A DNA stretch of 64,000 nt from contig JAGKQI010000102.1 in NCBI GenBank assembly GCA_018806915.1, forward strand, positions 620,001 to 684,000, given 5' to 3'. Position numbers and translations under genes: made by a program. The DNA is from Phytophthora colocasiae. Lineage: Eukaryota; Oomycota; Peronosporomycetes; Peronosporales; Peronosporaceae. Shown in pieces: positions 1 through 64,000 of this stretch (positions within the stretch are counted from its first letter, which is position 1; each line of letters starts with the position of its first letter). The notes beneath the pieces are model-generated. The model was not told the DNA's origin. It ran no database searches and saw only the letters and a program-made list of their open reading frames with translations.

Positions 1-7
1 GAAGGGC

Positions 8-19
8 AAAATGGCAAAA
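8..19 (-). terminator. Pol III terminator T-runs of tRNA copy 1
   Basis: On the minus strand the tRNA 3' end is followed at once by TTTT, GCCA and a second TTTT. Runs of four or more T are the standard RNA polymerase III stop. The same double run follows every copy in the array; in copy 2 the second run is five T long. Confidence 0.8.
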
Positions 20-92
20 TGGTCATACAGGGGCTCGAACCCTGGACCGCAGCGTTATTAGCACTGTGCTCTACCGACTGAGCTATACGACC
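20..92 (-). tRNA. tRNA-Ile(AAT), array copy 1
   Basis: 73 nt including discriminator A. The 7-bp acceptor stem starts GGTCGTA, the A box reads TAGCTCAGTCGG and the B box GGTTCGAGCCC. The anticodon loop CTAATAA gives anticodon AAT (read as IAU, isoleucine). There is no intron. Two TTTT runs follow on the minus strand. Confidence 0.95.
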
Positions 93-586
93 GCACAACA
101 ACACACACAACCACCACGCAAACAACATGCACACACAACACAACCACACAACCACACACAACCACGCACGCCAACCCACGCCATTCCACATCGCCAAACG
201 CTGCTCCACGCGCTCATCCTACTCGCTCAACCCACTTCCCACACCATCCAAACTTATCCGCCTTATCCGCGCCCAAACCTATCGCCACGTACGAGGCTCC
301 ATGCCGTGCAAAGCGACACGGGTGAGTCGCGCTTGCTCCCGGGAGAACTCACCCGCCACAGCGCATGGCCTTGCTGCGGTCTACAAGGCCGGACCTACGG
401 ACCACTTGGCCGATATCGAGGTGTTGGTCGGACCTGAATGCTGACCTCACCAAGCGAGATGGAGACTTTCCTCCGTGCGGCAACAGGTCCCGACATACCC
501 CGCACGGCGACGCGCACGGCGAAAAGGGCTAAAGAAGCGTGCCAAGCGCGCCAGGAAGGTACGCGCGAAGGGCAAAAATGGCAAAA

Positions 587-659
587 TGGTCATACAGGGA
601 CTCGAACCCTGGACCGCAGCGTTATTAGCACTGTGCTCTACCGACTGAGCTATACGACC
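587..659 (-). tRNA. tRNA-Ile(AAT), array copy 2
   Basis: Same 73 nt cloverleaf as copy 1, except one T-loop base. The B box is GGTTCGAGTCC, closer to the consensus than the other copies, and the T stem CAGGG/CCCTG is intact. Confidence 0.95.
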
Positions 660-1152
660 GCACAACAACACACACAACCACCACGCAAACAACATGCACA
701 CACAACACAACCACACAACCACACACAACCACGCACGCCAACCCACGCCATTCCACATCGCCAAACGCTGCTCCACGCGCTCATCCTACTCGCTCAACCC
801 ACTTCCCACACCATCCAAACTTATCCGCCTTATCCACGCCCAAACCTATCGCCACGCACGAGGCTCCATGCCGTGCAAAGCGACACGTGTGAGTCGCGCT
901 TGCTCCCGGGAGAACTCACCCGCCACAGCGCATGGCCTTGCTGCGGTCTACAAGGCCGGACCTACGGACCACTTGGCCGATATCGAGGTGTTGGTCGGAC
1001 CTGAATGCTGACCTCACCAAGCGAGATGGAGACTTTCCTCCGTGCGGCAACGGGTCCAGACATATCCCGCACGGCGACGCGCACGGCGAAAAGGGCTAAA
1101 GAAGCGTGCCAAGCGCGCCAGGAAGGTACGCGCGAAGGGCAAAATGGCAAAA

Positions 1153-1225
1153 TGGTCATACAGGGGCTCGAACCCTGGACCGCAGCGTTATTAGCACTGT
1201 GCTCTACCGACTGAGCTATACGACC
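1153..1225 (-). tRNA. tRNA-Ile(AAT), array copy 3
   Basis: Identical in the mature region to copy 1: intact A and B boxes, anticodon AAT, no intron, T-runs downstream. Confidence 0.95.
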
Positions 1226-1716
1226 GCACAACAACACACACAACCACCACGCAAACAACATGCACACACAACACAACCACACAACCACACACAACCACGC
1301 ACGCCAACCCACGCCATTCCACATCGCCAAACGCTGCTCCACGCGCTCATCCTACTCGCTCAACCCACTTCCCACACCATCCAAACTTATCCGCCTTATC
1401 CGCGCCCAAACCTATCGCCACGCACGAGGCTCCATGCCGTGCAAAGCGACACGTGAGTCGCGCTTGCTCCCGGGAGAACTCACCCGCCACAGCGCATGGC
1501 CTTGCTGCGGTCTACAAGGCCGGACCTACGGACCACTTGGCCGATATCGAGGTGTTGGTCGGACCTGAATGCTGACCTCACCAAGCGAGATGGAGACTTT
1601 CCTCCGTGCGGCAACGGGTCCAGACATATCCCGCACGGCGACGCGCACGGCGAAAAGGGCTAAAGAAGCGTGCCAAGCGCGCCAGGAAGGTACGCGCGAA
1701 GGGCAAAATGGCAAAA

Positions 1717-1789
1717 TGGTCATACAGGGGCTCGAACCCTGGACCGCAGCGTTATTAGCACTGTGCTCTACCGACTGAGCTATACGACC
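1717..1789 (-). tRNA. tRNA-Ile(AAT), array copy 4
   Basis: Identical in the mature region to copy 1. Its upstream CA-rich tract is shorter by two bases (CACACAACAC rather than CACACACAACAC). Confidence 0.95.
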
Positions 1790-2280
1790 GCACAACAACA
1801 CACACAACCACCACGCAAACAACATGCACACAACACAACCACACAACCACACACAACCACGCACGCCAACCCACGCCATTCCACATCGCCAAACGCTGCT
1901 CCACGCGCTCATCCTACTCGCTCAACCCACTTCCCACACCATCCAAACTTATCCGCCTTATCCGCGCCCAAACCTATCGCCACGCACGAGGCTCCATGCC
2001 GTGCAAAGCGACACGTGTGAGTCGCGCTTGCTCCCGGGAGAACTCACCCGCCACAGCGCATGGCCTTGCTGCGGTCTACAAGGCCGGACCTACGGACCAC
2101 TTGGCCGATATCGAGGTGTTGGTCGGACCTGAATGCTGACCTCACCAAGCGAGATGGAGACTTTCCTCCGTGCGGCAACGGGTCCAGACATATCCCGCAC
2201 GGCGACGCGCACGGCGAAAAGGGCTAAAGAAGCGTGCCAAGCGCGCCAGGAAGGTACGCGCGAAGGGCAAAATGGCAAAA

Positions 2281-2353
2281 TGGTCATACAGGGGCTCGAA
2301 CCCTGGACCGCAGCGTTATTAGCACTGTGCTCTACCGACTGAGCTATACGACC
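2281..2353 (-). tRNA. tRNA-Ile(AAT), array copy 5
   Basis: Identical in the mature region to copy 1. The unit upstream of it carries the GTTCCGGGTAG variant near 2595. Confidence 0.95.
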
Positions 2354-2846
2354 GCACAACAACACACACAACCACCACGCAAACAACATGCACACACAAC
2401 ACAACCACACAACCACACACAACCACGCACGCCAACCCACGCCATTCCACATCGCCAAACGCTGCTCCACGCGCTCATCCTACTCGCTCAACCCACTTCC
2501 CACACCATCCAAACTTATCCGCCTTATCCGCGCCCAAACCTATCGCCACGTACGAGGCTCCATGCCGTGCAAAGCGACACGTGTGAGTCGCGCTTGTTCC
2601 GGGTAGAACTCACCCGCCACAGCGCATGGCCTTGCTGCGGTCTACAAGGCCGGACCTACGGACCACTTGGCCGATATCGAGGTGTTGGTCGGACCTGAAT
2701 GCTGACCTCACCAAGCGAGATGGAGACTTTCCTCCGTGCGGCAACGGGTCCAGACATATCCCGCACGGCGACGCGCACGGCGAAAAGGGCTAAAGAAGCG
2801 TGCCAAGCGCGCCAGGAAGGTACGCGCGAAGGGCAAAATGGCAAAA

Positions 2847-2919
2847 TGGTCATACAGGGGCTCGAACCCTGGACCGCAGCGTTATTAGCACTGTGCTCTA
2901 CCGACTGAGCTATACGACC
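2847..2919 (-). tRNA. tRNA-Ile(AAT), array copy 6
   Basis: Identical in the mature region to copy 1, with intact internal promoter boxes. Confidence 0.95.
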
Positions 2920-3412
2920 GCACAACAACACACACAACCACCACGCAAACAACATGCACACACAACACAACCACACAACCACACACAACCACGCACGCCA
3001 ACCCACGCCATTCCACATCGCCAAACGCTGCTCCACGCGCTCATCCTACTCGCTCAACCCACTTCCCACACCATCCAAACTTATCCGCCTTATCCGCGCC
3101 CAAACCTATCGCCACGTACGAGGCTCCATGCCGTGCAAAGCGACACGTGTGAGTCGCGCTTGCTCCCGGGAGAACTCACCCGCCACAGCGCATGGCCTTG
3201 CTGCGGTCTACAAGGCCGGACCTACGGACCACTTGGCCGATATCGAGGTGTTGGTCGGACCTGAATGCTGACCTCACCAAGCGAGATGGAGACTTTCCTC
3301 CGTGCGGCAACAGGTCCCGACATACCCCGCACGGCGACGCGCATGGCGAAAAGGGCTAAAGAAGCGTGCCAAGCGCGCCAGGAAGGTACGCGCGAAGGGC
3401 AAAATGGCAAAA

Positions 3413-3485
3413 TGGTCATACAGGGGCTCGAACCCTGGACCGCAGCGTTATTAGCACTGTGCTCTACCGACTGAGCTATACGACC
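3413..3485 (-). tRNA. tRNA-Ile(AAT), array copy 7
   Basis: Identical in the mature region to copy 1, with intact internal promoter boxes. Confidence 0.95.
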
Positions 3486-3978
3486 GCACAACAACACACA
3501 CAACCACCACGCAAACAACATGCACACACAACACAACCACACAACCACACACAACCACGCACGCCAACCCACGCCATTCCACATCGCCAAACGCTGCTCC
3601 ACGCGCTCATCCTACTCGCTCAACCCACTTCCCACACCATCCAAACTTATCCGCCTTATCCGCGCCCAAACCTATCGCCACGTACGAGGCTCCATGCCGT
3701 GCAAAGCGACACGTGTGAGTCGCGCTTGCTCCCGGGAGAACTCACCCGCCACAGCGCATGGCCTTGCTGCGGTCTACAAGGCCGGACCTACGGACCACTT
3801 GGCCGATATCGAGGTGTTGGTCGGACCTGAATGCTGACCTCACCAAGCGAGATGGAGACTTTCCTCCGTGCGGCAACGGGTCCCGACATATCCCGCACGG
3901 CGACGCGCACGGCGAAAAGGGCTAAAGAAGCGTGCCAAGCGCGCCAGGAAGGTACGCGCGAAGGGCAAAATGGCAAAA

Positions 3979-4051
3979 TGGTCATACAGGGGCTCGAACC
4001 CTGGACCGCAGCGTTATTAGCACTGTGCTCTACCGACTGAGCTATACGACC
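3979..4051 (-). tRNA. tRNA-Ile(AAT), array copy 8
   Basis: Identical in the mature region to copy 1, with intact internal promoter boxes. Confidence 0.95.
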
Positions 4052-4544
4052 GCACAACAACACACACAACCACCACGCAAACAACATGCACACACAACAC
4101 AACCACACAACCACACACAACCACGCACGCCAACCCACGCCATTCCACATCGCCAAACGCTGCTCCACGCGCTCATCCTACTCGCTCAACCCACTTCCCA
4201 CACCATCCAAACTTATCCGCCTTATCCACGCCCAAACCTATCGCCACGTACGAGGCTCCATGCCGTGCAAAGCGACACGTGTGAGTCGCGCTTGCTCCCG
4301 GGAGAACTCACCCGCCACAGCGCATGGCCTTGCTGCGGTCTACAAGGCCGGACCTACGGACCACTTGGCCGATATCGAGGTGTTGGTCGGACCTGAATGC
4401 TGACCTCACCAAGCGAGATGGAGACTTTCCTCCGTGCGGCAACGGGTCCCGACATATCCCGCACGGCGACGCGCACGGCGAAAAGGGCTAAAGAAGCGTG
4501 CCAAGCGCGCCAGGAAGGTACGCGCGAAGGGCAAAATGGCAAAA

Positions 4545-4616
4545 TGGTCATACAGGGCTCGAACCCTGGACCGCAGCGTTATTAGCACTGTGCTCTACCG
4601 ACTGAGCTATACGACC
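4545..4616 (-). pseudogene. tRNA-Ile(AAT) copy 9 with a 1-nt T-arm deletion
   Basis: 72 nt instead of 73. One C of the run after TTCGAG is missing, so with the CAGGG/CCCTG stem kept the T loop has six bases rather than seven and the B box is shortened. A seven-base T loop is needed for the normal D-loop/T-loop fold and the B box for TFIIIC binding, so this copy is probably poorly or not functional. The rest matches the other copies. Confidence 0.75.
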
Positions 4617-5108
4617 GCACAACAACACACACAACCACCACGCAAACAACATGCACACACAACACAACCACACAACCACACACAACCACGCACGCCAACC
4701 CACGCCATTCCACATCGCCAAACGCTGCTCCACGCGCTCATCCTACTCGCTCAACCCACTTCCCACACCATCCAAACTTATCCGCCTTATCCGCGCCCAA
4801 ACCTATCGCCACGTACGAGGCTCCATGCCGTGCAAAGCGACACGTGTGAGTCGCGCTTGCTCCCGGAGAACTCACCCGCCACAGCGCATGGCCTTGCTGC
4901 GGTCTACAAGGCCGGACCTACGGACCACTTGGCCGATATCGAGGTGTTGGTCGGACCTGAATGCTGACCTCACCAAGCGAGATGGAGACTTTCCTCCGTG
5001 CGGCAACGGGTCCCGACATACCCCGCACGGCGACGCGCACGGCGAAAAGGGCTAAAGAAGCGTGCCAAGCGCGCCAGGAAGGTACGCGCGAAGGGCAAAA
5101 TGGCAAAA

Positions 5109-5181
5109 TGGTCATACAGGGGCTCGAACCCTGGACCGCAGCGTTATTAGCACTGTGCTCTACCGACTGAGCTATACGACC
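5109..5181 (-). tRNA. tRNA-Ile(AAT), array copy 10
   Basis: Identical in the mature region to copy 1. This is the last copy; its unit is cut at 5479. Confidence 0.95.
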
Positions 5182-5479
5182 GCACAACAACACACACAAC
5201 CACCACGCAAACAACATGCACACACAACACAACCACACAACCACCACACACAACCACGCACGCCAACCCACGCCATTCCGCATCGCCAAACGCTGCTCCA
5301 CGCGCTCATCCTACTCGCTCAACCCACTTCCCACACCATCCAAACTTATCCGCCTTATCCGCGCCCAAACCTATCGCCACGTACGAGGCTCCATGCCGTG
5401 CAAAGCGACACGTGTGAGTCGCGCTTGCTCCCGGGAGAACTCACCCGCCACAGCGCATGGCCTTGCTGCGGTCTACAAG

Positions 5480-5818
5480 GGAGATAATTTGGGCTGAGCT
5501 CGAGAGCCGGCGTCTTGAGGGTGCTGGACGGCGTCCTGTCTTGGGAGAGGCAGAGGAAATTCTCGTCGAGATGATCTACGATCTGCGCTTGAACAAGGAG
5601 AAGGTGACTCGTGATTGGATCGCTGCCCAAGCTCGCCGAAAGGAAAGTGCGGGTTCCTTGACGATCCAAACGACTGGTTCATCAGTAAGCATGACGCCTA
5701 CGGTTCACAATTTCGAGTGGCCTGGGCCACACTCAATGACAACAGCGACAGTGACAGTGGCGGCGACAGCTTCAGCGAGCTGCTGGACACGCTCGATGAG
5801 ATCTGTATCGATGAGTAG
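5480..5818 (+). pseudogene. Pogo/CENP-B-like transposase relic, internally deleted
   Basis: Starts exactly where the tRNA array stops. One frame (5480 to about 5640) reads as a helix-turn-helix of the CENP-B/pogo type, including RRLEGAGRRPVLGEAEE and EKVTRDWIAAQARRK. The downstream part is in another frame (about 5640-5818) and gives an acidic C-terminal tail ending LLDTLDEICIDE before a stop. The whole DDE catalytic core that normally lies between these parts is absent. The call rests on HTH resemblance only; other Tc1/pogo subfamilies are possible. Confidence 0.55.
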
Positions 5819-6208
5819 CTCTCGAAGAACATAACACTAGGGGGAGTCAAAGTTGGCATTTTTGCCAGTGATATTTTGGCACGTTTATTTGTATATTTTG
5901 GCGCGAAATATGTCATTTTTCGGCCAAATGACCTGTGATTTCTGAAATCATTCAGCCCCAGACCTGAACGATTTCAGGGATCACAGGTGATTTCCAGAGA
6001 TGCAAAATCGGCCCGAAAATAACAAAGTGCTGTCAGTCGGTATTTTACGCCTGTACCCAACACGGCTCGGGGCATTCCGCACTGGCGAGTACTCATCATC
6101 ACAAGGTCCGTGCCACTAGCTAGATTCCCTCCGCCATACGCTACCTTCCAGTACGTACACCCACCCGTATGCTATGCCACGCTAGGATAATGCTGCATCC
6201 AAGTAGGG

Positions 6209-6484
6209 ATGGCCGCCAACGATGAGAACGGCGCGTCCGCGAAGGTGCATCTTACCAGAGGAGACTACGGCCTTCTAGTGACTTGGATGGAGATACAAGA
6301 GAACTTTAATGCTACTCACGGGACTAACAAGAAGACTACAGTCTCTGGTAAACCGCTGCGGACGAAGACGCAGGCCTTCAACGACCTAGCCGCTTATTTG
6401 AATACCCACACAACTAATGCCAATCTTCCAACCATCAATAAACCCAACACAACCCGGAAATCACTCGTGTTCCATGCGGCGTGA
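6209..6484 (+). pseudogene. Truncated DNA-binding N-terminus of an oomycete transposase-like protein
   Basis: A 91-codon ORF beginning MAANDENGASAKVHLT. The stretch DYGLLVTWMEIQENFNATHG, then TKTQAFNDLAAYLNTHT, resembles the small Myb/trihelix-like N-terminal module (WLEIPENF ... KAFxxLAxYVN) that I associate with repeated oomycete transposon proteins. Nothing catalytic follows. It stops at a junction where the minus-strand fragment begins. Confidence 0.45.
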
Positions 6485-6694
6485 GATTCGTCTTCTTTCT
6501 GCTGAGTCTGGCCATAGTACAAACTCGTCACAAAGGTCATTAAGAGCGATTATGACGCGTGCTGTATAAATGGGAACCGTTCCCTTTCTAAGCCCCCCCC
6601 ACAGTTTTCTAGTGCGACCGAGAGACGCCCCATTGCCGTTGATTCCAAGCCGGTCAAACGCGACGGCCAGCTGAAGCCAGATAGGAGCTTTAGG
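6461..6694 (-). pseudogene. Harbinger-like transposase fragment
   Basis: The minus-strand reading PKAPIWLQLAVAFDRLGING, followed by NGASLGRTRKLWGG, a YTARVIIALNDL helix and WPDSAERRRISRRME, matches the region preceding the first catalytic Asp of PIF/Harbinger (DDE_Tnp_4) transposases. The reading frame ends right after ISRRMEHE, before the catalytic domain. The call is from memory of the family pattern. Confidence 0.55.
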
Positions 6695-6817
6695 GTTCTG
6701 GCTGAACTGCTGCCTCTCGCTTAGTCTTGGCATGCTTGATGGAGTGCGGAATGCAGTGTGATGATCGTTGTGTTGCCTTTCTGTTGGAGTGCCGTGCATC
6801 GCAGTGGCCACCATGTT

Positions 6818-6946
6818 GGGGTTGTCAAAGTTGGAGCCCCTTTATTTCTTGGCGTGTAACCATATTATATTTTGACCGGGTTTCTGTGATATTTTGGCGC
6901 GCTTGCTTGTATATTTTGACACGCGAATCCTAACTTTGACTCCCCC
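6818..6946. repeat. Internal 129 bp inverted-end repeat (MITE-like)
   Basis: GGGGTTGTCAAAGTTGG at 6818-6834 is inverted relative to CTAACTTTGACTCCCCC at 6930-6946. The body also carries a direct copy of the left-end sequence: TGATATTTTGGCGCG followed by TTGTATATTTTG, compare 5869-5909. So the right end of the larger element looks like a complete short MITE of the same family. Confidence 0.6.
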
Positions 6947-6948
6947 TA

Positions 6949-7283
6949 CTAAATCCATTTGCTGGCGTTGATGATAAATTCATTGTTCGTTGTTTTTATT
7001 CAACAATGCGGAATCGAATAGAACTCCCTACGAATTGAACGCCCATCAAATACATGGTTGAAGAGGGCGTTTAATAACAATAGAACACCGCGTACTATTC
7101 GGTATCTACAGTACGTTATGTGGTCACCCTAAAAACACTAATGGCTGATTTGACGCGTCAAAATAGATTTCCACTTCAAATTGTTTCTAATATGGCTTCG
7201 CTTGCGCAAGACCCAGATATTCTTCAGTGCGCAGAACTCATATCCAAACCTCCCGTGGCAAACGCACTGCAGATTAGAGTGCT
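6949..7283. other. AT-rich upstream region, no gene seen
   Basis: 335 bp between the TIR element and the lipase-DnaJ gene. It contains an imperfect hairpin (CATTGTT ... AACAATG, about 6978-7007) and several short T/A runs, but no convincing ORF, repeat or RNA gene. It presumably holds the promoter of the downstream gene. Confidence 0.5.
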
Positions 7284-10200
7284 ATGGCGGCACAAAGTGA
7301 GGATCAATGCCAGCAACAACAGCAGGTAGGCCCAGCCTGGTGGTGGCGCAGCACCAATGGTCGCCACAGCGCAACGCGCACAGTCACCTCCAGTGAGCCA
7401 GAGCTGCTGAGCGCTGCTGTGCTCTGCTCTGCGCTGTCCACTACCAAGGCATCGCCTTCTGCCTCTGATGCGTTGGCCAATGCTTCTGCTGCCCGCGAGC
7501 TGGAGATGCATGTGCGGAAGTCTCCACTGCCGCACACACTGCAGCTCCCGGCGATCGAATTCACAACGGATTACGTGCTTGTGGAGTCTGAGGGCGCTGT
7601 CATTTGTGCCATGCGAGCCACCAGCCCTGGTGATATCGTACAGGCTGTAATGGGGTCTGCAGTACCACTGTCACAGCCGTATATTCACCGTTTTGGCGGT
7701 TCTCGAGTGCACGCGCCGTTCTGGAAGCGCGCGCAACGACTGGATCTCTCTAAACTCCACAACCATGCGCAACAAGGGAATAAAGTATTGCTGTTTTGTG
7801 GACACTCGATCGGCGGTAGTATCGCCAAGTTGGCGTTTTGTGAATTGGTGTACTCCAGTTTGCCTGCGAGTATGCGAGAGATTCTTGAGAAGTTGGATGC
7901 AGATCAGACGAAATCTGACAGTAAGGAGCACAGCCACAAGGACAAACACTTTCGCAAACACAAGCAACAGAAGATCGATGACTGGATGCAGAAAGTTAGT
8001 AGAAACGAGCGTGAAGTTGCGCTTCGAAACCTTCCCGTGGCAATGGCTATCGGGTTTGGCGCGCCGTATACTGGTAATGATGCTCTCGCTGGTTTCTTGA
8101 AGCCACTGGAAATGAACGACCGAGTGGTGACTTTTGTCAACGAATACGACTGTATCCCTGGAGTTTTAAACATTGCCCATTCGGCTGCGATGCTTGCCAA
8201 GACGACGGAAAGACTGGTGACTATTGCGAAGGCAACGAAGGCATTGCTCAACCTATTACCGGCTCCAATGCAGCAACGAATTGCAGACATGGCAAAAGGT
8301 GCTGGTACAGCAGCAGTTCCTAGCGCCACTTCGGCATATTTATCCATGAGCATCACGATGCTTCAGAAGTCATTTGACAAGCTACGTGAGTTCAATGTCG
8401 TCAAGACAGTTGACTATAGGTATGCCCCATGCGGAACCTATATTTTCATGGCGAAAGAAAACGCGGAATTCAACATTTTCGCTGACCCCGTACAAATTCG
8501 GAAGGCTCTAGGCGAAGATGGAGATGAAGCCACCACTGGACTTACTGGAAACTCAATTTTACAGCACATGATGAGTGCGTATGTCGACGCGATCGCTCGG
8601 CGGTCCAGGTCCATCCAGATCAATGCTACCATGAACCATTACGAGCGCCTAAGCGTAGCTCGGAATGCAAGCGACCGTGAGATTCGTAGAGCGTACCGGT
8701 CTCTAGCTTTGAGGTGGCACCCCGATCGCATTGCTCACGGATCTCTTACCGATCAGCAAAAAGAAGTGGCGGAGGATATTTTCAAGCTGTTGGCAGAGTC
8801 CTACGAAGTTCTTTCGAGCCAAGAGAGCCGCCGCGCCTATGACGCGTACTTGGACAGACCTCTAAGTCGTAGAGAGGAGTTCATGCACTATGGAACAGTG
8901 GATGGAATAACTCTAGACGAAGCGATATCAACATTTAAGGACGTCGTTGACAACTTCTCTAGTCAGCTACACCGCATGACGGATCGTTTCAGCTCGTCGA
9001 GTTCTACAAGTGTTGGACACTCTCTTCAACACAATGGAGGCAAGGCAACAGCTTCTTCTCGCAACACTGAGCACCCAACGTCTTCCAGTGGCGTGCACAC
9101 TTCCTCGCCTAAGCTTCCAGTTACATCTGACAATACCGCGACCGGTGTAGCCGCTGCACCAACTTCAACAAGTCAGGTGGCATCTTCTGCTCAAGTTGGC
9201 CCGGGTGGAGTTGCAACCCCCTCGAGCACAGTTTCTGCATCGTCAGCTGGAGTTCCAGCTTCCACACAAGACCCTTCTATTGCCCTAGGCAAGACCGGGG
9301 ACCTGATGGCAAATAATAATGCGGAGACCACCACTTTATCGATTAACACCCGCTCGAGCAGTGACAGTATCGGTTCAAGCTCGAAATTAACAAGTTCAAG
9401 TCTTAAGGCAATCTCTGTGGTTGGAGGCGCAGTGGCTGTAGCTGCCAGTGTGGCAATTATTGTGAGTGCGTGGTCTCAGTTCTCAGATTCCTCCAGAAAG
9501 AAACGACAAGCTGCTGCTGTGCGTGACATGCCAGGTGACAGTTTGGTGTTGCTCTTGGAAGATCGCAAAACTGTTCAGCAGCGACAAAGTCGAACTCCAA
9601 GTATCCAACTTCTCCAAGAATCTAAAGCTCGACAGATCAAGGCGTTCGCGATCGCCAGTTCTCCAGCTAACGATGCAAGGAGAGACTCTGGCGACAGCAG
9701 TTTGTATCTTGCCAAAGAAGCCCAACAAGCCATCGTTGAGTTGACACAGAATGATAAGGAGCAAGACGAAGATGACAAGCTTATAGATGAATTTTTCGAG
9801 TGCGCTACCGAAGGTGACGATGCTGCTATTGAAGCGATGGCCGAGGAAGAGTTTTTCGAGTGTGTGAAACTTGTTCAAGATGTTGATCAACATTTTGCCA
9901 AAAAGTACGAGAAGCTTTACCTGTCACACGGCAAATCGAAAGTTGGCGTGAGGTTCCCGAAAGGCTCCAAAGTAAATACCCCATTTGGACTTGGTGTGGT
10001 AGAGGATTGGCGAGAGAACACCACGGTGGCAGCAATTCGATTCGAAGACGAGTCTCTCCGCTACATCGATAAGAACGAAATTACCCGAGGCGCGTCAATA
10101 GCTTGTGAAATAACGAGCACTGTTGTGGAAGAGAGGAGGGCCGAATTGGCTGAACGTGTGATAACGAAATATGGGTTGGAAGAAGCCAAGACCGGGGACC

Positions 10201-11696
10201 AAATCACAAATGTGGCGCTTGCTGGAGCCGGGGGTGCTGTCGATAGTGGAATTCGAGCAGCAGGTGGATTGGCACTGGCCAACGGAGTGGCAAGATCTGG
10301 GACAGCTCTTGGTGGCATGGTTGCAGCTCCGTTAGCCGTCGCGTCAATCCTTGTAGATATCGGGAAAGAGTTTTACGACTACCGTAAAAAGCACACAGAG
10401 CGTAAGGAGCTGGGTGTTCTTTCCTCGACGAGCGAGCGGCTAATGCGCCGCGATTTCCGCTTGAAAACTGGCGAGGTGGTTATTAGCCGCACGACAGCTG
10501 CGGCCGGTGCAGGTCTCGGCGCGTACGGAGTAGCATCAGCTATGACAATGTGGGCAGCTGCAGGTGTTGCTACTGGACCCATCGGAATCGTGGCAGCAAC
10601 GAGTGCTGCCGTTGTTGGTGGTGTTGCAGGGTACTTTGGTGGCGCAAAGGTGTACTCATTGTCCACTGCCTCATACTTCAAAAGTCAGAAGCACGCAACA
10701 GAACACATCGACCGACTGGAGTTGGGTGCTCGTGTATTGTTTGAAGAACATGACCCGGCAGGGACTGGAGAGATTTCGAAGGAAGCATGTCTCTCGATAA
10801 TGCATAAGTTGTATGAAATATCAGGTGACACGTCAGACTTCGCGTACGAGGCGAGCGTCGAAGCGATCAAAGACCCCAGTTTCGAAGGACCCGTGACGTG
10901 GCGTATGTTTTGGATCTGGGTTAGCACTGAGGCTGCGAGGTCACTTAAAAGTTTGGATGACCACGAACTGAGATCAGCACAATCAAGTGAAGGCGAGAGA
11001 AAGCGAGATAAAGTGATGCGGAAGCTTCGAGAAGCGAAGCAAAAGCACCATGAAAAGCATCACCCAGAAGATGGCAACACAAAACCAGTGGATTTTAAAG
11101 ATGTCGAGAAGGACATTCATGCTCGGGCAGCCTTTGCCCCTGTTCTGCCTGGTGAAGAGGATAATTTTGATGATGAAAAAGCGGCGGTCGAAGCTCTCGT
11201 GCACAACCACCATTTGACTGCAGGACAAGCATTTTCGCTATGCTCGCAGCTTGATTCAGGCGATCCGGTGGACCAGGTGTCAGCCCGTGAAATTATCGCT
11301 GCGTTACAGTTAGAACTCGCAAGCGCAGAGCCTGAATCTGAGACTACGGAAGACTTTGAGCTATTTCCTGTTGCTAAGCCTGGAGAAAACAAGACTCAAG
11401 ACTTGATCCCAGCCACTACCAAGGAAACACTGTCGTCATCAAAATTACCTCCGCTAGCCCCGTCCTCGCGTGAACAGAAGAAAAAGATGTCGAAGCCTCC
11501 TGCAGTTGATCCACGTCTGGATGCGATGTGCTCGCTAATGTCCACGGATGGCCTGAAGCGATTTCTCGAGACACAGTACATCATTCCGGAGGATGAAGCG
11601 ATAACTCGTCATGAAGACTTGCATTGCCTAGCGCTCGCTTCGGCTGTGCCACCGGCTTCATCGAGCAACGCCAGATTGGGGAAGGCTTCGAAATAA
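7284..11696 (+). CDS. Class 3 lipase-like / DnaJ / glycine-rich membrane fusion protein, copy A
   Basis: Single-exon, 1470 residues. An alpha/beta-hydrolase of class 3 lipase type occupies about residues 100-435: nucleophile elbow GHSIGGS with Ser175, Asp289 in NEYDCIPG, and a candidate His428 in LQHMMSAYV. A J-domain follows at about 450-525 with HPD at 479-481. Next come a Ser/Thr-rich linker, a hydrophobic segment at 709-729, acidic repeats of the DEFFECATE/EEEFFEC kind around 830-870, a KGSKVNTPFGLGVVEDW module near 895, a long Gly/Ala-rich membrane-insertable stretch (about 1071-1125), a degenerate EF-hand near 1157 and an acidic C-terminus. A lipid-acting enzyme tied to an Hsp70 co-chaperone at a membrane is plausible; substrate unknown. 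The start is supported by collinearity with the paralogue at 15585-19835 (ALR/WWW region, then ELL.AAVLC). Confidence 0.85.
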   Translation: MAAQSEDQCQQQQQVGPAWWWRSTNGRHSATRTVTSSEPELLSAAVLCSALSTTKASPSASDALANASAARELEMHVRKSPLPHTLQLPAIEFTTDYVLVESEGAVICAMRATSPGDIVQAVMGSAVPLSQPYIHRFGGSRVHAPFWKRAQRLDLSKLHNHAQQGNKVLLFCGHSIGGSIAKLAFCELVYSSLPASMREILEKLDADQTKSDSKEHSHKDKHFRKHKQQKIDDWMQKVSRNEREVALRNLPVAMAIGFGAPYTGNDALAGFLKPLEMNDRVVTFVNEYDCIPGVLNIAHSAAMLAKTTERLVTIAKATKALLNLLPAPMQQRIADMAKGAGTAAVPSATSAYLSMSITMLQKSFDKLREFNVVKTVDYRYAPCGTYIFMAKENAEFNIFADPVQIRKALGEDGDEATTGLTGNSILQHMMSAYVDAIARRSRSIQINATMNHYERLSVARNASDREIRRAYRSLALRWHPDRIAHGSLTDQQKEVAEDIFKLLAESYEVLSSQESRRAYDAYLDRPLSRREEFMHYGTVDGITLDEAISTFKDVVDNFSSQLHRMTDRFSSSSSTSVGHSLQHNGGKATASSRNTEHPTSSSGVHTSSPKLPVTSDNTATGVAAAPTSTSQVASSAQVGPGGVATPSSTVSASSAGVPASTQDPSIALGKTGDLMANNNAETTTLSINTRSSSDSIGSSSKLTSSSLKAISVVGGAVAVAASVAIIVSAWSQFSDSSRKKRQAAAVRDMPGDSLVLLLEDRKTVQQRQSRTPSIQLLQESKARQIKAFAIASSPANDARRDSGDSSLYLAKEAQQAIVELTQNDKEQDEDDKLIDEFFECATEGDDAAIEAMAEEEFFECVKLVQDVDQHFAKKYEKLYLSHGKSKVGVRFPKGSKVNTPFGLGVVEDWRENTTVAAIRFEDESLRYIDKNEITRGASIACEITSTVVEERRAELAERVITKYGLEEAKTGDQITNVALAGAGGAVDSGIRAAGGLALANGVARSGTALGGMVAAPLAVASILVDIGKEFYDYRKKHTERKELGVLSSTSERLMRRDFRLKTGEVVISRTTAAAGAGLGAYGVASAMTMWAAAGVATGPIGIVAATSAAVVGGVAGYFGGAKVYSLSTASYFKSQKHATEHIDRLELGARVLFEEHDPAGTGEISKEACLSIMHKLYEISGDTSDFAYEASVEAIKDPSFEGPVTWRMFWIWVSTEAARSLKSLDDHELRSAQSSEGERKRDKVMRKLREAKQKHHEKHHPEDGNTKPVDFKDVEKDIHARAAFAPVLPGEEDNFDDEKAAVEALVHNHHLTAGQAFSLCSQLDSGDPVDQVSAREIIAALQLELASAEPESETTEDFELFPVAKPGENKTQDLIPATTKETLSSSKLPPLAPSSREQKKKMSKPPAVDPRLDAMCSLMSTDGLKRFLETQYIIPEDEAITRHEDLHCLALASAVPPASSSNARLGKASK

Positions 11697-11734
11697 CTAG
11701 TACATGTTGACTTGCGTTTAATGAACTCAAAATT

Positions 11735-12736
11735 TTACAGTGCTTGTGTGACTTCCCACACCTCAATATCCTCTGCAATATAGTGTGGATGGTACTCATC
11801 CGTACCGATCACGCGCAACGAGAACTTCTTTGCTTCCATAAGCTCCCAGAATCTGTGTTTCGGCTGAAAATGTTGGTAGTGACGATGCTCGTACGAAATG
11901 AGAATGCGGGTGTGAGGTCCGCTGAGCATTATAAGTGCCTCCACAAGCGGTTCGATCGGGTACAGGCGCGGCAAAATGCAGTCCGACACTAGAATGAGGT
12001 CAGGATACGACGTCGGGACGAGAGTCTCCGATGGAGGTTTCCCCCATTCGTACTCTTCAACATCAATCACGACATCACTTTTAATTCCACCGTCTTGCTG
12101 TGCCAATTCTGCGTTTGTCTGCATGATGAAGCGGACATTGTCCATGTCTGTGAGCACCACTCTCCCAGTTTGAAGAAGCATCGCTGCTGCGATTCCAACA
12201 GCTCCTGTTCCGCTACCCAACTCCAGTACGAATGGGTTGTTTGAATCTACCAGCGCCGTACGGCTACTCTCTGCTCGATGTTCCAAGTATTTTAGTAGCA
12301 CACAAGCTGCAGGCCACACTGTAAGCCCCGTACCGAATCCATTGAGCTCCCCCTGCAAGATCTGCTTGACGCGCAAACGTTTCCCATTCACAGTCTCCTT
12401 GAAGTACGGATCCATCGAGAAGGCGTCGCGCCACGCGAGCGTCTGCCATGCTGCAACGTCATTGCCATTGGTGTTGTTGCACTCTGGTAGCGAAGCGTGG
12501 CGCACTTCATCGCTCGTCTGAGTTTGAAAAACGGTTTCTTTAACCACAGATTGAGTGACCGCTTTGAAGTTCTGCTGCTGCTGTTGGACCTTGTCTTGCA
12601 CGCCTTGGCGCAGCAACTGCATAAACTTCTTCCGATTGTCGGCGTCCGCCATTGCTACGTCGGGTTCGCAAGTGACAGCGGGGACTGCGACAGATGAGAG
12701 CGACGACACCTTGCGATTGAACTGTTCGAGTTGCAA
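11735..12736 (-). CDS. METTL21-type protein-lysine methyltransferase (Methyltransf_16)
   Basis: 333 residues, single exon. Rossmann-fold SAM site near residue 171: VLELGSGTGAVGIAAAML (motif I), then VVLTDMD (motif II acidic residue). A later DLILVSDCI stretch stands where METTL21/FAM86 enzymes have their catalytic (D/E)xxY-type motif. The N-terminal ~90 residues are polar and Gln-rich. It converges on the lipase-DnaJ gene with only 38 bp between stop codons. Probable protein-lysine methylation; target unknown. A second member of the family lies at 30293-31060. Confidence 0.8.
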   Translation of the reverse strand: MQLEQFNRKVSSLSSVAVPAVTCEPDVAMADADNRKKFMQLLRQGVQDKVQQQQQNFKAVTQSVVKETVFQTQTSDEVRHASLPECNNTNGNDVAAWQTLAWRDAFSMDPYFKETVNGKRLRVKQILQGELNGFGTGLTVWPAACVLLKYLEHRAESSRTALVDSNNPFVLELGSGTGAVGIAAAMLLQTGRVVLTDMDNVRFIMQTNAELAQQDGGIKSDVVIDVEEYEWGKPPSETLVPTSYPDLILVSDCILPRLYPIEPLVEALIMLSGPHTRILISYEHRHYQHFQPKHRFWELMEAKKFSLRVIGTDEYHPHYIAEDIEVWEVTQAL

Positions 12737-12824
12737 AGATGGGGTGAGATCAAACGTTTTGTTGTAAAAGTGTATGAACAGTCTAAGAGCGCGAACAGCG
12801 GACGACCATGCTACATGTCGTCAA

Positions 12825-13780
12825 CTAGGAAGACTCGTCTTCCGAGTCGCTGGATTGCTGCAGGAAGGAGGACAAACGCACAGGTGAAGGCGACGCATCT
12901 CGGTCCTTCCTGCACGACGACGACTTCTTGCTCCGTTTGGAGCGTTTGTGTCGTCGGGAACGGTCGTTATCCGAGTCCGAGTCGCTGTCATCCGAGTCTG
13001 ATGATCTCCGTCGACGCTTGCTCTTTTTCCTGCACGAGCAAACATACCACACCGACAATGAGGAAACACTGGAGAGCGGCCGCAACGAATTGACCATCAA
13101 ACGACTCACTTTTTCTTGCGGCTCTTGTGTTTGGAGCGCCGACATTCATCCTCACTGCTAGAACCGTCGGATGAAGACGAACTCGAGCGCTTCTTGCGTT
13201 TCTTCCTGCTTCTCTTGGAACTGCTTGCTCCTGCGAGTTTCTACCCAACACCAAACAAACATCAGTCAGAACTTCCTCACCTTCAGTCCATAACAACTCA
13301 TAGTTCCCCACCTTCTCTCTGGCAGCATCCAGCTTCTTTCTATACTCCTTCATTTCCTTCGCCCCATTACCGCTGAGGTCCAGCTTGTCAGCGTTTTCCT
13401 TCTTGTACTGCTCCCACGTGGGGCGGTTCGGGTCGCTGATGCGGTCGGCAATGGTGCGCTCCTCCTTGCCCGTCACCATACGCATAAAGGCGTCCATAGT
13501 GGCGGACTGAGGACCTGCGCCTTTAACCGCGGCATTCTTCGGTTGTTCAACTGGTGGCTGCAAGGCGAATGAAACAACAGAAACAAGAGCATCAGGCTTT
13601 GAGGTGCTATTGACACATCCAGACGAATGAGGCACGCACCGCTGCTGGAGCTGCTCGGATGGCGCGCTGCCGCTCAAAGCGGTGATCGTCGATCTGGCGG
13701 TCACTCACTTGGCTGTAGTCTACGCCGGAAGATCGTCTGAGCCCATACTTGTCCGTGCCGTGCGACTTTCCTGGTGCCAT
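12825..13780 (-). CDS. FAM133-like SR/KR-rich nuclear protein (4 exons)
   Basis: Exons by splice phase: 13640-13780, 13281-13557, 13110-13230, 12825-13029, giving 247 residues with every junction in frame (introns 77, 50, 50 and 80 nt or close). The start reads MAPGKSHGTDKYGLRRSSG. The middle has DRISDPNRPTWEQYKKEN and EMKEYRKKLDAAREK, matching the PTWEEVKEQ...KALxEFEEKM layout of FAM133. It then turns into Ser/Arg/Lys tracts (SSSKRSRKKRKKRSSSSSS) and a long Ser-Asp run, as in splicing-associated nuclear proteins. Function by family resemblance only; other SR-rich proteins are possible. The next gene, the methyltransferase, starts 88 bp further on, same strand. Confidence 0.72.
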
Positions 13781-14218
13781 CGCCTCGAATGGCTGCTCCA
13801 GATGCTCTAAAAACGTTTAGATAACCATTATTATTACAGATGCTCTAAAAACGTACCGATACAGTACATAAGGTTTAACCCTCTACGTAATTTTCCCACC
13901 CCTTCGTTTACTTATACAGGGGCAGCCAACACAAAAACCTCCACAAGAGTTAATCCTTCTCCTTCGGGAGAATACCCCGGCTCTATATGCCTATAATGCT
14001 ATCTCGCGGACAGTATTCGCGCGCTATCGCCGCCAAGACAATCTTGCAGGTACACAAGTACATCGAAGTACATGTCTGAGCCAAGTTGCAGCGCGGGATT
14101 CGAGCTAGAGCTCGCTCCCCGTTTCGTGATAACTGATGCCATTTGTCATATCTTATAACATGATTTTGTATAGGAAATCACAGTCTTTGCATTACTTTAA
14201 GCAGGGCGACGCCCCCAT
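13781..14218. other. Intergenic region, no intact gene
   Basis: 438 bp with short duplicated GATGCTCTAAAAACGT motifs (about 13801 and 13840) and otherwise no convincing ORF, RNA gene or TIR. It separates the FAM133-like start from the strumpellin relic. Confidence 0.5.
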
Positions 14219-14314
14219 CGACAAGCGTAGCAGCTCGGCAATAATAGCGCTACCGCGACTCACGAGGCGCAGCAGCGTCTGCCCACAGTCGTTCTCTTCG
14301 GCGAGGAACTCCAT
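14219..14314 (-). pseudogene. Strumpellin/WASHC5 N-terminal relic
   Basis: On the minus strand an ATG at 14314 opens [20 protein letters not shown] followed by [12 protein letters not shown]. This is recognisably the extreme N-terminus of strumpellin, the WASH-complex subunit (family pattern [30 protein letters not shown]). After LLRLS similarity ends; the frame stops ten codons later with no GT donor at the break. No further strumpellin sequence is apparent nearby. Best read as a truncated duplicated exon or pseudogene fragment; a first exon with unrecognised splicing is the alternative. Confidence 0.6.
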
Positions 14315-14662
14315 GGCCGCATTATGCCGACCCCCTTCCAAACCGTATCTGTATACATTACATTCCGGATATTATTTCATCCAGAAGTGTATACGTTCAA
14401 CAAAGATAGAGAGATTCACTTCGTGTTACATCGCAGTAGTGTGCTCGCTGCAAGAGCGTCTCCGCCGTGAAGCGAGGCAGGTATGTTCGTGAGCATGCCT
14501 TCCAATTATAGCCACGTTTCGCCGCTCATTTTCGCTGTATTGAGTGCGCTGCGTGGGTTGAGCATTTGCCCCAACAATATTGCAGTGAACCTCTCTACCT
14601 TGTTGAACATCAGCAAAGGAGGTCCCTCGGTTTTCTGGCCGCTGTCCTTATCTCGGTGGCTC
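14315..14662. other. Intergenic region upstream of POMP
   Basis: About 350 bp of mixed sequence with no supported gene. Its right end merges into the palindromic TATTACCGG cluster in front of the POMP gene. Confidence 0.45.
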
Positions 14663-14699
14663 GGTATTACCGGAATCGTTACCGGTATTACCGGTAACG
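14663..14699. promoter_or_regulatory. Paired GGTATTACCGG palindromic sites upstream of POMP
   Basis: GGTATTACCGG occurs at 14663-14673 and again at 14684-14694, exactly 21 bp (two helical turns) apart on the same face. The second lies in a 23 bp near-perfect palindrome (14677-14699, CGTTACCGGTA/TTACCGGTAACG). The pair lies 54 bp upstream of the POMP ATG. Probable binding site for a dimeric transcription factor; identity unknown. Confidence 0.45.
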
Positions 14700-14710
14700 A
14701 CGGGGGGGTT

Positions 14711-14718
14711 CCATTTTG
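14711..14718 (+). promoter_or_regulatory. Inr-like start element of POMP
   Basis: TCCATTTTGG, 35-42 nt upstream of the start codon, fits the oomycete Inr pattern (YCAYTYY), where transcription usually starts within 50 nt of the ATG. Confidence 0.35.
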
Positions 14719-14752
14719 GATCTCGCGAAGAAGCTCAAAAGCTCAGACAAAA

Positions 14753-15413
14753 ATGGTGAGGCACGCAGCGCTGACGACGGTTGTATGGGTTCGTTGCTGA
14801 CAGTTTGTGCTCCTATATGTGCATGTGTTTCCTTCACTCAGAACGCTGCCAGCCTCCCCCTCGTGCGTGCGCCCCCTGACGCCCTACGCTTCGGCTTTTA
14901 CAGCGCCAGTGAGGACGTGCGACCGGTACACGAGGTGCAGCGCCTACAGACCACGGTACGTCGTGCATGCCTTGTATTTTATGATATTAAGTGCGTAATA
15001 CTGACTTGTATGTTGCAGCACCGTCAGACGAACTGGGAGCTCAAGATGGCGACCGTGGAGCAGGTCTACGGAAAGGGAGCGGCCATGCGTCTGCGCACGG
15101 AGAAGGCGGTGCTCGAACAATTTACGGTGCGCTAACGATAGGATCTAACGAGATGCAGTTGGATAAATGGCTAACGATATTGATTTTTGCAGCGTCTTCC
15201 GGGTCTGCCGAGCTCCCACGCAGGTCTAGACACGCTTACAGGTGCCGACGAGCAGCTCGAATTCTCCGACTTCCTCAACAGTACGAGTGACTGATTTTAT
15301 AGAGTAATGGGGACGGTTCTAATGTGTGTTTTGTTGCTATAGACCCTGATGAGCACCCTGAAAACACGTTCCGTGTCCACGAGGCGATGGAAGTGAAGCT
15401 CTCTATTTTCTAA
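14753..15413 (+). CDS. Proteasome maturation factor POMP/Ump1 (5 exons)
   Basis: Exons 14753-14755, 14842-14955, 15019-15126, 15193-15280, 15343-15413 give 127 residues, all introns GT-AG and in phase. POMP chaperones half-20S proteasome assembly. Family marks: the middle VEQVYGKGAAMRLRTEK helix, then RLPGLPSSHAGLDTLTG (compare QRLPFLSSSNLSLDVLRG) and the C-terminal LEFSDFLNNPDE ... EAMEVKLSIF (compare GFEDILNDP ... EYKLGLL). In this model the first exon is only the ATG, followed directly by a GTGAGG donor, so residue 2 is Asn from exon 2. No other ATG lies in frame upstream of exon 2. Length is slightly below the human protein (141). Confidence 0.85.
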
Positions 15414-15584
15414 GCAATCACAATGTCGAGTCATATCTGTTAGTGCCCAGCACTGATCAACACCTCAGCAATGACATGTAGACAACATTTGACGGAACGA
15501 TAGTTACATGTATTCAACTGGCTTTTCGTTTTGATTCATAGATTGGTGAAGCAAACATCTCCATTTTCAACAATGCGAACAAGA

Positions 15585-18500
15585 TCATTGTACAGATGCC
15601 GGTGTGGACGATGAGGGAGCTGCAGCCATCAGCGCTAAGCAGTGCAAGTCTTCGTGTCGTACAGGTGCTTCACTTTCCGCGGGAACGATAATATTTTGCC
15701 GCTGTAAGAAACGCTGGAGACCCTGCGTAGACATCAACGAGCACATGACATCCAGACTCTCATCGGTCTGGGGACTGTACTTCTTCTCATCGCTCTGAGT
15801 TGACGTAGTGGCATTTGATCCAGGTGTTTGAGTTGCATCCTTCTCCTTTTCAGGCTCATCACCCGGAAGCTCCATCGTGTCGCCACCTGTAAAGCCGAAT
15901 CCCTCACATACGAGAGTTGGCCCCGCGTCCGACAAACCCTCGTGCATGGCTGTAATCGTCTTCCGTGCGGACTCCTTCAGCACTAAGTCATCAGACGCCA
16001 ATTGCTCTCGAAGCTGGAAGGCATCCCCTACCGTCAGATGGTCGTTGTTCACTAAAAACTCGACCTGTGCCTTTAGAACCAAGCTTTCTTCTTCCTCTTT
16101 ATCAGTTTCTTCATCAGCAGCCACCAATGTCGAATCATTCGTCGGTACAGTTAGTCCTAACACGGCAATGACTGACGGATACATCGCCGCTTGAGGCTCT
16201 GCAAGTAATGGGGTCGTTTTCTTCGAGTTCAAGTACGAAAAATACGCCATGTAGCTGTTCCACCACGTCTCGCTTGTCACAGGTTCCGATAGCTTCTTTG
16301 ACTCTTCATGCTCCAACTCACGCAGCGCCTGAGCCGCTTCCGTACTCACCCACTCCCAGAACATCCCCCACGTCACGGGTCCCTCAAAATCATCTCCTTC
16401 GATCACGGCCATGGTCCTTTCATACCCGCTCTCAGAGATAGAGCCCATCGCACCATACAACTTCTTCATCAGCTTGATACAGTCTTCTTTTGATATGGTA
16501 CCGGTGGCTTCTGGATCAAACTCGTCAAAGAGAATCCGTGCGCCAAGCTCCAAGCGATCAATATGTTCTTTGGCATTCTGCTGACTCGTGAAATAACCCA
16601 CCGTTGATACAGAATACGCCTTGGATCCTGCAAAGAAACCTAACATACCCCCAACAACGGCTGCACTTGTAGCGGCCACAATACCCACTGGACCAGCCGC
16701 AAGGCCAGCGGTGCCCCACATCCCCAACGCCGAGCCCACGCTATAAGCACCAATACCTGCCCCTGCTGCAGCTGCAGTACGGCTGGCAATAACTTCGCCA
16801 GTTTTCAGCCGAAAGTCTTGCATCATTAACTGCTCTGTGGTTGTCGATAGCACACCTAGAGACTTTCGGTCGGTGTACCGTTTGCGATAGTCGTAGTACT
16901 CCTTTCCAATATCGACGAGAATCGAAGCGATCGTTAGTGGCGCAGCTACAGCTCCACCTAACACAGACGATGTCCGGGCCATTCCATTTGCTAAGGCTAC
17001 ACCACCAGCGGCACGAATTCCACTGTCTAAAGCGCCGTCACCACTCGCAGCGACCAAGCTCTTGAGAGTACCACCCGCAGCGCCAGCGTCCAAGTGATAT
17101 CGGGACACCACACGATCTGCAAGCTTCGTTCGCTTCGACTCTAAGATTTCACTATTCGCAGTTTTTGCCAGGGATGCACCACGCGAAATATTCGCTTTCT
17201 GGATGTAGCCAACCATGAACTTCGGGACTGCGAATCTCACGACTGCGCATGATTCGCTTTCTCTCCAATCGTCCACAGTTCCAAGACCAAATGGGGTGCT
17301 GACAGTTGATCCAGGAGGGAACTCAATCTGTTTGGCAGCAGGGACAATGGCATTTGACGTGTTCAGCTTCTCCTCCATAAGTTTTTCTTCTTCTAACGCA
17401 TCAACACCGAAGTGGAGTGCGACGTCATCCATAATATCAATACAATCGAAAAATTCTTCCTCAGCCATTGCTTCCATTGCGGCATTGTCGTACTCTGTGG
17501 CGCACTCAAAGAACTCTTCGACGAGCTTGTCTTCTTCCACATCTTCCTGCTGTTTCAACGCAACGAGTGCCTGCTGAGCTCCTCGAACGAAAAGCTGTTT
17601 TGCGGTGTTAGCATCCATGCTTCTGCTGGAATCTGTACTGACGAGAGAAGCAGCATCTTTCTTCTTCCTCCGGTCATCACTCTGTTGAAGCAGCAGTTGT
17701 GTTGTATCGACATGCTGCGTGCTGCGATGATCTTCTAGGAGCAGTAGTAAGCAATCTGCAGGCATTTCTCTCACCACTGCTGCCTGCCGCGTCTTCTTAG
17801 ACATCTCCGAGTACTGCGACCACGCGTTCACAATCAATGCGACGCTAGCCCCCACAGCGACAGCACCACCCACCACAGAAACCGTTCGTAGCCCTACACT
17901 CGCACCAGAACTTCCTGGAGTAGGTGCTGCTACATCGCCCGCGATGATTTCTTCTGGTTCCAAGTACAGGATTTGCTCGCTTTGGTCGGCACCAATTCCC
18001 ACCGTCCTCGACACCCGAATCCGGTCCGGTGCAAAAATATTGTCGTGGTTGTTCGGAATAAGCCCACTTCGGACAGAAGATGGGGTACGCAAAGGGTTTA
18101 CTACGGTGGAGCTTGGGGTAGAAAAGCGTGACGTCACCTTGGAGACTGCACCGGAGAGGTTGTCAATCACGTCACGGAACGTTGCAATTGCCTCGTCAAG
18201 AGTCATCCCATTCACCGTGCCATTGCGTACAAACTCGTCCTTCAGGCTCATTGAGTCGTTCAGGTGAGCGTCGTATACTTTTCGCGCTTCAGCATCTGAT
18301 AGCACCTCATAAGATTCCGCCAATAACTTAAAAATCTCCTCCGCGGAAGACTGTTCCTGTGGGTTAGCGGAATTGTTCGCCCACCGATCTGGGTGCCACT
18401 TTAAAGCAAGTTGTTTGTAAGCACTCCGTATTTGCCGCTCCGTCGCATTTCGAGGTACACCAAGACGTTCATAAAAGTCCATGGAGGCATTGATCTGGAT

Positions 18501-19835
18501 GGAATTCGAACGTCGCGCGACGGCATCCACGTAGGCGCTCATCAAGTGCTGCAAGATGGCGTTGCCGGTCAGACTGGAGTTGGCACCGCCGTCCTTATGT
18601 AACTCTTTGCTGATGGCATTCGGGTCTGAGTAAATTGTATAGTCTGCTCCGGTCTTTGACAGGAAAATGTACGTCCCGCACGGAGAATACTGGTAATCAA
18701 TTTCCTTCACGATATTATAGTCGCGGAACTTCTGGAACGTGTTCTGAAGAATGTTCAGGCTCATCGATAAATACGCCGAACTCGCACTAGGAACCGTCCC
18801 GGTATTCGCTGTTGCAGCCAAGTCGACAAAGCGCTGCTGCATTTGAATAGGTAGCAAGTTCACCAGTGTTTTTGTCGCCTTTGTGATCGTGACAAAACGC
18901 TCCGTAGTCTTCGCAGCAATCGCAGTCGACTGTGCCACATTAAGAATGCTCGGTATGCAGTCAAACTCATTGACAAAAGTAATCACACGCTTGTTAAGCT
19001 TCAGTGGTTCAAGAAACGACGCCAAGCCGGTGGATCCAATATACGGAGCTCCAAAACCAACCGCCAGTATGTGTGGAGTACTGCGAAGAATCGTCGCGCG
19101 GTCTTGGTCAGACATATCTTGAAGCATCAATCTGAAGTCCAACTGACCAGTTGATCCAGGGCTATTTTCTTTGCTTTCTTGTTGCTTTTGCTGGTCATAG
19201 TCGCGTTTTTCGAGAAACAGTCGCGTCTTCGTGGGTAAGTGCTGGTACACCAGTTCACAGAACGCCAGTTGCGCAATGCTTCCGCCAATGGAATGACCAC
19301 AGAGCAGCAGCATCTTCTTGACTTGTCGTGCTTGGTAGTGTATGCCTTGCAGGTCCAGTCGTTGCGTTCGTGTCCAGAATGGAGCGTGGATCCTAGCGCC
19401 GCCGAATCTGTGCACGTACGGCTGCGAGAGCAGTACAGTGGATCCCACAACTGTCTGTAATATGTCTGCAGGCTTAGTAGCTCTCACAGCACAGATCACC
19501 GCCAGCTCGGATTGCATAAGCACGTAGTCACGTGTGAACGCCAGCACTGGGAGCTGCAGACTATGCGGCAGCGGTGACTTGCGCACATGTATCTCCAGCT
19601 CTCGGACGGCGCGTTCGTGGGCCTGTTTGTCGGAATCTGAAGGATCTGATTGAGTAGCAGACAATGCTGCACACAGCACTGCAGCGTTCAGTAGTTCCGT
19701 CTCGCTAGATGCCACTGCGTTCGTCTGGTCGCTATCTACAGCCGAGTCGGTCCACCACCACGCGCGTTTGGGGCCATTTTCAGCAGTTTCTTTTGGCTTC
19801 TTGGTCGAACACGATACTGCAGACGTCGATGCCAT
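15585..19835 (-). CDS. Class 3 lipase-like / DnaJ / glycine-rich membrane fusion protein, copy B
   Basis: Single-exon, 1416 residues, paralogue of copy A (7284-11696) over its full length. Lipase elbow GHSIGGS with Ser182, Asp292 in NEFDCIPS, His430 in LQHLMSAYV; J-domain with HPD at 481-483; hydrophobic helix SVVGGAVAVGASVALIVNA near 660-680; DEFFEC-type acidic repeats; KxxxVSTPFGLGTVDDW module; Gly/Ala-rich membrane stretch; EF-hand-like DPEATGTISKED. The Ser/Thr linker after the J-domain is shorter and differs. Both copies keep all three putative catalytic residues and HPD, so both are probably active. They face each other, with three genes in between, which suggests an inverted duplication. 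Confidence 0.85.
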   Translation of the reverse strand: MASTSAVSCSTKKPKETAENGPKRAWWWTDSAVDSDQTNAVASSETELLNAAVLCAALSATQSDPSDSDKQAHERAVRELEIHVRKSPLPHSLQLPVLAFTRDYVLMQSELAVICAVRATKPADILQTVVGSTVLLSQPYVHRFGGARIHAPFWTRTQRLDLQGIHYQARQVKKMLLLCGHSIGGSIAQLAFCELVYQHLPTKTRLFLEKRDYDQQKQQESKENSPGSTGQLDFRLMLQDMSDQDRATILRSTPHILAVGFGAPYIGSTGLASFLEPLKLNKRVITFVNEFDCIPSILNVAQSTAIAAKTTERFVTITKATKTLVNLLPIQMQQRFVDLAATANTGTVPSASSAYLSMSLNILQNTFQKFRDYNIVKEIDYQYSPCGTYIFLSKTGADYTIYSDPNAISKELHKDGGANSSLTGNAILQHLMSAYVDAVARRSNSIQINASMDFYERLGVPRNATERQIRSAYKQLALKWHPDRWANNSANPQEQSSAEEIFKLLAESYEVLSDAEARKVYDAHLNDSMSLKDEFVRNGTVNGMTLDEAIATFRDVIDNLSGAVSKVTSRFSTPSSTVVNPLRTPSSVRSGLIPNNHDNIFAPDRIRVSRTVGIGADQSEQILYLEPEEIIAGDVAAPTPGSSGASVGLRTVSVVGGAVAVGASVALIVNAWSQYSEMSKKTRQAAVVREMPADCLLLLLEDHRSTQHVDTTQLLLQQSDDRRKKKDAASLVSTDSSRSMDANTAKQLFVRGAQQALVALKQQEDVEEDKLVEEFFECATEYDNAAMEAMAEEEFFDCIDIMDDVALHFGVDALEEEKLMEEKLNTSNAIVPAAKQIEFPPGSTVSTPFGLGTVDDWRESESCAVVRFAVPKFMVGYIQKANISRGASLAKTANSEILESKRTKLADRVVSRYHLDAGAAGGTLKSLVAASGDGALDSGIRAAGGVALANGMARTSSVLGGAVAAPLTIASILVDIGKEYYDYRKRYTDRKSLGVLSTTTEQLMMQDFRLKTGEVIASRTAAAAGAGIGAYSVGSALGMWGTAGLAAGPVGIVAATSAAVVGGMLGFFAGSKAYSVSTVGYFTSQQNAKEHIDRLELGARILFDEFDPEATGTISKEDCIKLMKKLYGAMGSISESGYERTMAVIEGDDFEGPVTWGMFWEWVSTEAAQALRELEHEESKKLSEPVTSETWWNSYMAYFSYLNSKKTTPLLAEPQAAMYPSVIAVLGLTVPTNDSTLVAADEETDKEEEESLVLKAQVEFLVNNDHLTVGDAFQLREQLASDDLVLKESARKTITAMHEGLSDAGPTLVCEGFGFTGGDTMELPGDEPEKEKDATQTPGSNATTSTQSDEKKYSPQTDESLDVMCSLMSTQGLQRFLQRQNIIVPAESEAPVRHEDLHCLALMAAAPSSSTPASVQ

Positions 19836-20037
19836 AGCTTGCGGTGTCTAAATGGCTATGTGGCCGCCTTGGTGTCGTGTTCTTCTTGGTCTGATTTGGC
19901 TGACTCGTCGGAATGACGAGCTCATGTGGAATGTAGCTATGATGAAAAAAATGCGACACCTGAATTTCCACCAATCAGGATGAAGAAGATGTAACAGGGG
20001 GTGGTAAAGCTCATTTGAAGCTCACTTGTGACCGACC
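19836..20037. promoter_or_regulatory. Divergent promoter, lipase-DnaJ copy B / TM9SF
   Basis: 202 bp separate the two start codons, so both promoters must lie here. CTCATTTGA at 20010-20018 fits the oomycete Inr, 20-28 nt before the TM9SF ATG. Confidence 0.5.
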
Positions 20038-21973
20038 ATGTGGACGAAGCTGCTGCTTGTGGCTGCCACGCTCGCGTCTGTGGCGGCTGAAGATGGCTAC
20101 AAGATGCGCGACGAGGTGGATGTCGTAGCGAACACGGTGCGTCTGCTGTACCAGTTTATATAACACCATAATTGCATAAGTAGACTACGTTCACGTCTTC
20201 TGAATGCTGAGTCTCGTGCTTGTTGTAGATCCGTCCTTACGCGAATCCGACCGAGACATACCAGTACTATAAGTTGCCGTATTGCAAGCCCAAGGAGCGT
20301 CAATGGGACGATCACAACTTGGGTGAGCTGCTCACTGGCAGCCGCAAAGTTGTGACAGACTACCGTCTCTACTTTGGTGTGGACCAGACGTACGCGCAAC
20401 TCTGCAAACTACCAGTCACACCCGACGTCATGAAGGCATTCACAGATGCAGTAGATGAAGACTACGAGTTCGAGATGTATGTGGATGACATCAGACTTCG
20501 AGGACAGGTGGGGTACCTCATTCAGGAAGGCATCCGAGAAGGGATGAAAATGCACTACTACCTCAACACGCACCTGCACTTCGACATCGCCTACAACGAC
20601 GTGGAGGCAGTTGAAGGCAGAAACAAGGTACAAATAGTAAATACGTGTGTACTTTTTGGAGATATATATTAACTTTTGATGCAGATTGTAGCTGTGAACA
20701 TGACGATGGCATCCTCTGACCCTGATCTTGAATACCACTACGCGCTATCGCCCGAGAACATTGCCAAATCACCAGAAGCCATTTTTACATACTCTGTGAA
20801 GTGGCACAATCGACCGGATCTGCTGTACGAGAACCGCAATGTCGACAATGACCTGATTGAGCCCGACGACCTGGAGCTCCATTGGATTTCAGTGATTAAC
20901 TCGTTTATCCTGGTGATGATGTTGACGGGTTTTCTGTCGATTGTGATGATTCGGATCCTCAAGCGCGATTTCTCTCGGTACACTGACTTGGAGACTGGAG
21001 ATGACCACACACTGGAGGACGATTCCGGCTGGAAATTGTTGCATGCCGATGTCTTCAGGTTCCCCACCAACTTGAGTGTTTTCTGCGCACTAAACGGCGC
21101 CGGTGCTCAATTGTTTGTGATGGTGTCGGTGGTCCTCGTCTCCTCGTTACTCGGTATCGTGAAGCCCAACAAACGCGGTGGTATGATGACTGCCTTCATC
21201 GTTCTCTATGCGCTCACTGCAGGTGTTGGAGGGTCCGCAATGATCAGGATGAACGGACTGCGGTAGCCAGGAACGGACGGGATCTCACGCGCGATCTTGT
21301 TCGTGCGGCATGGAGACTTGAATTCACCCGTCGAGTTCCGCCCTGCAACTCCTCCAATAATCGTCAAAGGCAGGGCCACGGTAATGAACAGGGCGAGCAC
21401 GATCATGATAGTTCCAAAAGGAAGAGCTGCCGACGAGTCGTTCCAGATAGCTACCGTATTCAGGAATGAGAAGATGACAACAAGTGGTCCAGGGATGACC
21501 AGCACGCACATTAAAATGTTCCACACCCATCGCTTCCCTCCAAGCTGGCGGTATATCCGCGCAGAATGAACCCATTCAGCGCCGTTTACATTGAGCTGCA
21601 CCACATTTTCGCGGCGATCTGGGGCCACTCGATCTACAAGCTGTTCGGTATCTTGTTCTTGTCGTTCGTCATGCTGGTGTTCGTGACTGCGTTCACGACC
21701 ATCTCGCTGACCTACATCCAGCTCTCATCTGAAGACCATCGGTGGTGGTGGCGGTCGTACATCTCAGGCGGCACCACAGGGCTGTTTGTGCTTGCGTACA
21801 GTCTGTGGTATTACACGCATGTTGCGGACATGACAGGGTTCTTCCAGGCGGCGTTCTACTTCGGCTACTCGAGCATGATAGCCTACTGCTTCTTCGTTAT
21901 GCTGGGGTTTATCGGATTCCAGAGCTCACTCTTCTTCGTCAACAAAATCTATCGGACCATCAAGGTGGAGTAG
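20038..21973 (+). pseudogene. TM9SF (nonaspanin/EMP70) gene broken by an internal inversion
   Basis: Exons 20038-20136, 20229-20627 and 20685 onwards, all in phase. Residues 1-17 (MWTKLLLVAATLASVAA) are a signal peptide; a lumenal domain follows, then the first membrane helix WISVINSFILVMMLTGFL and the GAGAQLFVMVSVVL / NKRGGMMTAFIVLYALTAGV core. At about 21235 the coding sense switches to the minus strand and returns to plus at about 21567 with NPFSAVYIELHHIFAAIWGH, EDHRWWWRSYISGGTTG and the C-terminal IYRTIKVE. TM9SF proteins work in endosome/Golgi membrane traffic. As sequenced, the frame stops at 21266, losing most of the nine membrane spans. Either a true null allele or an assembly error. 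Confidence 0.85.
21235..21566 (-). other. Inverted ~330 bp segment of the TM9SF coding exon
   Basis: Read on the minus strand this piece is an open, well-conserved TM9SF segment: ARIYRQLGGKRWVWNI, PGPLVVIFSFLNT, AALPFGTIMIV, GGVAGRNSTGEFKSPCRTNK and REIPSVPGYRS. These belong between the last plus-strand residues before 21235 (ALTAGVGG) and the first after it (NPFSAVYIEL). Flipping the segment would restore collinearity apart from a few bases lost at the breakpoints. No long inverted repeats are visible at the ends. There are no stops inside, so the inversion is recent or artefactual. Confidence 0.88.
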
Positions 21974-22147
21974 AATCCTGAGTAGCAATGTAGCAGTAAC
22001 CGAATGACAATTACTGATGCAGTGCTGTCATTGACTTCTGAGGGATCCTTCACTTGGATACACGCCTATCCCGCACCGTCCGTCTGGCGGCGAATGGACA
22101 CATCTCGGCCATAACCAGAAGTGCGGCCCAAGCACCAGTGCGGTGTG

Positions 22148-22513
22148 ATGAAGATCATCAAGGCGGTGGTGCAGAGAGAACCTCCCCCGCGATGGGGGTA
22201 CCTGGCATTGATGGCGGGGATGCTGTACTTGCTGCGGCGCTCAAAGATCAAGGACATTCCACGTGAGGTACGTTGACTTGGAACTCTTGGTATTGACGAC
22301 CCAAATCCTGACGTTGTGTCTTGTAGAACGTGCTGAGTTTCTTTGCCGCTATGCTGCCCACGGAGCTCTCGCACAACTTGTTGGCTATCAATGCTGCCAT
22401 TATCTACAATCTACACAGGTCCAAACGACCTGTTCTATCGGAATGGGTGGGCTCCATTGCTGCACTCGTGCAATGCATCGTCATGATCCGACTGGCGAGA
22501 ATCTATCGCGAGA
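22148..22513 (+). pseudogene. Alpha/beta hydrolase copy 1, 5' part (before the gypsy insertion)
   Basis: Exon 1 22148-22267 (MKIIKAVVQREPPPRWGYLA ... DIPRE), intron 22268-22326, exon 2 from 22327 (NVLSFFAAMLPTELSHN ... ARIYRE). The N-terminal membrane helix and the PTELSH motif match hydrolase copy 2 at 28689. The coding frame is cut at 22513 by the LTR element; it resumes at 27096. Intron position and phase are the same as in copy 2. Confidence 0.85.
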
Positions 22514-22770
22514 TGTCACGTGGGTGACGTTGAGACTTGAGCTCTTGGAGTAAAAAGTAGAACTGAGATTAAGTTGGTCGTCTTAAGCTACTCTCGCCCT
22601 TGGCTACCTCTAACTATGGACAACTAACTCCCTCTTGAACGTCAAGCATATGCAGCAGCCATGAAGGCTGGTAAACAAGCAATGCAGCTGATCTGCTGCT
22701 TCCAGGGCACGTATCGTGCTTTCTGAGCGTGGCACGTGCGTTCTTAGACGGACGTCACTGCCGACTCACA
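22514..22770 (-). repeat. 3' LTR of the young gypsy element
   Basis: 257 bp direct repeat of 26839-27095. The end of the integrase ORF reads into it (stop at 22744). Confidence 0.95.
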
Positions 22771-23637
22771 GTCTCCTCCACGCTTGGCCTTGCAGGGGCG
22801 CACTCGACGGATGTGCACCTTTTCAAGGTAGCGACCCTTGTCAAGGGTAAGCGTCCCATGCTCTTGGACTGCAACGACTTCGAACGGTCCGTCGAATAGA
22901 GGCTGCATTTTTCCTTGGACACCGGCGTCGCGGCGCAACAGCACGTGGTCACCAGGCCGATATGCCCACTCAGAGCGTCCTCGATTTTCGCGTCTGTTAT
23001 GCGCGCGCACTTGGTCCACCTTACGCTGGTGCTCGGCTGCCCAGTCTGTCTTGTGGGCCATGTCGACCAGCATGTCTCGACCAAAGGCGAGCTGAGCCGG
23101 TGAAGCCTTCAGCATTGAGTGGTTGGACGCTCTCATGGCGAACATGGTGTTGTTCAGGAAGTTGGCCCAGTCGTCCGATGTGGCGATGCTTTTGGTCCTC
23201 ATCTTCTCACCGATAACTCGGTGGACCCGTTCGATGACCGCGTTTGCCTGCGGGTTCCTTGTCGTCGTGACAATGCGCTCCACTCCGTAGCTGTCGAGCA
23301 GCTCGGCGAATTCCTTCTTGAACTCGCTACCTCCATCGTGAACGCATCTCGCTGGGCGTGGGTAGCGAGCAAACCAGTAGCGATCCATCAGGTATGCCGC
23401 TTCTGCACTGGTGGCATCGAGTGTAGGAAGGATTTCCACTAGGCGCGTAGCTGTGTCGATAATCGCCAGCTCCCTGAAGCCCTTCCTTCCGTACGGTCCG
23501 ATTGAGTCGACTGCAATTTCGTACCATGGCCACACCTCCACCGTTTTTGGTGGTAGCAATCCATAACGAGTCGTAGGATGCTTAGCCTTCAAGCAGGTGA
23601 TGCACTTGTCGACGAACTTTCGGATATCTGTTTCCAT
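22744..23637 (-). CDS. Gypsy integrase
   Basis: 297 residues, overlapping the upstream ORF by 49 nt in the -1 frame. CITCLKAK gives the CC pair of the HHCC zinc finger. The core has Asp44 (EIAVDSIGPYG), Asp101 (VHDGGSEF) and Glu136 (NAVIERVHR). The C-terminal YRPGDHVLLRRD/GPFEVVAV region is the usual SH3-like GPY/F module; no chromodomain is seen. The stop lies inside the 3' LTR. Confidence 0.92.
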   Translation of the reverse strand: METDIRKFVDKCITCLKAKHPTTRYGLLPPKTVEVWPWYEIAVDSIGPYGRKGFRELAIIDTATRLVEILPTLDATSAEAAYLMDRYWFARYPRPARCVHDGGSEFKKEFAELLDSYGVERIVTTTRNPQANAVIERVHRVIGEKMRTKSIATSDDWANFLNNTMFAMRASNHSMLKASPAQLAFGRDMLVDMAHKTDWAAEHQRKVDQVRAHNRRENRGRSEWAYRPGDHVLLRRDAGVQGKMQPLFDGPFEVVAVQEHGTLTLDKGRYLEKVHIRRVRPCKAKRGGDCESAVTSV

Positions 23638-26600
23638 TCCCAGTGAAACACTTGGGCGATAGTGTTTTTCATTGTGGCGGCGCCGGGGTGGATGAGCAGG
23701 TCGTGGTAGGTCTGCACGAGTTGATGCTGTAGTGGTGTGGGGACCAACACCTTCTTGGTGACGGGGTGCACCTTTACCACCGTGCCCGCTATTTCTTGGA
23801 CCTCGGCCTCCACGAGTGTCGGGTCATCAGCTTGGCTAGCAGCCACAACTCGCATATCCACTGGGCATGATTCATCCACCACTGCCGCTGCAAGTGCCGC
23901 GATTGACACAGGCGCCTCCAGATCGGAGCGATCTTCATCTTTGATCGGCAGCCGTGACAGCGCGTCCGCCACGACGTTGCTGGTACCTGGGATGTAGTGG
24001 AAGATAGGGCCGAACTCCTCAATCTCGAGACGCCACCGCATCATGTGGACGTCGTGAAAAGTCGAGTAGGTCAGATTCAGATGATCGGTATGCAGGTGTA
24101 GTTCTTGACCCAGAAGCATGCTGCGAAACTCTCGCAGCAACAGCAAGATGCTGAGCAGCTCCAGCCGATTGGCCGGGTAGGCGGTCTGAGCATGGTTGCA
24201 CTTCTTGGACCAGTATGCCAGCGGCTTCTTGTCTTGCGTGATCACCGCACCCAATTGCAGCTTCGACGCATCTGTGAACACGTGAAATGGTCGTCTACTA
24301 GCTGGGAAAGCAAGTAGTACGCGCTTCGCTAGCGCAGATTTTACTGCCTCGAACGCCTCGCTTTCGGCGCTTGTCCATTGGAAATTTCTTGTCGGTGACG
24401 TGAGTCGAGTCAACGGTGCAAGTAGTTCAGCTCGACGAGGAATCATGTCGCCGTAAAAATTCACCATTCCGACAAATCGACGTACTTCTCGGCGATTGCG
24501 GGGCGGAGCAATTGCAGTAATCGCTGCGACCTTGTTTGGCAGCGCCGCTATACCGTCTTCAGTCAGCTGGTAGCCGAGATACTCCACCACCTTCGCGCAG
24601 ATCTTGGACTTCTTGCGATGGAGTGTCAGCCCGAAGTCGCGCAGGCGATGGAAAACCACCGCTAGATGCTCTAGATGCTCGGCGAAAGAGCACGATGTAA
24701 CCATTATGTCATCGAGATACACGCGCACGTACTCCAGGTCGCCAAGTTTCTCATCCATGCAAGCTTGGAACTCATCGGGTGCAGTCGACACGCCCATCGG
24801 CAAACGAGCGAAGACAAACTTGCCGAGAGGTGTAGTAATTGCCGTTGCAGCTCTGCTCTTTCGCGCTAACACACGTGTGTAGTAGCTAAGCGGGACATCG
24901 AACACCGACTTGTATTTCGGCTGCTCCACCGAGCGAACCATCTCTTTGACATCCTTCGTCGGGTAGTGGTTGCGCTGCAGGAATTTGTTCAATTTCCGGA
25001 AGTCGCACACGAGGCGCACCGATCCATCCTTCTTCGGTACTACAAATGCTGGTGACGCCCACAAGGATGTTGAATCCCGCACCAAAACACCAATGTCAAT
25101 GAGGCGCTGGATCTCTGCTCGCGTCGCGTCGTAGTAAGCTCGTGGAATCGGAAATGGTCGGCTAGCAATGGGTTTTGCGTCCGGTGTCAACGGAAGCACA
25201 TAGGGCTCCTTTTTCATCGTACCGAGAGAGCCCGTAAACAGATCGGAAAATTCATTGACCAAGTTCATCATCTCTGCCTTCTGCGTAGGCGTAAGCTCAG
25301 CTTCCGAAAACATCGACTCCAATGGAATTTCTTCGGGTTCGTCCACGTTAATCTCGGCACGGCACTCCGCGTCAGACGCAAGCACCGCTGCCTGGAAAGT
25401 CTTGGTTCCATTTGGCTTCGTCATTGGTATTTCGATGCCATCCCACTCGATAACACTACGATCGAAGTCCAGCACCATCCTCTGTTGCTGCATGAAATCG
25501 CGACCCAACATCACTGGGTAGAGGAGTTTTTCAGCCACCCGAAATTCGTGTGAGCACGTCCGCGAATGCGAGAAGTCCAACATCTTGAAGGTTGCTTCCG
25601 CATTGTGTGTGGTCATGCCTGGAGATCCATCAGCATTGAGAAAATTGGCGACCGCGGGTCGCAGATTAATATCCTGCTTTGCCACAGTAGCCGTCGCTCG
25701 GTCCATCGCCGACGAGGTACAGCCCGTATCCAACAGTGCCGTTACTCGGGTTTTTCCCAGCTGAATCTGCACTATCATCTTGGGGTCTTCCTTTCCTGAA
25801 GTCTGAGCTATAGGGGGACTCATCGCCGCCAAGGTGTTGGAATAGTCACTGCTGTAAAAGCGCATCGCTGCAAACTCTTCATCTTGTCGCTTCTTCATTG
25901 CGCTCATCATCGCAGCCATCTCAGCGAGTTGTTCTTGCATAGCCGCCATGGTATTGGGGCCATTGCTGCGTCGGTCGCCATGGTTCGGCTTGTTACGCGG
26001 GCGATAAGCTGGCGACTCGGGGTTCCGGAAACAACGATCGTCATTGTGGTTGTCCATCTTGCAGTAGTTGCAGTACCTTTTTGCTGAGTCGCGGTTACCG
26101 TTGTCTCGCGGGTTATTGCCGCCATCCTTCTTCGCGTTCTTGCGGTTGCTATTGCGTTGTTGCTTGTTATCGCTGCGTGGTTGGCGATTGTTTCGGAGAA
26201 TTGCTTCATCTCGTTCGTTCCGCTCGATCAGCTCGAACTGTGCTTCAATGGACGCCAGGTCCCAGATGCGAGAAATTCTGTTGATCTCGACTTGCCAGTT
26301 TATCGGCATACCTTGTCGGAACATGCGAACCGTATCGGCCTCGGGTACAGACTCATTCTCCCCGTGCTCGAGAAAGGGGATCATGCGGAGGATCATTCGG
26401 AACTCCCCACTGTACTGCCTGACCGTCTTGTTGTAGCCCTTCTTCAGCTGCGTTAGCTCGTCCATCAGTAGGCCTCTCGTGCCCGCTGGACAGTGTCGTG
26501 CAGTGAGATGGCGTAGGCCAGCGATCGCCACGTCTGGGCGAAGGTGTGCTTCGTCTCGCACAAAGTCGTTGAAAAAATTCAAGTCCTCATCGAAGAGCAG

Positions 26601-26792
26601 CAGCTGAATGTCCTCGACAAACGCATACTGGTCCTCTGGGTCTTGTCCGTACTGCATGAACGTTGCGTACTCTTGCAGGCGAAGGATCCACTGCAGCCAT
26701 TCCTTGCTGGTGCCTTGCCTGAAAACTGGTATCTTCTTTTTCACGGTGGTACCGTTTTGCTTCACTTTAGCGAAAGTGATCTCTTCCGCCAT
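23589..26792 (-). CDS. Gypsy gag-protease-reverse transcriptase-RNase H polyprotein
   Basis: The ORF opens at 26816; the second ATG (26792, MAEEITFAKVKQ) is the likelier start. Gag is followed by one zinc knuckle CNYCKMDNHNDDRC (residues 249-262 counted from 26816), an aspartic protease with LLDTGCTSSAMD (Asp363), and a reverse transcriptase with FVVPKKDGSVRLVCDFRKLN and YLDDIM (Asp702-Asp703). RNase H has FTDASKLQLGAV, and the first half of the integrase zinc finger follows (HPGAATMKN ... VFHW). It ends in a different frame from the integrase ORF: the frame breaks between the HH and CC halves of that zinc finger, so a -1 shift or a sequence error is required for a full pol. Confidence 0.92.
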   Translation of the reverse strand: MAEEITFAKVKQNGTTVKKKIPVFRQGTSKEWLQWILRLQEYATFMQYGQDPEDQYAFVEDIQLLLFDEDLNFFNDFVRDEAHLRPDVAIAGLRHLTARHCPAGTRGLLMDELTQLKKGYNKTVRQYSGEFRMILRMIPFLEHGENESVPEADTVRMFRQGMPINWQVEINRISRIWDLASIEAQFELIERNERDEAILRNNRQPRSDNKQQRNSNRKNAKKDGGNNPRDNGNRDSAKRYCNYCKMDNHNDDRCFRNPESPAYRPRNKPNHGDRRSNGPNTMAAMQEQLAEMAAMMSAMKKRQDEEFAAMRFYSSDYSNTLAAMSPPIAQTSGKEDPKMIVQIQLGKTRVTALLDTGCTSSAMDRATATVAKQDINLRPAVANFLNADGSPGMTTHNAEATFKMLDFSHSRTCSHEFRVAEKLLYPVMLGRDFMQQQRMVLDFDRSVIEWDGIEIPMTKPNGTKTFQAAVLASDAECRAEINVDEPEEIPLESMFSEAELTPTQKAEMMNLVNEFSDLFTGSLGTMKKEPYVLPLTPDAKPIASRPFPIPRAYYDATRAEIQRLIDIGVLVRDSTSLWASPAFVVPKKDGSVRLVCDFRKLNKFLQRNHYPTKDVKEMVRSVEQPKYKSVFDVPLSYYTRVLARKSRAATAITTPLGKFVFARLPMGVSTAPDEFQACMDEKLGDLEYVRVYLDDIMVTSCSFAEHLEHLAVVFHRLRDFGLTLHRKKSKICAKVVEYLGYQLTEDGIAALPNKVAAITAIAPPRNRREVRRFVGMVNFYGDMIPRRAELLAPLTRLTSPTRNFQWTSAESEAFEAVKSALAKRVLLAFPASRRPFHVFTDASKLQLGAVITQDKKPLAYWSKKCNHAQTAYPANRLELLSILLLLREFRSMLLGQELHLHTDHLNLTYSTFHDVHMMRWRLEIEEFGPIFHYIPGTSNVVADALSRLPIKDEDRSDLEAPVSIAALAAAVVDESCPVDMRVVAASQADDPTLVEAEVQEIAGTVVKVHPVTKKVLVPTPLQHQLVQTYHDLLIHPGAATMKNTIAQVFHWEWKQISESSSTSASPA

Positions 26793-26838
26793 CTTGTTGT
26801 TTTGTCGTAGCCGCACGCTACGTTTTGATTAATCAAAA

Positions 26839-27095
26839 TGTCACGTGGGTGACGTTGAGACTTGAGCTCTTGGAGTAAAAAGTAGAACTGAGATTAAGTT
26901 GGTCGTCTTAAGCTACTCTCGCCCTTGGCTACCTCTAACTATGGACAACTAACTCCCTCTTGAACGTCAAGCATATGCAGCAGCCATGAAGGCTGGTAAA
27001 CAAGCAATGCAGCTGATCTGCTGCTTCCAGGGCACGTATCGTGCTTTCTGAGCGTGGCACGTTCGTTCTTAGACGGACGTCACTGCCGACTCACA
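26839..27095 (-). repeat. 5' LTR of the young gypsy element
   Basis: 257 bp direct repeat of 22514-22770 with one substitution. In element orientation it begins TGTGAGTCGG and ends CACGTGACA. Confidence 0.95.
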
Positions 27096-28211
27096 CGAGA
27101 ATCTCTCCACTAAGCACGTCATCCGTGACACCATGCACGCCTCAGATATGCCTTCAGATAGTGTGCAGAGCATTGGTAAGCTGAGCTGGAAGCAGTGGCT
27201 AGCCGTCTTCTTGCCTGTTCCTCAGCCGATGGGACTCGCGATGGCATTTCCGGGTGTTTCCAAGGTGGGAAGAACAAGACCACAGGCCTGTTGATGGACG
27301 TGTACAAGCATCAAGATGCGCCATCTAACGCTCCGATCGTGCTGTACATCCATGGTGGTGCTTGGGTCATGAGCACCCGCGAGACCCCGCCGCTCCCATG
27401 CATCTACCAAATTGCAGCTCGTGGCTGGGTAGTTTGTGTGTTCGACTACCAGAAATCTCCCAAGATCGCCTTCCCAGAGCACCTAATAGATGCAAAACGA
27501 GCCATCGCATACCTGCGCCGGAATGCACGTGAGAAATTCGACGCAAACCCAGACTACATTGTCGTTGGAGGAGAATCGGCTGGCGGTCACCTGGCGAGCT
27601 TGATGGCACTCACAGCAGCCGACAAATCTCTCCAGCCTGGATTCGAAGAGGTCGACACAAGTGTGCGAGGTTGTATCGATACCTACGGTGTACATGATTT
27701 TAAAGACCGGCATGGTGTGTACTTCTACAAGGACAAGGATCACATCTTCGTGCGTTTTATCGAACTGCTGGTCATGCAGAAGAAGATGAGCGACGCAGAT
27801 GAAGACTGGGAGAAGGCGTCTCCTGTCGGATGGTTACGTGAAGAGAAGGCTAGTGATCTTCCAGCCACAATCCCGCCATTCCTCATTTCGCACGGGACTC
27901 TTGACACGCTGGTTCCGTTCGGCAGCTCGCAGGTTTTCTTCGAGCAGCTGCAGTTATATCGCCAGCGAGCTCAACAAGGCCCTGTGGGCGGTGTTTGCGA
28001 TGTTTTCCTGAAGATCCCAGGTGCCCACCACGCATTCAACTATGTGATGTCACCACGTGCGATCGCACATGGTCAAGCTGTGGTCGCCTTCCTGGACAAC
28101 CTGTACATGAAAACCAAGGATATTCCGCTGCAGGGGGTGTCACCACCACAGTTAGAAGAGCTGGAGGAAATCGCTTCCGCAGCACTCACCATTCCTGCAG
28201 CCCGACTGTGA
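27096..28211 (+). pseudogene. Alpha/beta hydrolase copy 1, 3' part, with a further frameshift
   Basis: Resumes with NLSTKHVIRDTM and QWLAVFLPVPQPMGLAM, in frame with the 5' part once the retroelement and one CGAGA are removed. Just after FPGVSK about 27-29 bases present in copy 2 (encoding roughly IRTVTYAHV) are missing and the frame changes; from about 27265 the hydrolase core continues in another frame. The core keeps the oxyanion motif LYIHGGAWV, the nucleophile motif GESAGGHLASL, LISHGTLDTLVP (acid) and PGAHHAFNY (His). The gene is therefore broken twice. Confidence 0.85.
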
Positions 28212-28442
28212 TTCATTGTAGATGTGGCTAGTTGGTCGTTGGACGGGAAGGAAACACCACATTGTACAGGTACCTTGCTGGTGTGGACCAGTGGTGTCTA
28301 CAAATTGTAGACAATGGTTCGTGCAAGGTCAGCACTAGCATTAATTTCTGTTGACTCAACATGTTTTAGTGATCCCGAACTATTAGTTGAAATTTAAATA
28401 AAAATCATTTATTGATCAAAAAGATTCAAGTCATCTGTGAAT
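28212..28442. other. Spacer between the tandem hydrolases
   Basis: 231 bp, AT-richer than the genes (AATTTAAATAAAAATC near 28390), holding the 3' end of copy 1. No ORF or RNA gene seen. Confidence 0.4.
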
Positions 28443-28644
28443 TGCACTCGTCCACAGGCCCACCGCAGCTTTGCCACCCGGTTGCTAAGGTCCTCCCTTC
28501 AAGGTCCACCGACAGTGGCAGCACTGCCGCAGCAGTGTCTAACTGCAGTGCACTCGTCCACAGGCCCACCGCAGCTTTGCCACCCGGTTGCTAAGGTCCT
28601 CCCTTCAAGGTCCACCGACAGTGGCAGCAGTGTCTAACTGCAGT
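28443..28644. repeat. 106 bp tandem duplication in the hydrolase copy 2 promoter
   Basis: Unit 1 (28443-28548) and unit 2 (28549-28644) are the same TGCACTCGTCCACAGGCCCA... sequence. Unit 2 lacks about 11 bases within the CACTGCCGCAG part. It ends 44 bp before the start codon of hydrolase copy 2. Confidence 0.9.
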
Positions 28645-28688
28645 GAACAGCACGAAATATCACCGCCAGAACACAGTTTGCAGTCGAA

Positions 28689-30238
28689 ATGAAGGTTGTA
28701 AAGCCCTTCGAGCCGACGCCGTACCTGAATGGTGAGCGTCTAACGCGCTGGGCGTACCTGGCCTTTGCAGTCTCTACGCTTTACGTCGTGGAGCGAGCCA
28801 AGAACAACAGAATCCCGCGCGAGGTGAGTCCCAATGTTGTTGCCGCACAGATATACAGCTTTCTAAGCGTTGGCTTTTCGTGCAGAACTTCTTCGGGATG
28901 GCTGCATCGTTGTTGCCCACTGAGCTCTCACACAAGATCGCGGTCATGCACGCGTGTGTAATGGGGTTCCTACTCAAGAAGAAAGTGCCTATATTCTCCC
29001 GCTGGAGTGGCGCATTTGCAGGACTGGTGCAGTGTGTAGTAGCCGCAAACCTTGCGAATTGGTACCGACAGAACCTTTCATCGAAAGAGGTCATCCGCAA
29101 GGCATTTATCTCGTCAGATATTGCACCAGAGCAGTTAAAGGATATCGGCCACATGACACTGAAGCGATGGTTGAGCGTGTTTCTGCCGTTGCCACAGCCC
29201 ATGGCCGTGTCTCTAAGCTACCCTGGTGTTAGCAAGATTCGTACAGTCACGTACGCTCACGTCGGTAAAACCAAGACGAAGAAGTTGCTGATGGATGTTT
29301 ATAAGCACCAAGACACACCGCCTGATGCACCGATCTTCCTGTACATCCACGGAGGGGGTTGGGTCATCGGTGATCGTCGTATCCCACCGTTCGCCTGCGT
29401 TTATCAGGTCGCCTCCATGGGTTGGATCGTGTGCGTCATCGACTATCGGTTATCTCCTGGAGTGGCGTTCCCAACACACCTGATTGACTCCAAACGCGCT
29501 GTAGCGTATCTTCGCCAAAATGCACGCGCCGAGTTCAATGCCAATCCTGAATTTATTGTGGTGGGTGGTGAATCAGCTGGAGGGCACTTGGCTAGCCTTG
29601 TCGGTCTGACTGCCGACGATAAGTATCTCCAACCTGGCTTCGAGGATGTGGACACGAGTGTTCGTGCAGTTGTCGACAACTACGGCGTCCATGACTTCAC
29701 AGATCGACACGGAATCTACTACTCCCGTGACAAAACCCGCGGGCTTGTTCACTACCTCGAGTTTTTGGTGATGCAGAAGAAGCTCAAGGATAATAGCGAG
29801 GACTTCGAGCGTGCGTCGCCTATCGCCTACTTAGATGATGACCGTGCAGCTTGTCGCCGTGATATCATTCCACCCTTCATGATCACACACGGTACTCATG
29901 ACAATACCGTAGCGTTCAAGGACTCGCAAGTGTTCTTTGATCGCCTGTGCCACTACCGTCAGAATCTTCCTTTAGATATCGCTTCGTACCAGGAAACACA
30001 GCTTGGCGGCGTACAGGACGTCTTCGTCAAGGTGCCCTACGCAAGCCACATGTTCAATTTCTTACTCTCTCCACGAGCAATGGCGCATAACGATGCTGTT
30101 TGTGCCTTCCTCGATAACGTGTACCAGAAGACCAAGGATGTGCCGCTCGAAGCTCGTGTTCTCCCCTGCCATGAGGAAAGTGTACTAGCACAACAGACGA
30201 ATATAACGCTGCCTTCGATCTCATTGTCAAGGTTATAA
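28689..30238 (+). CDS. Alpha/beta hydrolase (HSL/ICME-like esterase), copy 2
   Basis: Exon 1 28689-28823, exon 2 28886-30238, 495 residues. An N-terminal membrane helix (RWAYLAFAVSTLYVV) and a second hydrophobic stretch precede the catalytic domain. HGGG oxyanion motif at 200-203 (FLYIHGGGWVIG), nucleophile Ser275 in GGESAGGHLASL, acid in ITHGTHDNTV, and His in PYASHMFNF complete a hormone-sensitive-lipase-family triad. HGGG with a membrane anchor resembles isoprenylcysteine methylesterases and carboxylesterases; substrate unknown. Intact sister of the broken copy 1 upstream; same intron position. Confidence 0.88.
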
Positions 30239-30292
30239 GGCATGTAATACAAGTAGCAGAAATATAGTATCACAAGCTTTCTACATGTGCCT

Positions 30293-31060
30293 TTAACTCT
30301 TCAGATGCGCGTAATAGATAAACAGCTCGTCCGGATACTCGAAATTGGCATAAACCTGGTTGTTTTCATTACGAGAAACTTCTTCGACAACGAAAGTTTT
30401 CCCCAGCTCCTGCAGAAAATTGGCTTCGATCGTTGCATTCCGAGTCTCAAAGCTGAAGTACACGTGGGTGGTTGGCGACACCAACTCATGCAACGTTTTG
30501 ATGAGAAGCAAGGACGCCGAAGCGTGGTAAAGCACATCCGAGAACACCACCACATCGGTATTCTTCTTCCAAGAGGTCAGAATGCCTCCAGCCTGGAAAG
30601 GTTCTCCCCACTGACACTCCTCCACTGCTGGTACAGAAGTAGCAATGTTCGCCGCCTTGCCATCCCCACCAAAGTTGATAGCCACGTTCTTGCTCAGCAG
30701 CGGCAGCGCGTACTCCTGATCCGTCAGCGTCACTTGAGCCCCCAAAACAGCCAACATCATACCGACTAATCCGACCCCAGCACCAAGCTCCACCACCTTT
30801 TTACCTCGAATTGTGAAGCGACCGTCACCTGTCGGTTGTTGAGCTTTGGTCTGCAGGTAGTCCGCAAGCAGCAGAGCGGCGTCCCAGACGCAATGGCCGT
30901 GCGAAGGGAACGTCGGCGTATCTGCGCACACATCTCGGTCTTGTACTGCCGTTAACGATATTTTATCTGTAACACCAGGAATTGCAACTGCATACGAGAA
31001 TTCACGCCGCTCTGTACGCCCCCAAAGATCATCATCACCAGAATCCTCTACGTCACTCAT
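30293..31060 (-). CDS. METTL21-type methyltransferase
   Basis: 255 residues from ATG at 31060 (MSDVEDSGDDDLWG); an upstream in-frame ATG at 31102 is less likely. Substrate-side motif GHCVWDAALLLADYL, SAM motif I VVELGAGVGLVGMML (about residue 88), VTLTDQE, an ECQWGEP stretch and DVVVFSDVLYH. These are the hallmarks of the seven-beta-strand Methyltransf_16 family (METTL21/METTL22). Probably methylates lysines of chaperones or translation factors. Shares a 148 bp divergent promoter with the CHAT/NB-ARC gene. Confidence 0.85.
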   Translation of the reverse strand: MSDVEDSGDDDLWGRTERREFSYAVAIPGVTDKISLTAVQDRDVCADTPTFPSHGHCVWDAALLLADYLQTKAQQPTGDGRFTIRGKKVVELGAGVGLVGMMLAVLGAQVTLTDQEYALPLLSKNVAINFGGDGKAANIATSVPAVEECQWGEPFQAGGILTSWKKNTDVVVFSDVLYHASASLLLIKTLHELVSPTTHVYFSFETRNATIEANFLQELGKTFVVEEVSRNENNQVYANFEYPDELFIYYAHLKS

Positions 31061-31208
31061 TACGGCCAATCGATGATAATGTAGCCATGTATTTGCAAGC
31101 AATTGTGAGAATGATGGTAATATATTGGAAATTATTTTGCTCTTGCATTCCTCAAGTAGATATAGAGCTCACGGTGTGTCAATTGCGCTTCATTGCGTGG
31201 CGATCGCA
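31061..31208. promoter_or_regulatory. Divergent promoter, methyltransferase / CHAT-NB-ARC-TPR gene
   Basis: 148 bp between the two preferred start codons; both transcripts must start here. No clear TATA or Inr was picked out. Confidence 0.4.
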
Positions 31209-34200
31209 ATGAATTACGCTAATGTATCGTCGCTCTCACTTGGTCAAGAGCTTTGGGCGTTTGTGGAGCGTTTGGCATCGTCTCCAGAGGCTCCAGCGCT
31301 GTCCTCAGAGGCGAGACTGGAGCAAATTCAGCTGGAGGCTCGTGAGTTTCTGGCTAGAAGGCGCGACACGGCGTCGATCAACGGAATTGGCGGGTTTCCA
31401 GCAGCCCCCGCTACTTTAATTACTGTGGACATTGACGTAGAAGGTAAAGCAGAAGCTAAGACTGAAAATGGCGAGCTTGCAGCGATTTCTGAAGCCCAGG
31501 AGAAGATGTACGAGGCCGTGAACGAACGAATCGCTCGTCGCATGATTGACGGCGTGGTACAGCCCATTAGAGGCGCAGCAACAGCTAGCACCAGTGAAGA
31601 CAAGAGCGACACACTATCCGACTGCACAACGACCACCGAGACATCCAGTGTCTACGGGATCCACAACACGTGGGTGGATCTCGCTACACTCTACTCGCTG
31701 CCGTTCGTTATGAGCGACAGCAACCACCGTTTGAAGCCTGTGCCGCCTTTAAATATTTCTCAGGAGCAGAGCCACCTCAACAAGATCTTCCAGGAATGTC
31801 AGCGTGCAGTGCATACGATGCGAGCGGTGGCGACAGTGGATGCACTACGAAAAGTGCTGGATCGTGGCGTTACCGTGCTGCATTTTAGCGGCCACGGCGG
31901 TCGTATTGCTGGACAAAGTCAATATCTGATGTTTGAAGACACACACTGCTCTGGGTTAGCGCACTTGGTGGATTTCGCTACTCTACGGAGTATTTTGAAT
32001 GGCGGCATAAGTTCTCCAGTTGTTGAGGAGGCTGGTGTTAATGATGACAGTGCTTCGTTAGAGATTGCCGAGGGTAGTGCTCTACCAGCTAGTGACAATG
32101 GCTTCCCTTTACGTTCTGCGTCCCAGAACTCATCACGTAGTAATGATGGCCGCCCTGCGATCAACGGTACCCTGAAACTGGTATTTGTTTCGTCTTGTGA
32201 TTCAAGAGATATCGGTGAAGTATTTATCCAAGCTGGCGTTGCGCACGTTGTGTGCGTGCGTTCTGAGGGAAGAGTACTGGACGAGTCGTCAGCTATGTTT
32301 TCATATTCATTTTACCATGCTGCCTTAACTGGCAAAACCGTTCAGCAGGCATTCGAGATCGCGCGTGTTCGTGTGAGTGCTGAGATGCGGATTCCTGATG
32401 GAGAGGGTGATAAGTTTGTACTTTTGGAATCATCACAACTACATGCGGAAACCTGTCCACTCTGGTCTAGCGAAGATCTCCCGCAGACAATTGAAGTGGA
32501 TTTCGACGAGAAGGCTTGCAAGTGCAATGCGTCTACGCAGCAGTTTGTATTTTCCGACATTTCCGTTGGCAAATGGGTAGACGTAAGTCCGTCAAACAAG
32601 TTCGGCAAAACTCTTCCAGCAGTATCGGAGTCGTTTGTGGGCAGAGAGCAGGAGCTGCACATGCTAGCCGAACTAGTCAATACGCGGCGTCTTGTGACAT
32701 TACGTGGTCCTCCTGGTATCGGCAAAAGTACTTTGTCAATCAAGTTGGCCCACTTCCTGTCAGATCGGAATGCTTTCCCTGATGGAGTGGCATTCATCCG
32801 TTTACGTGCTGTGCAATCGCTCGAAGGCATGGAGTCTGCCATCAAGAGCGCCTTGTTCCCCGAAGGTGGTCGCGAGAAGGACATACCGCTTAACCAAGCT
32901 TTGGCGGACCTTAAGGTCTTGCTTGTGATGGACAACATGGAGGATCCAATCAATGCGAACCCAGCTGGGATTCGTGACTTTCTGTTGCAATTGCTGCAAA
33001 ATACGCCGTCCTTGTCTTTTTTAATGACTGCACGACAAGCAATGGGTGGAGGAATCAACGAGTTCGACGAAAAAGTAGTCTCGCTCAATCGTTTGTCGCA
33101 TTACCATGCCGCGGATCTGTTCATCAAGAAGTCCCCACGCGCTCTTCTTGTGTCTGAAATCGGAGATATTGGTACAAACGGCGGAAAATCTTCGTCAACG
33201 TCAATTCTGGAAGCTCTGGTGGCTCACCCATTAATGGCATTCCTTGATGGTCACCCACAAGCTATTTCGCTTTGCGCACCATTGCTTCAGGATCGATCTT
33301 TATCAGAGCTAACGCGAGCTGTGCTATCCCGTGGTGTAAGTGAGTTGCAAGTTGTGGGGTTGGCTGCACATGACCGTAGCGCTTTGAATACTCTCGTGGC
33401 GTCGCTAGATGTGTCCTTAGAACAAGTTCGAATGCATCATGGGCAAGATGCGATCCGGTTCTTTGCGCTTTTAGGGTTGCTTCCTGCTGGAGCTATGCCC
33501 GCAGATTTTAAGAGCCTGTGGGGGAGTAAATGGGAGGGACTGGTCGAAACACTACTTCGATTCTCTTTAATTCAGCGGAATCGAATCCCAGGGTTTGCCC
33601 TAGCTAAGCGGGGCTTACCCAAGCGAAGCGGCATTGGTAGTAGTTCCAGAAGGTCCAGGTCGCGGAACTCGTCCAGTCGTGGGTATGACCAGTCTTTGCT
33701 GGCCGCTTTGAAGGCTTACAGCGATTTCATCAGCAATGCAACTGAGATTTTTAATGCTGAGAGCGCAGACTATGACATCCCGAACGGTAGGGGAGGATCT
33801 CGGCGTGTGCTGAACGACAGGAACATGCTTAACTCGCTCACGCGAAGTGGTCGCGCATCTCGAGTATCGGAACATGTCGAACGTATGGATGACCAGGCAG
33901 AGATCATGGCCGTGTGTGTGTCGTATTCCACCTTCCCGTTCATTGCCAGTTACGCACGCAGTTTGCTCGGCATGTACGATGGAGATGGTGCCAAGAACGA
34001 TGTATTGGAGTCGCTCTGCGTTACAGACCGCGACTTCTTTTTGTATAACACGTCGAGACACTTCCGGAAAGTGAGCTATTGGATCTTCCAACATATCTGC
34101 ACGCTTACAATCGAATCCAGTGCTGCCTACTTGATCTTGGACTTGCACGAATCCAACCTGTGGATGATTCTCGACCTTCATATTCGCATGATCGAAGAGT

Positions 34201-35207
34201 GGCAAGCAGAAAGCAAGGCACCCATACCCAGACCAACTGATGTCACAGAGAATGACAGCGTTGACGGCATCAATTTACGCGAGAAGATTGCTGGCTACGT
34301 GATGGACGTAGCGTGTTACCTTGCCCACTCTCTGTTCCTGTCGGGGCGTCACCGCGGCGCGTGGAACGCTGCTAACAAAGCTTTACACATCGCTAAGCAA
34401 CACAAAAACACCATGTGCCAGGCAAGTATTCGTAAGCTGATGGGCATTCTGCTCACAACTGAGACCAAGTTTGATGAAGCGAAGGCTCAATTTGGCACAG
34501 CGCTTATCCTGTACAAGACGGTGGGGAACAAAATTGGCCAGGCAGCGTCTTTGAGCGGGATCGGCATGATCCACTCCCGCAACGGAAATCTACGGGGAGC
34601 ACATAACTGCTTTACAAAGGCGTTGACACTGTACGAATGGTATAAACATTCTCTTGGCCAACTAAACTGCCACCAGCGTCTTGCAAACTTGGAGAAAAAG
34701 TTACGGGATGGCGACGGAATAGCTCACAAGAATGGGCCGAACTCAGGCCACAGTCACCATTACGCAGCAACCCGTCGATTACAGGGCGATCTCAATCGCA
34801 AACACAACGGCGAGTACATTGTCCGCTGGGTTGGACACGAAACGAGTTTACTACTGGAATTACCATCACCAGCAGTGCGTGTCGAAGATGACAGCCAGTC
34901 CCGTTCTGGACATCTTGTAGCAGCCTCTTCACAAGGATTGCCATTCCCGTTCAGTGTCACCTCAACTCTGAAGAAGGTCAAGCTAAGCGCACCCATGGAG
35001 ACGAAGGAGAAAGATCGGGCTTCTACCACCGCCTCAATGAGTACTTCGACTGTTGCGACAGCAAATAGCACTGCAGCCGAGGGTCAAAGTGACAAGTTGA
35101 AGAACAGTAGTTTTGCCAAGAGGAAAGAGTACGACAGCAGCATCAGGAAATCAGTTGCTGCTGCCATGGCGAACGCCTCACACTCGACCTCACCGCCCGA
35201 ACCGTAG
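31209..35207 (+). CDS. CHAT protease-like / NB-ARC ATPase / TPR protein (NLR-like STAND switch)
   Basis: 1332 residues from ATG 31209 (MNYANVSSLSLGQELWAFV); 28 upstream codons are also open. A caspase-fold CHAT domain at about 170-400 carries the candidate catalytic dyad: His in LHFSGHGGR (His229; His225 also present) and Cys330 in FVSSCDSRDIG, followed by AGVAHVVCVR and FYHAALTGKTVQQAF as in CHAT peptidases. Then comes an NTPase with P-loop GPPGIGKST (500-508), Walker B LKVLLVMDN, the arginine-containing SFLMTARQ, and a GHPQAISLC (GLPL-like) segment. A helical region follows, then about four TPR units at about 1043-1165 (ALHIAKQHKNTMCQ, AKAQFGTALILYKTVGN, AHNCFTKALTLYEWYKH) and a Ser/Thr-rich tail. 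Such domain order marks sensor (TPR), switch (NB-ARC) and effector (CHAT) proteins of immunity or cell death. No membrane segment. Confidence 0.85.
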   Translation: MNYANVSSLSLGQELWAFVERLASSPEAPALSSEARLEQIQLEAREFLARRRDTASINGIGGFPAAPATLITVDIDVEGKAEAKTENGELAAISEAQEKMYEAVNERIARRMIDGVVQPIRGAATASTSEDKSDTLSDCTTTTETSSVYGIHNTWVDLATLYSLPFVMSDSNHRLKPVPPLNISQEQSHLNKIFQECQRAVHTMRAVATVDALRKVLDRGVTVLHFSGHGGRIAGQSQYLMFEDTHCSGLAHLVDFATLRSILNGGISSPVVEEAGVNDDSASLEIAEGSALPASDNGFPLRSASQNSSRSNDGRPAINGTLKLVFVSSCDSRDIGEVFIQAGVAHVVCVRSEGRVLDESSAMFSYSFYHAALTGKTVQQAFEIARVRVSAEMRIPDGEGDKFVLLESSQLHAETCPLWSSEDLPQTIEVDFDEKACKCNASTQQFVFSDISVGKWVDVSPSNKFGKTLPAVSESFVGREQELHMLAELVNTRRLVTLRGPPGIGKSTLSIKLAHFLSDRNAFPDGVAFIRLRAVQSLEGMESAIKSALFPEGGREKDIPLNQALADLKVLLVMDNMEDPINANPAGIRDFLLQLLQNTPSLSFLMTARQAMGGGINEFDEKVVSLNRLSHYHAADLFIKKSPRALLVSEIGDIGTNGGKSSSTSILEALVAHPLMAFLDGHPQAISLCAPLLQDRSLSELTRAVLSRGVSELQVVGLAAHDRSALNTLVASLDVSLEQVRMHHGQDAIRFFALLGLLPAGAMPADFKSLWGSKWEGLVETLLRFSLIQRNRIPGFALAKRGLPKRSGIGSSSRRSRSRNSSSRGYDQSLLAALKAYSDFISNATEIFNAESADYDIPNGRGGSRRVLNDRNMLNSLTRSGRASRVSEHVERMDDQAEIMAVCVSYSTFPFIASYARSLLGMYDGDGAKNDVLESLCVTDRDFFLYNTSRHFRKVSYWIFQHICTLTIESSAAYLILDLHESNLWMILDLHIRMIEEWQAESKAPIPRPTDVTENDSVDGINLREKIAGYVMDVACYLAHSLFLSGRHRGAWNAANKALHIAKQHKNTMCQASIRKLMGILLTTETKFDEAKAQFGTALILYKTVGNKIGQAASLSGIGMIHSRNGNLRGAHNCFTKALTLYEWYKHSLGQLNCHQRLANLEKKLRDGDGIAHKNGPNSGHSHHYAATRRLQGDLNRKHNGEYIVRWVGHETSLLLELPSPAVRVEDDSQSRSGHLVAASSQGLPFPFSVTSTLKKVKLSAPMETKEKDRASTTASMSTSTVATANSTAAEGQSDKLKNSSFAKRKEYDSSIRKSVAAAMANASHSTSPPEP

Positions 35208-35254
35208 CAGTATTAGAGTTCAAAATTGTTTAAATGTGTCTTCGAAGCATGTAA

Positions 35255-37454
35255 TTACCACTCGTCGTCACTGTTCTCAATTTCATCGTCCACCTCTTCT
35301 TGAATTGAAAGTGCATCCATTGTAAAAGTGCCTCCACGATGGATTTGTCGAGTCGCGGGTCCGACTTGATCCATAATTGTCAAAAAGGGTTCCACTTCGA
35401 AAGCAAAAGCATCGCCTGTGCATGCGTATTGAAGACCATGATCACCTCCTCGAGTAACTACCAGCATTTCTTCACGCCGTGACACGATTCGCTGCTTTGC
35501 GGTGAATGTTCGCGGCCGTGTGATCGGCCTAAACGCTTTTGGAGCTGGATTCTCGTTTGTGACCGCCACTGTTCGCATCAGAATGGCTTGAGCCACATCA
35601 CGAGAGCGCTTAAAGGCCTATATTCACACCACAACATTTTCTCAGCCTTGTCCAGCTTGACAACAAAATACATTTCCAGTCGTACCTCTGAACTGCTAAC
35701 TCCACTGTACGCTTCGGCAACCATCACTTCACACAAACTCATCAGCTCCAAAGCACCTGAAAGGTCTTCCACTTGCGAGAAGTACGCGATACTGTTCTCG
35801 TGAATAAGTCCAAGTACACGATCCAAGGGCATTGCAGATGCAGCCATTATCTGATCGAATTGACCATCAACTGTCTCGCTTTCCAATTCTCTCTCATCAG
35901 CAGGCTTGTTTTGCACCGTTTTGCCATGCAGCAACTTCCCAACCACATGAAAATCCGAGAGAAATGGATCACGGCCACTAGAATTTGGTGCTGATACCCG
36001 AGAAGTCTCGGAAGAAGAGCTTCTCTTTTTGTTCTTCTTGCGTGGGATTGTCGAAGCCACCTTTTGTTTCTTCACGTTGGGGTTTTGTCCCAATTGAAGC
36101 ATGTTCACCGCGTGCCGAATATCCCCATTACTGCAGTCGATTACCTTCTGAATAGTTGATGGCGAGCAAGGGTAGTTCTCGTCTGCAGCAACGCGAGTTA
36201 GATGCTTCTTGAGCTGTGCCGAGGTTACTGCGTTAATGTTAATAACTGAAGTCAGCGGCGAATACATCACTTCGCGAGAAAACCTCCGGCTCAAATGATC
36301 TAAGTCAACCTTGCTTCCTTGTACGTCACTGTAGATACAAACTACAGGGTACTGGCAACCGCCAACCGGATCTACCACGTGCCGATAAATTCGCTGAAGT
36401 TTTTCGTCGTAGAGTGACTGCTCTTTCAACCACGACTGGGGCCAGCTCTCGATCAAAATCAGCTGTCCAGCACTGGTTGCTCCATTTACAGACTCTCGTT
36501 GGCCTGAAGGCAACCCTCGCTTTCGACCAATTGTAGAAGAGTGTCTGGATGTAGCAACAGGAAGTGCTGCGTACGCCGACGAACGATGAATAAAATCGGA
36601 AAAATCGTCTACACCAGATACTTGCGGTATCCAAACATCTTCTCGAAGCATGCGTTCATAATGAAGTTTTCCAGCAGCAGAGTTATCTTCCCACTCTTTA
36701 ATAATCAGACCAAGTTTCCGAGCAATACAACGTACAGCCGTCGATTTCCCCGATCCAGGCGGACCACACAAAAACAACAATCGCTTCTGAAACGCTCCAG
36801 AACGTGGGGATGCATTCTGTTTCAACCATTCCGATATCTCTTGCACTTTCTTTTTGTTCACACAGAGATCATCCACCGTCTTTGGAGCATATATATCTGA
36901 CCAGAGACCTTGATTTAACCGCATTGGCTTGCCAAGATTTCCATTGCTTCGTTGTCCATCGTGATACGAAGCAACCGAGGTGGCACTAGAATCGTCACTG
37001 TCTCCACTGTCACTGCTGTCAATGACTTCAATAGGCGCCGCCTGTGCACCTGTTGCGTGTTTCTTCTTGCTCTTTGGCTCAATTTTCTCCACTGGCTGCG
37101 AGAGCCACTGACTCAACTTCCGCGTTTTACTCGGTAGACCTGGACGCTTACTATCACACACTTCGCACCTAGTGGCACTTGCATTTTCATTCAGAAACGT
37201 ACACATGGGGCATTCCCAAGCGTTCGTTCCCTTATTGGCCTTCAATTCCTGCGACAATGGCTGGATCTCCTCTGTTTTCGTCACCAGCACCACATCTGAG
37301 TCGCTACTGCTGTCCATTGACTCCTTCTCTTGCTCAACGCTGAGTAGTATCAGCACAGCGGAACGTTAGTACATTGCATTCATCTCACAAGTCGCTGGAT
37401 CGAGCGCTTGACGCCCACTTACCGCTGTCGGAGCCTCCGTCGACCTCGCTGCAT
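35255..37454 (-). CDS. RAD17-type checkpoint clamp loader with RanBP2 zinc finger (3 exons)
   Basis: Exons 37423-37454, 35686-37339, 35255-35617, giving 682 residues; both introns GT-AG and in phase. RAD17 with RFC2-5 loads the 9-1-1 clamp at DNA damage. An N-terminal zinc finger WECPMCTFLNENASATRCEVC lies near residues 52-75, followed by acidic/Ser stretches. The AAA+ module opens with WSDIYAPKTVDDLCVNKKKV, has P-loop GPPGSGKST at 203, and includes the lid residues IRHAVNMLQL. The C-terminus is acidic (EEVDDEIENSDDEW). The RanBP2-type finger is unusual for RAD17 and may add ubiquitin or RNA binding. Without the short last intron the frame would stop at 35578. Head-to-head with the small gene at 37530. 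Confidence 0.85.
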
Positions 37455-37529
37455 TTTTAACTTAATTTTTTATTGAAACCTGAAAATGGTAACCAGAAGT
37501 TGATAAAATATTGTCAAATTTGCAATACG
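37455..37529. promoter_or_regulatory. 75 bp divergent promoter, RAD17 / small coiled protein
   Basis: Only 75 bp of AT-rich sequence (ACTTAATTTTTTATTG region) separate two start codons on opposite strands, so both share one minimal promoter. Confidence 0.45.
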
Positions 37530-37766
37530 ATGGAGAACCAGGAGGCGAAAACGCTAACGCCAACGCTGAGTGAAGACTGGAAGAAGAGCTTCAATGACCG
37601 GGAGAAGGAGGAGTTAGAGCTCTCTATTAAGAGGTAAGTGTTAGTGGAGAACTACAAGCAGATACCCAGTGATAAGTGACGTTTTCTTCGTGTGAATTTC
37701 AGTGTCAACGAGTTTTCACAAGAGCTGGAGCGACTACGAACAACAATGAAGAACAAGCGGCAATAG
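37530..37766 (+). CDS. 55-residue coiled-coil protein (2 exons), unknown function
   Basis: Exon 1 37530-37633, exon 2 37703-37766, GTAAGT donor and TTTCAG acceptor, phase 2. It begins MENQEAKTLTPTLSEDWKKS, has a run of charged heptads (NDREKEELELSIKSVNEF) and ends RTTMKNKRQ. Almost entirely predicted helix. No family recognised; the size suits a small subunit of a complex such as a kinetochore or tethering complex, which is speculation. Splice signals and the shared promoter support it as real. Confidence 0.55.
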
Positions 37767-37943
37767 ATTGCAATAGCTGTTCTTATCGAGTGAATGCGAT
37801 TATGAACTACGTAATGGATGAAGCTGTCCAAGAATCTTACCTGTTCTCTGCAGGAATATCAATTGACGCAGATTTAGTGCTTGCTTGCTGTTATCAGTTG
37901 AGGCATACCAGTAATCAAAACGTTCGAGTGGAGCAGCTTGCAT

Positions 37944-40061
37944 TCACTTCTGCATGGCCGAGAGAAGCAGTTCGATGCGGTCGCGGACCATGACATGCAG
38001 CATACTCTTCGTGACTGTGTACGTTTCAGAGGCGAATTTACGCACTTCATCGCTGGTGCTGGCTGTGAGCAGGCGGTAGACCGGCAACTGGAACTTTTGC
38101 TTGCCCTGCATCTCCAGAAACCGACGCACCACGAACAACTTACTGACGACCGCATTCTTGATAAGGACTAGCGCCCACCGGAACAGAATCTCCGAGTTTT
38201 TCGAATCCCACAGTGAAAGTGTGTCCCCCAGGGCAATCACCACGTCAACACTAGAAAACTGGGTTTCAAGGAAACAGTCCAGGAAGTAGAGGATCGGTAG
38301 GGCTTTCCACTGTTTGGCCTCTTCTGACAGGTAGAGCACGCTGGATTGGACTGGAATAGACGACGAGCTCCAGTGGAACGCCAACGACTCGCAGTTCTGC
38401 ATGATTTCTTGAGCGTCGGACAGGTCTGGGGTGAAGAGAGGATAACCAGGTTCATTTAGCCATGTATCGAATGAAATGCCGACTTTGAGATCAGTCCCTG
38501 AAGTGTTCGCGAGTTCTGGGAAGGTCTTCAAGAAAAAGGCAATCATTGTTTCGGCAGGAATCGACTGGAAACGATACTCGGCGCAGTATTGCTTGAGGAA
38601 CTCATCGAATACCTGCAGATAACAGCGTTTACATTTTAGCGCTCGCAAATTTAAAATCGGCACAAGAGATATGGTCTAACCTGATCGGACCCGACAAGGC
38701 TTCGGAGATAGCAGACAAATGCGTATCCTTTCTCGTACGCACACATATTGTAGCAGTCACCGGGATCAATCCCTTCGTGAAGCGGTACACGTAGCCGCGT
38801 CAAAGGCGATTGCTCTCCAAGAGAAGAGATCTCCTCCCGGAGCAAAGCTTCTCCAAGTTTGGCATCAAGGCAGCTCAATGCCCTGTGATCAAACGTATTA
38901 TCAGCAGATAGAAATCCAATGTAGAATAAATCTTCTAACCCTTACCTGCCGTTTGAAACCTCAGTGATGCGCCGTTCTGCATACATCGTAAAGCCTTCAT
39001 TGAGGAAGAAGTCACTCCACGTTGCATTTGTCACGAGGTTTCCAAACCACGAATGGGAAAGCTCGTGTGCCACAACTAGATTGCACAACAGACATGGATC
39101 AGACACGTTCAGTTACACAATAGACAAAGCATGATCACGTACTCGACACAAGGGACTTGTCGCCAGCAATCGTGGAGGGAGACACGAAAGTAAGTCGCGG
39201 GTTTTCCATTCCACCGTACGGGAAAGAGGGTGGCATAACCAGCATATCGTACCGTTCCCATAGATAATCACCAAAGAGCCGTTCACCAGTAGTCAAATAT
39301 TCCTCCAACACACCATCGAACTCTTTGGTTGCCGCTTCGATCATGCACGGCTCGGTCCAGATACTCGATCGTGGGCCTACTTCGGCTTCAACTAGATCAC
39401 CAACTGCCATAGCTACCAGATACACTGGGATAGACTGTTTCATCTCAAAAGTAAACTTTTTCTTGGTTGGAATCATCTCCTCTTGTCCGTCTTCACTGTC
39501 AGGTACGTAATCCTCCGCACCACAGCGTTTGGCACTCATAACACACACCACCTCCTTTGGAACGATGACCGAGGCGGTATACGTGACACGAACGGACGGA
39601 GAGTCCTGACACGGAAAAAAGCTGCGATTCAGCACTTCCTGCCCTTGAGTGTACACGAATGGTAGCTTCTTGCCTGCGGTCTGCTCCTTCTCGAGCCAGC
39701 AGACTCCTGGACTGTCTGGGTCTGTCTCGTAGCGGATCGTGAGCTCAAAGACGCTTGCAAGGGCCAATTCGTCTGGAATTTCGACCTCCAAGGTCTCTCC
39801 AAAAACAGTAAAGGGCTTCACAGTCCACTGAGCCGCAATAGTGTCCTCCTCAGGTAACGCGACACAAACCGAGTGGATAGTTAAGTGGAAAACGTCCACA
39901 TTCAGTATCTTCGCCGTCTCGCTGAGTCTTTTAACGGACAAAGTGGCCACACCAGAAACGCGTTTAGTGGCCATGTGCACCTCCAGTTCCAGGTCCACGT
40001 GGTCCGTCAGGAACTCGCTGAGCGCCGCACACGTCGCAGGATCTCGCGCCTCGCCCGTCAT
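37944..40061 (-). CDS. M1 aminopeptidase, leukotriene A4 hydrolase type (4 exons)
   Basis: Exons 39143-40061, 38946-39075, 38681-38882, 37944-38612; 639 residues with all junctions in phase. Substrate motif GGMEN at 283-287, zinc site His310-Glu311-x2-His314 (VAHELSHSW) with the third ligand Glu333 ([12 protein letters not shown]), exactly 18 residues after the second His. It ends with a C-terminal helical domain like that of LTA4H/RNPEP (for example [27 protein letters not shown]). Length agrees with LTA4H (about 610). Cytosolic zinc exopeptidase cutting N-terminal residues of peptides; an epoxide hydrolase activity cannot be inferred. Start chosen at the first true ATG. Confidence 0.9.
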
Positions 40062-40185
40062 CTTCAATGGACTATGATCTTCGTCTACATTGGCTAAGTG
40101 TATCCACTAATATCCACCAATCAGAATTCAATATGACACCGGTTCACAGACTCAGATTCAGTATCTGATTCCCTCATTTTTGAAG
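40062..40185. promoter_or_regulatory. Divergent promoter, aminopeptidase / ankyrin gene, with Inr-like element
   Basis: 124 bp between starts. CTCATTTTTGAAG at 40173-40185 fits the oomycete Inr plus flanking element, directly abutting the ankyrin ATG. Confidence 0.45.
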
Positions 40186-41907
40186 ATGAGTTCCAAGCAC
40201 GCAGCGCTATGGGACGAAGTTCAGGCCTCCTGTGAGACGCTTAAGCTGCAGGCGGCGCTCAGTGCGGGTGTGGACGTGTCTGTGCTGTTGGATGGGTGGA
40301 CACCGCTCCATTTCCTGTGCGAGAACCGATCGGTGGAGCCCTCGGCGCGTGCTGAAGGCTTGCGACTGCTGATTCGTGCGGGCTTTGATGTCAATGCCGT
40401 GGATGAGGTGGACATTTGACGTTGGTACTGGTGAATGAGGATGGGTTACTGATACGAGTTATTTGCTGACATCGCTAGAATGGATGGAGTGCATTACATT
40501 TGCTGTGCAAGAACAAGAGTGGAAGTGACAAAGATCTTGTTCCGAGTATTCAGGAACTCCTTGCGGCTAAAGCCAACGTGAACATGCAGACCTCAGTACG
40601 TGGTATGCTTGTAATGATCTATGTGGAATTTTGACTTATTAATACTTTTATTGTGCAGGACAACAAGAAATCAGCGCTGCATTTCCTGTGTGAGAATGAA
40701 GCGGTGTCAGTGGATTTACTGGAAACTCTGCTGAAGGCCAAAACGAATGTGAACACTCTGGATGAGGTGAGACATCGTAAATTGAACTTTGACGTACTGG
40801 TATATAACTAAATCCTTGTTGAAATTGTGATGATAGGATGGCAATGTTCCGCTACATTATCTGGCTGAGAACACTTACGTGTCGGACGGCATGTTCAGCC
40901 TCATGCTGGCAGCGAAGACGAACCCAAACATCCAGAACAATGTACGATGTCTTGTGGCTGATTTTGTATATAGCTAATGCTGACAAAACTACGACTCTAG
41001 TTCCAATCTACGCCAGCTCACTACATCTGCCAGAATAGTCGCGTGACGCAACTTATGGTCCGGGACTTGCTAAACGCTAAGGCCAATTTCAACATCAAGA
41101 ACAACGTATGTGCACGGTGATACACTATAAAGCTGCGTCCTACTAATTGTGGTGTCTTTCTAAACAGATTGGCAATACCCCTGTTCACTACCTGTGTGAA
41201 AATGACGTCGTCACGGTGGAGATACTAAAGGAGCTCATGAGTGACAAGCATGTGAACGTCACCGCCACTAATTCGGTTCGTCAAACAATAAGCTCCTTCA
41301 GTATTCTATTGACCGAGGTACTAAGTAGTTTTGTGTGGTGATATTTGCAATTATGATATTTCAGCTAGGAAAACTTGCCAGTGAGTATATTCCATCGCGA
41401 AAGCAAGACTGCCTCGCATTCCTTCAGAAATTTGCGGCACCAAACCTGGATCCTACAGGTGGCAACTCGACCGCATCTGCTGAAATTGGTGGGGAGGATC
41501 CTAGTGAACTTCCGGAACCTTTGAACAAGGCACTGGCGGCGTGGAATGCGTCGCTACCTCCATTTGACGCTGCCTTCTACAACGCGGTGTCCTGCGAAGC
41601 TGCGTTTGAATCGACCTACGACGAGGTACAGGAGGTTTCAGGCCGCGCGTGTGAGGCTCCTGGTGATGTTGCAACTTTCGCTGTGTGGGAAAAGAGTCTC
41701 AGCAAGTGGCGGGCGTGCATCTTGCTGGCATACTCGGCACTAGTGCCACCTAACATTTGGCACCAATACGCCGAGCAGTTCAAACGCCCTGTGCCATCTG
41801 ATCTAACGAAGGTGCTGGGGACGGTGGAAGCAGCGTGGAAGCAATTTCCTGAGTCGAATCAACGTCGTGGTCGCTTTGAAGCTCTAGCCGGTGTGTTTAA
41901 TCCGTAA
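40186..41907 (+). CDS. Ankyrin-repeat protein with about one repeat per exon (7 exons)
   Basis: Exons 40186-40407, 40479-40595, 40659-40766, 40837-40941, 41001-41105, 41168-41275, 41365-41907; 435 residues. Every intron is phase 0 and each middle exon of 105-117 nt holds one ankyrin unit: DGWTPLHFLCENRSVEP, NGWSALHLLCKNKSG, DNKKSALHFLCENEAVS, DGNVPLHYLAENTYVS, FQSTPAHYICQNSRVT, IGNTPVHYLCENDVVT. The final exon is a helical C-terminal domain of about 180 residues (AWNASLPPFDAAFYNAVSCE, WEKSLSKWRACILLAYSALV) that I do not recognise. The first donor (GTGGAC) is weak. Likely a protein-interaction adaptor. Confidence 0.85.
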
Positions 41908-42112
41908 AGAGCTATTTCGCGCGTGAGATGCTTGGCTTGGGTTACCAAGCAAGGTAATGCCACTTTTTTTGCTTGTATTCATGAATTTCTTTGTTATGTT
42001 GTCGAAGAACTTCCTACAGAATAGGATTGTAGAGGAAATTGCAACATCGAAGAGCTCTATGGACATTATGCAGGCAACTCAATCTGCGATTTTTACATCT
42101 GCAGCTCACTGC
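41908..42112. other. Convergent 3' region
   Basis: 205 bp between the ankyrin stop and the DGAT2-like stop on the other strand. Nothing beyond expected 3' UTR sequence. Confidence 0.4.
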
Positions 42113-44491
42113 TCAAATAAAGACGAGTCTGTAATCACCACAGCCAACTTCATCCTTGTACTTGTCGAACATTTCTTGAAGAACGACAAAGTATCTAGAA
42201 TGGACTGCATCCACATCCTTCTGCGTTGGTTTCTCGATATGAGGTACCTCGAGAGGTTCTCCCACAATAATAGGGATATGAATCTTACGCGGGATCGGCA
42301 AAAACGCACGGCCATAAGGGAAAAACGGGAACGGGACTGCGAGCTTCTTCACAAACCAGCGTTGTAACACTGGAGCCTGCACGTTGTCCAGCATTTCTCC
42401 TTCATTAAAGCTGAGAACAGGGACGAGAGGCACTCCGTGTTCAATGGCGAGGCGGATGAAACCTTTGTGATGAGTGTACACCCGCACCTCTTTCCGTCCC
42501 GATCGCTGCTCTATCATCTCGGCCTGACCGCCAGGCACTAGCAATACGCTTTCATTGTGCTGGAGCGCGTAGCTGAAAGCTTGTCGTGTGACTTCCCGTG
42601 ACCCCAGAAATTGAATAATATCTCGGGCTAGAGGCAGTTCATGCATGACACTGGCCGTCAAGATGTGCGCGTGGAAATTCGGGAACAATTTGCGCCATTG
42701 CGCATTGAATTGGAGCCACATAACGGACGTCGGAGTTATTCCGTGTGGGTGAAAACTCAGTACGTACTGCTTATTTGGATTCAGAGGCGCCATTCGAATG
42801 ATGTTGCCACTGAAATATCGCTTGACGGTCTCAATGAGAAAACTGTGTCCAGCAATCCAGCTCATGCGTGCTCGACAACCTGTTTGTGCTGGGTACCCTC
42901 GGTACGTGAACTCGTAGCTATAAGCCACGATAGTAAGAATCAGTACGGGGATGAAAGCCTCCATGTCGTAAATGTAGTGGCGGTATGTAGCGACAGCAGG
43001 AAGGCAGGTGGAGATAATCTGAGGTAAAACGTACTTGACGTGATAACGACTCACATCTTTTCGCAAACCGTTCTTCGAATCTCTAATGTACATGTGTGTC
43101 GCGATCGAGCGAGACATCAGCATTGCACCTTCGACACTCCACGCCATGAGACCATAGTAGAAAACGTCGTATCGGCTAAGATCCGTCGTAATTGTGAACA
43201 GCGCGAAGATGAATATATTGGGGATGAAGTAGATGTTTGCCAATATTCCAATAGTCATCACTCCGAGGCATTCTTCAGCAAAATCGTGCAGACGTTCATA
43301 AAAACTAACACCTTCTTGTGTCGTAACGATCATCGCACTGCTTTTGGGTTCGCCGGCATTATACCCACAAGACTGTCCAGATTTCCGGAAAACCAGCAAA
43401 GACATCATCATTCCAATCTCCGCCACCACAAACAGGGACCCAGCAACAGCCATCGCACCCACAAACAACTCCAGCTCCACAACAACAAGAGAAAGCAGAT
43501 ACAAAACCTGCAACGCCGCGCCAGCACCGAAACATGTCCAAGATACAATCTGGAACATCACAAAACGAGCGCCGCCCATGAATGGTTGATAGAAGTTCCA
43601 GCCATCCTTCGTCGAAAGAACTCCACCCAGACCATACGTGTTGAAAAGAGCCGTCACGAAAAGAGCAAGAGATCCCAATCCAGTTGCCATCGGGTATCCA
43701 CCACTACTACCCGACGGGTGGGGAAATACTCGAGTGTATTCCGAGGCCATGGCCAACAGCGTCGCACCGACCAGCAGCAACATATTGTTGAAGTTGTTGA
43801 GCTGCACCACGAAGCGGTCCTTCCGTCTTTGGCGATTCCGGTCTCGGCGTTTCTCCAACGTCAGCACAGATGAGATGATCAACACCTCAGCGATGAACGC
43901 CGCCACGGCCTGAACGGAACGACTGCCAGGTCTGCAGAACGGCAAGTCGCGCACGTGGTCCGAACTGAAGCAGATGAGCTGCAGCGCTACGAACAAGCCA
44001 TACAGCGTCCACGCCACGCTCTGGTAGATAGCAAACATGTGATTGCGACGATAACGTCTAGCCACCTTGGACAGCAGCGACGACGTGGGCGAATACGACA
44101 ACGCGGGCGAATCGGGAGTTGGTGGAGGCACCGCTGACTTAATCCGTAGAACTCCAGTTGGTGCGCGTGAGATGGAGATCGGGAACCACGCGGCGGCACT
44201 GGTGGCAGGCACAGTCAGTAGTAGGATCCACTGAGCAGCGTAGTGCGTGTCTCCCTGCAGGACGTTGGCCAGCAGGAATCTTGGGTGGTGATGCGTGAGT
44301 TCGGCCAGTGCGAACAGTGTGAAGGCCGCGAAGGAGGTGACGGCCATAGTGAGTAGGAAGACGCTGCGGCTGTTCATTTGCTCGACAGGGGAGGTGGTGA
44401 ATGCTGCATCATCGTCGTGCGTGACGATAGGAGGCAGTTCGCTGCGCTTATGCTGCGTTGGCTGCGTTTGTAAGGTCCTTCCGCGACGCAT
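42113..44491 (-). CDS. DGAT2-family acyltransferase with a long polytopic N-terminal domain, copy A
   Basis: 792 residues, single exon. The C-terminal ~300 residues form the DGAT2/MOGAT domain: YVLSFHPHGITPTSV with HPHG at 581-584, VPGGQAEMIEQ, HHKGFIRLAIEHG and PLVPVLSFNEGE. It transfers fatty acyl-CoA to (di)acylglycerol at the ER, making storage lipid. Ahead of it are about 500 residues with some eight to ten hydrophobic segments (VFLLTMAVTSFAAFTLFALA, WILLLTVPATSAAAWF, AVAAFIAEVLIISSVL, LFVGAMAVAGSLFVVAEI, and others), far more than the one or two of typical DGAT2. Residues about 47-368 are almost identical to copy B at the DNA level; the DGAT domains differ clearly. Tandem, same strand. 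Confidence 0.88.
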   Translation of the reverse strand: MRRGRTLQTQPTQHKRSELPPIVTHDDDAAFTTSPVEQMNSRSVFLLTMAVTSFAAFTLFALAELTHHHPRFLLANVLQGDTHYAAQWILLLTVPATSAAAWFPISISRAPTGVLRIKSAVPPPTPDSPALSYSPTSSLLSKVARRYRRNHMFAIYQSVAWTLYGLFVALQLICFSSDHVRDLPFCRPGSRSVQAVAAFIAEVLIISSVLTLEKRRDRNRQRRKDRFVVQLNNFNNMLLLVGATLLAMASEYTRVFPHPSGSSGGYPMATGLGSLALFVTALFNTYGLGGVLSTKDGWNFYQPFMGGARFVMFQIVSWTCFGAGAALQVLYLLSLVVVELELFVGAMAVAGSLFVVAEIGMMMSLLVFRKSGQSCGYNAGEPKSSAMIVTTQEGVSFYERLHDFAEECLGVMTIGILANIYFIPNIFIFALFTITTDLSRYDVFYYGLMAWSVEGAMLMSRSIATHMYIRDSKNGLRKDVSRYHVKYVLPQIISTCLPAVATYRHYIYDMEAFIPVLILTIVAYSYEFTYRGYPAQTGCRARMSWIAGHSFLIETVKRYFSGNIIRMAPLNPNKQYVLSFHPHGITPTSVMWLQFNAQWRKLFPNFHAHILTASVMHELPLARDIIQFLGSREVTRQAFSYALQHNESVLLVPGGQAEMIEQRSGRKEVRVYTHHKGFIRLAIEHGVPLVPVLSFNEGEMLDNVQAPVLQRWFVKKLAVPFPFFPYGRAFLPIPRKIHIPIIVGEPLEVPHIEKPTQKDVDAVHSRYFVVLQEMFDKYKDEVGCGDYRLVFI
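43388..44353. repeat. 966 bp near-identical tract shared with DGAT2-like copy B (46379-47344)
   Basis: By eye only six substitutions and no indels separate 43388-44353 from 46379-47344. Similarity drops sharply at both ends. The tract covers the N-terminal membrane domain, not the acyltransferase domain. Confidence 0.9.
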
Positions 44492-45049
44492 TACTCTTCT
44501 GGGTAGCGAGGTGCGACTTGGAGAGTGAGGCGGCAGCGATGTAAAGCGTCTAATACAGCTGCTGGTATGTTCGGGCAGGAACAGTCATTGTTTCAGCAGT
44601 GTTTGCTGCTCAGGGCCTGACTGACGACGCCACGAACTTTGCAAGTTCTTCAATGTCAGGTCAGGTCGTGAGACTGAGTGCCTTTTGCCCGTACCACCCA
44701 GCAATCGCCGACCAGTTTCAACCCTCGCTCTGGGTACGTGTAGTTCATAGTGTTCATAGTGTTGTCTGGGCACTGTCCAGCTATGGTTGCAACGTTTCTT
44801 TAATTAAAATGGACTTCGAAGTATTCTTCTTCAAAGTTGTTGGAGAATTTCACTTGCTGCTTGATTTAGTCCTCCAAAGACGCCAGGGCTGTCTGTAAAT
44901 GCTGCAGGTGTATGCTTCGGGGCGGACTTGTACAAGCTACAAACCCTGTACCGGAAACTGAATGGCAAAGCGCCAGAACTTGCTGGCAAAAATGGCGTCT
45001 ACTTTCTTTTCTTATACAGTACCCACGGGTACACAATGAAATAGGCTGC
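44492..45049. other. Spacer between the tandem acyltransferase genes
   Basis: 558 bp containing the promoter of copy A and the 3' end of copy B. Several short open frames exist but none has a recognisable motif or splice structure. Nothing else is seen. Confidence 0.45.
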
Positions 45050-47473
45050 TCAAATCAGGACGAGCTTGTAGTCCCCGCAACCGACTTCATCTTTGTGCTT
45101 GTGGAACATCTCCTGTAGTATGGAGAAATACTTGGCGTGGACCTTGTCGATGTCGTCCTGTGTGGGATGGTCAATGTGGGGCACTTCAAGAGGTTCACCA
45201 ACTACGATGGGTATGTCAACTTTGCGGGGGATCGGCAGCATTCCGCGGCCGTATGGGAAGTACGGGAACGGGAAAGCAAGCTTCTTGACGAACCAGCGCT
45301 GGAGCATGGGGGCTTGAACATTGTCCATCATCTCGCCCTCCTTGAAACTCAACACGGGTACAAGCGGTACGCCGTGTTCGATTGCAAGACGAATGAAACC
45401 TTTGTGGTGGGTGTATATGCGCACCTCTTTCTTTGCTGACTGCTGCTGTAGCATCTCGGCTTGTCCACCGGGCACAAGCAATACACTCTCCTTCTGCTGT
45501 AACGTATGCGCAAATGCTGTTCGTGTAACTTCACGCGAACCGTAAAAGTGAAGCACATCTCGGGCGAGCGGAATTTGATGAAGAATACTCGCCGTCAAGA
45601 TATGCGCATAGAAATTCGGGAACAGTTCTCGCCATTGAGCTGTGAACTGGAGCCACATGACCGAGATGGGCATAATGCCGTGCGGGTGGAAGCTTAACAC
45701 GTACTGCTTCTTGGGGTCAAGGGGGGCTGTACGAATAATCGTCCCGCTGAAATATTTCTTGACCGTATCAACAAGGAAGCTGCGGCCGGTAATCCAACTA
45801 GCTCGCTCGCGACATCCAGTTTGCTGTGGGTTTCCGCGGTACGTGAACTCATAAATGTAAATGAAGATGGTAAGGACAAGCACCGGAACAAACGCTTCCA
45901 TGTCGTAGATGTAGTGGCGGTACGTGATCACAGCAGGCAGGCACGCGGTAATGATCTGGGGCAACACATACTTCACATGGTATCGATTGACTTCTTTCAG
46001 CAAGCCATTCTTCGAGTCTTTCAAGTACAAGTGAGTCGCGATTGAGCGCGATACTACCGTGATAAACTCGACACCAGCAGCCATAAACCCGTAGAAGGCA
46101 ACACCAGTAGGACTTAAGTTAGTCGTGGCAGCGAAAAATACGAATACCAGCGTATTCGGAATCCACTGAATGTTGGCCAAAACTCCGACGACAAGGACGC
46201 CCAGGCACTCGTCGGCAAAGTCGCGCATCCTTTCATGAAAGCTCAAAATGGGAACGTGCAAGGTAGCTATCGCTAATTCATCAATCGTTTCCACCGAAGT
46301 AGTATCCTTTTCGATGCTCTTCGTTCCACCAGCCAAATGAATATCACTTGTGCATTTAGGCGACTGGCCGGTCTTCCTGAAAACCAGCAAAGACATCATC
46401 ATTCCAATCTCCGCCACCACAAACAGGGACCCAGCAACAGCCATCGCACCCACAAACAACTCCAGCTCCACAACAACAAGAGAAAGCAGATACAAAACCT
46501 GCAACGCCGCGCCAGCACCGAAACATGTCCAAGATACAATCTGGAACATCACAAAACGAGCACCGCCCATGAATGGCTGATAGAAGTTCCAGCCATCCTT
46601 TGTCGAAAGAACTCCACCCAGACCATACGTGTTGAAAAGAGCCGTCACGAAAAGAGCAAGAGATCCCAATCCAGTTGCCATCGGGTATCCACCACTACTA
46701 CCCGACGGGTGGGGAAATACTCGAGTGTATTCCGAGGCCATGGCCAACAGCGTCGCACCGACCAGCAGCAACATATTGTTGAAGTTGTTGAGCTGCACCA
46801 CGAAGCGGTCCTTCCGTCTTTGGCGATTCCGGTCTCGACGTTTCTCCAACGTCAGCACAGATGAGATGATCAACACCTCAGCGATGAACGCCGCCACGGC
46901 CTGAACGGAACGACTGCCAGGTCTGCAGAACGGCAACTCGCGCACGTGGTCCGAACTGAAGCAGATGAGCTGCAGCGCTACGAACAAGCCATACAGCGTC
47001 CACGCCACGCTCTGGTAGATAGCAAACATGTGATTGCGACGATAACGTCTAGCCACCTTGGACAGCAGCGACGACGTGGGCGAATACGACAACGCGGGCG
47101 AATCGGGAGTTGGTGGAGGCACCGCTGACTTAATCCGTAGAACTCCAGTTGGTGCGTGTGAGATGGAGATCGGGAACCACGCGGCGGCACTGGTGGCAGG
47201 CACAGTCAGTAGTAGGATCCACTGAGCAGCGTAGTGCGTGTCTCCCTGCAGGACGTTGGCCAGCAGGAATCTTGGGTGGTGATGCGTGAGTTCGGCCAGT
47301 GCGAACAGTGTGAAGGCCGCGAAGGAGGTGACGGCCATAGTGAGCAAGAAAATGCTACGTGCAGTCATCTGCTCCACCGGGACAGCGGAGAAGGCCTCGT
47401 CTTCATCTTCCGGCTCAACAATGAGCCTCGGTAGGTCCTTCGGTTTACGGCGTGTGAGCTGCGGCGCTTGCAT
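45050..47473 (-). CDS. DGAT2-family acyltransferase with a long polytopic N-terminal domain, copy B
   Basis: 807 residues from ATG 47473 (MQAPQLTRRKPKDLPRL), chosen because it aligns with the start of copy A; the frame stays open to 47686. HPHG at 596-599 (LSFHPHGIMPISVMW), VPGGQAEMLQQQS, HHKGFIRLAIEHGVPLVPVL, FPYFPYGRGMLPIPRKVDIP and the C-terminal CGDYKLVLI shared with copy A. The linker after the shared tract is longer than in copy A (CTSDIHLAGGTKSIEKD) and unrelated to it. The two enzymes probably differ in acyl donor or acceptor choice, since the membrane part is nearly identical and the catalytic part has diverged. Confidence 0.88.
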   Translation of the reverse strand: MQAPQLTRRKPKDLPRLIVEPEDEDEAFSAVPVEQMTARSIFLLTMAVTSFAAFTLFALAELTHHHPRFLLANVLQGDTHYAAQWILLLTVPATSAAAWFPISISHAPTGVLRIKSAVPPPTPDSPALSYSPTSSLLSKVARRYRRNHMFAIYQSVAWTLYGLFVALQLICFSSDHVRELPFCRPGSRSVQAVAAFIAEVLIISSVLTLEKRRDRNRQRRKDRFVVQLNNFNNMLLLVGATLLAMASEYTRVFPHPSGSSGGYPMATGLGSLALFVTALFNTYGLGGVLSTKDGWNFYQPFMGGARFVMFQIVSWTCFGAGAALQVLYLLSLVVVELELFVGAMAVAGSLFVVAEIGMMMSLLVFRKTGQSPKCTSDIHLAGGTKSIEKDTTSVETIDELAIATLHVPILSFHERMRDFADECLGVLVVGVLANIQWIPNTLVFVFFAATTNLSPTGVAFYGFMAAGVEFITVVSRSIATHLYLKDSKNGLLKEVNRYHVKYVLPQIITACLPAVITYRHYIYDMEAFVPVLVLTIFIYIYEFTYRGNPQQTGCRERASWITGRSFLVDTVKKYFSGTIIRTAPLDPKKQYVLSFHPHGIMPISVMWLQFTAQWRELFPNFYAHILTASILHQIPLARDVLHFYGSREVTRTAFAHTLQQKESVLLVPGGQAEMLQQQSAKKEVRIYTHHKGFIRLAIEHGVPLVPVLSFKEGEMMDNVQAPMLQRWFVKKLAFPFPYFPYGRGMLPIPRKVDIPIVVGEPLEVPHIDHPTQDDIDKVHAKYFSILQEMFHKHKDEVGCGDYKLVLI
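46379..47344. repeat. 966 bp near-identical tract shared with DGAT2-like copy A
   Basis: Partner of 43388-44353, offset 2991 bp. See that entry for the comparison. Confidence 0.9.
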
Positions 47474-48237
47474 GGGCCTCGCGTGAATTGACTTGTTCAG
47501 TGAGTTGCAACTTGCAGAATGACTCGAATGGTGCAGAGGTTTCATCCGCCATGAACGGCGTAATCGCGAGCGACGGTGTGAGCTTCTACGTAAACGCCAC
47601 ACAAGGTGGGACCAAATCATAATCGCTTCAGTTTTGGCTACGGGTTGCAGACCTACGCTATCGACATTGACATCTAGCAACAACACAATATAATAACTTC
47701 GCGCGAATGCCCTGGGCTAGAACGTAGATAGAGTTACCGGAATGCAGCGGCAAAATGCCAAAAATGGCTCTTCCATGGTGAGCCATTTCAGTCCTATGTG
47801 GCGTAAACATGGATGACACTTCAATGAGCAACTTGAGCACGAGCAACTTGAGTCAAGTTACTTGACCACGAACTACGGTAGTTATTCCAAAGTGTCCATC
47901 GAGGGATAGCCAAATATATGCTTGTTGAGGCACGGGGTAGTAGAGACTCTACTAGAGAGCAGCACAACGTACCGGCTTTCCAAGCGTGCGTGGAGCTTTA
48001 AAAGGCCATGCTTACGCTTGGGTTTAGCGATGGCGTGCTCCGTGCACACGTACCGGCGGTCTTGTTTTTCTCATTACCATAATCATGGATGAATTAAACC
48101 TGATAACAGGGCAGACAGTTAAGTTGTCGGGGGCGCTTCTCGACAGAACAATTGGGTGTCGGTACGGCTCGATTATTTACCTATCTGGTCAACACACAAC
48201 AACGCTGACAAGATATCATTACAACACCGAGCCAGAC
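47474..48237. other. Upstream region of acyltransferase copy B
   Basis: 764 bp. Contains GAGCAACTTGAG twice (47826-47837, 47841-47852) followed at once by TCAAGTTACTTGA, a direct repeat running into an imperfect inverted one. No supported gene: the open frames here are antisense to the last Miro exon or lack motifs. Confidence 0.45.
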
Positions 48238-50644
48238 TCAGCGTCGGAGTTTGGACGCCAAGTCATTGAGAACCGCTTTGCTCTCCTCCGGTTTCGCGAC
48301 GAACGCAACGACAGCGACTGCAGTTAACCCGATCATACCCATACTAGTCTTCCGACCGGGCAACCAAATGCTTGAGGACTTGGAGCGTGCGTTCTTAGGA
48401 CTACAAAGCAAAAAAGTACGTTAGTTAGCGAAATCAAGCAAACCAGTCAGCAGACTACGTACGGTCGCAGAGCGGTCGCCACAAGAATACGGGCGACCTC
48501 GTTCTTGACGCTGTGTGTGTCGTAGCACTTCAGGGACGTGAGATACTGCTTCAGCATCGCATCCATCGCAAAATCGACTGGCTCTTCCTTCACCAGGGCG
48601 CTACTTTCGTCTGCGACCTCTGTGGCCTCCTCTTGACTCTCCGGCTTGTAGCTGATCACCACACGTGGGATCGATGCAGGCAGCTTCCGGTCCAGTTCTT
48701 CGACGAGTATTTTACTTGGTTCATCCTCAGGGTTCATGACCAAGAGCAGAACATCCGCCTTCATTTCAATTTCGTCATCGGACAACGCTTCCGTGATCTG
48801 CAAGCATTTGCACGAACGAGTAAGTCGACATGTTTAACCTCACCTCTAAAGCAGTAGTCGTTGTCACATACAAAGAGGTATTTCGTTGTGTCCCGGTCTG
48901 GGACAGCGCCGATAGCTCGGAGAATGAATTGATCTTCGTCTGCTGAGGCTGAGTCTTTGCCAGCAACAAAAGTGCGCACAAAGTGTTCCTTTCCGGACGC
49001 AGACGAGCCGAAAATGTAACATGAAACAACGTTGCGCTCAATTCTCATTGCTTTGCGGGTCAAACTGCGGCTCCTATTTCCAGAAAGAGAAACAACGTTA
49101 GTAAGGCTACTGTCTGGCAAATATCTCGCCACAAACAGACACCCACTTGACAAACTCAATCGCTGGGAAGACCTTGTCGTTATACCCAAGGTAAAACAGC
49201 GTTTCAAGAAGCTTCTGCGGGTTTTCTTGCGCCACAAAACTCCAGCATGCTAGCCACACAGCTAGGGACAACGTGGGCTTGCCATCCACCATGGTTCTTT
49301 CGTAGAGCAAAGGCGACGAGATAGCCGAACAAGTTGTCCAAGGTGCACTCTCATCCTCACAAATGGAGAAAATGGCTTCCACCTCATTTTCCGCGATACT
49401 GTTGTCCTTGTTCGCGTCAAACTGGCGGAACAAGTTTGTTAGGAACTCGACAGCTTGAGGGGTGAGCTGTGCAGCCTGGTCAGGTTCATATGGTGGCAAT
49501 TGGAGTCTCTCTGGAGGGATTTCCAAGTACAGGTCGTTGGTGTATCCTAAACTTCGCAGCACTTGCCAGCCGGATTCTGGTCGGTTGCGATCGATAAATA
49601 ACCACCACAGGTAAATGAAACCATCAACATAAAGTCCACTGCGATCAGGGGCCACTCCGGCCGGTACCTCCGACGATAGGTACTCCATCAGTGTATCGAT
49701 CTCAGTGGAAAGAAGCCGCACACCAAAGCAGTCATACTGGTACTCATTGAGCTCCTCCCGACTAAGGAGACCGCTACGGTCTCGGTTGTACAGACGGAAA
49801 GTTCGTTTGATCGCTTTGAGGCACTTAGGCTGTAATTGCTGTGATGGATGAAATTGAAAAGTGTCAGTATAAAAACACATTGAAAGCTTCCTGGTCAACT
49901 TACCCGCTTCTTTTCATTGTAGAGTGGGGCAACAGGGTACAGCACTGCCTTTTGTGCCAAGAAGAACGCTTGCGCGACCTGCGTGAAGTTCTTTGCCGAG
50001 CACTCCACTTCTGAAACGACAAACTATAACAACCAACATCAGTTTCTATTGCTCGTTAGCAGTGCAATAAAGACTTCAACATACCGGATATGTGTTGACC
50101 AAGTGTCGGACCTGGCTTGCGTACGGACCGTCAGTAGTGGGTGTGACAGCATTAATGTCCACTTTATTGGCAACCAGCACGACAGGGATCTCCTTGTTCT
50201 TGGCAATAAAGTCCAGCCAGCGACGTAGTCGCTGGAACGTCTCTGGCCTCGTCAAATCATATACCAGTAAGATAGCATCGCTACGTTTAGCCGCGTTCGT
50301 CACGCGCATCAAATCGGACACTCGAGCTGCGGTACCAAAAATCTCCTCGTTAGTGAATTATTGTAAAATACAGATACGCAAAAATAATTGAACGCACAGG
50401 ACGTATCAGTAATGGAGATGACAACGTTCTCGTCGCTTTCTTCTGCCGGAATCTGCACATTGAGTAGTACACTTGGTACCTTCTCACTGAAGTGGCGGGA
50501 CACCAGCGAGCAGATGAGCGATGTCTTGCCCACCTTCTCATCTCCCAGCACTTCAATACGCACCACCTGCGGCTTAAGCGGCAGCTTCTCGCGCGTAGAC
50601 TCAGCCTCATCCCTTACAGGCTTAGACGTCACCGCAGCCGCCAT
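48238..50644 (-). CDS. Mitochondrial Rho GTPase (Miro/Gem1), 7 exons
   Basis: Exons 50398-50644, 50085-50326, 49904-50023, 49111-49838, 48872-49073, 48463-48797, 48238-48400; 678 residues, every junction in phase. Miro anchors mitochondria to motors and to ER contacts. First GTPase: P-loop GDEKVGKTS (34-42), NKVD, and EVECSAKN. Two EF-hands: NRDRSGLLSREE (position 1 Asn) and DANKDNSIAENE (canonical). Second GTPase: GSSASGKEH, where the usual Ser/Thr after Lys is Glu, so nucleotide binding may be weak. The last exon supplies the tail anchor TSMGMIGLTAVAVVAFVA followed by a short basic end, as expected for the outer mitochondrial membrane. Intron 49074-49110 (37 nt) is unusually short. Confidence 0.85.
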
Positions 50645-50913
50645 CTTTCTCCTAATGAGCTATACACAACTGACACCTGAATTTCGAAGCATCTTTTTAT
50701 CCAATCATATTACACTGATATGTTGCAAGAGTATTATTGGTCATAAAATGCATATGTGACTGTTGAAGCGCACAAGAGCACCAAGAAACGGACGATCCTC
50801 AGCGCCAAGCAGAACGAAGCTGCTGCCCTCGTCAGTACTCGACGTGCCGCATAGTAGCGAGAGACAGCGCAAGGCGTTTTTACCAGCCGCCACTGGCGTG
50901 ACAACGGCTCGTG
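50645..50913. promoter_or_regulatory. Divergent promoter, Miro / TBC gene
   Basis: 269 bp between opposite start codons. No specific element identified. Confidence 0.35.
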
Positions 50914-53178
50914 ATGGTTCCTAAGGACCCTAATGACTCAGTTTCCACTTCTGCGCCTACAGCAGCTTCTGCTCTGCTAATGAGTACTAGACGTCGTCGC
51001 CACTCCAATTGCGATCTGAGTGAGAGCTGTACTACCCAGACACAGCAAATGACGAGATGTACTGAGCCCGAGAAGAAGCGGCAGCTGTTCTGGCGCAATG
51101 TGGTCAAGCAGTTCAACTTCACGGACCAATCGGAGCGGGAGCTGCTTCTGTCACTCACCGGAGGCATCTCGTGGATGCAGATGCGAGTGTTGCCCAGAGA
51201 CTTTGTGCGTCGCCATCGAGAGATTTACTATCTTATCTCTACACCTGAGTATGAGCGCTCGGGTGCGATTGGAAGAGATGTTACACGCACTTTCAGTATC
51301 TTCGAACGCAGCCATCAGCACCAGCTTGCTGCACAACAGAATGCACTGTTTCGAGTTTTGAATGCCATTGCAGAGGCCGAAGCTGGTTATTGCCAGGGTA
51401 TGAACTTCATCGCGGCACTATTCCTGGTGGAAGGGTTGTCTGAAGCTGACGCCTACGCCTTGTTCCTTTACATGCTGAAAAAGCGCCATTTAGCAGGGAT
51501 TTATCACCGTAGCTCTACGTTCTTGGACGAATATCTTCAGCACTTCGAGGAAATGTTTATTCGCGACTTGCCGAACCTGCATGCCCATTTACTAGTCCAG
51601 GGCTTTACTATCCCTATGTACGGCATCGAGTGGTTCACCACGCTCTTCTCCTTGTCAACAAAGACTGACCTGGCATGCGCCATATTCGACCTGTTCTTCG
51701 TTGGAGTACAGGATATTTTCCTCCGCGCTGGATTGGCTATTCTCAAACTGCTAGAGGCCAAGCTCATGTGCATGACATTCGAGGATTTTTTGCGCGAGTT
51801 CAAGCCTTTGGTACGTCAGCTGGATCCGTATCAGGTGGTTCTGCAAGCTCTCGCACTACGACCGAACTCCAAGATGAATCGTGAAGACACCACTGCACAT
51901 GTGTCTCGCAAGCATTTTATCCGGACTATGGGTGCTGTTGCTCCATCTTGCATCGATGCTGGTGCATCTAGCAGTGATAGCAGCTCTGTGAGTGGGGACG
52001 AAGAAGCAGTATCGTCGATAGGCGGCTTCGGACTGCATCGGACGCTACCACCGGAGATGGCAGAAGCAGTCCGTACAGGGAATGGGTCGCTTGTGCGTCA
52101 GTTGTGGGAGGCCCATGTGATTCGGCGTCATCACAGCATTACAGCCAGCATTGTGTTGGCAAACGAGATCCTTCACTTCGCGATCTGGTATGGGCGTGTT
52201 GCGATCGCGTGTCTGGCAATTGAGCGTTGCAACGCTGACATCGACAATCGAGACGACGCCGGTCTCACACCACTGCATTTTAGTGTCATCCGAAATCAGC
52301 CCGACATGGTTCGTCTACTGCTTTCCCACGGTGCGCGTATGCAGGAAAGCAGCATGAGGAGGCTTTCGCCGCTGGAATTGGCACATCGCTGGAAGCGGCG
52401 GGACACAACGGCGTCGCGGATTGTATTAGAAAGGGAAGACGTGTGTTTGTACTGCAACGTGAAGTTCGACGTGCTGACCCTAGAGACAGCAGTGTGTGGT
52501 CACTGCGAGTTCCGATTCTGCTGTAGATCGCCACACTCTCTCTGTATCTTCAAGCATCAATGCCCAAAGGCTAACAGCGCGGAAGGTGGTCGGGTTCGTG
52601 GTTTTGGAAGGGACCGGCGGCTATCGGAGCCAACGATAGCACTGTTCAACATTTGTGACGAAGTTTTGGAAAACAACAACGATGAGGAGCCAGCATTGGA
52701 TCTACCGAAACCAAGTCACAGTCGATCCAGAGGGTCAAGCACGTCCACTGCTGGGTCGAGCAGCGTGACCCTCAGTCGAAGTGTATCGGTGGCATCTTCG
52801 CTTGAGTTGTTAACATCGCCACCTCTCTTAGGGTCTCCAATTGCGCGGTCATGGTTTGGGTCAGCTGTACAGACTGACGACCCAGTCCAAAGTGACAAAG
52901 ACGCCGATGCAATGGAAGCTCCAGAGGTTCGACCGAGCTGGCAGATAGCTATACGCCCTTTGCTCGAGTTCCCTGATCGTCCGGAATGGTACTGCAATGC
53001 TCGAGAGTGTCACTGCGTCTTCGCGTTATTTTCTCAAGCCGTCAAGTGTTTGCGCTGTGACGGATTCTTTTGCTCAGAGCATGTGGACGGGAAAACCAAG
53101 TACTGCTTCGAATGCCGACGAGATCTGGTTTGTTCTCCCCGCTCACTCTCCACAAGCACTGCCATCAAGCAGTCGTAA
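50914..53178 (+). CDS. TBC RabGAP with ankyrin repeats and Cys-rich zinc modules
   Basis: 754 residues, single exon, true ATG at 50914. TBC domain at about 75-320: both catalytic fingers are present, Arg125 in IGRDVTRTF and Gln161 in YCQGMNF, so it should be an active Rab GTPase-activating protein. Ankyrin segment near 430-500 (DDAGLTPLHFSVIRNQPDMV). Two Cys/His clusters follow: CLYCNVKFDVLTLETAVCGH ... CCRSPHSLCIFKHQC (about 510-555), and CNARECHC ... CLRCDGFFCSEH ... CFEC at the C-terminus (about 690-740), AN1/FYVE-like in spacing but not assigned. Ser/Thr-rich linker between. The domain combination is unusual; it likely regulates endosomal traffic. Confidence 0.85.
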   Translation: MVPKDPNDSVSTSAPTAASALLMSTRRRRHSNCDLSESCTTQTQQMTRCTEPEKKRQLFWRNVVKQFNFTDQSERELLLSLTGGISWMQMRVLPRDFVRRHREIYYLISTPEYERSGAIGRDVTRTFSIFERSHQHQLAAQQNALFRVLNAIAEAEAGYCQGMNFIAALFLVEGLSEADAYALFLYMLKKRHLAGIYHRSSTFLDEYLQHFEEMFIRDLPNLHAHLLVQGFTIPMYGIEWFTTLFSLSTKTDLACAIFDLFFVGVQDIFLRAGLAILKLLEAKLMCMTFEDFLREFKPLVRQLDPYQVVLQALALRPNSKMNREDTTAHVSRKHFIRTMGAVAPSCIDAGASSSDSSSVSGDEEAVSSIGGFGLHRTLPPEMAEAVRTGNGSLVRQLWEAHVIRRHHSITASIVLANEILHFAIWYGRVAIACLAIERCNADIDNRDDAGLTPLHFSVIRNQPDMVRLLLSHGARMQESSMRRLSPLELAHRWKRRDTTASRIVLEREDVCLYCNVKFDVLTLETAVCGHCEFRFCCRSPHSLCIFKHQCPKANSAEGGRVRGFGRDRRLSEPTIALFNICDEVLENNNDEEPALDLPKPSHSRSRGSSTSTAGSSSVTLSRSVSVASSLELLTSPPLLGSPIARSWFGSAVQTDDPVQSDKDADAMEAPEVRPSWQIAIRPLLEFPDRPEWYCNARECHCVFALFSQAVKCLRCDGFFCSEHVDGKTKYCFECRRDLVCSPRSLSTSTAIKQS

Positions 53179-53260
53179 GACTTCTTTGTGCCTCTGTTTA
53201 TCAACCAACACACTATTTTGTTGCATGTAGAGAGAAAAACAAATGACGAGGAAACCTTTT

Positions 53261-56200
53261 TTATTCATACACGACGAGCGATTGCTCGTCTATCTCCAAG
53301 TCGCTGCTGCTGTTACTATTGACGCTACTAGACCTCGAACGGGTCATCTGGCGAGACTGCTCGGCCGCTGCGAGCACGCTAGCTCGAACACCAGGCTCAC
53401 AGTCGGAACCTGCCCCAACGCCCTCACTATTACTATTGCTGTTGCTGTCATCCTCAGGGATCGTTCGGAACGAGTTAAACTTGGCTGGGTTATGCCTCGC
53501 CAGCCCCGGGACGGCCACACCCTCGTCCTCGCACCCGCACATAGAATCACGGCGTGCCCTCCTGCTAGGCTGAACTGAGTCATTCTCCTTATCGAATTGT
53601 CTTTCCAGTTCATCTCGCTTTTGTCGCATGTGATCTGCGTTGACACCTTCTTCGAATCGTGCATCTTTGAGACGCTGCAGCTCCTGCTCGTAGTGTGCGA
53701 CGTTCGACCTTAAGTTCGACATGCACTCATCGATATCTGGGAACATGATGTACATAAGATCCCACAATGGCGATACGATCTTCTGCGCGAAAAAGAGCTG
53801 GCCCTCGACCATCTTCAGCGGGTCATCGATGTTCCTGTACGAGATCGGGATGTTCTCTGCTTGCTCCATGAGCGCCTGGTACGCAAATTCCTTTGAGATC
53901 ATGTTGCTCCACTTCAATGCGACAGGTTTTGGGAAGACTTGGCCTGACAGATCGCTGGCATGAACAAGTGTCTTCACCAGGAAGATCCGCTCGTCCACAG
54001 TCCCATTATACGCCCAACCGCCCTTCGTTACCCGCCCACTAGATGTGCGTCCAGGCGTGAACTTTACCCCGTTGGTTGAGTGGAAACTGTTCGGAGCGGA
54101 TCCACTCATACTTTCACGAGGGGTACTTACCACAGGCCCTTCAGGTTGCATGACAGCGTCGCGTAAGACATTCAGAATCTCCGAACCTTGCTTTTCTTGC
54201 TCCTTAGCGGCCGTTATGTCAAACATCGGCTTTGCTCCACTGCTTACCGCGATAATAGCTGTCACACTCGAATTGTCACGTTTGGCAGTCGAAATCGTCG
54301 CTGTGTCGACATGATGGTTTGTCGGACGAAGAACCTTCTCGATCGACTCCAAGAACTTAAAGTGGTGTGCCATATCCGTCCCTAGGATTGCAGTGACCAC
54401 CATTTTACGAAAGAGGCGGTAGTCAGCCGGCGCCAGATTCTGCAAGATATTGGCGTTCTTCTCCTTGGAAATCAAGCGAAATGTCGTATAGGCGTGGTGG
54501 TGCTCCAGCACGGACTCGTCGCTGTAAAGCATCGCCAACTGCGAACCAGACTTCACTTCAAAGTCGTTTGTGTGACCGGGATGATCCACATCATGACCGA
54601 GGGACGCGACAAGACAAGCTGCAATGTCCAACGGCTGCAACATTTGGGCTGCATCCGTCGTACTGAGCAGCAGGTAAGACGCGTGAACTACGGAGAAGGC
54701 GTGCAAGAAATTGTGGAAGGGGTTCGGGTGATAGTGCTCTTTCATGGCCACAATGAAGTTCTGCAGGCGGTGCTTGCTCGTGTTCAGAACCTCGTCCACC
54801 TTGAAATCCAGATACATTTCCTCCAGAAGTTTAGGGAGGGCTGCGGAGTCCGTCGTAAACACGTTGAAGTCCCAGGACGGAAAACGAGATCCTGCTGGGG
54901 CACTGAACTGCAATCCAGACGGGGTATTTTCATCGCTTTTTGCAAACTCGTAGCCCAATCGTCCGGAAGTGGTTGCAATCACTTTGCCAATACGCTGTTC
55001 AACGACATCCATAGGGTGAACATGCCCCCTCTTTTCTTTCTTGGTAACCGCTGGCTGCCTTTGTGCCTCGAGCTTAGCGGCGGCTGCGCACTCAGGACAA
55101 TCTGCCACATGTCGGTCACTTTGTACGAACGAGTTGCGAAGACATGCTTCAGGGTGCGCACGAGCGGCAGATGCGTAGCTGGTGTAGCACTCCAATAGGT
55201 TTACTTGACTTCGAGCACGCTTGGCCAGAACTTGTTCTGCTCGCGTGTCTGCCAACAACTTGATGTACTCAATTTCGTTACTGCGTCGACGCAAGATGAC
55301 GGCAACTTCGCACGCGAAGGCGTCAAGCGCACACTCATCGTCAAGCGTAAATCCTGGAGGGCACCCGGGAGTAATTCCAGCTGGTACCTCTTCCTCCACC
55401 TTGTTAATAATCTCCAGCACACCAATGGGGCGGTTGCTACCGGCTGCAGCCCCTTCAATAGCTTGTGAAGACTCTTGAATGCCCACAGGTACATAAAGCA
55501 CACAACGCGTGTGAATACCGCGACGTTGGTCCGTCATCCAGTTATATCGACGATCCGTGCTCGGGTTTCTGACATTGAGCGTTTGCTGTGTCGTAGCTGC
55601 AAGACCCAACATGCTCGCTCGAAGAGGAACGCGAAGAGTCTCGTCGTAGTAGCTGGACGAAAGTGACCAGAGCTCCTCTGTCTCCCAGTCGATCATGAAC
55701 AATGTTACACGTTCCGCCTTAGTGATGTGGCAGGCTCCATCGATCACCCCGTCCACAAGATTCAGCACCGTGTCTTCCGTGTCTGACGAGCTAATAATGT
55801 GTAACAGCGCCTTCTGCGTGCGCTCGGACAGCAGCACGTCGTGGAACTCAATACATTTCCGCATGCACGAGCTCAAGATAGGTCCAAGCCACGTCAACAA
55901 CTTCACGAACAGCTCATCCATCACACGTCGCGTAGGATGTGCAGTGGTGGCTTCAATAATCGCGTACACGGAGTCGTGCTCCATTAAAGGCACGCAGAAC
56001 AGCTTCTGGCCTGGGAATTCATGCACTAAATCCACCTCAGGATCATATCCTGCTTCTGAGTCAAAGTTCACAAGAAATTGAGCTACCCTCGAGCGCAGCG
56101 CCTCCCCCACAAGTCCTCGAGATGGGGCCAGTCCTGACTGCGTCGGAGTGCCACGCGTAATGCGGGACATATTCTGCGAGTTCTGGTCTACCAGAAAGAC

Positions 56201-56701
56201 TGCGGCGCCTGCAGCCCCTAGATCGTCCTGAAGGAAGTCTAGCAACAAACGGATCATCAACACCACGTCATTCAGCTCCAAGATCCGCTGCACTAGTTCC
56301 CAAAAGGCTCGATGCTTCTGCTCTGTTAAATAGCGCTCGTCAAAGTCAACATGGTCGTCAACATCGTCATGACTCGATGATCCACCGGCGCACGACTTGA
56401 TCCAGGTCAATACACCGTTCACAAATGAGAACGGCGAGCTGCCGGCTTGTGTCCTCCTGTTCTGTTTCTCAGCATAGTGAATCCCTGTGGTATCCAGCTT
56501 GTCCTTAGGGCTCACTGAGCTCTCAGACCTTTCTCTTCGTCTGCGTCGGCCCGAGAGCCGCCGCGTGGGCTCGTTACCGTCGTCGCTACCTTGGGAAGAC
56601 GAGACCGTTGTGTCTGACAACGAGTGCAGCTTCTCCTCCGGTTTTTCCGTTGGCTGCAGGGCATCGCTGCTGCTGGAGTCTGCGCTGTAGACGTTTCCCA
56701 T
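53261..56701 (-). CDS. Class I cyclic-nucleotide phosphodiesterase with GAF domains
   Basis: 1146 residues from ATG 56701. This start gives MGNVYSADSSSS, a good N-myristoylation signal (Gly2, Ser6), so membrane attachment is likely; the frame extends to 56779 only by reading through the CA/GT microsatellite. Two GAF-like regions (DDLGAAGAAVFLVDQNSQNM and AERVTLFMIDWETEELWSLS) are followed by the catalytic HD domain: FHNFLHAFSVVHASY with His663, GHDVDHPGHTNDF with His703, Asp704 and His707, later VHASDLSGQVFPKPV with the metal-binding HxxxD. It hydrolyses cAMP and/or cGMP. A long Ser-rich insert (about residues 800-900) interrupts the catalytic domain. Basic/acidic C-terminal tail. Confidence 0.88.
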   Translation of the reverse strand: MGNVYSADSSSSDALQPTEKPEEKLHSLSDTTVSSSQGSDDGNEPTRRLSGRRRRRERSESSVSPKDKLDTTGIHYAEKQNRRTQAGSSPFSFVNGVLTWIKSCAGGSSSHDDVDDHVDFDERYLTEQKHRAFWELVQRILELNDVVLMIRLLLDFLQDDLGAAGAAVFLVDQNSQNMSRITRGTPTQSGLAPSRGLVGEALRSRVAQFLVNFDSEAGYDPEVDLVHEFPGQKLFCVPLMEHDSVYAIIEATTAHPTRRVMDELFVKLLTWLGPILSSCMRKCIEFHDVLLSERTQKALLHIISSSDTEDTVLNLVDGVIDGACHITKAERVTLFMIDWETEELWSLSSSYYDETLRVPLRASMLGLAATTQQTLNVRNPSTDRRYNWMTDQRRGIHTRCVLYVPVGIQESSQAIEGAAAGSNRPIGVLEIINKVEEEVPAGITPGCPPGFTLDDECALDAFACEVAVILRRRSNEIEYIKLLADTRAEQVLAKRARSQVNLLECYTSYASAARAHPEACLRNSFVQSDRHVADCPECAAAAKLEAQRQPAVTKKEKRGHVHPMDVVEQRIGKVIATTSGRLGYEFAKSDENTPSGLQFSAPAGSRFPSWDFNVFTTDSAALPKLLEEMYLDFKVDEVLNTSKHRLQNFIVAMKEHYHPNPFHNFLHAFSVVHASYLLLSTTDAAQMLQPLDIAACLVASLGHDVDHPGHTNDFEVKSGSQLAMLYSDESVLEHHHAYTTFRLISKEKNANILQNLAPADYRLFRKMVVTAILGTDMAHHFKFLESIEKVLRPTNHHVDTATISTAKRDNSSVTAIIAVSSGAKPMFDITAAKEQEKQGSEILNVLRDAVMQPEGPVVSTPRESMSGSAPNSFHSTNGVKFTPGRTSSGRVTKGGWAYNGTVDERIFLVKTLVHASDLSGQVFPKPVALKWSNMISKEFAYQALMEQAENIPISYRNIDDPLKMVEGQLFFAQKIVSPLWDLMYIMFPDIDECMSNLRSNVAHYEQELQRLKDARFEEGVNADHMRQKRDELERQFDKENDSVQPSRRARRDSMCGCEDEGVAVPGLARHNPAKFNSFRTIPEDDSNSNSNSEGVGAGSDCEPGVRASVLAAAEQSRQMTRSRSSSVNSNSSSDLEIDEQSLVVYE

Positions 56702-56702
56702 G

Positions 56703-56704
<2 letters not shown>

Positions 56705-56734
<30 letters not shown>
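56705..56734. repeat. (GT)15 microsatellite just upstream of the PDE start codon
   Basis: Thirty bases of uninterrupted GT dinucleotide, three bases from the ATG in the predicted 5' UTR. Length changes would alter leader length and any read-through frame. Confidence 0.9.
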
Positions 56735-56736
<2 letters not shown>

Positions 56737-56908
56737 CCTGTCTGTTCCTAATCGTTTCTGGTCTGGAGGCGCTCGCCACTTCAATTGTCGTATCGGCGTG
56801 TCGCGGGTTTCCAGTAGATCCAAGGAATAGAAAACCAATTTAACACTCGCTCATATGCCTCACGGCCCGCGCTGCTCACAGTCTCTTTCCGCCGCTCTCG
56901 CCCCAGTG

Positions 56909-57110
56909 AGAAATGCCTCTGCGCGCGACGTCTTGGAAAGTGGAGCGAGCGGATGCCGCCTTGAGCGCTGCTGCCGGAGCAGAAACTGACCTGAAGGACG
57001 TCGCATGCCGAAAGGAGCTGCTGCTCTATGTGCCCTTCCGCCCTCTGCTTGTATGTCCGATATATGATGTGCCTACCTCTCGCTTTCTTATTGGTTAATC
57101 ACTAACTACT
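56909..57110 (+). other. Possible first exon or gene fragment (MPLRATSWKVERAD...)
   Basis: An ATG at 56913 opens MPLRATSWKVERADAAL and continues to CRKELLLYVPFRPLL, then a GTATGT donor-like site. If spliced to the TGTACAG acceptor near 57118 the product ends after about eight more residues. Faint similarity of ELLLYVPF to the start of PITH domains, not enough to name it. Either a gene remnant or an untranslated leader. Confidence 0.25.
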
Positions 57111-58002
57111 GTACAGTGCTGTAGCCTACGGTGTAGGTGCTAGAGTTCTGGACAAGCACAAGAATCTTTTGCAGAGCAGAAATTCTACACCTAAACTTGA
57201 ACATTTATTAAACAAGTGTTGTGCTGTTGGAATGGATGACCAGGAAGGTTTCTTTTCGTCAGAGGTGTGCCAAAACTGTTCGACGTATTGGAACTGTTCC
57301 ATCACAAGAATTGGCGGTTTTACTGAAATATGTATGTTATTACATACATGATATGGCTCGAATTAGAAGACACTTGTCTCAAGTTCCGATCTCTTTCTTT
57401 CGCGCGACATTCAACTGAGCTGCCGCCAAAAAGATAGCTCATTTATCAGTGGTAACAATCGGTGGCAGTGCCCATAGGTCCAGCCAGCTCAAGATATACT
57501 AGTAGCCCGCAGCGCTGCTAGAAGTTGCGCGACTCGCTGATGCCATCGCACCAGTGATGGCGAAGTTTCTGCAGTCGAGTTGTCGCAGCCAAGCGGTACA
57601 CTTCCCTCGTCTTCCTACAGGAACACAACACGAATCCATCCAAACGACCTCTGTATACGAACCTCAACTTTTTAGAGACTGAGACCATTTCGTCGATATA
57701 AGGCACCGCGTCTCCATGCTGCTTTGCAAATGCTTGATTAGCGAAGAGCATGAAGTGGTGGGGTCGAATGCAAGGCTGCACGATTTTGTGTCGATAGGTC
57801 TCCGCAATACTTACGCCTTTCTACTCAAATGTTAATCATGAGGGGAAGTTAACACACACGACGAGCCCACGGCTATTATATCGGTTCAACATAAGGGGTC
57901 GATTGATAGGTATCATCTTCGGAGACGAGCCGCGATAATCTCTGCGAAGGAACTTGTAAGCCTTAGCAGCAGCTCTGGGACGAAGTTGCAGGTGTCACTT
58001 TT
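57111..58002. other. Intergenic region with one unassigned minus-strand ORF
   Basis: About 890 bp. The only notable open frame is 57518-57781 on the minus strand (87 codons, including PHHFMLFANQAFAKQ and CSCRKTREVYRLAATTRL); it looks coding-like but matches no family I know, and may be a transposon or gene fragment. The rest shows no repeats or RNA genes. Confidence 0.3.
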
Positions 58003-58718
58003 TCAGAACCGCAGCCAGGTCAGCAAGAAGACGGTGGCTGTGGCTGGCGACGGGAGAAATTCCACGATGCCGTCCTTCCAGCGGCACGACTCGTCGTAGA
58101 GAAACTGCATGCTCTTGAGCAGCGACGGGTGGAGCGTGTTCGGCTCGTTCTCGTAAAGCCACATGACACAGGCCCATACAACAGTCGCCAGCAACGGGTA
58201 CACGTGCTTGAAGTGGTGCTGTGCGAACGGATGGTAGCCCCTAGCTGCCAGGACGCGCACCATGCTAATGAGCGAGCGTGACATCAAGTACATGATGATC
58301 TGGAAGTTCACGCCCGAATACCGTCCCCACACCAAATAGCCACCAATTGCACCAGCCACGGCTGCGTGCCAATGGGCACCAGGCTTCCCCACATCCGCTG
58401 ATACGTGCTGCCCCAGCGCATGTTCTTGATGCGCACGCATCACCGCCAAAACCGCCTTGTAGACACCCACAAACAGCGCCAAGTTCTTGCTGTGCTCAAA
58501 CGTGAGACGGACAACGCCATGAAGCTTTTGGCGAATAGAGCCCTTCTGAAACAGGAAGATCATCACCATCGCTGTTCGGATACAATAGCGTCGGAGTCAG
58601 ATTACCAGCAAACAGATGTACACAAGACGGAGGTCGTACCGTGCGGAGCGCGCACTTTGGTGCCGTAGACCGAGCCATTGCGGACGCCATGGAGAATCGC
58701 CAGCAGCGTTTCTTGCAT
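58003..58718 (-). CDS. Peroxisomal membrane protein 4 (PXMP4/PMP24), 2 exons
   Basis: Exon 1 58640-58718, exon 2 58003-58571 (intron 68 nt, phase 1), 215 residues, close to the human length of 212. Tim17/22/23-related peroxisomal membrane protein. HGVRNGSVYGTKVRAPHAMV corresponds to the family's GFRNGAVYGAKIRAPHALV; FLFQKGSIRQKL, GGYLVWGRYSGVNFQIIMYL and ATVVWACVMWLYE continue the match, with about four hydrophobic segments. Function in peroxisomes is poorly defined. Confidence 0.9.
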
Positions 58719-59019
58719 TGGGCTTGCGCTTCGCCTTATGAGACGAGATGTTCAGCATCTGGTCGGATTCAAGTGATATGATTGGCTTGTTATCGTTACT
58801 TTTCATGTTGAAGTTGTGGTTTAACTGGTCGCCTTGACCAGTTCACCATAGGCCTGCCTGCTGCCATAATGGAGGTAACGTCGCTGTCAACGCGTGCCAT
58901 TTGTCTGGATGCCACTCCAACGACCGCTGGTGGTAGGCACGCCTTAGGAGTCTACCTGCCTTACAACTATAGCTACAGCTATGGCTAGCAGATACTCTTG
59001 GGCCTGTAACGTCCACCAG

Positions 59020-59085
59020 AAGCTGGTGGACAGGACTCCGCGACGAAGGTAAATGAGTTCGTGGCGGCGTTCACGTCTCGGCTGC
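59020..59085 (-). pseudogene. Fanzor C-terminal scrap, left copy
   Basis: The minus strand reads SRDVNAA directly joined to TNSFT and FVAESCPPA, the same sequence as the C-terminus at 59817-60134 with about 15 codons missing. At DNA level GGTGGACAGG-CTCCGCGACGAAGG and AAATGAGTTCGTGG recur at 59030-59065 and 59822-59866. Confidence 0.55.
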
Positions 59086-59221
59086 GAGTCTTCCTCTTCC
59101 TGGACAGGACTTAGGTCTTCATCCGGGATAGACTCGGGTGGTAGCGTCTGATGCTACCTCCATCCACTACGCGTCTCTAAATTGGCAGCAGAAGCACGTT
59201 GTTGTCGTTGGCCGACAAGAC

Positions 59222-59815
59222 GAAAGGCGAGGAGACCAAGTACCCGGACATGAAGTTCAAGAGTAAGTTCGCCCGTCCAACACGATCGAGATCAGGAGTC
59301 GACATGTTAGGACAATTGATCGGGACGGAATGCAGCTTGTGCGATTCCACAAAACGTTTTTCGGGTTAAGACGAACGATGACATCATGTTTCATGAGACG
59401 CTTCCGAATTGACGACGTCCATTCGGCTGCAGCGCCTTCGAGAAGGAGAGCTCTACATCATCGTCCCCAGGTTGCGCGAGTTCCCCCAGCCGGAGTGCAC
59501 GAGATCATGTGCGATCGATCCCGGCGTGCGTAACTTCATCACGGTGTATGATCCGAATAGCCGGACGTTCAGCGTGAAGGACTCGAGCAATGTCTTGAAG
59601 AAGAAGTTCGCAGCGGTGGACGAGATGAAATCCAAGCTGCAGGTGATGGACAACGCGTGCAAGGCGAGGCACCCGACGAAAGTTCGAACGAAGGTGAAGA
59701 AGGGATCTAAGAGCTGCAAGACAGCAGAGCATCGATTACGGTATCGTATGCGCCGACGTATCCGCTATACGTCTCGTAAGGCAACTCGCGTGGTGAACGA
59801 CATGCATCACAAGCT
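59222..59815 (+). pseudogene. Fanzor (eukaryotic TnpB-like) N-terminal and RuvC-I part, frameshifted
   Basis: Readable stretches in changing frames: KYPDMKFKSKF, then TIEIRSRHVRTIDRDGM and LVRFHKTFFG, then SIRLQRLREGELYIIVPRLR, and CAIDPGVRNFITVYDPN with the RuvC-I Asp encoded at 59517-59519, followed by the arginine-rich YRMRRRIRYTSRK helix and VVNDMHHKL. These are in the order found in Fanzor/TnpB nucleases, RNA-guided DNA cutters related to Cas12. At least two frameshifts make it non-functional. The sequence ends at about 59815, where the C-terminal part begins on the other strand. Confidence 0.72.
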
Positions 59816-59816
59816 C

Positions 59817-60134
59817 TTGGTGGACAGGTCTCCGCGACGAAGGCTTCACCGGTAAATGAGTTCGTGGGACACAATGGAAGCAATGCCACATTCTTGTGGA
59901 AGATGTTCCTCGCAGCGTTCACATCGCGGTCATGTCTCGCATGGCAATGCGAACACCGAAACACGTCGCTTCCACCAAGATTTCCCTTGATCTCGCCGCA
60001 GCTGGAGCAAGTCTTCGAGGTGTACTCTTCTTCACAAATGATTAGGCGCCCGCCAGCTCGTTCCATCTTGTATTTCAGCAGCATCTTAAACTTGAAGTGT
60101 GCCTGTGCCAGCATTGCTCTAACTGTAACGGGGA
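59817..60134 (-). pseudogene. Fanzor C-terminal part (RuvC-II, zinc ribbon, RuvC-III), inverted
   Basis: The minus strand reads VRAMLAQAHFKFKMLLKYKM, RAGGRLIICEEEYTSKTCSS (RuvC-II Glu and first zinc pair), CSHCHARHDRDVNAARNIF (second zinc pair and RuvC-III Asp), then VALLPLCPTNSFTGEAF. This half is open and in one frame but lies tail to tail against the N-terminal part, so no continuous nuclease can be read on either strand. Its upstream end is cut at about 60134 by the LTR of the next element. Confidence 0.78.
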
Positions 60135-60544
60135 TGTTACACGAATGTTTCTCGTTCGTGTGTGACACACGTGGATACATTTATGTGGGTACATAATAGT
60201 GTGTGACACTCATGATACATTTATGTGGGTACATAATGGTGTGGCACACACGAGTAGATACGTAGATGGCCTCAGAGCCTCACGTTGCATTTTGATTAGG
60301 ATTTAGTATGTTAGATACTAAATCCGTTACATTTAGGATTAGGGTAATAAAGTCAATAAAAATCAGTTTGCATTTTACATAGTTAGTGTTAGTCCTTTGT
60401 TATAGGGACACTGACTCTGTGAGTCCCGTATTTAGTGGACTACTTGGTTCTTGTATAGAACCGAAGGCAAGTGCCTTGCAAGCAGGACTCTACGAGTCAA
60501 CTAAACTTCCTCTGTGCCGTGCACACCTACGCAGCCCCGCTGCA
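60135..60544 (+). repeat. Probable 5' LTR of the second gypsy element
   Basis: Begins TGTTACACGAATG where Fanzor similarity stops and ends CCCGCTGCA two bases before a TGGTAGCA motif that fits a tRNA primer site. Without the 3' LTR the borders are inferred. Inside lie two copies of a ~40 bp unit (GTGTGACAC ... GATACATTTATGTGGGTACATAAT, about 60159-60238). Confidence 0.5.
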
Positions 60545-60601
60545 TCTGGTAGCACTAGTAGTCAATCCAACTCCTGAGTTGAAGACTGTTTCTCTGTGAG
60601 A

Positions 60602-61573
60602 ATGGAGCCAGAAGCATACGCTCACTTGACTCCGAGTCAGCGGGACACGCTTAACAAGCTTACGTCCTTGCTGGGCCCGGAAGGTACGGCGCACCTTGCG
60701 TCCCAAGGGCCGGAGGCCGTCAACGCGCGCCTCGAGGCATTTGCCTCGTACGAAAACGCTCTCGTCGAGCACATTCAGCGGAATGTAAACGGGGTTACCC
60801 CTGCTCCGAGAGCTAAGCCCGTCACGCTCAGCGTGAAGACCTTCCACGGGAATGAGGGAGAGAACCTCCTTTTGTGGACCCGAGAGGTCGAAATGGCCAT
60901 GGGGGCCGCCATGCTCCAGTTGGAGGGGCAACGCGTGGCGTTTGCCATCTCTAAGCTCGAAGGACGAGCACGAGAATGGGCCTTGACGTCTGGGACGTCG
61001 GTGGAAGCGGCCTTCCCCACATGGGGCGAGCTAAAGACCAAGCTCACGCAAGTGTTTGCTCCGCCTAACCAGGCGTATCGCGTGCGGTCACGCTTCCTTG
61101 CTTGTCGCCAGGGCAAGAAGGATCTGGTGGACTATATCCAAGAGCTGCGCACGCTCATTGCTGGCATGGCTGCCAACCCTCTACCTGAGGTGGTCGCCGT
61201 GACAATCTTCATGGAAGGCTTACGAGCTGGCGTGGCCAGGACGGAGGCATTCCGTCAGAACCCCCACAGCTTCGAAGATGCTGTCAGCGTGGCATTGAAT
61301 GCCGAACACAAGTTTAAGTTGTCGAGGGTCGGTGCTATCAGCACAGGGTCCGGTGGACCCGAGCCCATGGACCTCAGCTATGCTGAAGATGAGGTAGCTG
61401 AGCTACGAGCTGCGGTGCAGCGTATGAGCACCCGCCGGTGCTATACATGCGGCAGTCCCTCACACCTGAGGCCCAACTGCCCTCTGCGCAAAGAGCGCGC
61501 CGGCCAAAATGGTCGCAACCCTGCCGCGGGCCCCGCATTGGGCTCTGCCCAGGGAAACGCCGGCTCCCAGTAG
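60602..61573 (+). CDS. Gypsy gag (second element)
   Basis: 323 residues, [21 protein letters not shown] retrotransposon gag domain ([58 protein letters not shown]) is followed by one zinc knuckle [14 protein letters not shown]. Ends before the pol frame; the overlapping pol ORF lies in the -1 frame. Confidence 0.9.
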
Positions 61574-63926
61574 ACGCGGGGCGGTCTACTGGGGAAGAAC
61601 TGAGTTCTGCAGTGCGTGAGAGGCACTGGGGCTCAGCCCCGAAGAGCTCCGTGCTCTTGAACACGGAACGTGTGAGCAAGCAGGGCTTGCTGGTCGTCCA
61701 GGTGGACGTGAAGGGCTTTGAGAAGCCGTGGATCGTGTTGATCGATTCGGATGCGTCTGGCAACTATGTCAGACGCTCCACCGTTGAAGGTAGTCAGCAA
61801 TATGCTGAGGCGCTTCGAGCGCGAAGAGGTGACACAGTCACAGTCCGTCTAGCGACGGGCGTCCGTGTCACGGTGGCCAAGGTCCCCATGGACCTGCGGC
61901 TGAAGTTCTTGGACTTCGATAGCGTGGAACGCTGCTTGGTCCTGGACCTGGATTCGAGGTACGACCTCATCCTTGGCATGGCGTGGCTGGAGCGCCACGA
62001 GCCATGGATTGATTGGAGGTCGAAGACCTTAGGTGCTACGCACTTCTCTCCTAGTGGAGCTTTGGCGAGTCATGAACCCACCTCTGCTAGGAAGCAGAAG
62101 CGCTATTGGCGCGAGCATCGAGCCGAGTCGGCTATGATGCTGGAAGTCGGTGTGTCCGAGTTAGTGGACGGCACCGAGTGCGAGGACCGCAGTCCTGTTG
62201 AGCGCGTAGCGCTGGTTGACAGTGAGTCAACGTGTGGGCAAAGCTCACGTAACCCCTGTGGGGCGGCACGTACTCCGCCGAGTGACGCCGGTCATGGACC
62301 GTCACTGGATGCCGATGGCATCGGGCCTTACCAGGCCGTGAACTGTGAGGCGGCACGTACTCCGTCGAGTGATACTGGTCGTGGACCAAGTCGATCGCTG
62401 AGTGTCTCTGACACTGGACCTGTTACGGTCATTGATTGTGCAGCGGCACGTACTCCGCTGAGCGGCATCGGTCGTCGACCGAGTGGATCGCAGAGTGTCA
62501 CTGACACTGGGCCTGAAGGGGCCGAAACCTGTGCGGCGGCACGTACTCCGTCTAGTGACGTCGGCGGTAGACCGAGTCAGTCACTGAGTGTCACTGACAC
62601 TGGGCCGGGCAAGGCCATAACCTGTGCGGCGGCACGTACTCCGTCGAGTGGACGTTCGTCGGCTAGGCGACGACGTCGTAAGGCCCTATGGGCGAGACGC
62701 TCTGCGTCTGAGTCGTCCGTGACGTCAAGTGTCAACGCACGGGAGGGCTGTGGGCAGCTATACACTCTGGTTGATGGAGTGGACGGCAGTGCCGAAGGCA
62801 GCGTCCTGCTGGACGGACTGCCGAGTGTTGACAAGCTCCTTGAGCTAGAGGAGATGTCGTTCGCCGACTTTGGCGATGCCTTGAAGGCTGGCGAACTCGC
62901 CGAGGTGGTCATCGTTCGACCTGAAGAGGAGTTAAACTCATCGTCCGTCGTGGACGAGTCCGTCTTGGCCGAGGTCAAGAAGGCGTTGAGCGCCAGGAGT
63001 GGATCGGAGATCCTCAAGAATCCCTCGGATCCCTTCTACTCCTTGCTGAAGGAATATGGAGACGTTGTCTCAAAGGAACCACCGAGTGGCCTGCCTCCTG
63101 ACCGAGGCGTTCGTCACGAGATCGACTTAGTTCCCGGAACTAAATACTGCGTGACCCGGCAGTGGCCTCTTCCTAAAGAGCAATGCGACGTCATTGACGC
63201 CTTCTTCCGTGCGAAGCACGCGGCGGGTCTCGTGCGCGAGAGCAAGTCTCCGCATTCCGCGCCAACGTTCTGTGTCAGAAAGCCGAATGGCAAGTGGCGT
63301 ATCGTTCACGCTTTTAACAAGCTCAACGCTGCCACGATTCCGGCGCAGACGCCGATTCCTAGGAAGGATGTTCTTCAGAACAACATGGTGGGTTGCACCA
63401 TGTACAGTGCGCTCGACTAGTCGATGGCTACTATCAGCTGCTCATGCGAGCCAGTGATATTCCGCTTACAGCGGTGAGCACCCCGAGCGGTATGCTCTGG
63501 GAGTGGCTCGTCATGCCCCAAGGGCTGTCGAATGCGCCTGCAACGTTCAATCGTCTAGTGACGCAGTTGTTCAGGCCCCTACGGGCATTCGCACAGACGT
63601 ACTTTGACGATGTGTTCGTCCACAGTCGTGCTGAGCACGGAAAGACTGATGTCGAGGTACACGTGGAACACGTGAGAGCAGTGCTCGAGTGCATGCGCAC
63701 CAACAAGTTGTACGCCAACGCGGACAAGTGCGTCTTTGGCGCGGAAGAAATCCCTTTCCTAGGGTGCTTCATTGGGAAGCATGGCCTTCGTGCTGATCCA
63801 GCAAAGGTCAAGGCCATTGTGGACTGGCCGGTTCCCTTGAACCAGAAGGACTTGCGTAAGTGGCTGGGCTTGGCCAACTACTTGCACAAGTATGTGGTGG
63901 AGCGGATCTGGCCAAAATCTGGTTGA
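61438..63926 (+). pseudogene. Gypsy pol (protease and reverse transcriptase), damaged
   Basis: Protease region has WIVLIDSDASGNYVRRS, with Asp replacing the Gly of the catalytic D-S/T-G triplet, so the protease is probably dead. A repetitive linker lies between protease and RT. The RT runs through RHEIDLVPGTKYCVTRQWPL, FCVRKPNGKWRIVHAFNKLN and MYSALD, then a one-base deletion at about 63418 puts the rest (VDGYYQLLMRASDIP, TYFDDVFVHS, FLGCFIGKHGLRADPAKVK) in another frame. The frame ends at 63926 before RNase H. Three lesions indicate an inactive copy. Confidence 0.88.
62257..62660 (+). repeat. Five-copy ~31-residue tandem repeat inside gypsy pol
   Basis: Units beginning C-x-A-A-R-T-P-x-S start at 62257, 62344, 62437, 62530 and 62623 (spacing 87, 93, 93, 93 bp). 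Each has a GPS/RPS and SVxDTGP core, for example SLSVTDTGPGKAITCAAART. It sits between protease and reverse transcriptase, where gypsy elements normally have a short linker. Confidence 0.88.
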
Positions 63927-64000
63927 GGCCGATCGCGATCGCCACTTGCGCCCAGACACCGACTAACGGAGGGGGTCCCCCGATGATCCGTGATCTTGTT

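Follow-up and report, generated by a model that had tools for sequence, protein, structure and literature searches.

Fungal CHAT-NLRs and CHAT proteases of bacterial defence are already known, as the accessible parts of several reports describe (PMC10197012, PMC12881547, PMC9815663, PMC10907252). According to the accessible part of a further report, fungal non-self NLRs are numerous, and many of them carry near-identical TPRs that vary in number and are under positive selection (PMC4986451). A gene of the oomycete Phytophthora colocasiae, located in a 64,000-nucleotide stretch of contig JAGKQI010000102.1 (positions 620,001 to 684,000; hereafter the window), encodes a protein which, like the fungal CHAT-NLRs portrayed in those texts, combines an N-terminal CHAT domain with a STAND switch and repeats, but which was found as one intact copy. 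It also shares an NTPase joined to TPRs with the NTPase-TPR families of stramenopiles, but the latter, in the portion of their description that was accessible, are expanded and exon-shuffled. Other CHAT proteases are switched differently: the SAVED-CHAT filament protease (PDB 8tl0) by its SAVED domain and Craspase (TPR-CHAT/Csx29) within a CRISPR RNA complex. Both lack the STAND module that is present in the oomycete protein. Among the literature matches listed, which mostly exclude subscription papers, no title treats an oomycete CHAT protein, and the main text of a study on domain fusions in Phytophthora (PMC2705460) is devoid of the terms CHAT, NACHT, NB-ARC, FHA, tetratricopeptide and caspase. 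Within these bounds, the CHAT-STAND-TPR family of oomycetes appears to be undescribed.

The gene occupies positions 31209..35207 of the window on the forward strand, as do all its parts described below. It consists of a single open frame, running from an ATG at 31209 to a TAG at 35207 and encoding 1332 aa with no internal stops. The start is supported by the closest orthologues, which begin at the aligned methionine; the closest named ones are from Phytophthora oleae (91%) and P. capsici (92%, partial model). Pfam matches, all above the cut-offs, are arranged along the chain in the order CHAT, STAND, TPR: CHAT at residues 175–395, AAA_16 at 476–572, NACHT at 494–639 and TPR_12 at 1074–1143. 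Such a fusion is a layout known in bacterial and fungal defence proteins. The EAD that would complete the bacterial EAD-CHAT-STAND arrangement was absent among Pfam matches down to E 10, PADLOC returned weak matches alone (TPR and mad8) and all NCBIfam matches were far below cut-off. The predicted model of the whole chain has a pTM of 0.54 and its domain packing was therefore left uninterpreted.

The CHAT domain (residues ~154–412; 31668..32444) was delineated from Pfam (PF12770, E 6.4e-10, 39.4 versus a cut-off of 24 bits), the predicted structure, and structure and profile comparisons. In the model, a His and a Cys are placed at strand ends, as in the caspase/separase fold. The predicted catalytic His229 (31893..31895), within the motif LHFSGHG, follows strand 223–227, and the predicted catalytic Cys330 (32196..32198), within VFVSSCDS, follows strand 324–327. 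Both residues are retained in 48/48 rows of alignment A4, a selection of homologues that spans paralogues and protists and leaves out incomplete models, among them P0011, for which Pfam lists no CHAT; one of the 40 rows of alignment A2 (P0036) is gapped at Cys330. The sequence-only reading had proposed a caspase-fold CHAT domain with an intact His229/Cys330 pair, and both parts of this proposal held: a caspase fold was obtained in the structure prediction, and the pair was not lost in the orthologues. A variable insert within the domain (residues 269–320; 32013..32168), modelled mostly with low confidence, is absent in the Saprolegniales rows of alignment A1. From the fold and pair, supported by prediction and conservation, we infer proteolytic activity.

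The CHAT domain is followed by a STAND ATPase that includes helical and winged-helix portions (residues ~471–795; 32619..33593), recognized by Pfam, Foldseek and profile searches, with sub-domain names read from the model. Alignment located the P-loop GPPGIGKS (500–507; 32706..32729), the Walker B strand VLLVMDN (570–576; 32916..32936) and the GxP motif GHPQ (681–684; 33249..33260). The hydrophobic Walker B strand ends in D575-N576, DN instead of DD, and is altered further in three Aphanomyces rows. Given this change and the inferred nature of the protease activity, the protein might be a non-cleaving scaffold which retains the CHAT and STAND folds and acts by binding; this is improbable, as invariance of the His/Cys pair across paralogues and protists exceeds what a scaffold would need.

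P-loop, Walker B, GxP and winged helix, along with Foldseek matches to PH0952 and CED-4, place the module among STAND ATPases in the broad sense. The complete NB-ARC module that had been proposed from the sequence is thus upheld as regards P-loop, Walker B (with DN) and STAND character, but not as NB-ARC proper. AAA_16 (35.3 versus 32.6 bits) and NACHT (PF05729, 29.7 versus 26.7 bits) both pass their cut-offs, the former with the higher score, but NB-ARC (PF00931) stays below its own (14.2 versus 23.5 bits) and has no match across the 92.5-Mb genome, although ciliate-like relatives of the protein do exceed the cut-off. The site STFPFI (907–912; 33927..33944), which we take to be in register with the MHD motif, is devoid of His; none of the 22 rows of A1 has a His there, and TFPF or similar is found at 908–911. 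On the Pfam score and this site, the NB-ARC label in the strict sense was rejected.

The closest structures to the STAND and TPR parts in the PDB are STAND ATPases with TPRs but without CHAT: the transcription regulator AfsR (8k60, 8jke) in profile searches and PH0952 (6mfv) in Foldseek. AfsR was the top profile match of the STAND part, with a whole-chain E of 6.2e-13 that includes TPR stretches. For the ATPase stretch alone, AfsR (1.3e-7) would be closest by a modest lead over the plant NLR Sr35 (3.6e-6). Behind AfsR, the profile search lists Sr35 (~3e-6) and PH0952 (1.7e-5). Foldseek with the whole model ranked PH0952 first (9.3e-10), with CED-4, Dark and a wheat resistosome further down.

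The C-terminal TPRs claimed by the sequence-only reading are confirmed by a TPR_12 match (1074–1143, E 1.5e-7) and by helix pairs of ~40 residues each in the model; the arm, also marked by conservation, covers residues 1028–1165 (34290..34703). It is followed by the conserved motif HYAAxRRLQGDLN..RWVGHExSLLLE (1183–1218; 34755..34862) and, in an otherwise variable tail, by SSFA[KR]R[KR]xYD (1300–1309; 35106..35135), which is present in all 20 oomycete rows of A1 with one V for A. The Ser/Asp/Thr-rich motif [KR]SDxxSD ahead of CHAT (within 131–145; 31599..31643), likewise found in 20/20 oomycete rows of A1, might, as a guess, be a phospho-site. Across nine Phytophthora and Nothophytophthora sequences (36 pairs), the TPR arm averages 0.96 identity, the C-terminal motif 0.97, the part after the NBD 0.96, the NBD 0.93 and CHAT 0.92–0.95, the least conserved parts being the N-terminus (0.67) and the tail (0.65). 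The four 40-residue TPR units are pairwise identical at no more than 9/40 positions, unlike the highly similar repeats of the fungal type, and no DNA repeats were found. Since the arm is this conserved and its units are dissimilar, unlike in fungal non-self NLRs, the TPR sensor probably reads something conserved.

The genome (92.5 Mb, 105 contigs) yielded one intact CHAT-STAND-TPR copy, two degenerate fragments (C58:3186609-3187627 and C26:131998-132242) and two paralogues with other sensors, all of these counts being lower bounds; this is not the multi-copy pattern of the fungal type. A receptor for self/non-self recognition (incompatibility), as the first reading had suggested, is very unlikely in view of the single intact copy, the 96% identity of a sensor as conserved as any other part, and the dissimilar units free of DNA repeats. 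The locus has the look of a single ancient gene that changes slowly, and not of an immune receptor under rapid evolution. The companion expectation that such switches are few in oomycetes fits this genome, where Pfam searches found at least three CHAT-STAND genes and at least two other NACHT-like loci.

Both paralogues share the CHAT-STAND core and the dyad motifs with the TPR member and differ in what replaces the TPRs. One is FHA-CHAT-STAND (L001); in the other (L002/L100) an SH2 region with a PDB match to STAT6 (E 1.2e-8) comes after CHAT-STAND, and P0223 and P0224, relatives of this paralogue, carry Pfam SH2. FHA and SH2 are phosphopeptide-binding domains, and at least two members of the family may therefore be gated by phosphorylation.

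The neighbouring genes encode, according to Pfam, a methyltransferase, a Rad17-like protein, an M1 peptidase and a DGAT. No gasdermin-like neighbour was found in 17 ORFs of the window (15 of at least 280 aa and two shorter ones; short or split genes fall outside the Pfam scan). Genome searches gave no match to gasdermin PF04598, with none of the positive controls recovered, and no candidate for metacaspase (Peptidase_C14, PF00656), with 1/14 controls recovered; divergent or intron-split metacaspase genes could escape. HetF and separase exemplify developmental and cell-cycle regulatory proteases. A protease of that kind, equipped with a STAND switch but uninvolved in immunity or cell death, would suit the single intact copy, the strong conservation, neighbours that resemble housekeeping genes and the regulator AfsR as top profile match; evidence against it comes from the distribution of the gene.

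Among the matches listed, 26 oomycete species have a named orthologue, in some cases a partial model: 13 Phytophthora, one Nothophytophthora, three Pythium, Lagenidium, two Globisporangium, two Saprolegnia and four Aphanomyces. Near-full-length orthologues outside Saprolegniales align over 92–100% of the protein with 53–91% identity, an agreement that, judged on sequence, is beyond chance; the Saprolegnia and Aphanomyces models align over 47–90% with 37–38% identity. Further relatives among the matches listed (best 120 of 283) are P0110, a protein of the ciliate Moneuplotes crassus (P0113) and metagenome proteins. Alignments A1 (22 rows) and A2 (40 rows) and a 44-row tree, which includes L001, L002, L018 and L019, were built from selected homologues. 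The oomycete TPR sequences form a clade supported at 100/100 in the tree, and within it Saprolegnia and Aphanomyces are set apart from the other members; the clade is joined, at 95/92, by P0110, P0044 and six ciliate-like rows, one of them named, and three bacterial rows fall, less firmly, among other subfamilies. Several branches are long, the letter composition of 11 rows is unusual and the joins L019p/P0229 and P0225/P0231 are possibly false. As the root of the tree is not known, any direction of transfer would be conjecture.

The order CHAT, STAND, TPR recurs in two Anaerolineae MAG proteins (L018 and L019) and in P0229. L018 is 34% identical to the oomycete protein over 643 columns, and the His/Cys pair, P-loop and GxP of P0229 align with those of the latter. 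The two MAG proteins start with EAD7 (PF19960; E 2.3e-15 and 2.9e-9), which was undetected in the oomycete protein. A contig scan with a motif check, using one P-loop pattern, found CHAT upstream of the P-loop in at least two of the 80 bacterial loci kept; on the bacterial proteins PADLOC gave weak matches alone (TPR, mad8 and a few others). As part of the explanation that we consider the best and probably correct, CHAT-STAND-TPR is an old gene common to many oomycetes, related to bacterial EAD7-CHAT-STAND-TPR and not looking like a diversifying receptor.

Searches with the TPR-type protein returned no name from Peronospora, Hyaloperonospora, Peronosclerospora or Albugo among 105 matches, nor among the best 120 of 283. 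The FHA-CHAT-STAND query names eight such species (Peronospora belbahrii, P. destructor and P. effusa, Hyaloperonospora arabidopsidis and H. brassicae, Peronosclerospora sorghi, Albugo laibachii and A. candida), and their proteins are therefore present in the database. A named TPR-type match exists for 14/16 other species with the FHA paralogue versus 0/8 downy mildew and Albugo species (Fisher p 6e-5, for species that are not independent, the eight falling in two lineages). In these counts many matches carry no species name, 90% clusters conceal members and split models could conceal the gene. Neither list of matches contains Bremia or Plasmopara. Phytophthora aleatoria and Globisporangium polare are likewise without a named TPR-type match, as is Achlya hypogyna, represented by SAM- and SH2-type proteins alone (P0047 and P0224); none of the three is known to be an obligate biotroph.

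The apparent absence would make the gene perhaps dispensable, and the domain borne by its bacterial relatives is, by its Pfam name, an 'effector-associated domain'; both points speak against the purely regulatory protease, which we regard as possible though somewhat unlikely. A broader conjecture is that oomycetes, other SAR protists and bacteria have in common a small and ancient family of switches, each a 'caspase plus apoptosome' in one chain, whose CHAT-STAND core is combined with TPR, FHA, STAT-like SH2, SAM or LRR sensors. The TPR member would be a fixed intracellular guard, lost with obligate biotrophy in two lineages (downy mildews and Albugo), and the conserved tail tyrosine could be the ligand of the SH2 sister. 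Taken jointly this is doubtful, its weight being lowered by the three species without a named match mentioned above.

We favour, as reasonably probable, a caspase-like protease switch contained in one chain and gated by ATP. In the resting state, the STAND module would keep the chain closed. Conservation suggests that what the TPR arm and the C-terminal motif bind is a single conserved entity, be it a ligand, a partner or an internal state; by homology to CED-4, Dark and the resistosomes, ATP binding would then open and oligomerise the STAND module. The oligomer would join the CHAT domains, enabling His229/Cys330, in their predicted fold, to cut a substrate, and this might lead to cell death, to defence or to a step in development.

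To our knowledge, oomycetes have few known components of regulated proteolysis and cell death, and the conserved STAND switch with its predicted caspase fold offers a concrete candidate for such a component. The gene ties bacterial CHAT proteins that carry EAD adaptors to a group of eukaryotes besides fungi, and the fact that it appears to be missing from downy mildews and Albugo offers a testable tie between lifestyle and an intracellular switch.

In the P. colocasiae genome the CHAT-STAND-TPR gene is accompanied by both paralogues and partial copies. A CHAT-STAND-SH2 paralogue lies on contig C10 (locus L100, 2030–5040, minus strand), and its STAT-like SH2 region matches STAT6 with an E-value of 1.2e-8. 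Since this paralogue occupies two open frames that overlap, its gene probably contains one intron. An FHA-CHAT-STAND paralogue is located on contig C50 (locus L001, 256–2895, plus strand), and a paralogue of this type is also present in downy mildews and Albugo. Degenerate, incomplete copies of the CHAT-STAND-TPR gene, carrying stop codons, were found on contigs C58 (L101, residues ~604–1007) and C26 (L102, residues ~918–997). Searches of the same genome for Peptidase_C14 (caspase/metacaspase), which could miss divergent genes, yielded no matches; Peptidase_C50 (separase) was matched.

Ten tRNA-Ile (AAT) genes occupy the minus strand of window positions 1–5300, arranged in tandem units of ~565 bases with one gene each. 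Two large ORFs combining Lipase_3 and DnaJ domains in a single frame form an inverted pair (7284–11696, plus strand; 15585–19835, minus strand), and a tandem pair of ORFs on the minus strand (42113–44491 and 45050–47686) encodes diacylglycerol acyltransferases whose N-terminal parts are long. Retrotransposon pieces at 22744–26816 (minus strand) and 60596–63420 (plus strand) contain two sets of domains: an integrase core with reverse transcriptase and RNase H, and a gag/Ty3 capsid with an aspartyl protease.

Bacterial relatives with an EAD7-CHAT-STAND-TPR layout are encoded in Anaerolineae MAGs (L018, 5701–8841; L019, 30–3584). The L018 protein is 34% identical to the oomycete CHAT-STAND-TPR protein, and its gene neighbours, judged by eye, include metabolic genes and a probable transposase. 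P0073, P0098, P0221, P0222, P0225, P0227 and P0228 are CHAT or CHAT-STAND proteins. According to Pfam, P0073 contains LRRs and P0225 contains SPRY and SAM domains; others appear LRR-like by eye. The CHAT/CHAT-STAND family extends beyond oomycetes.
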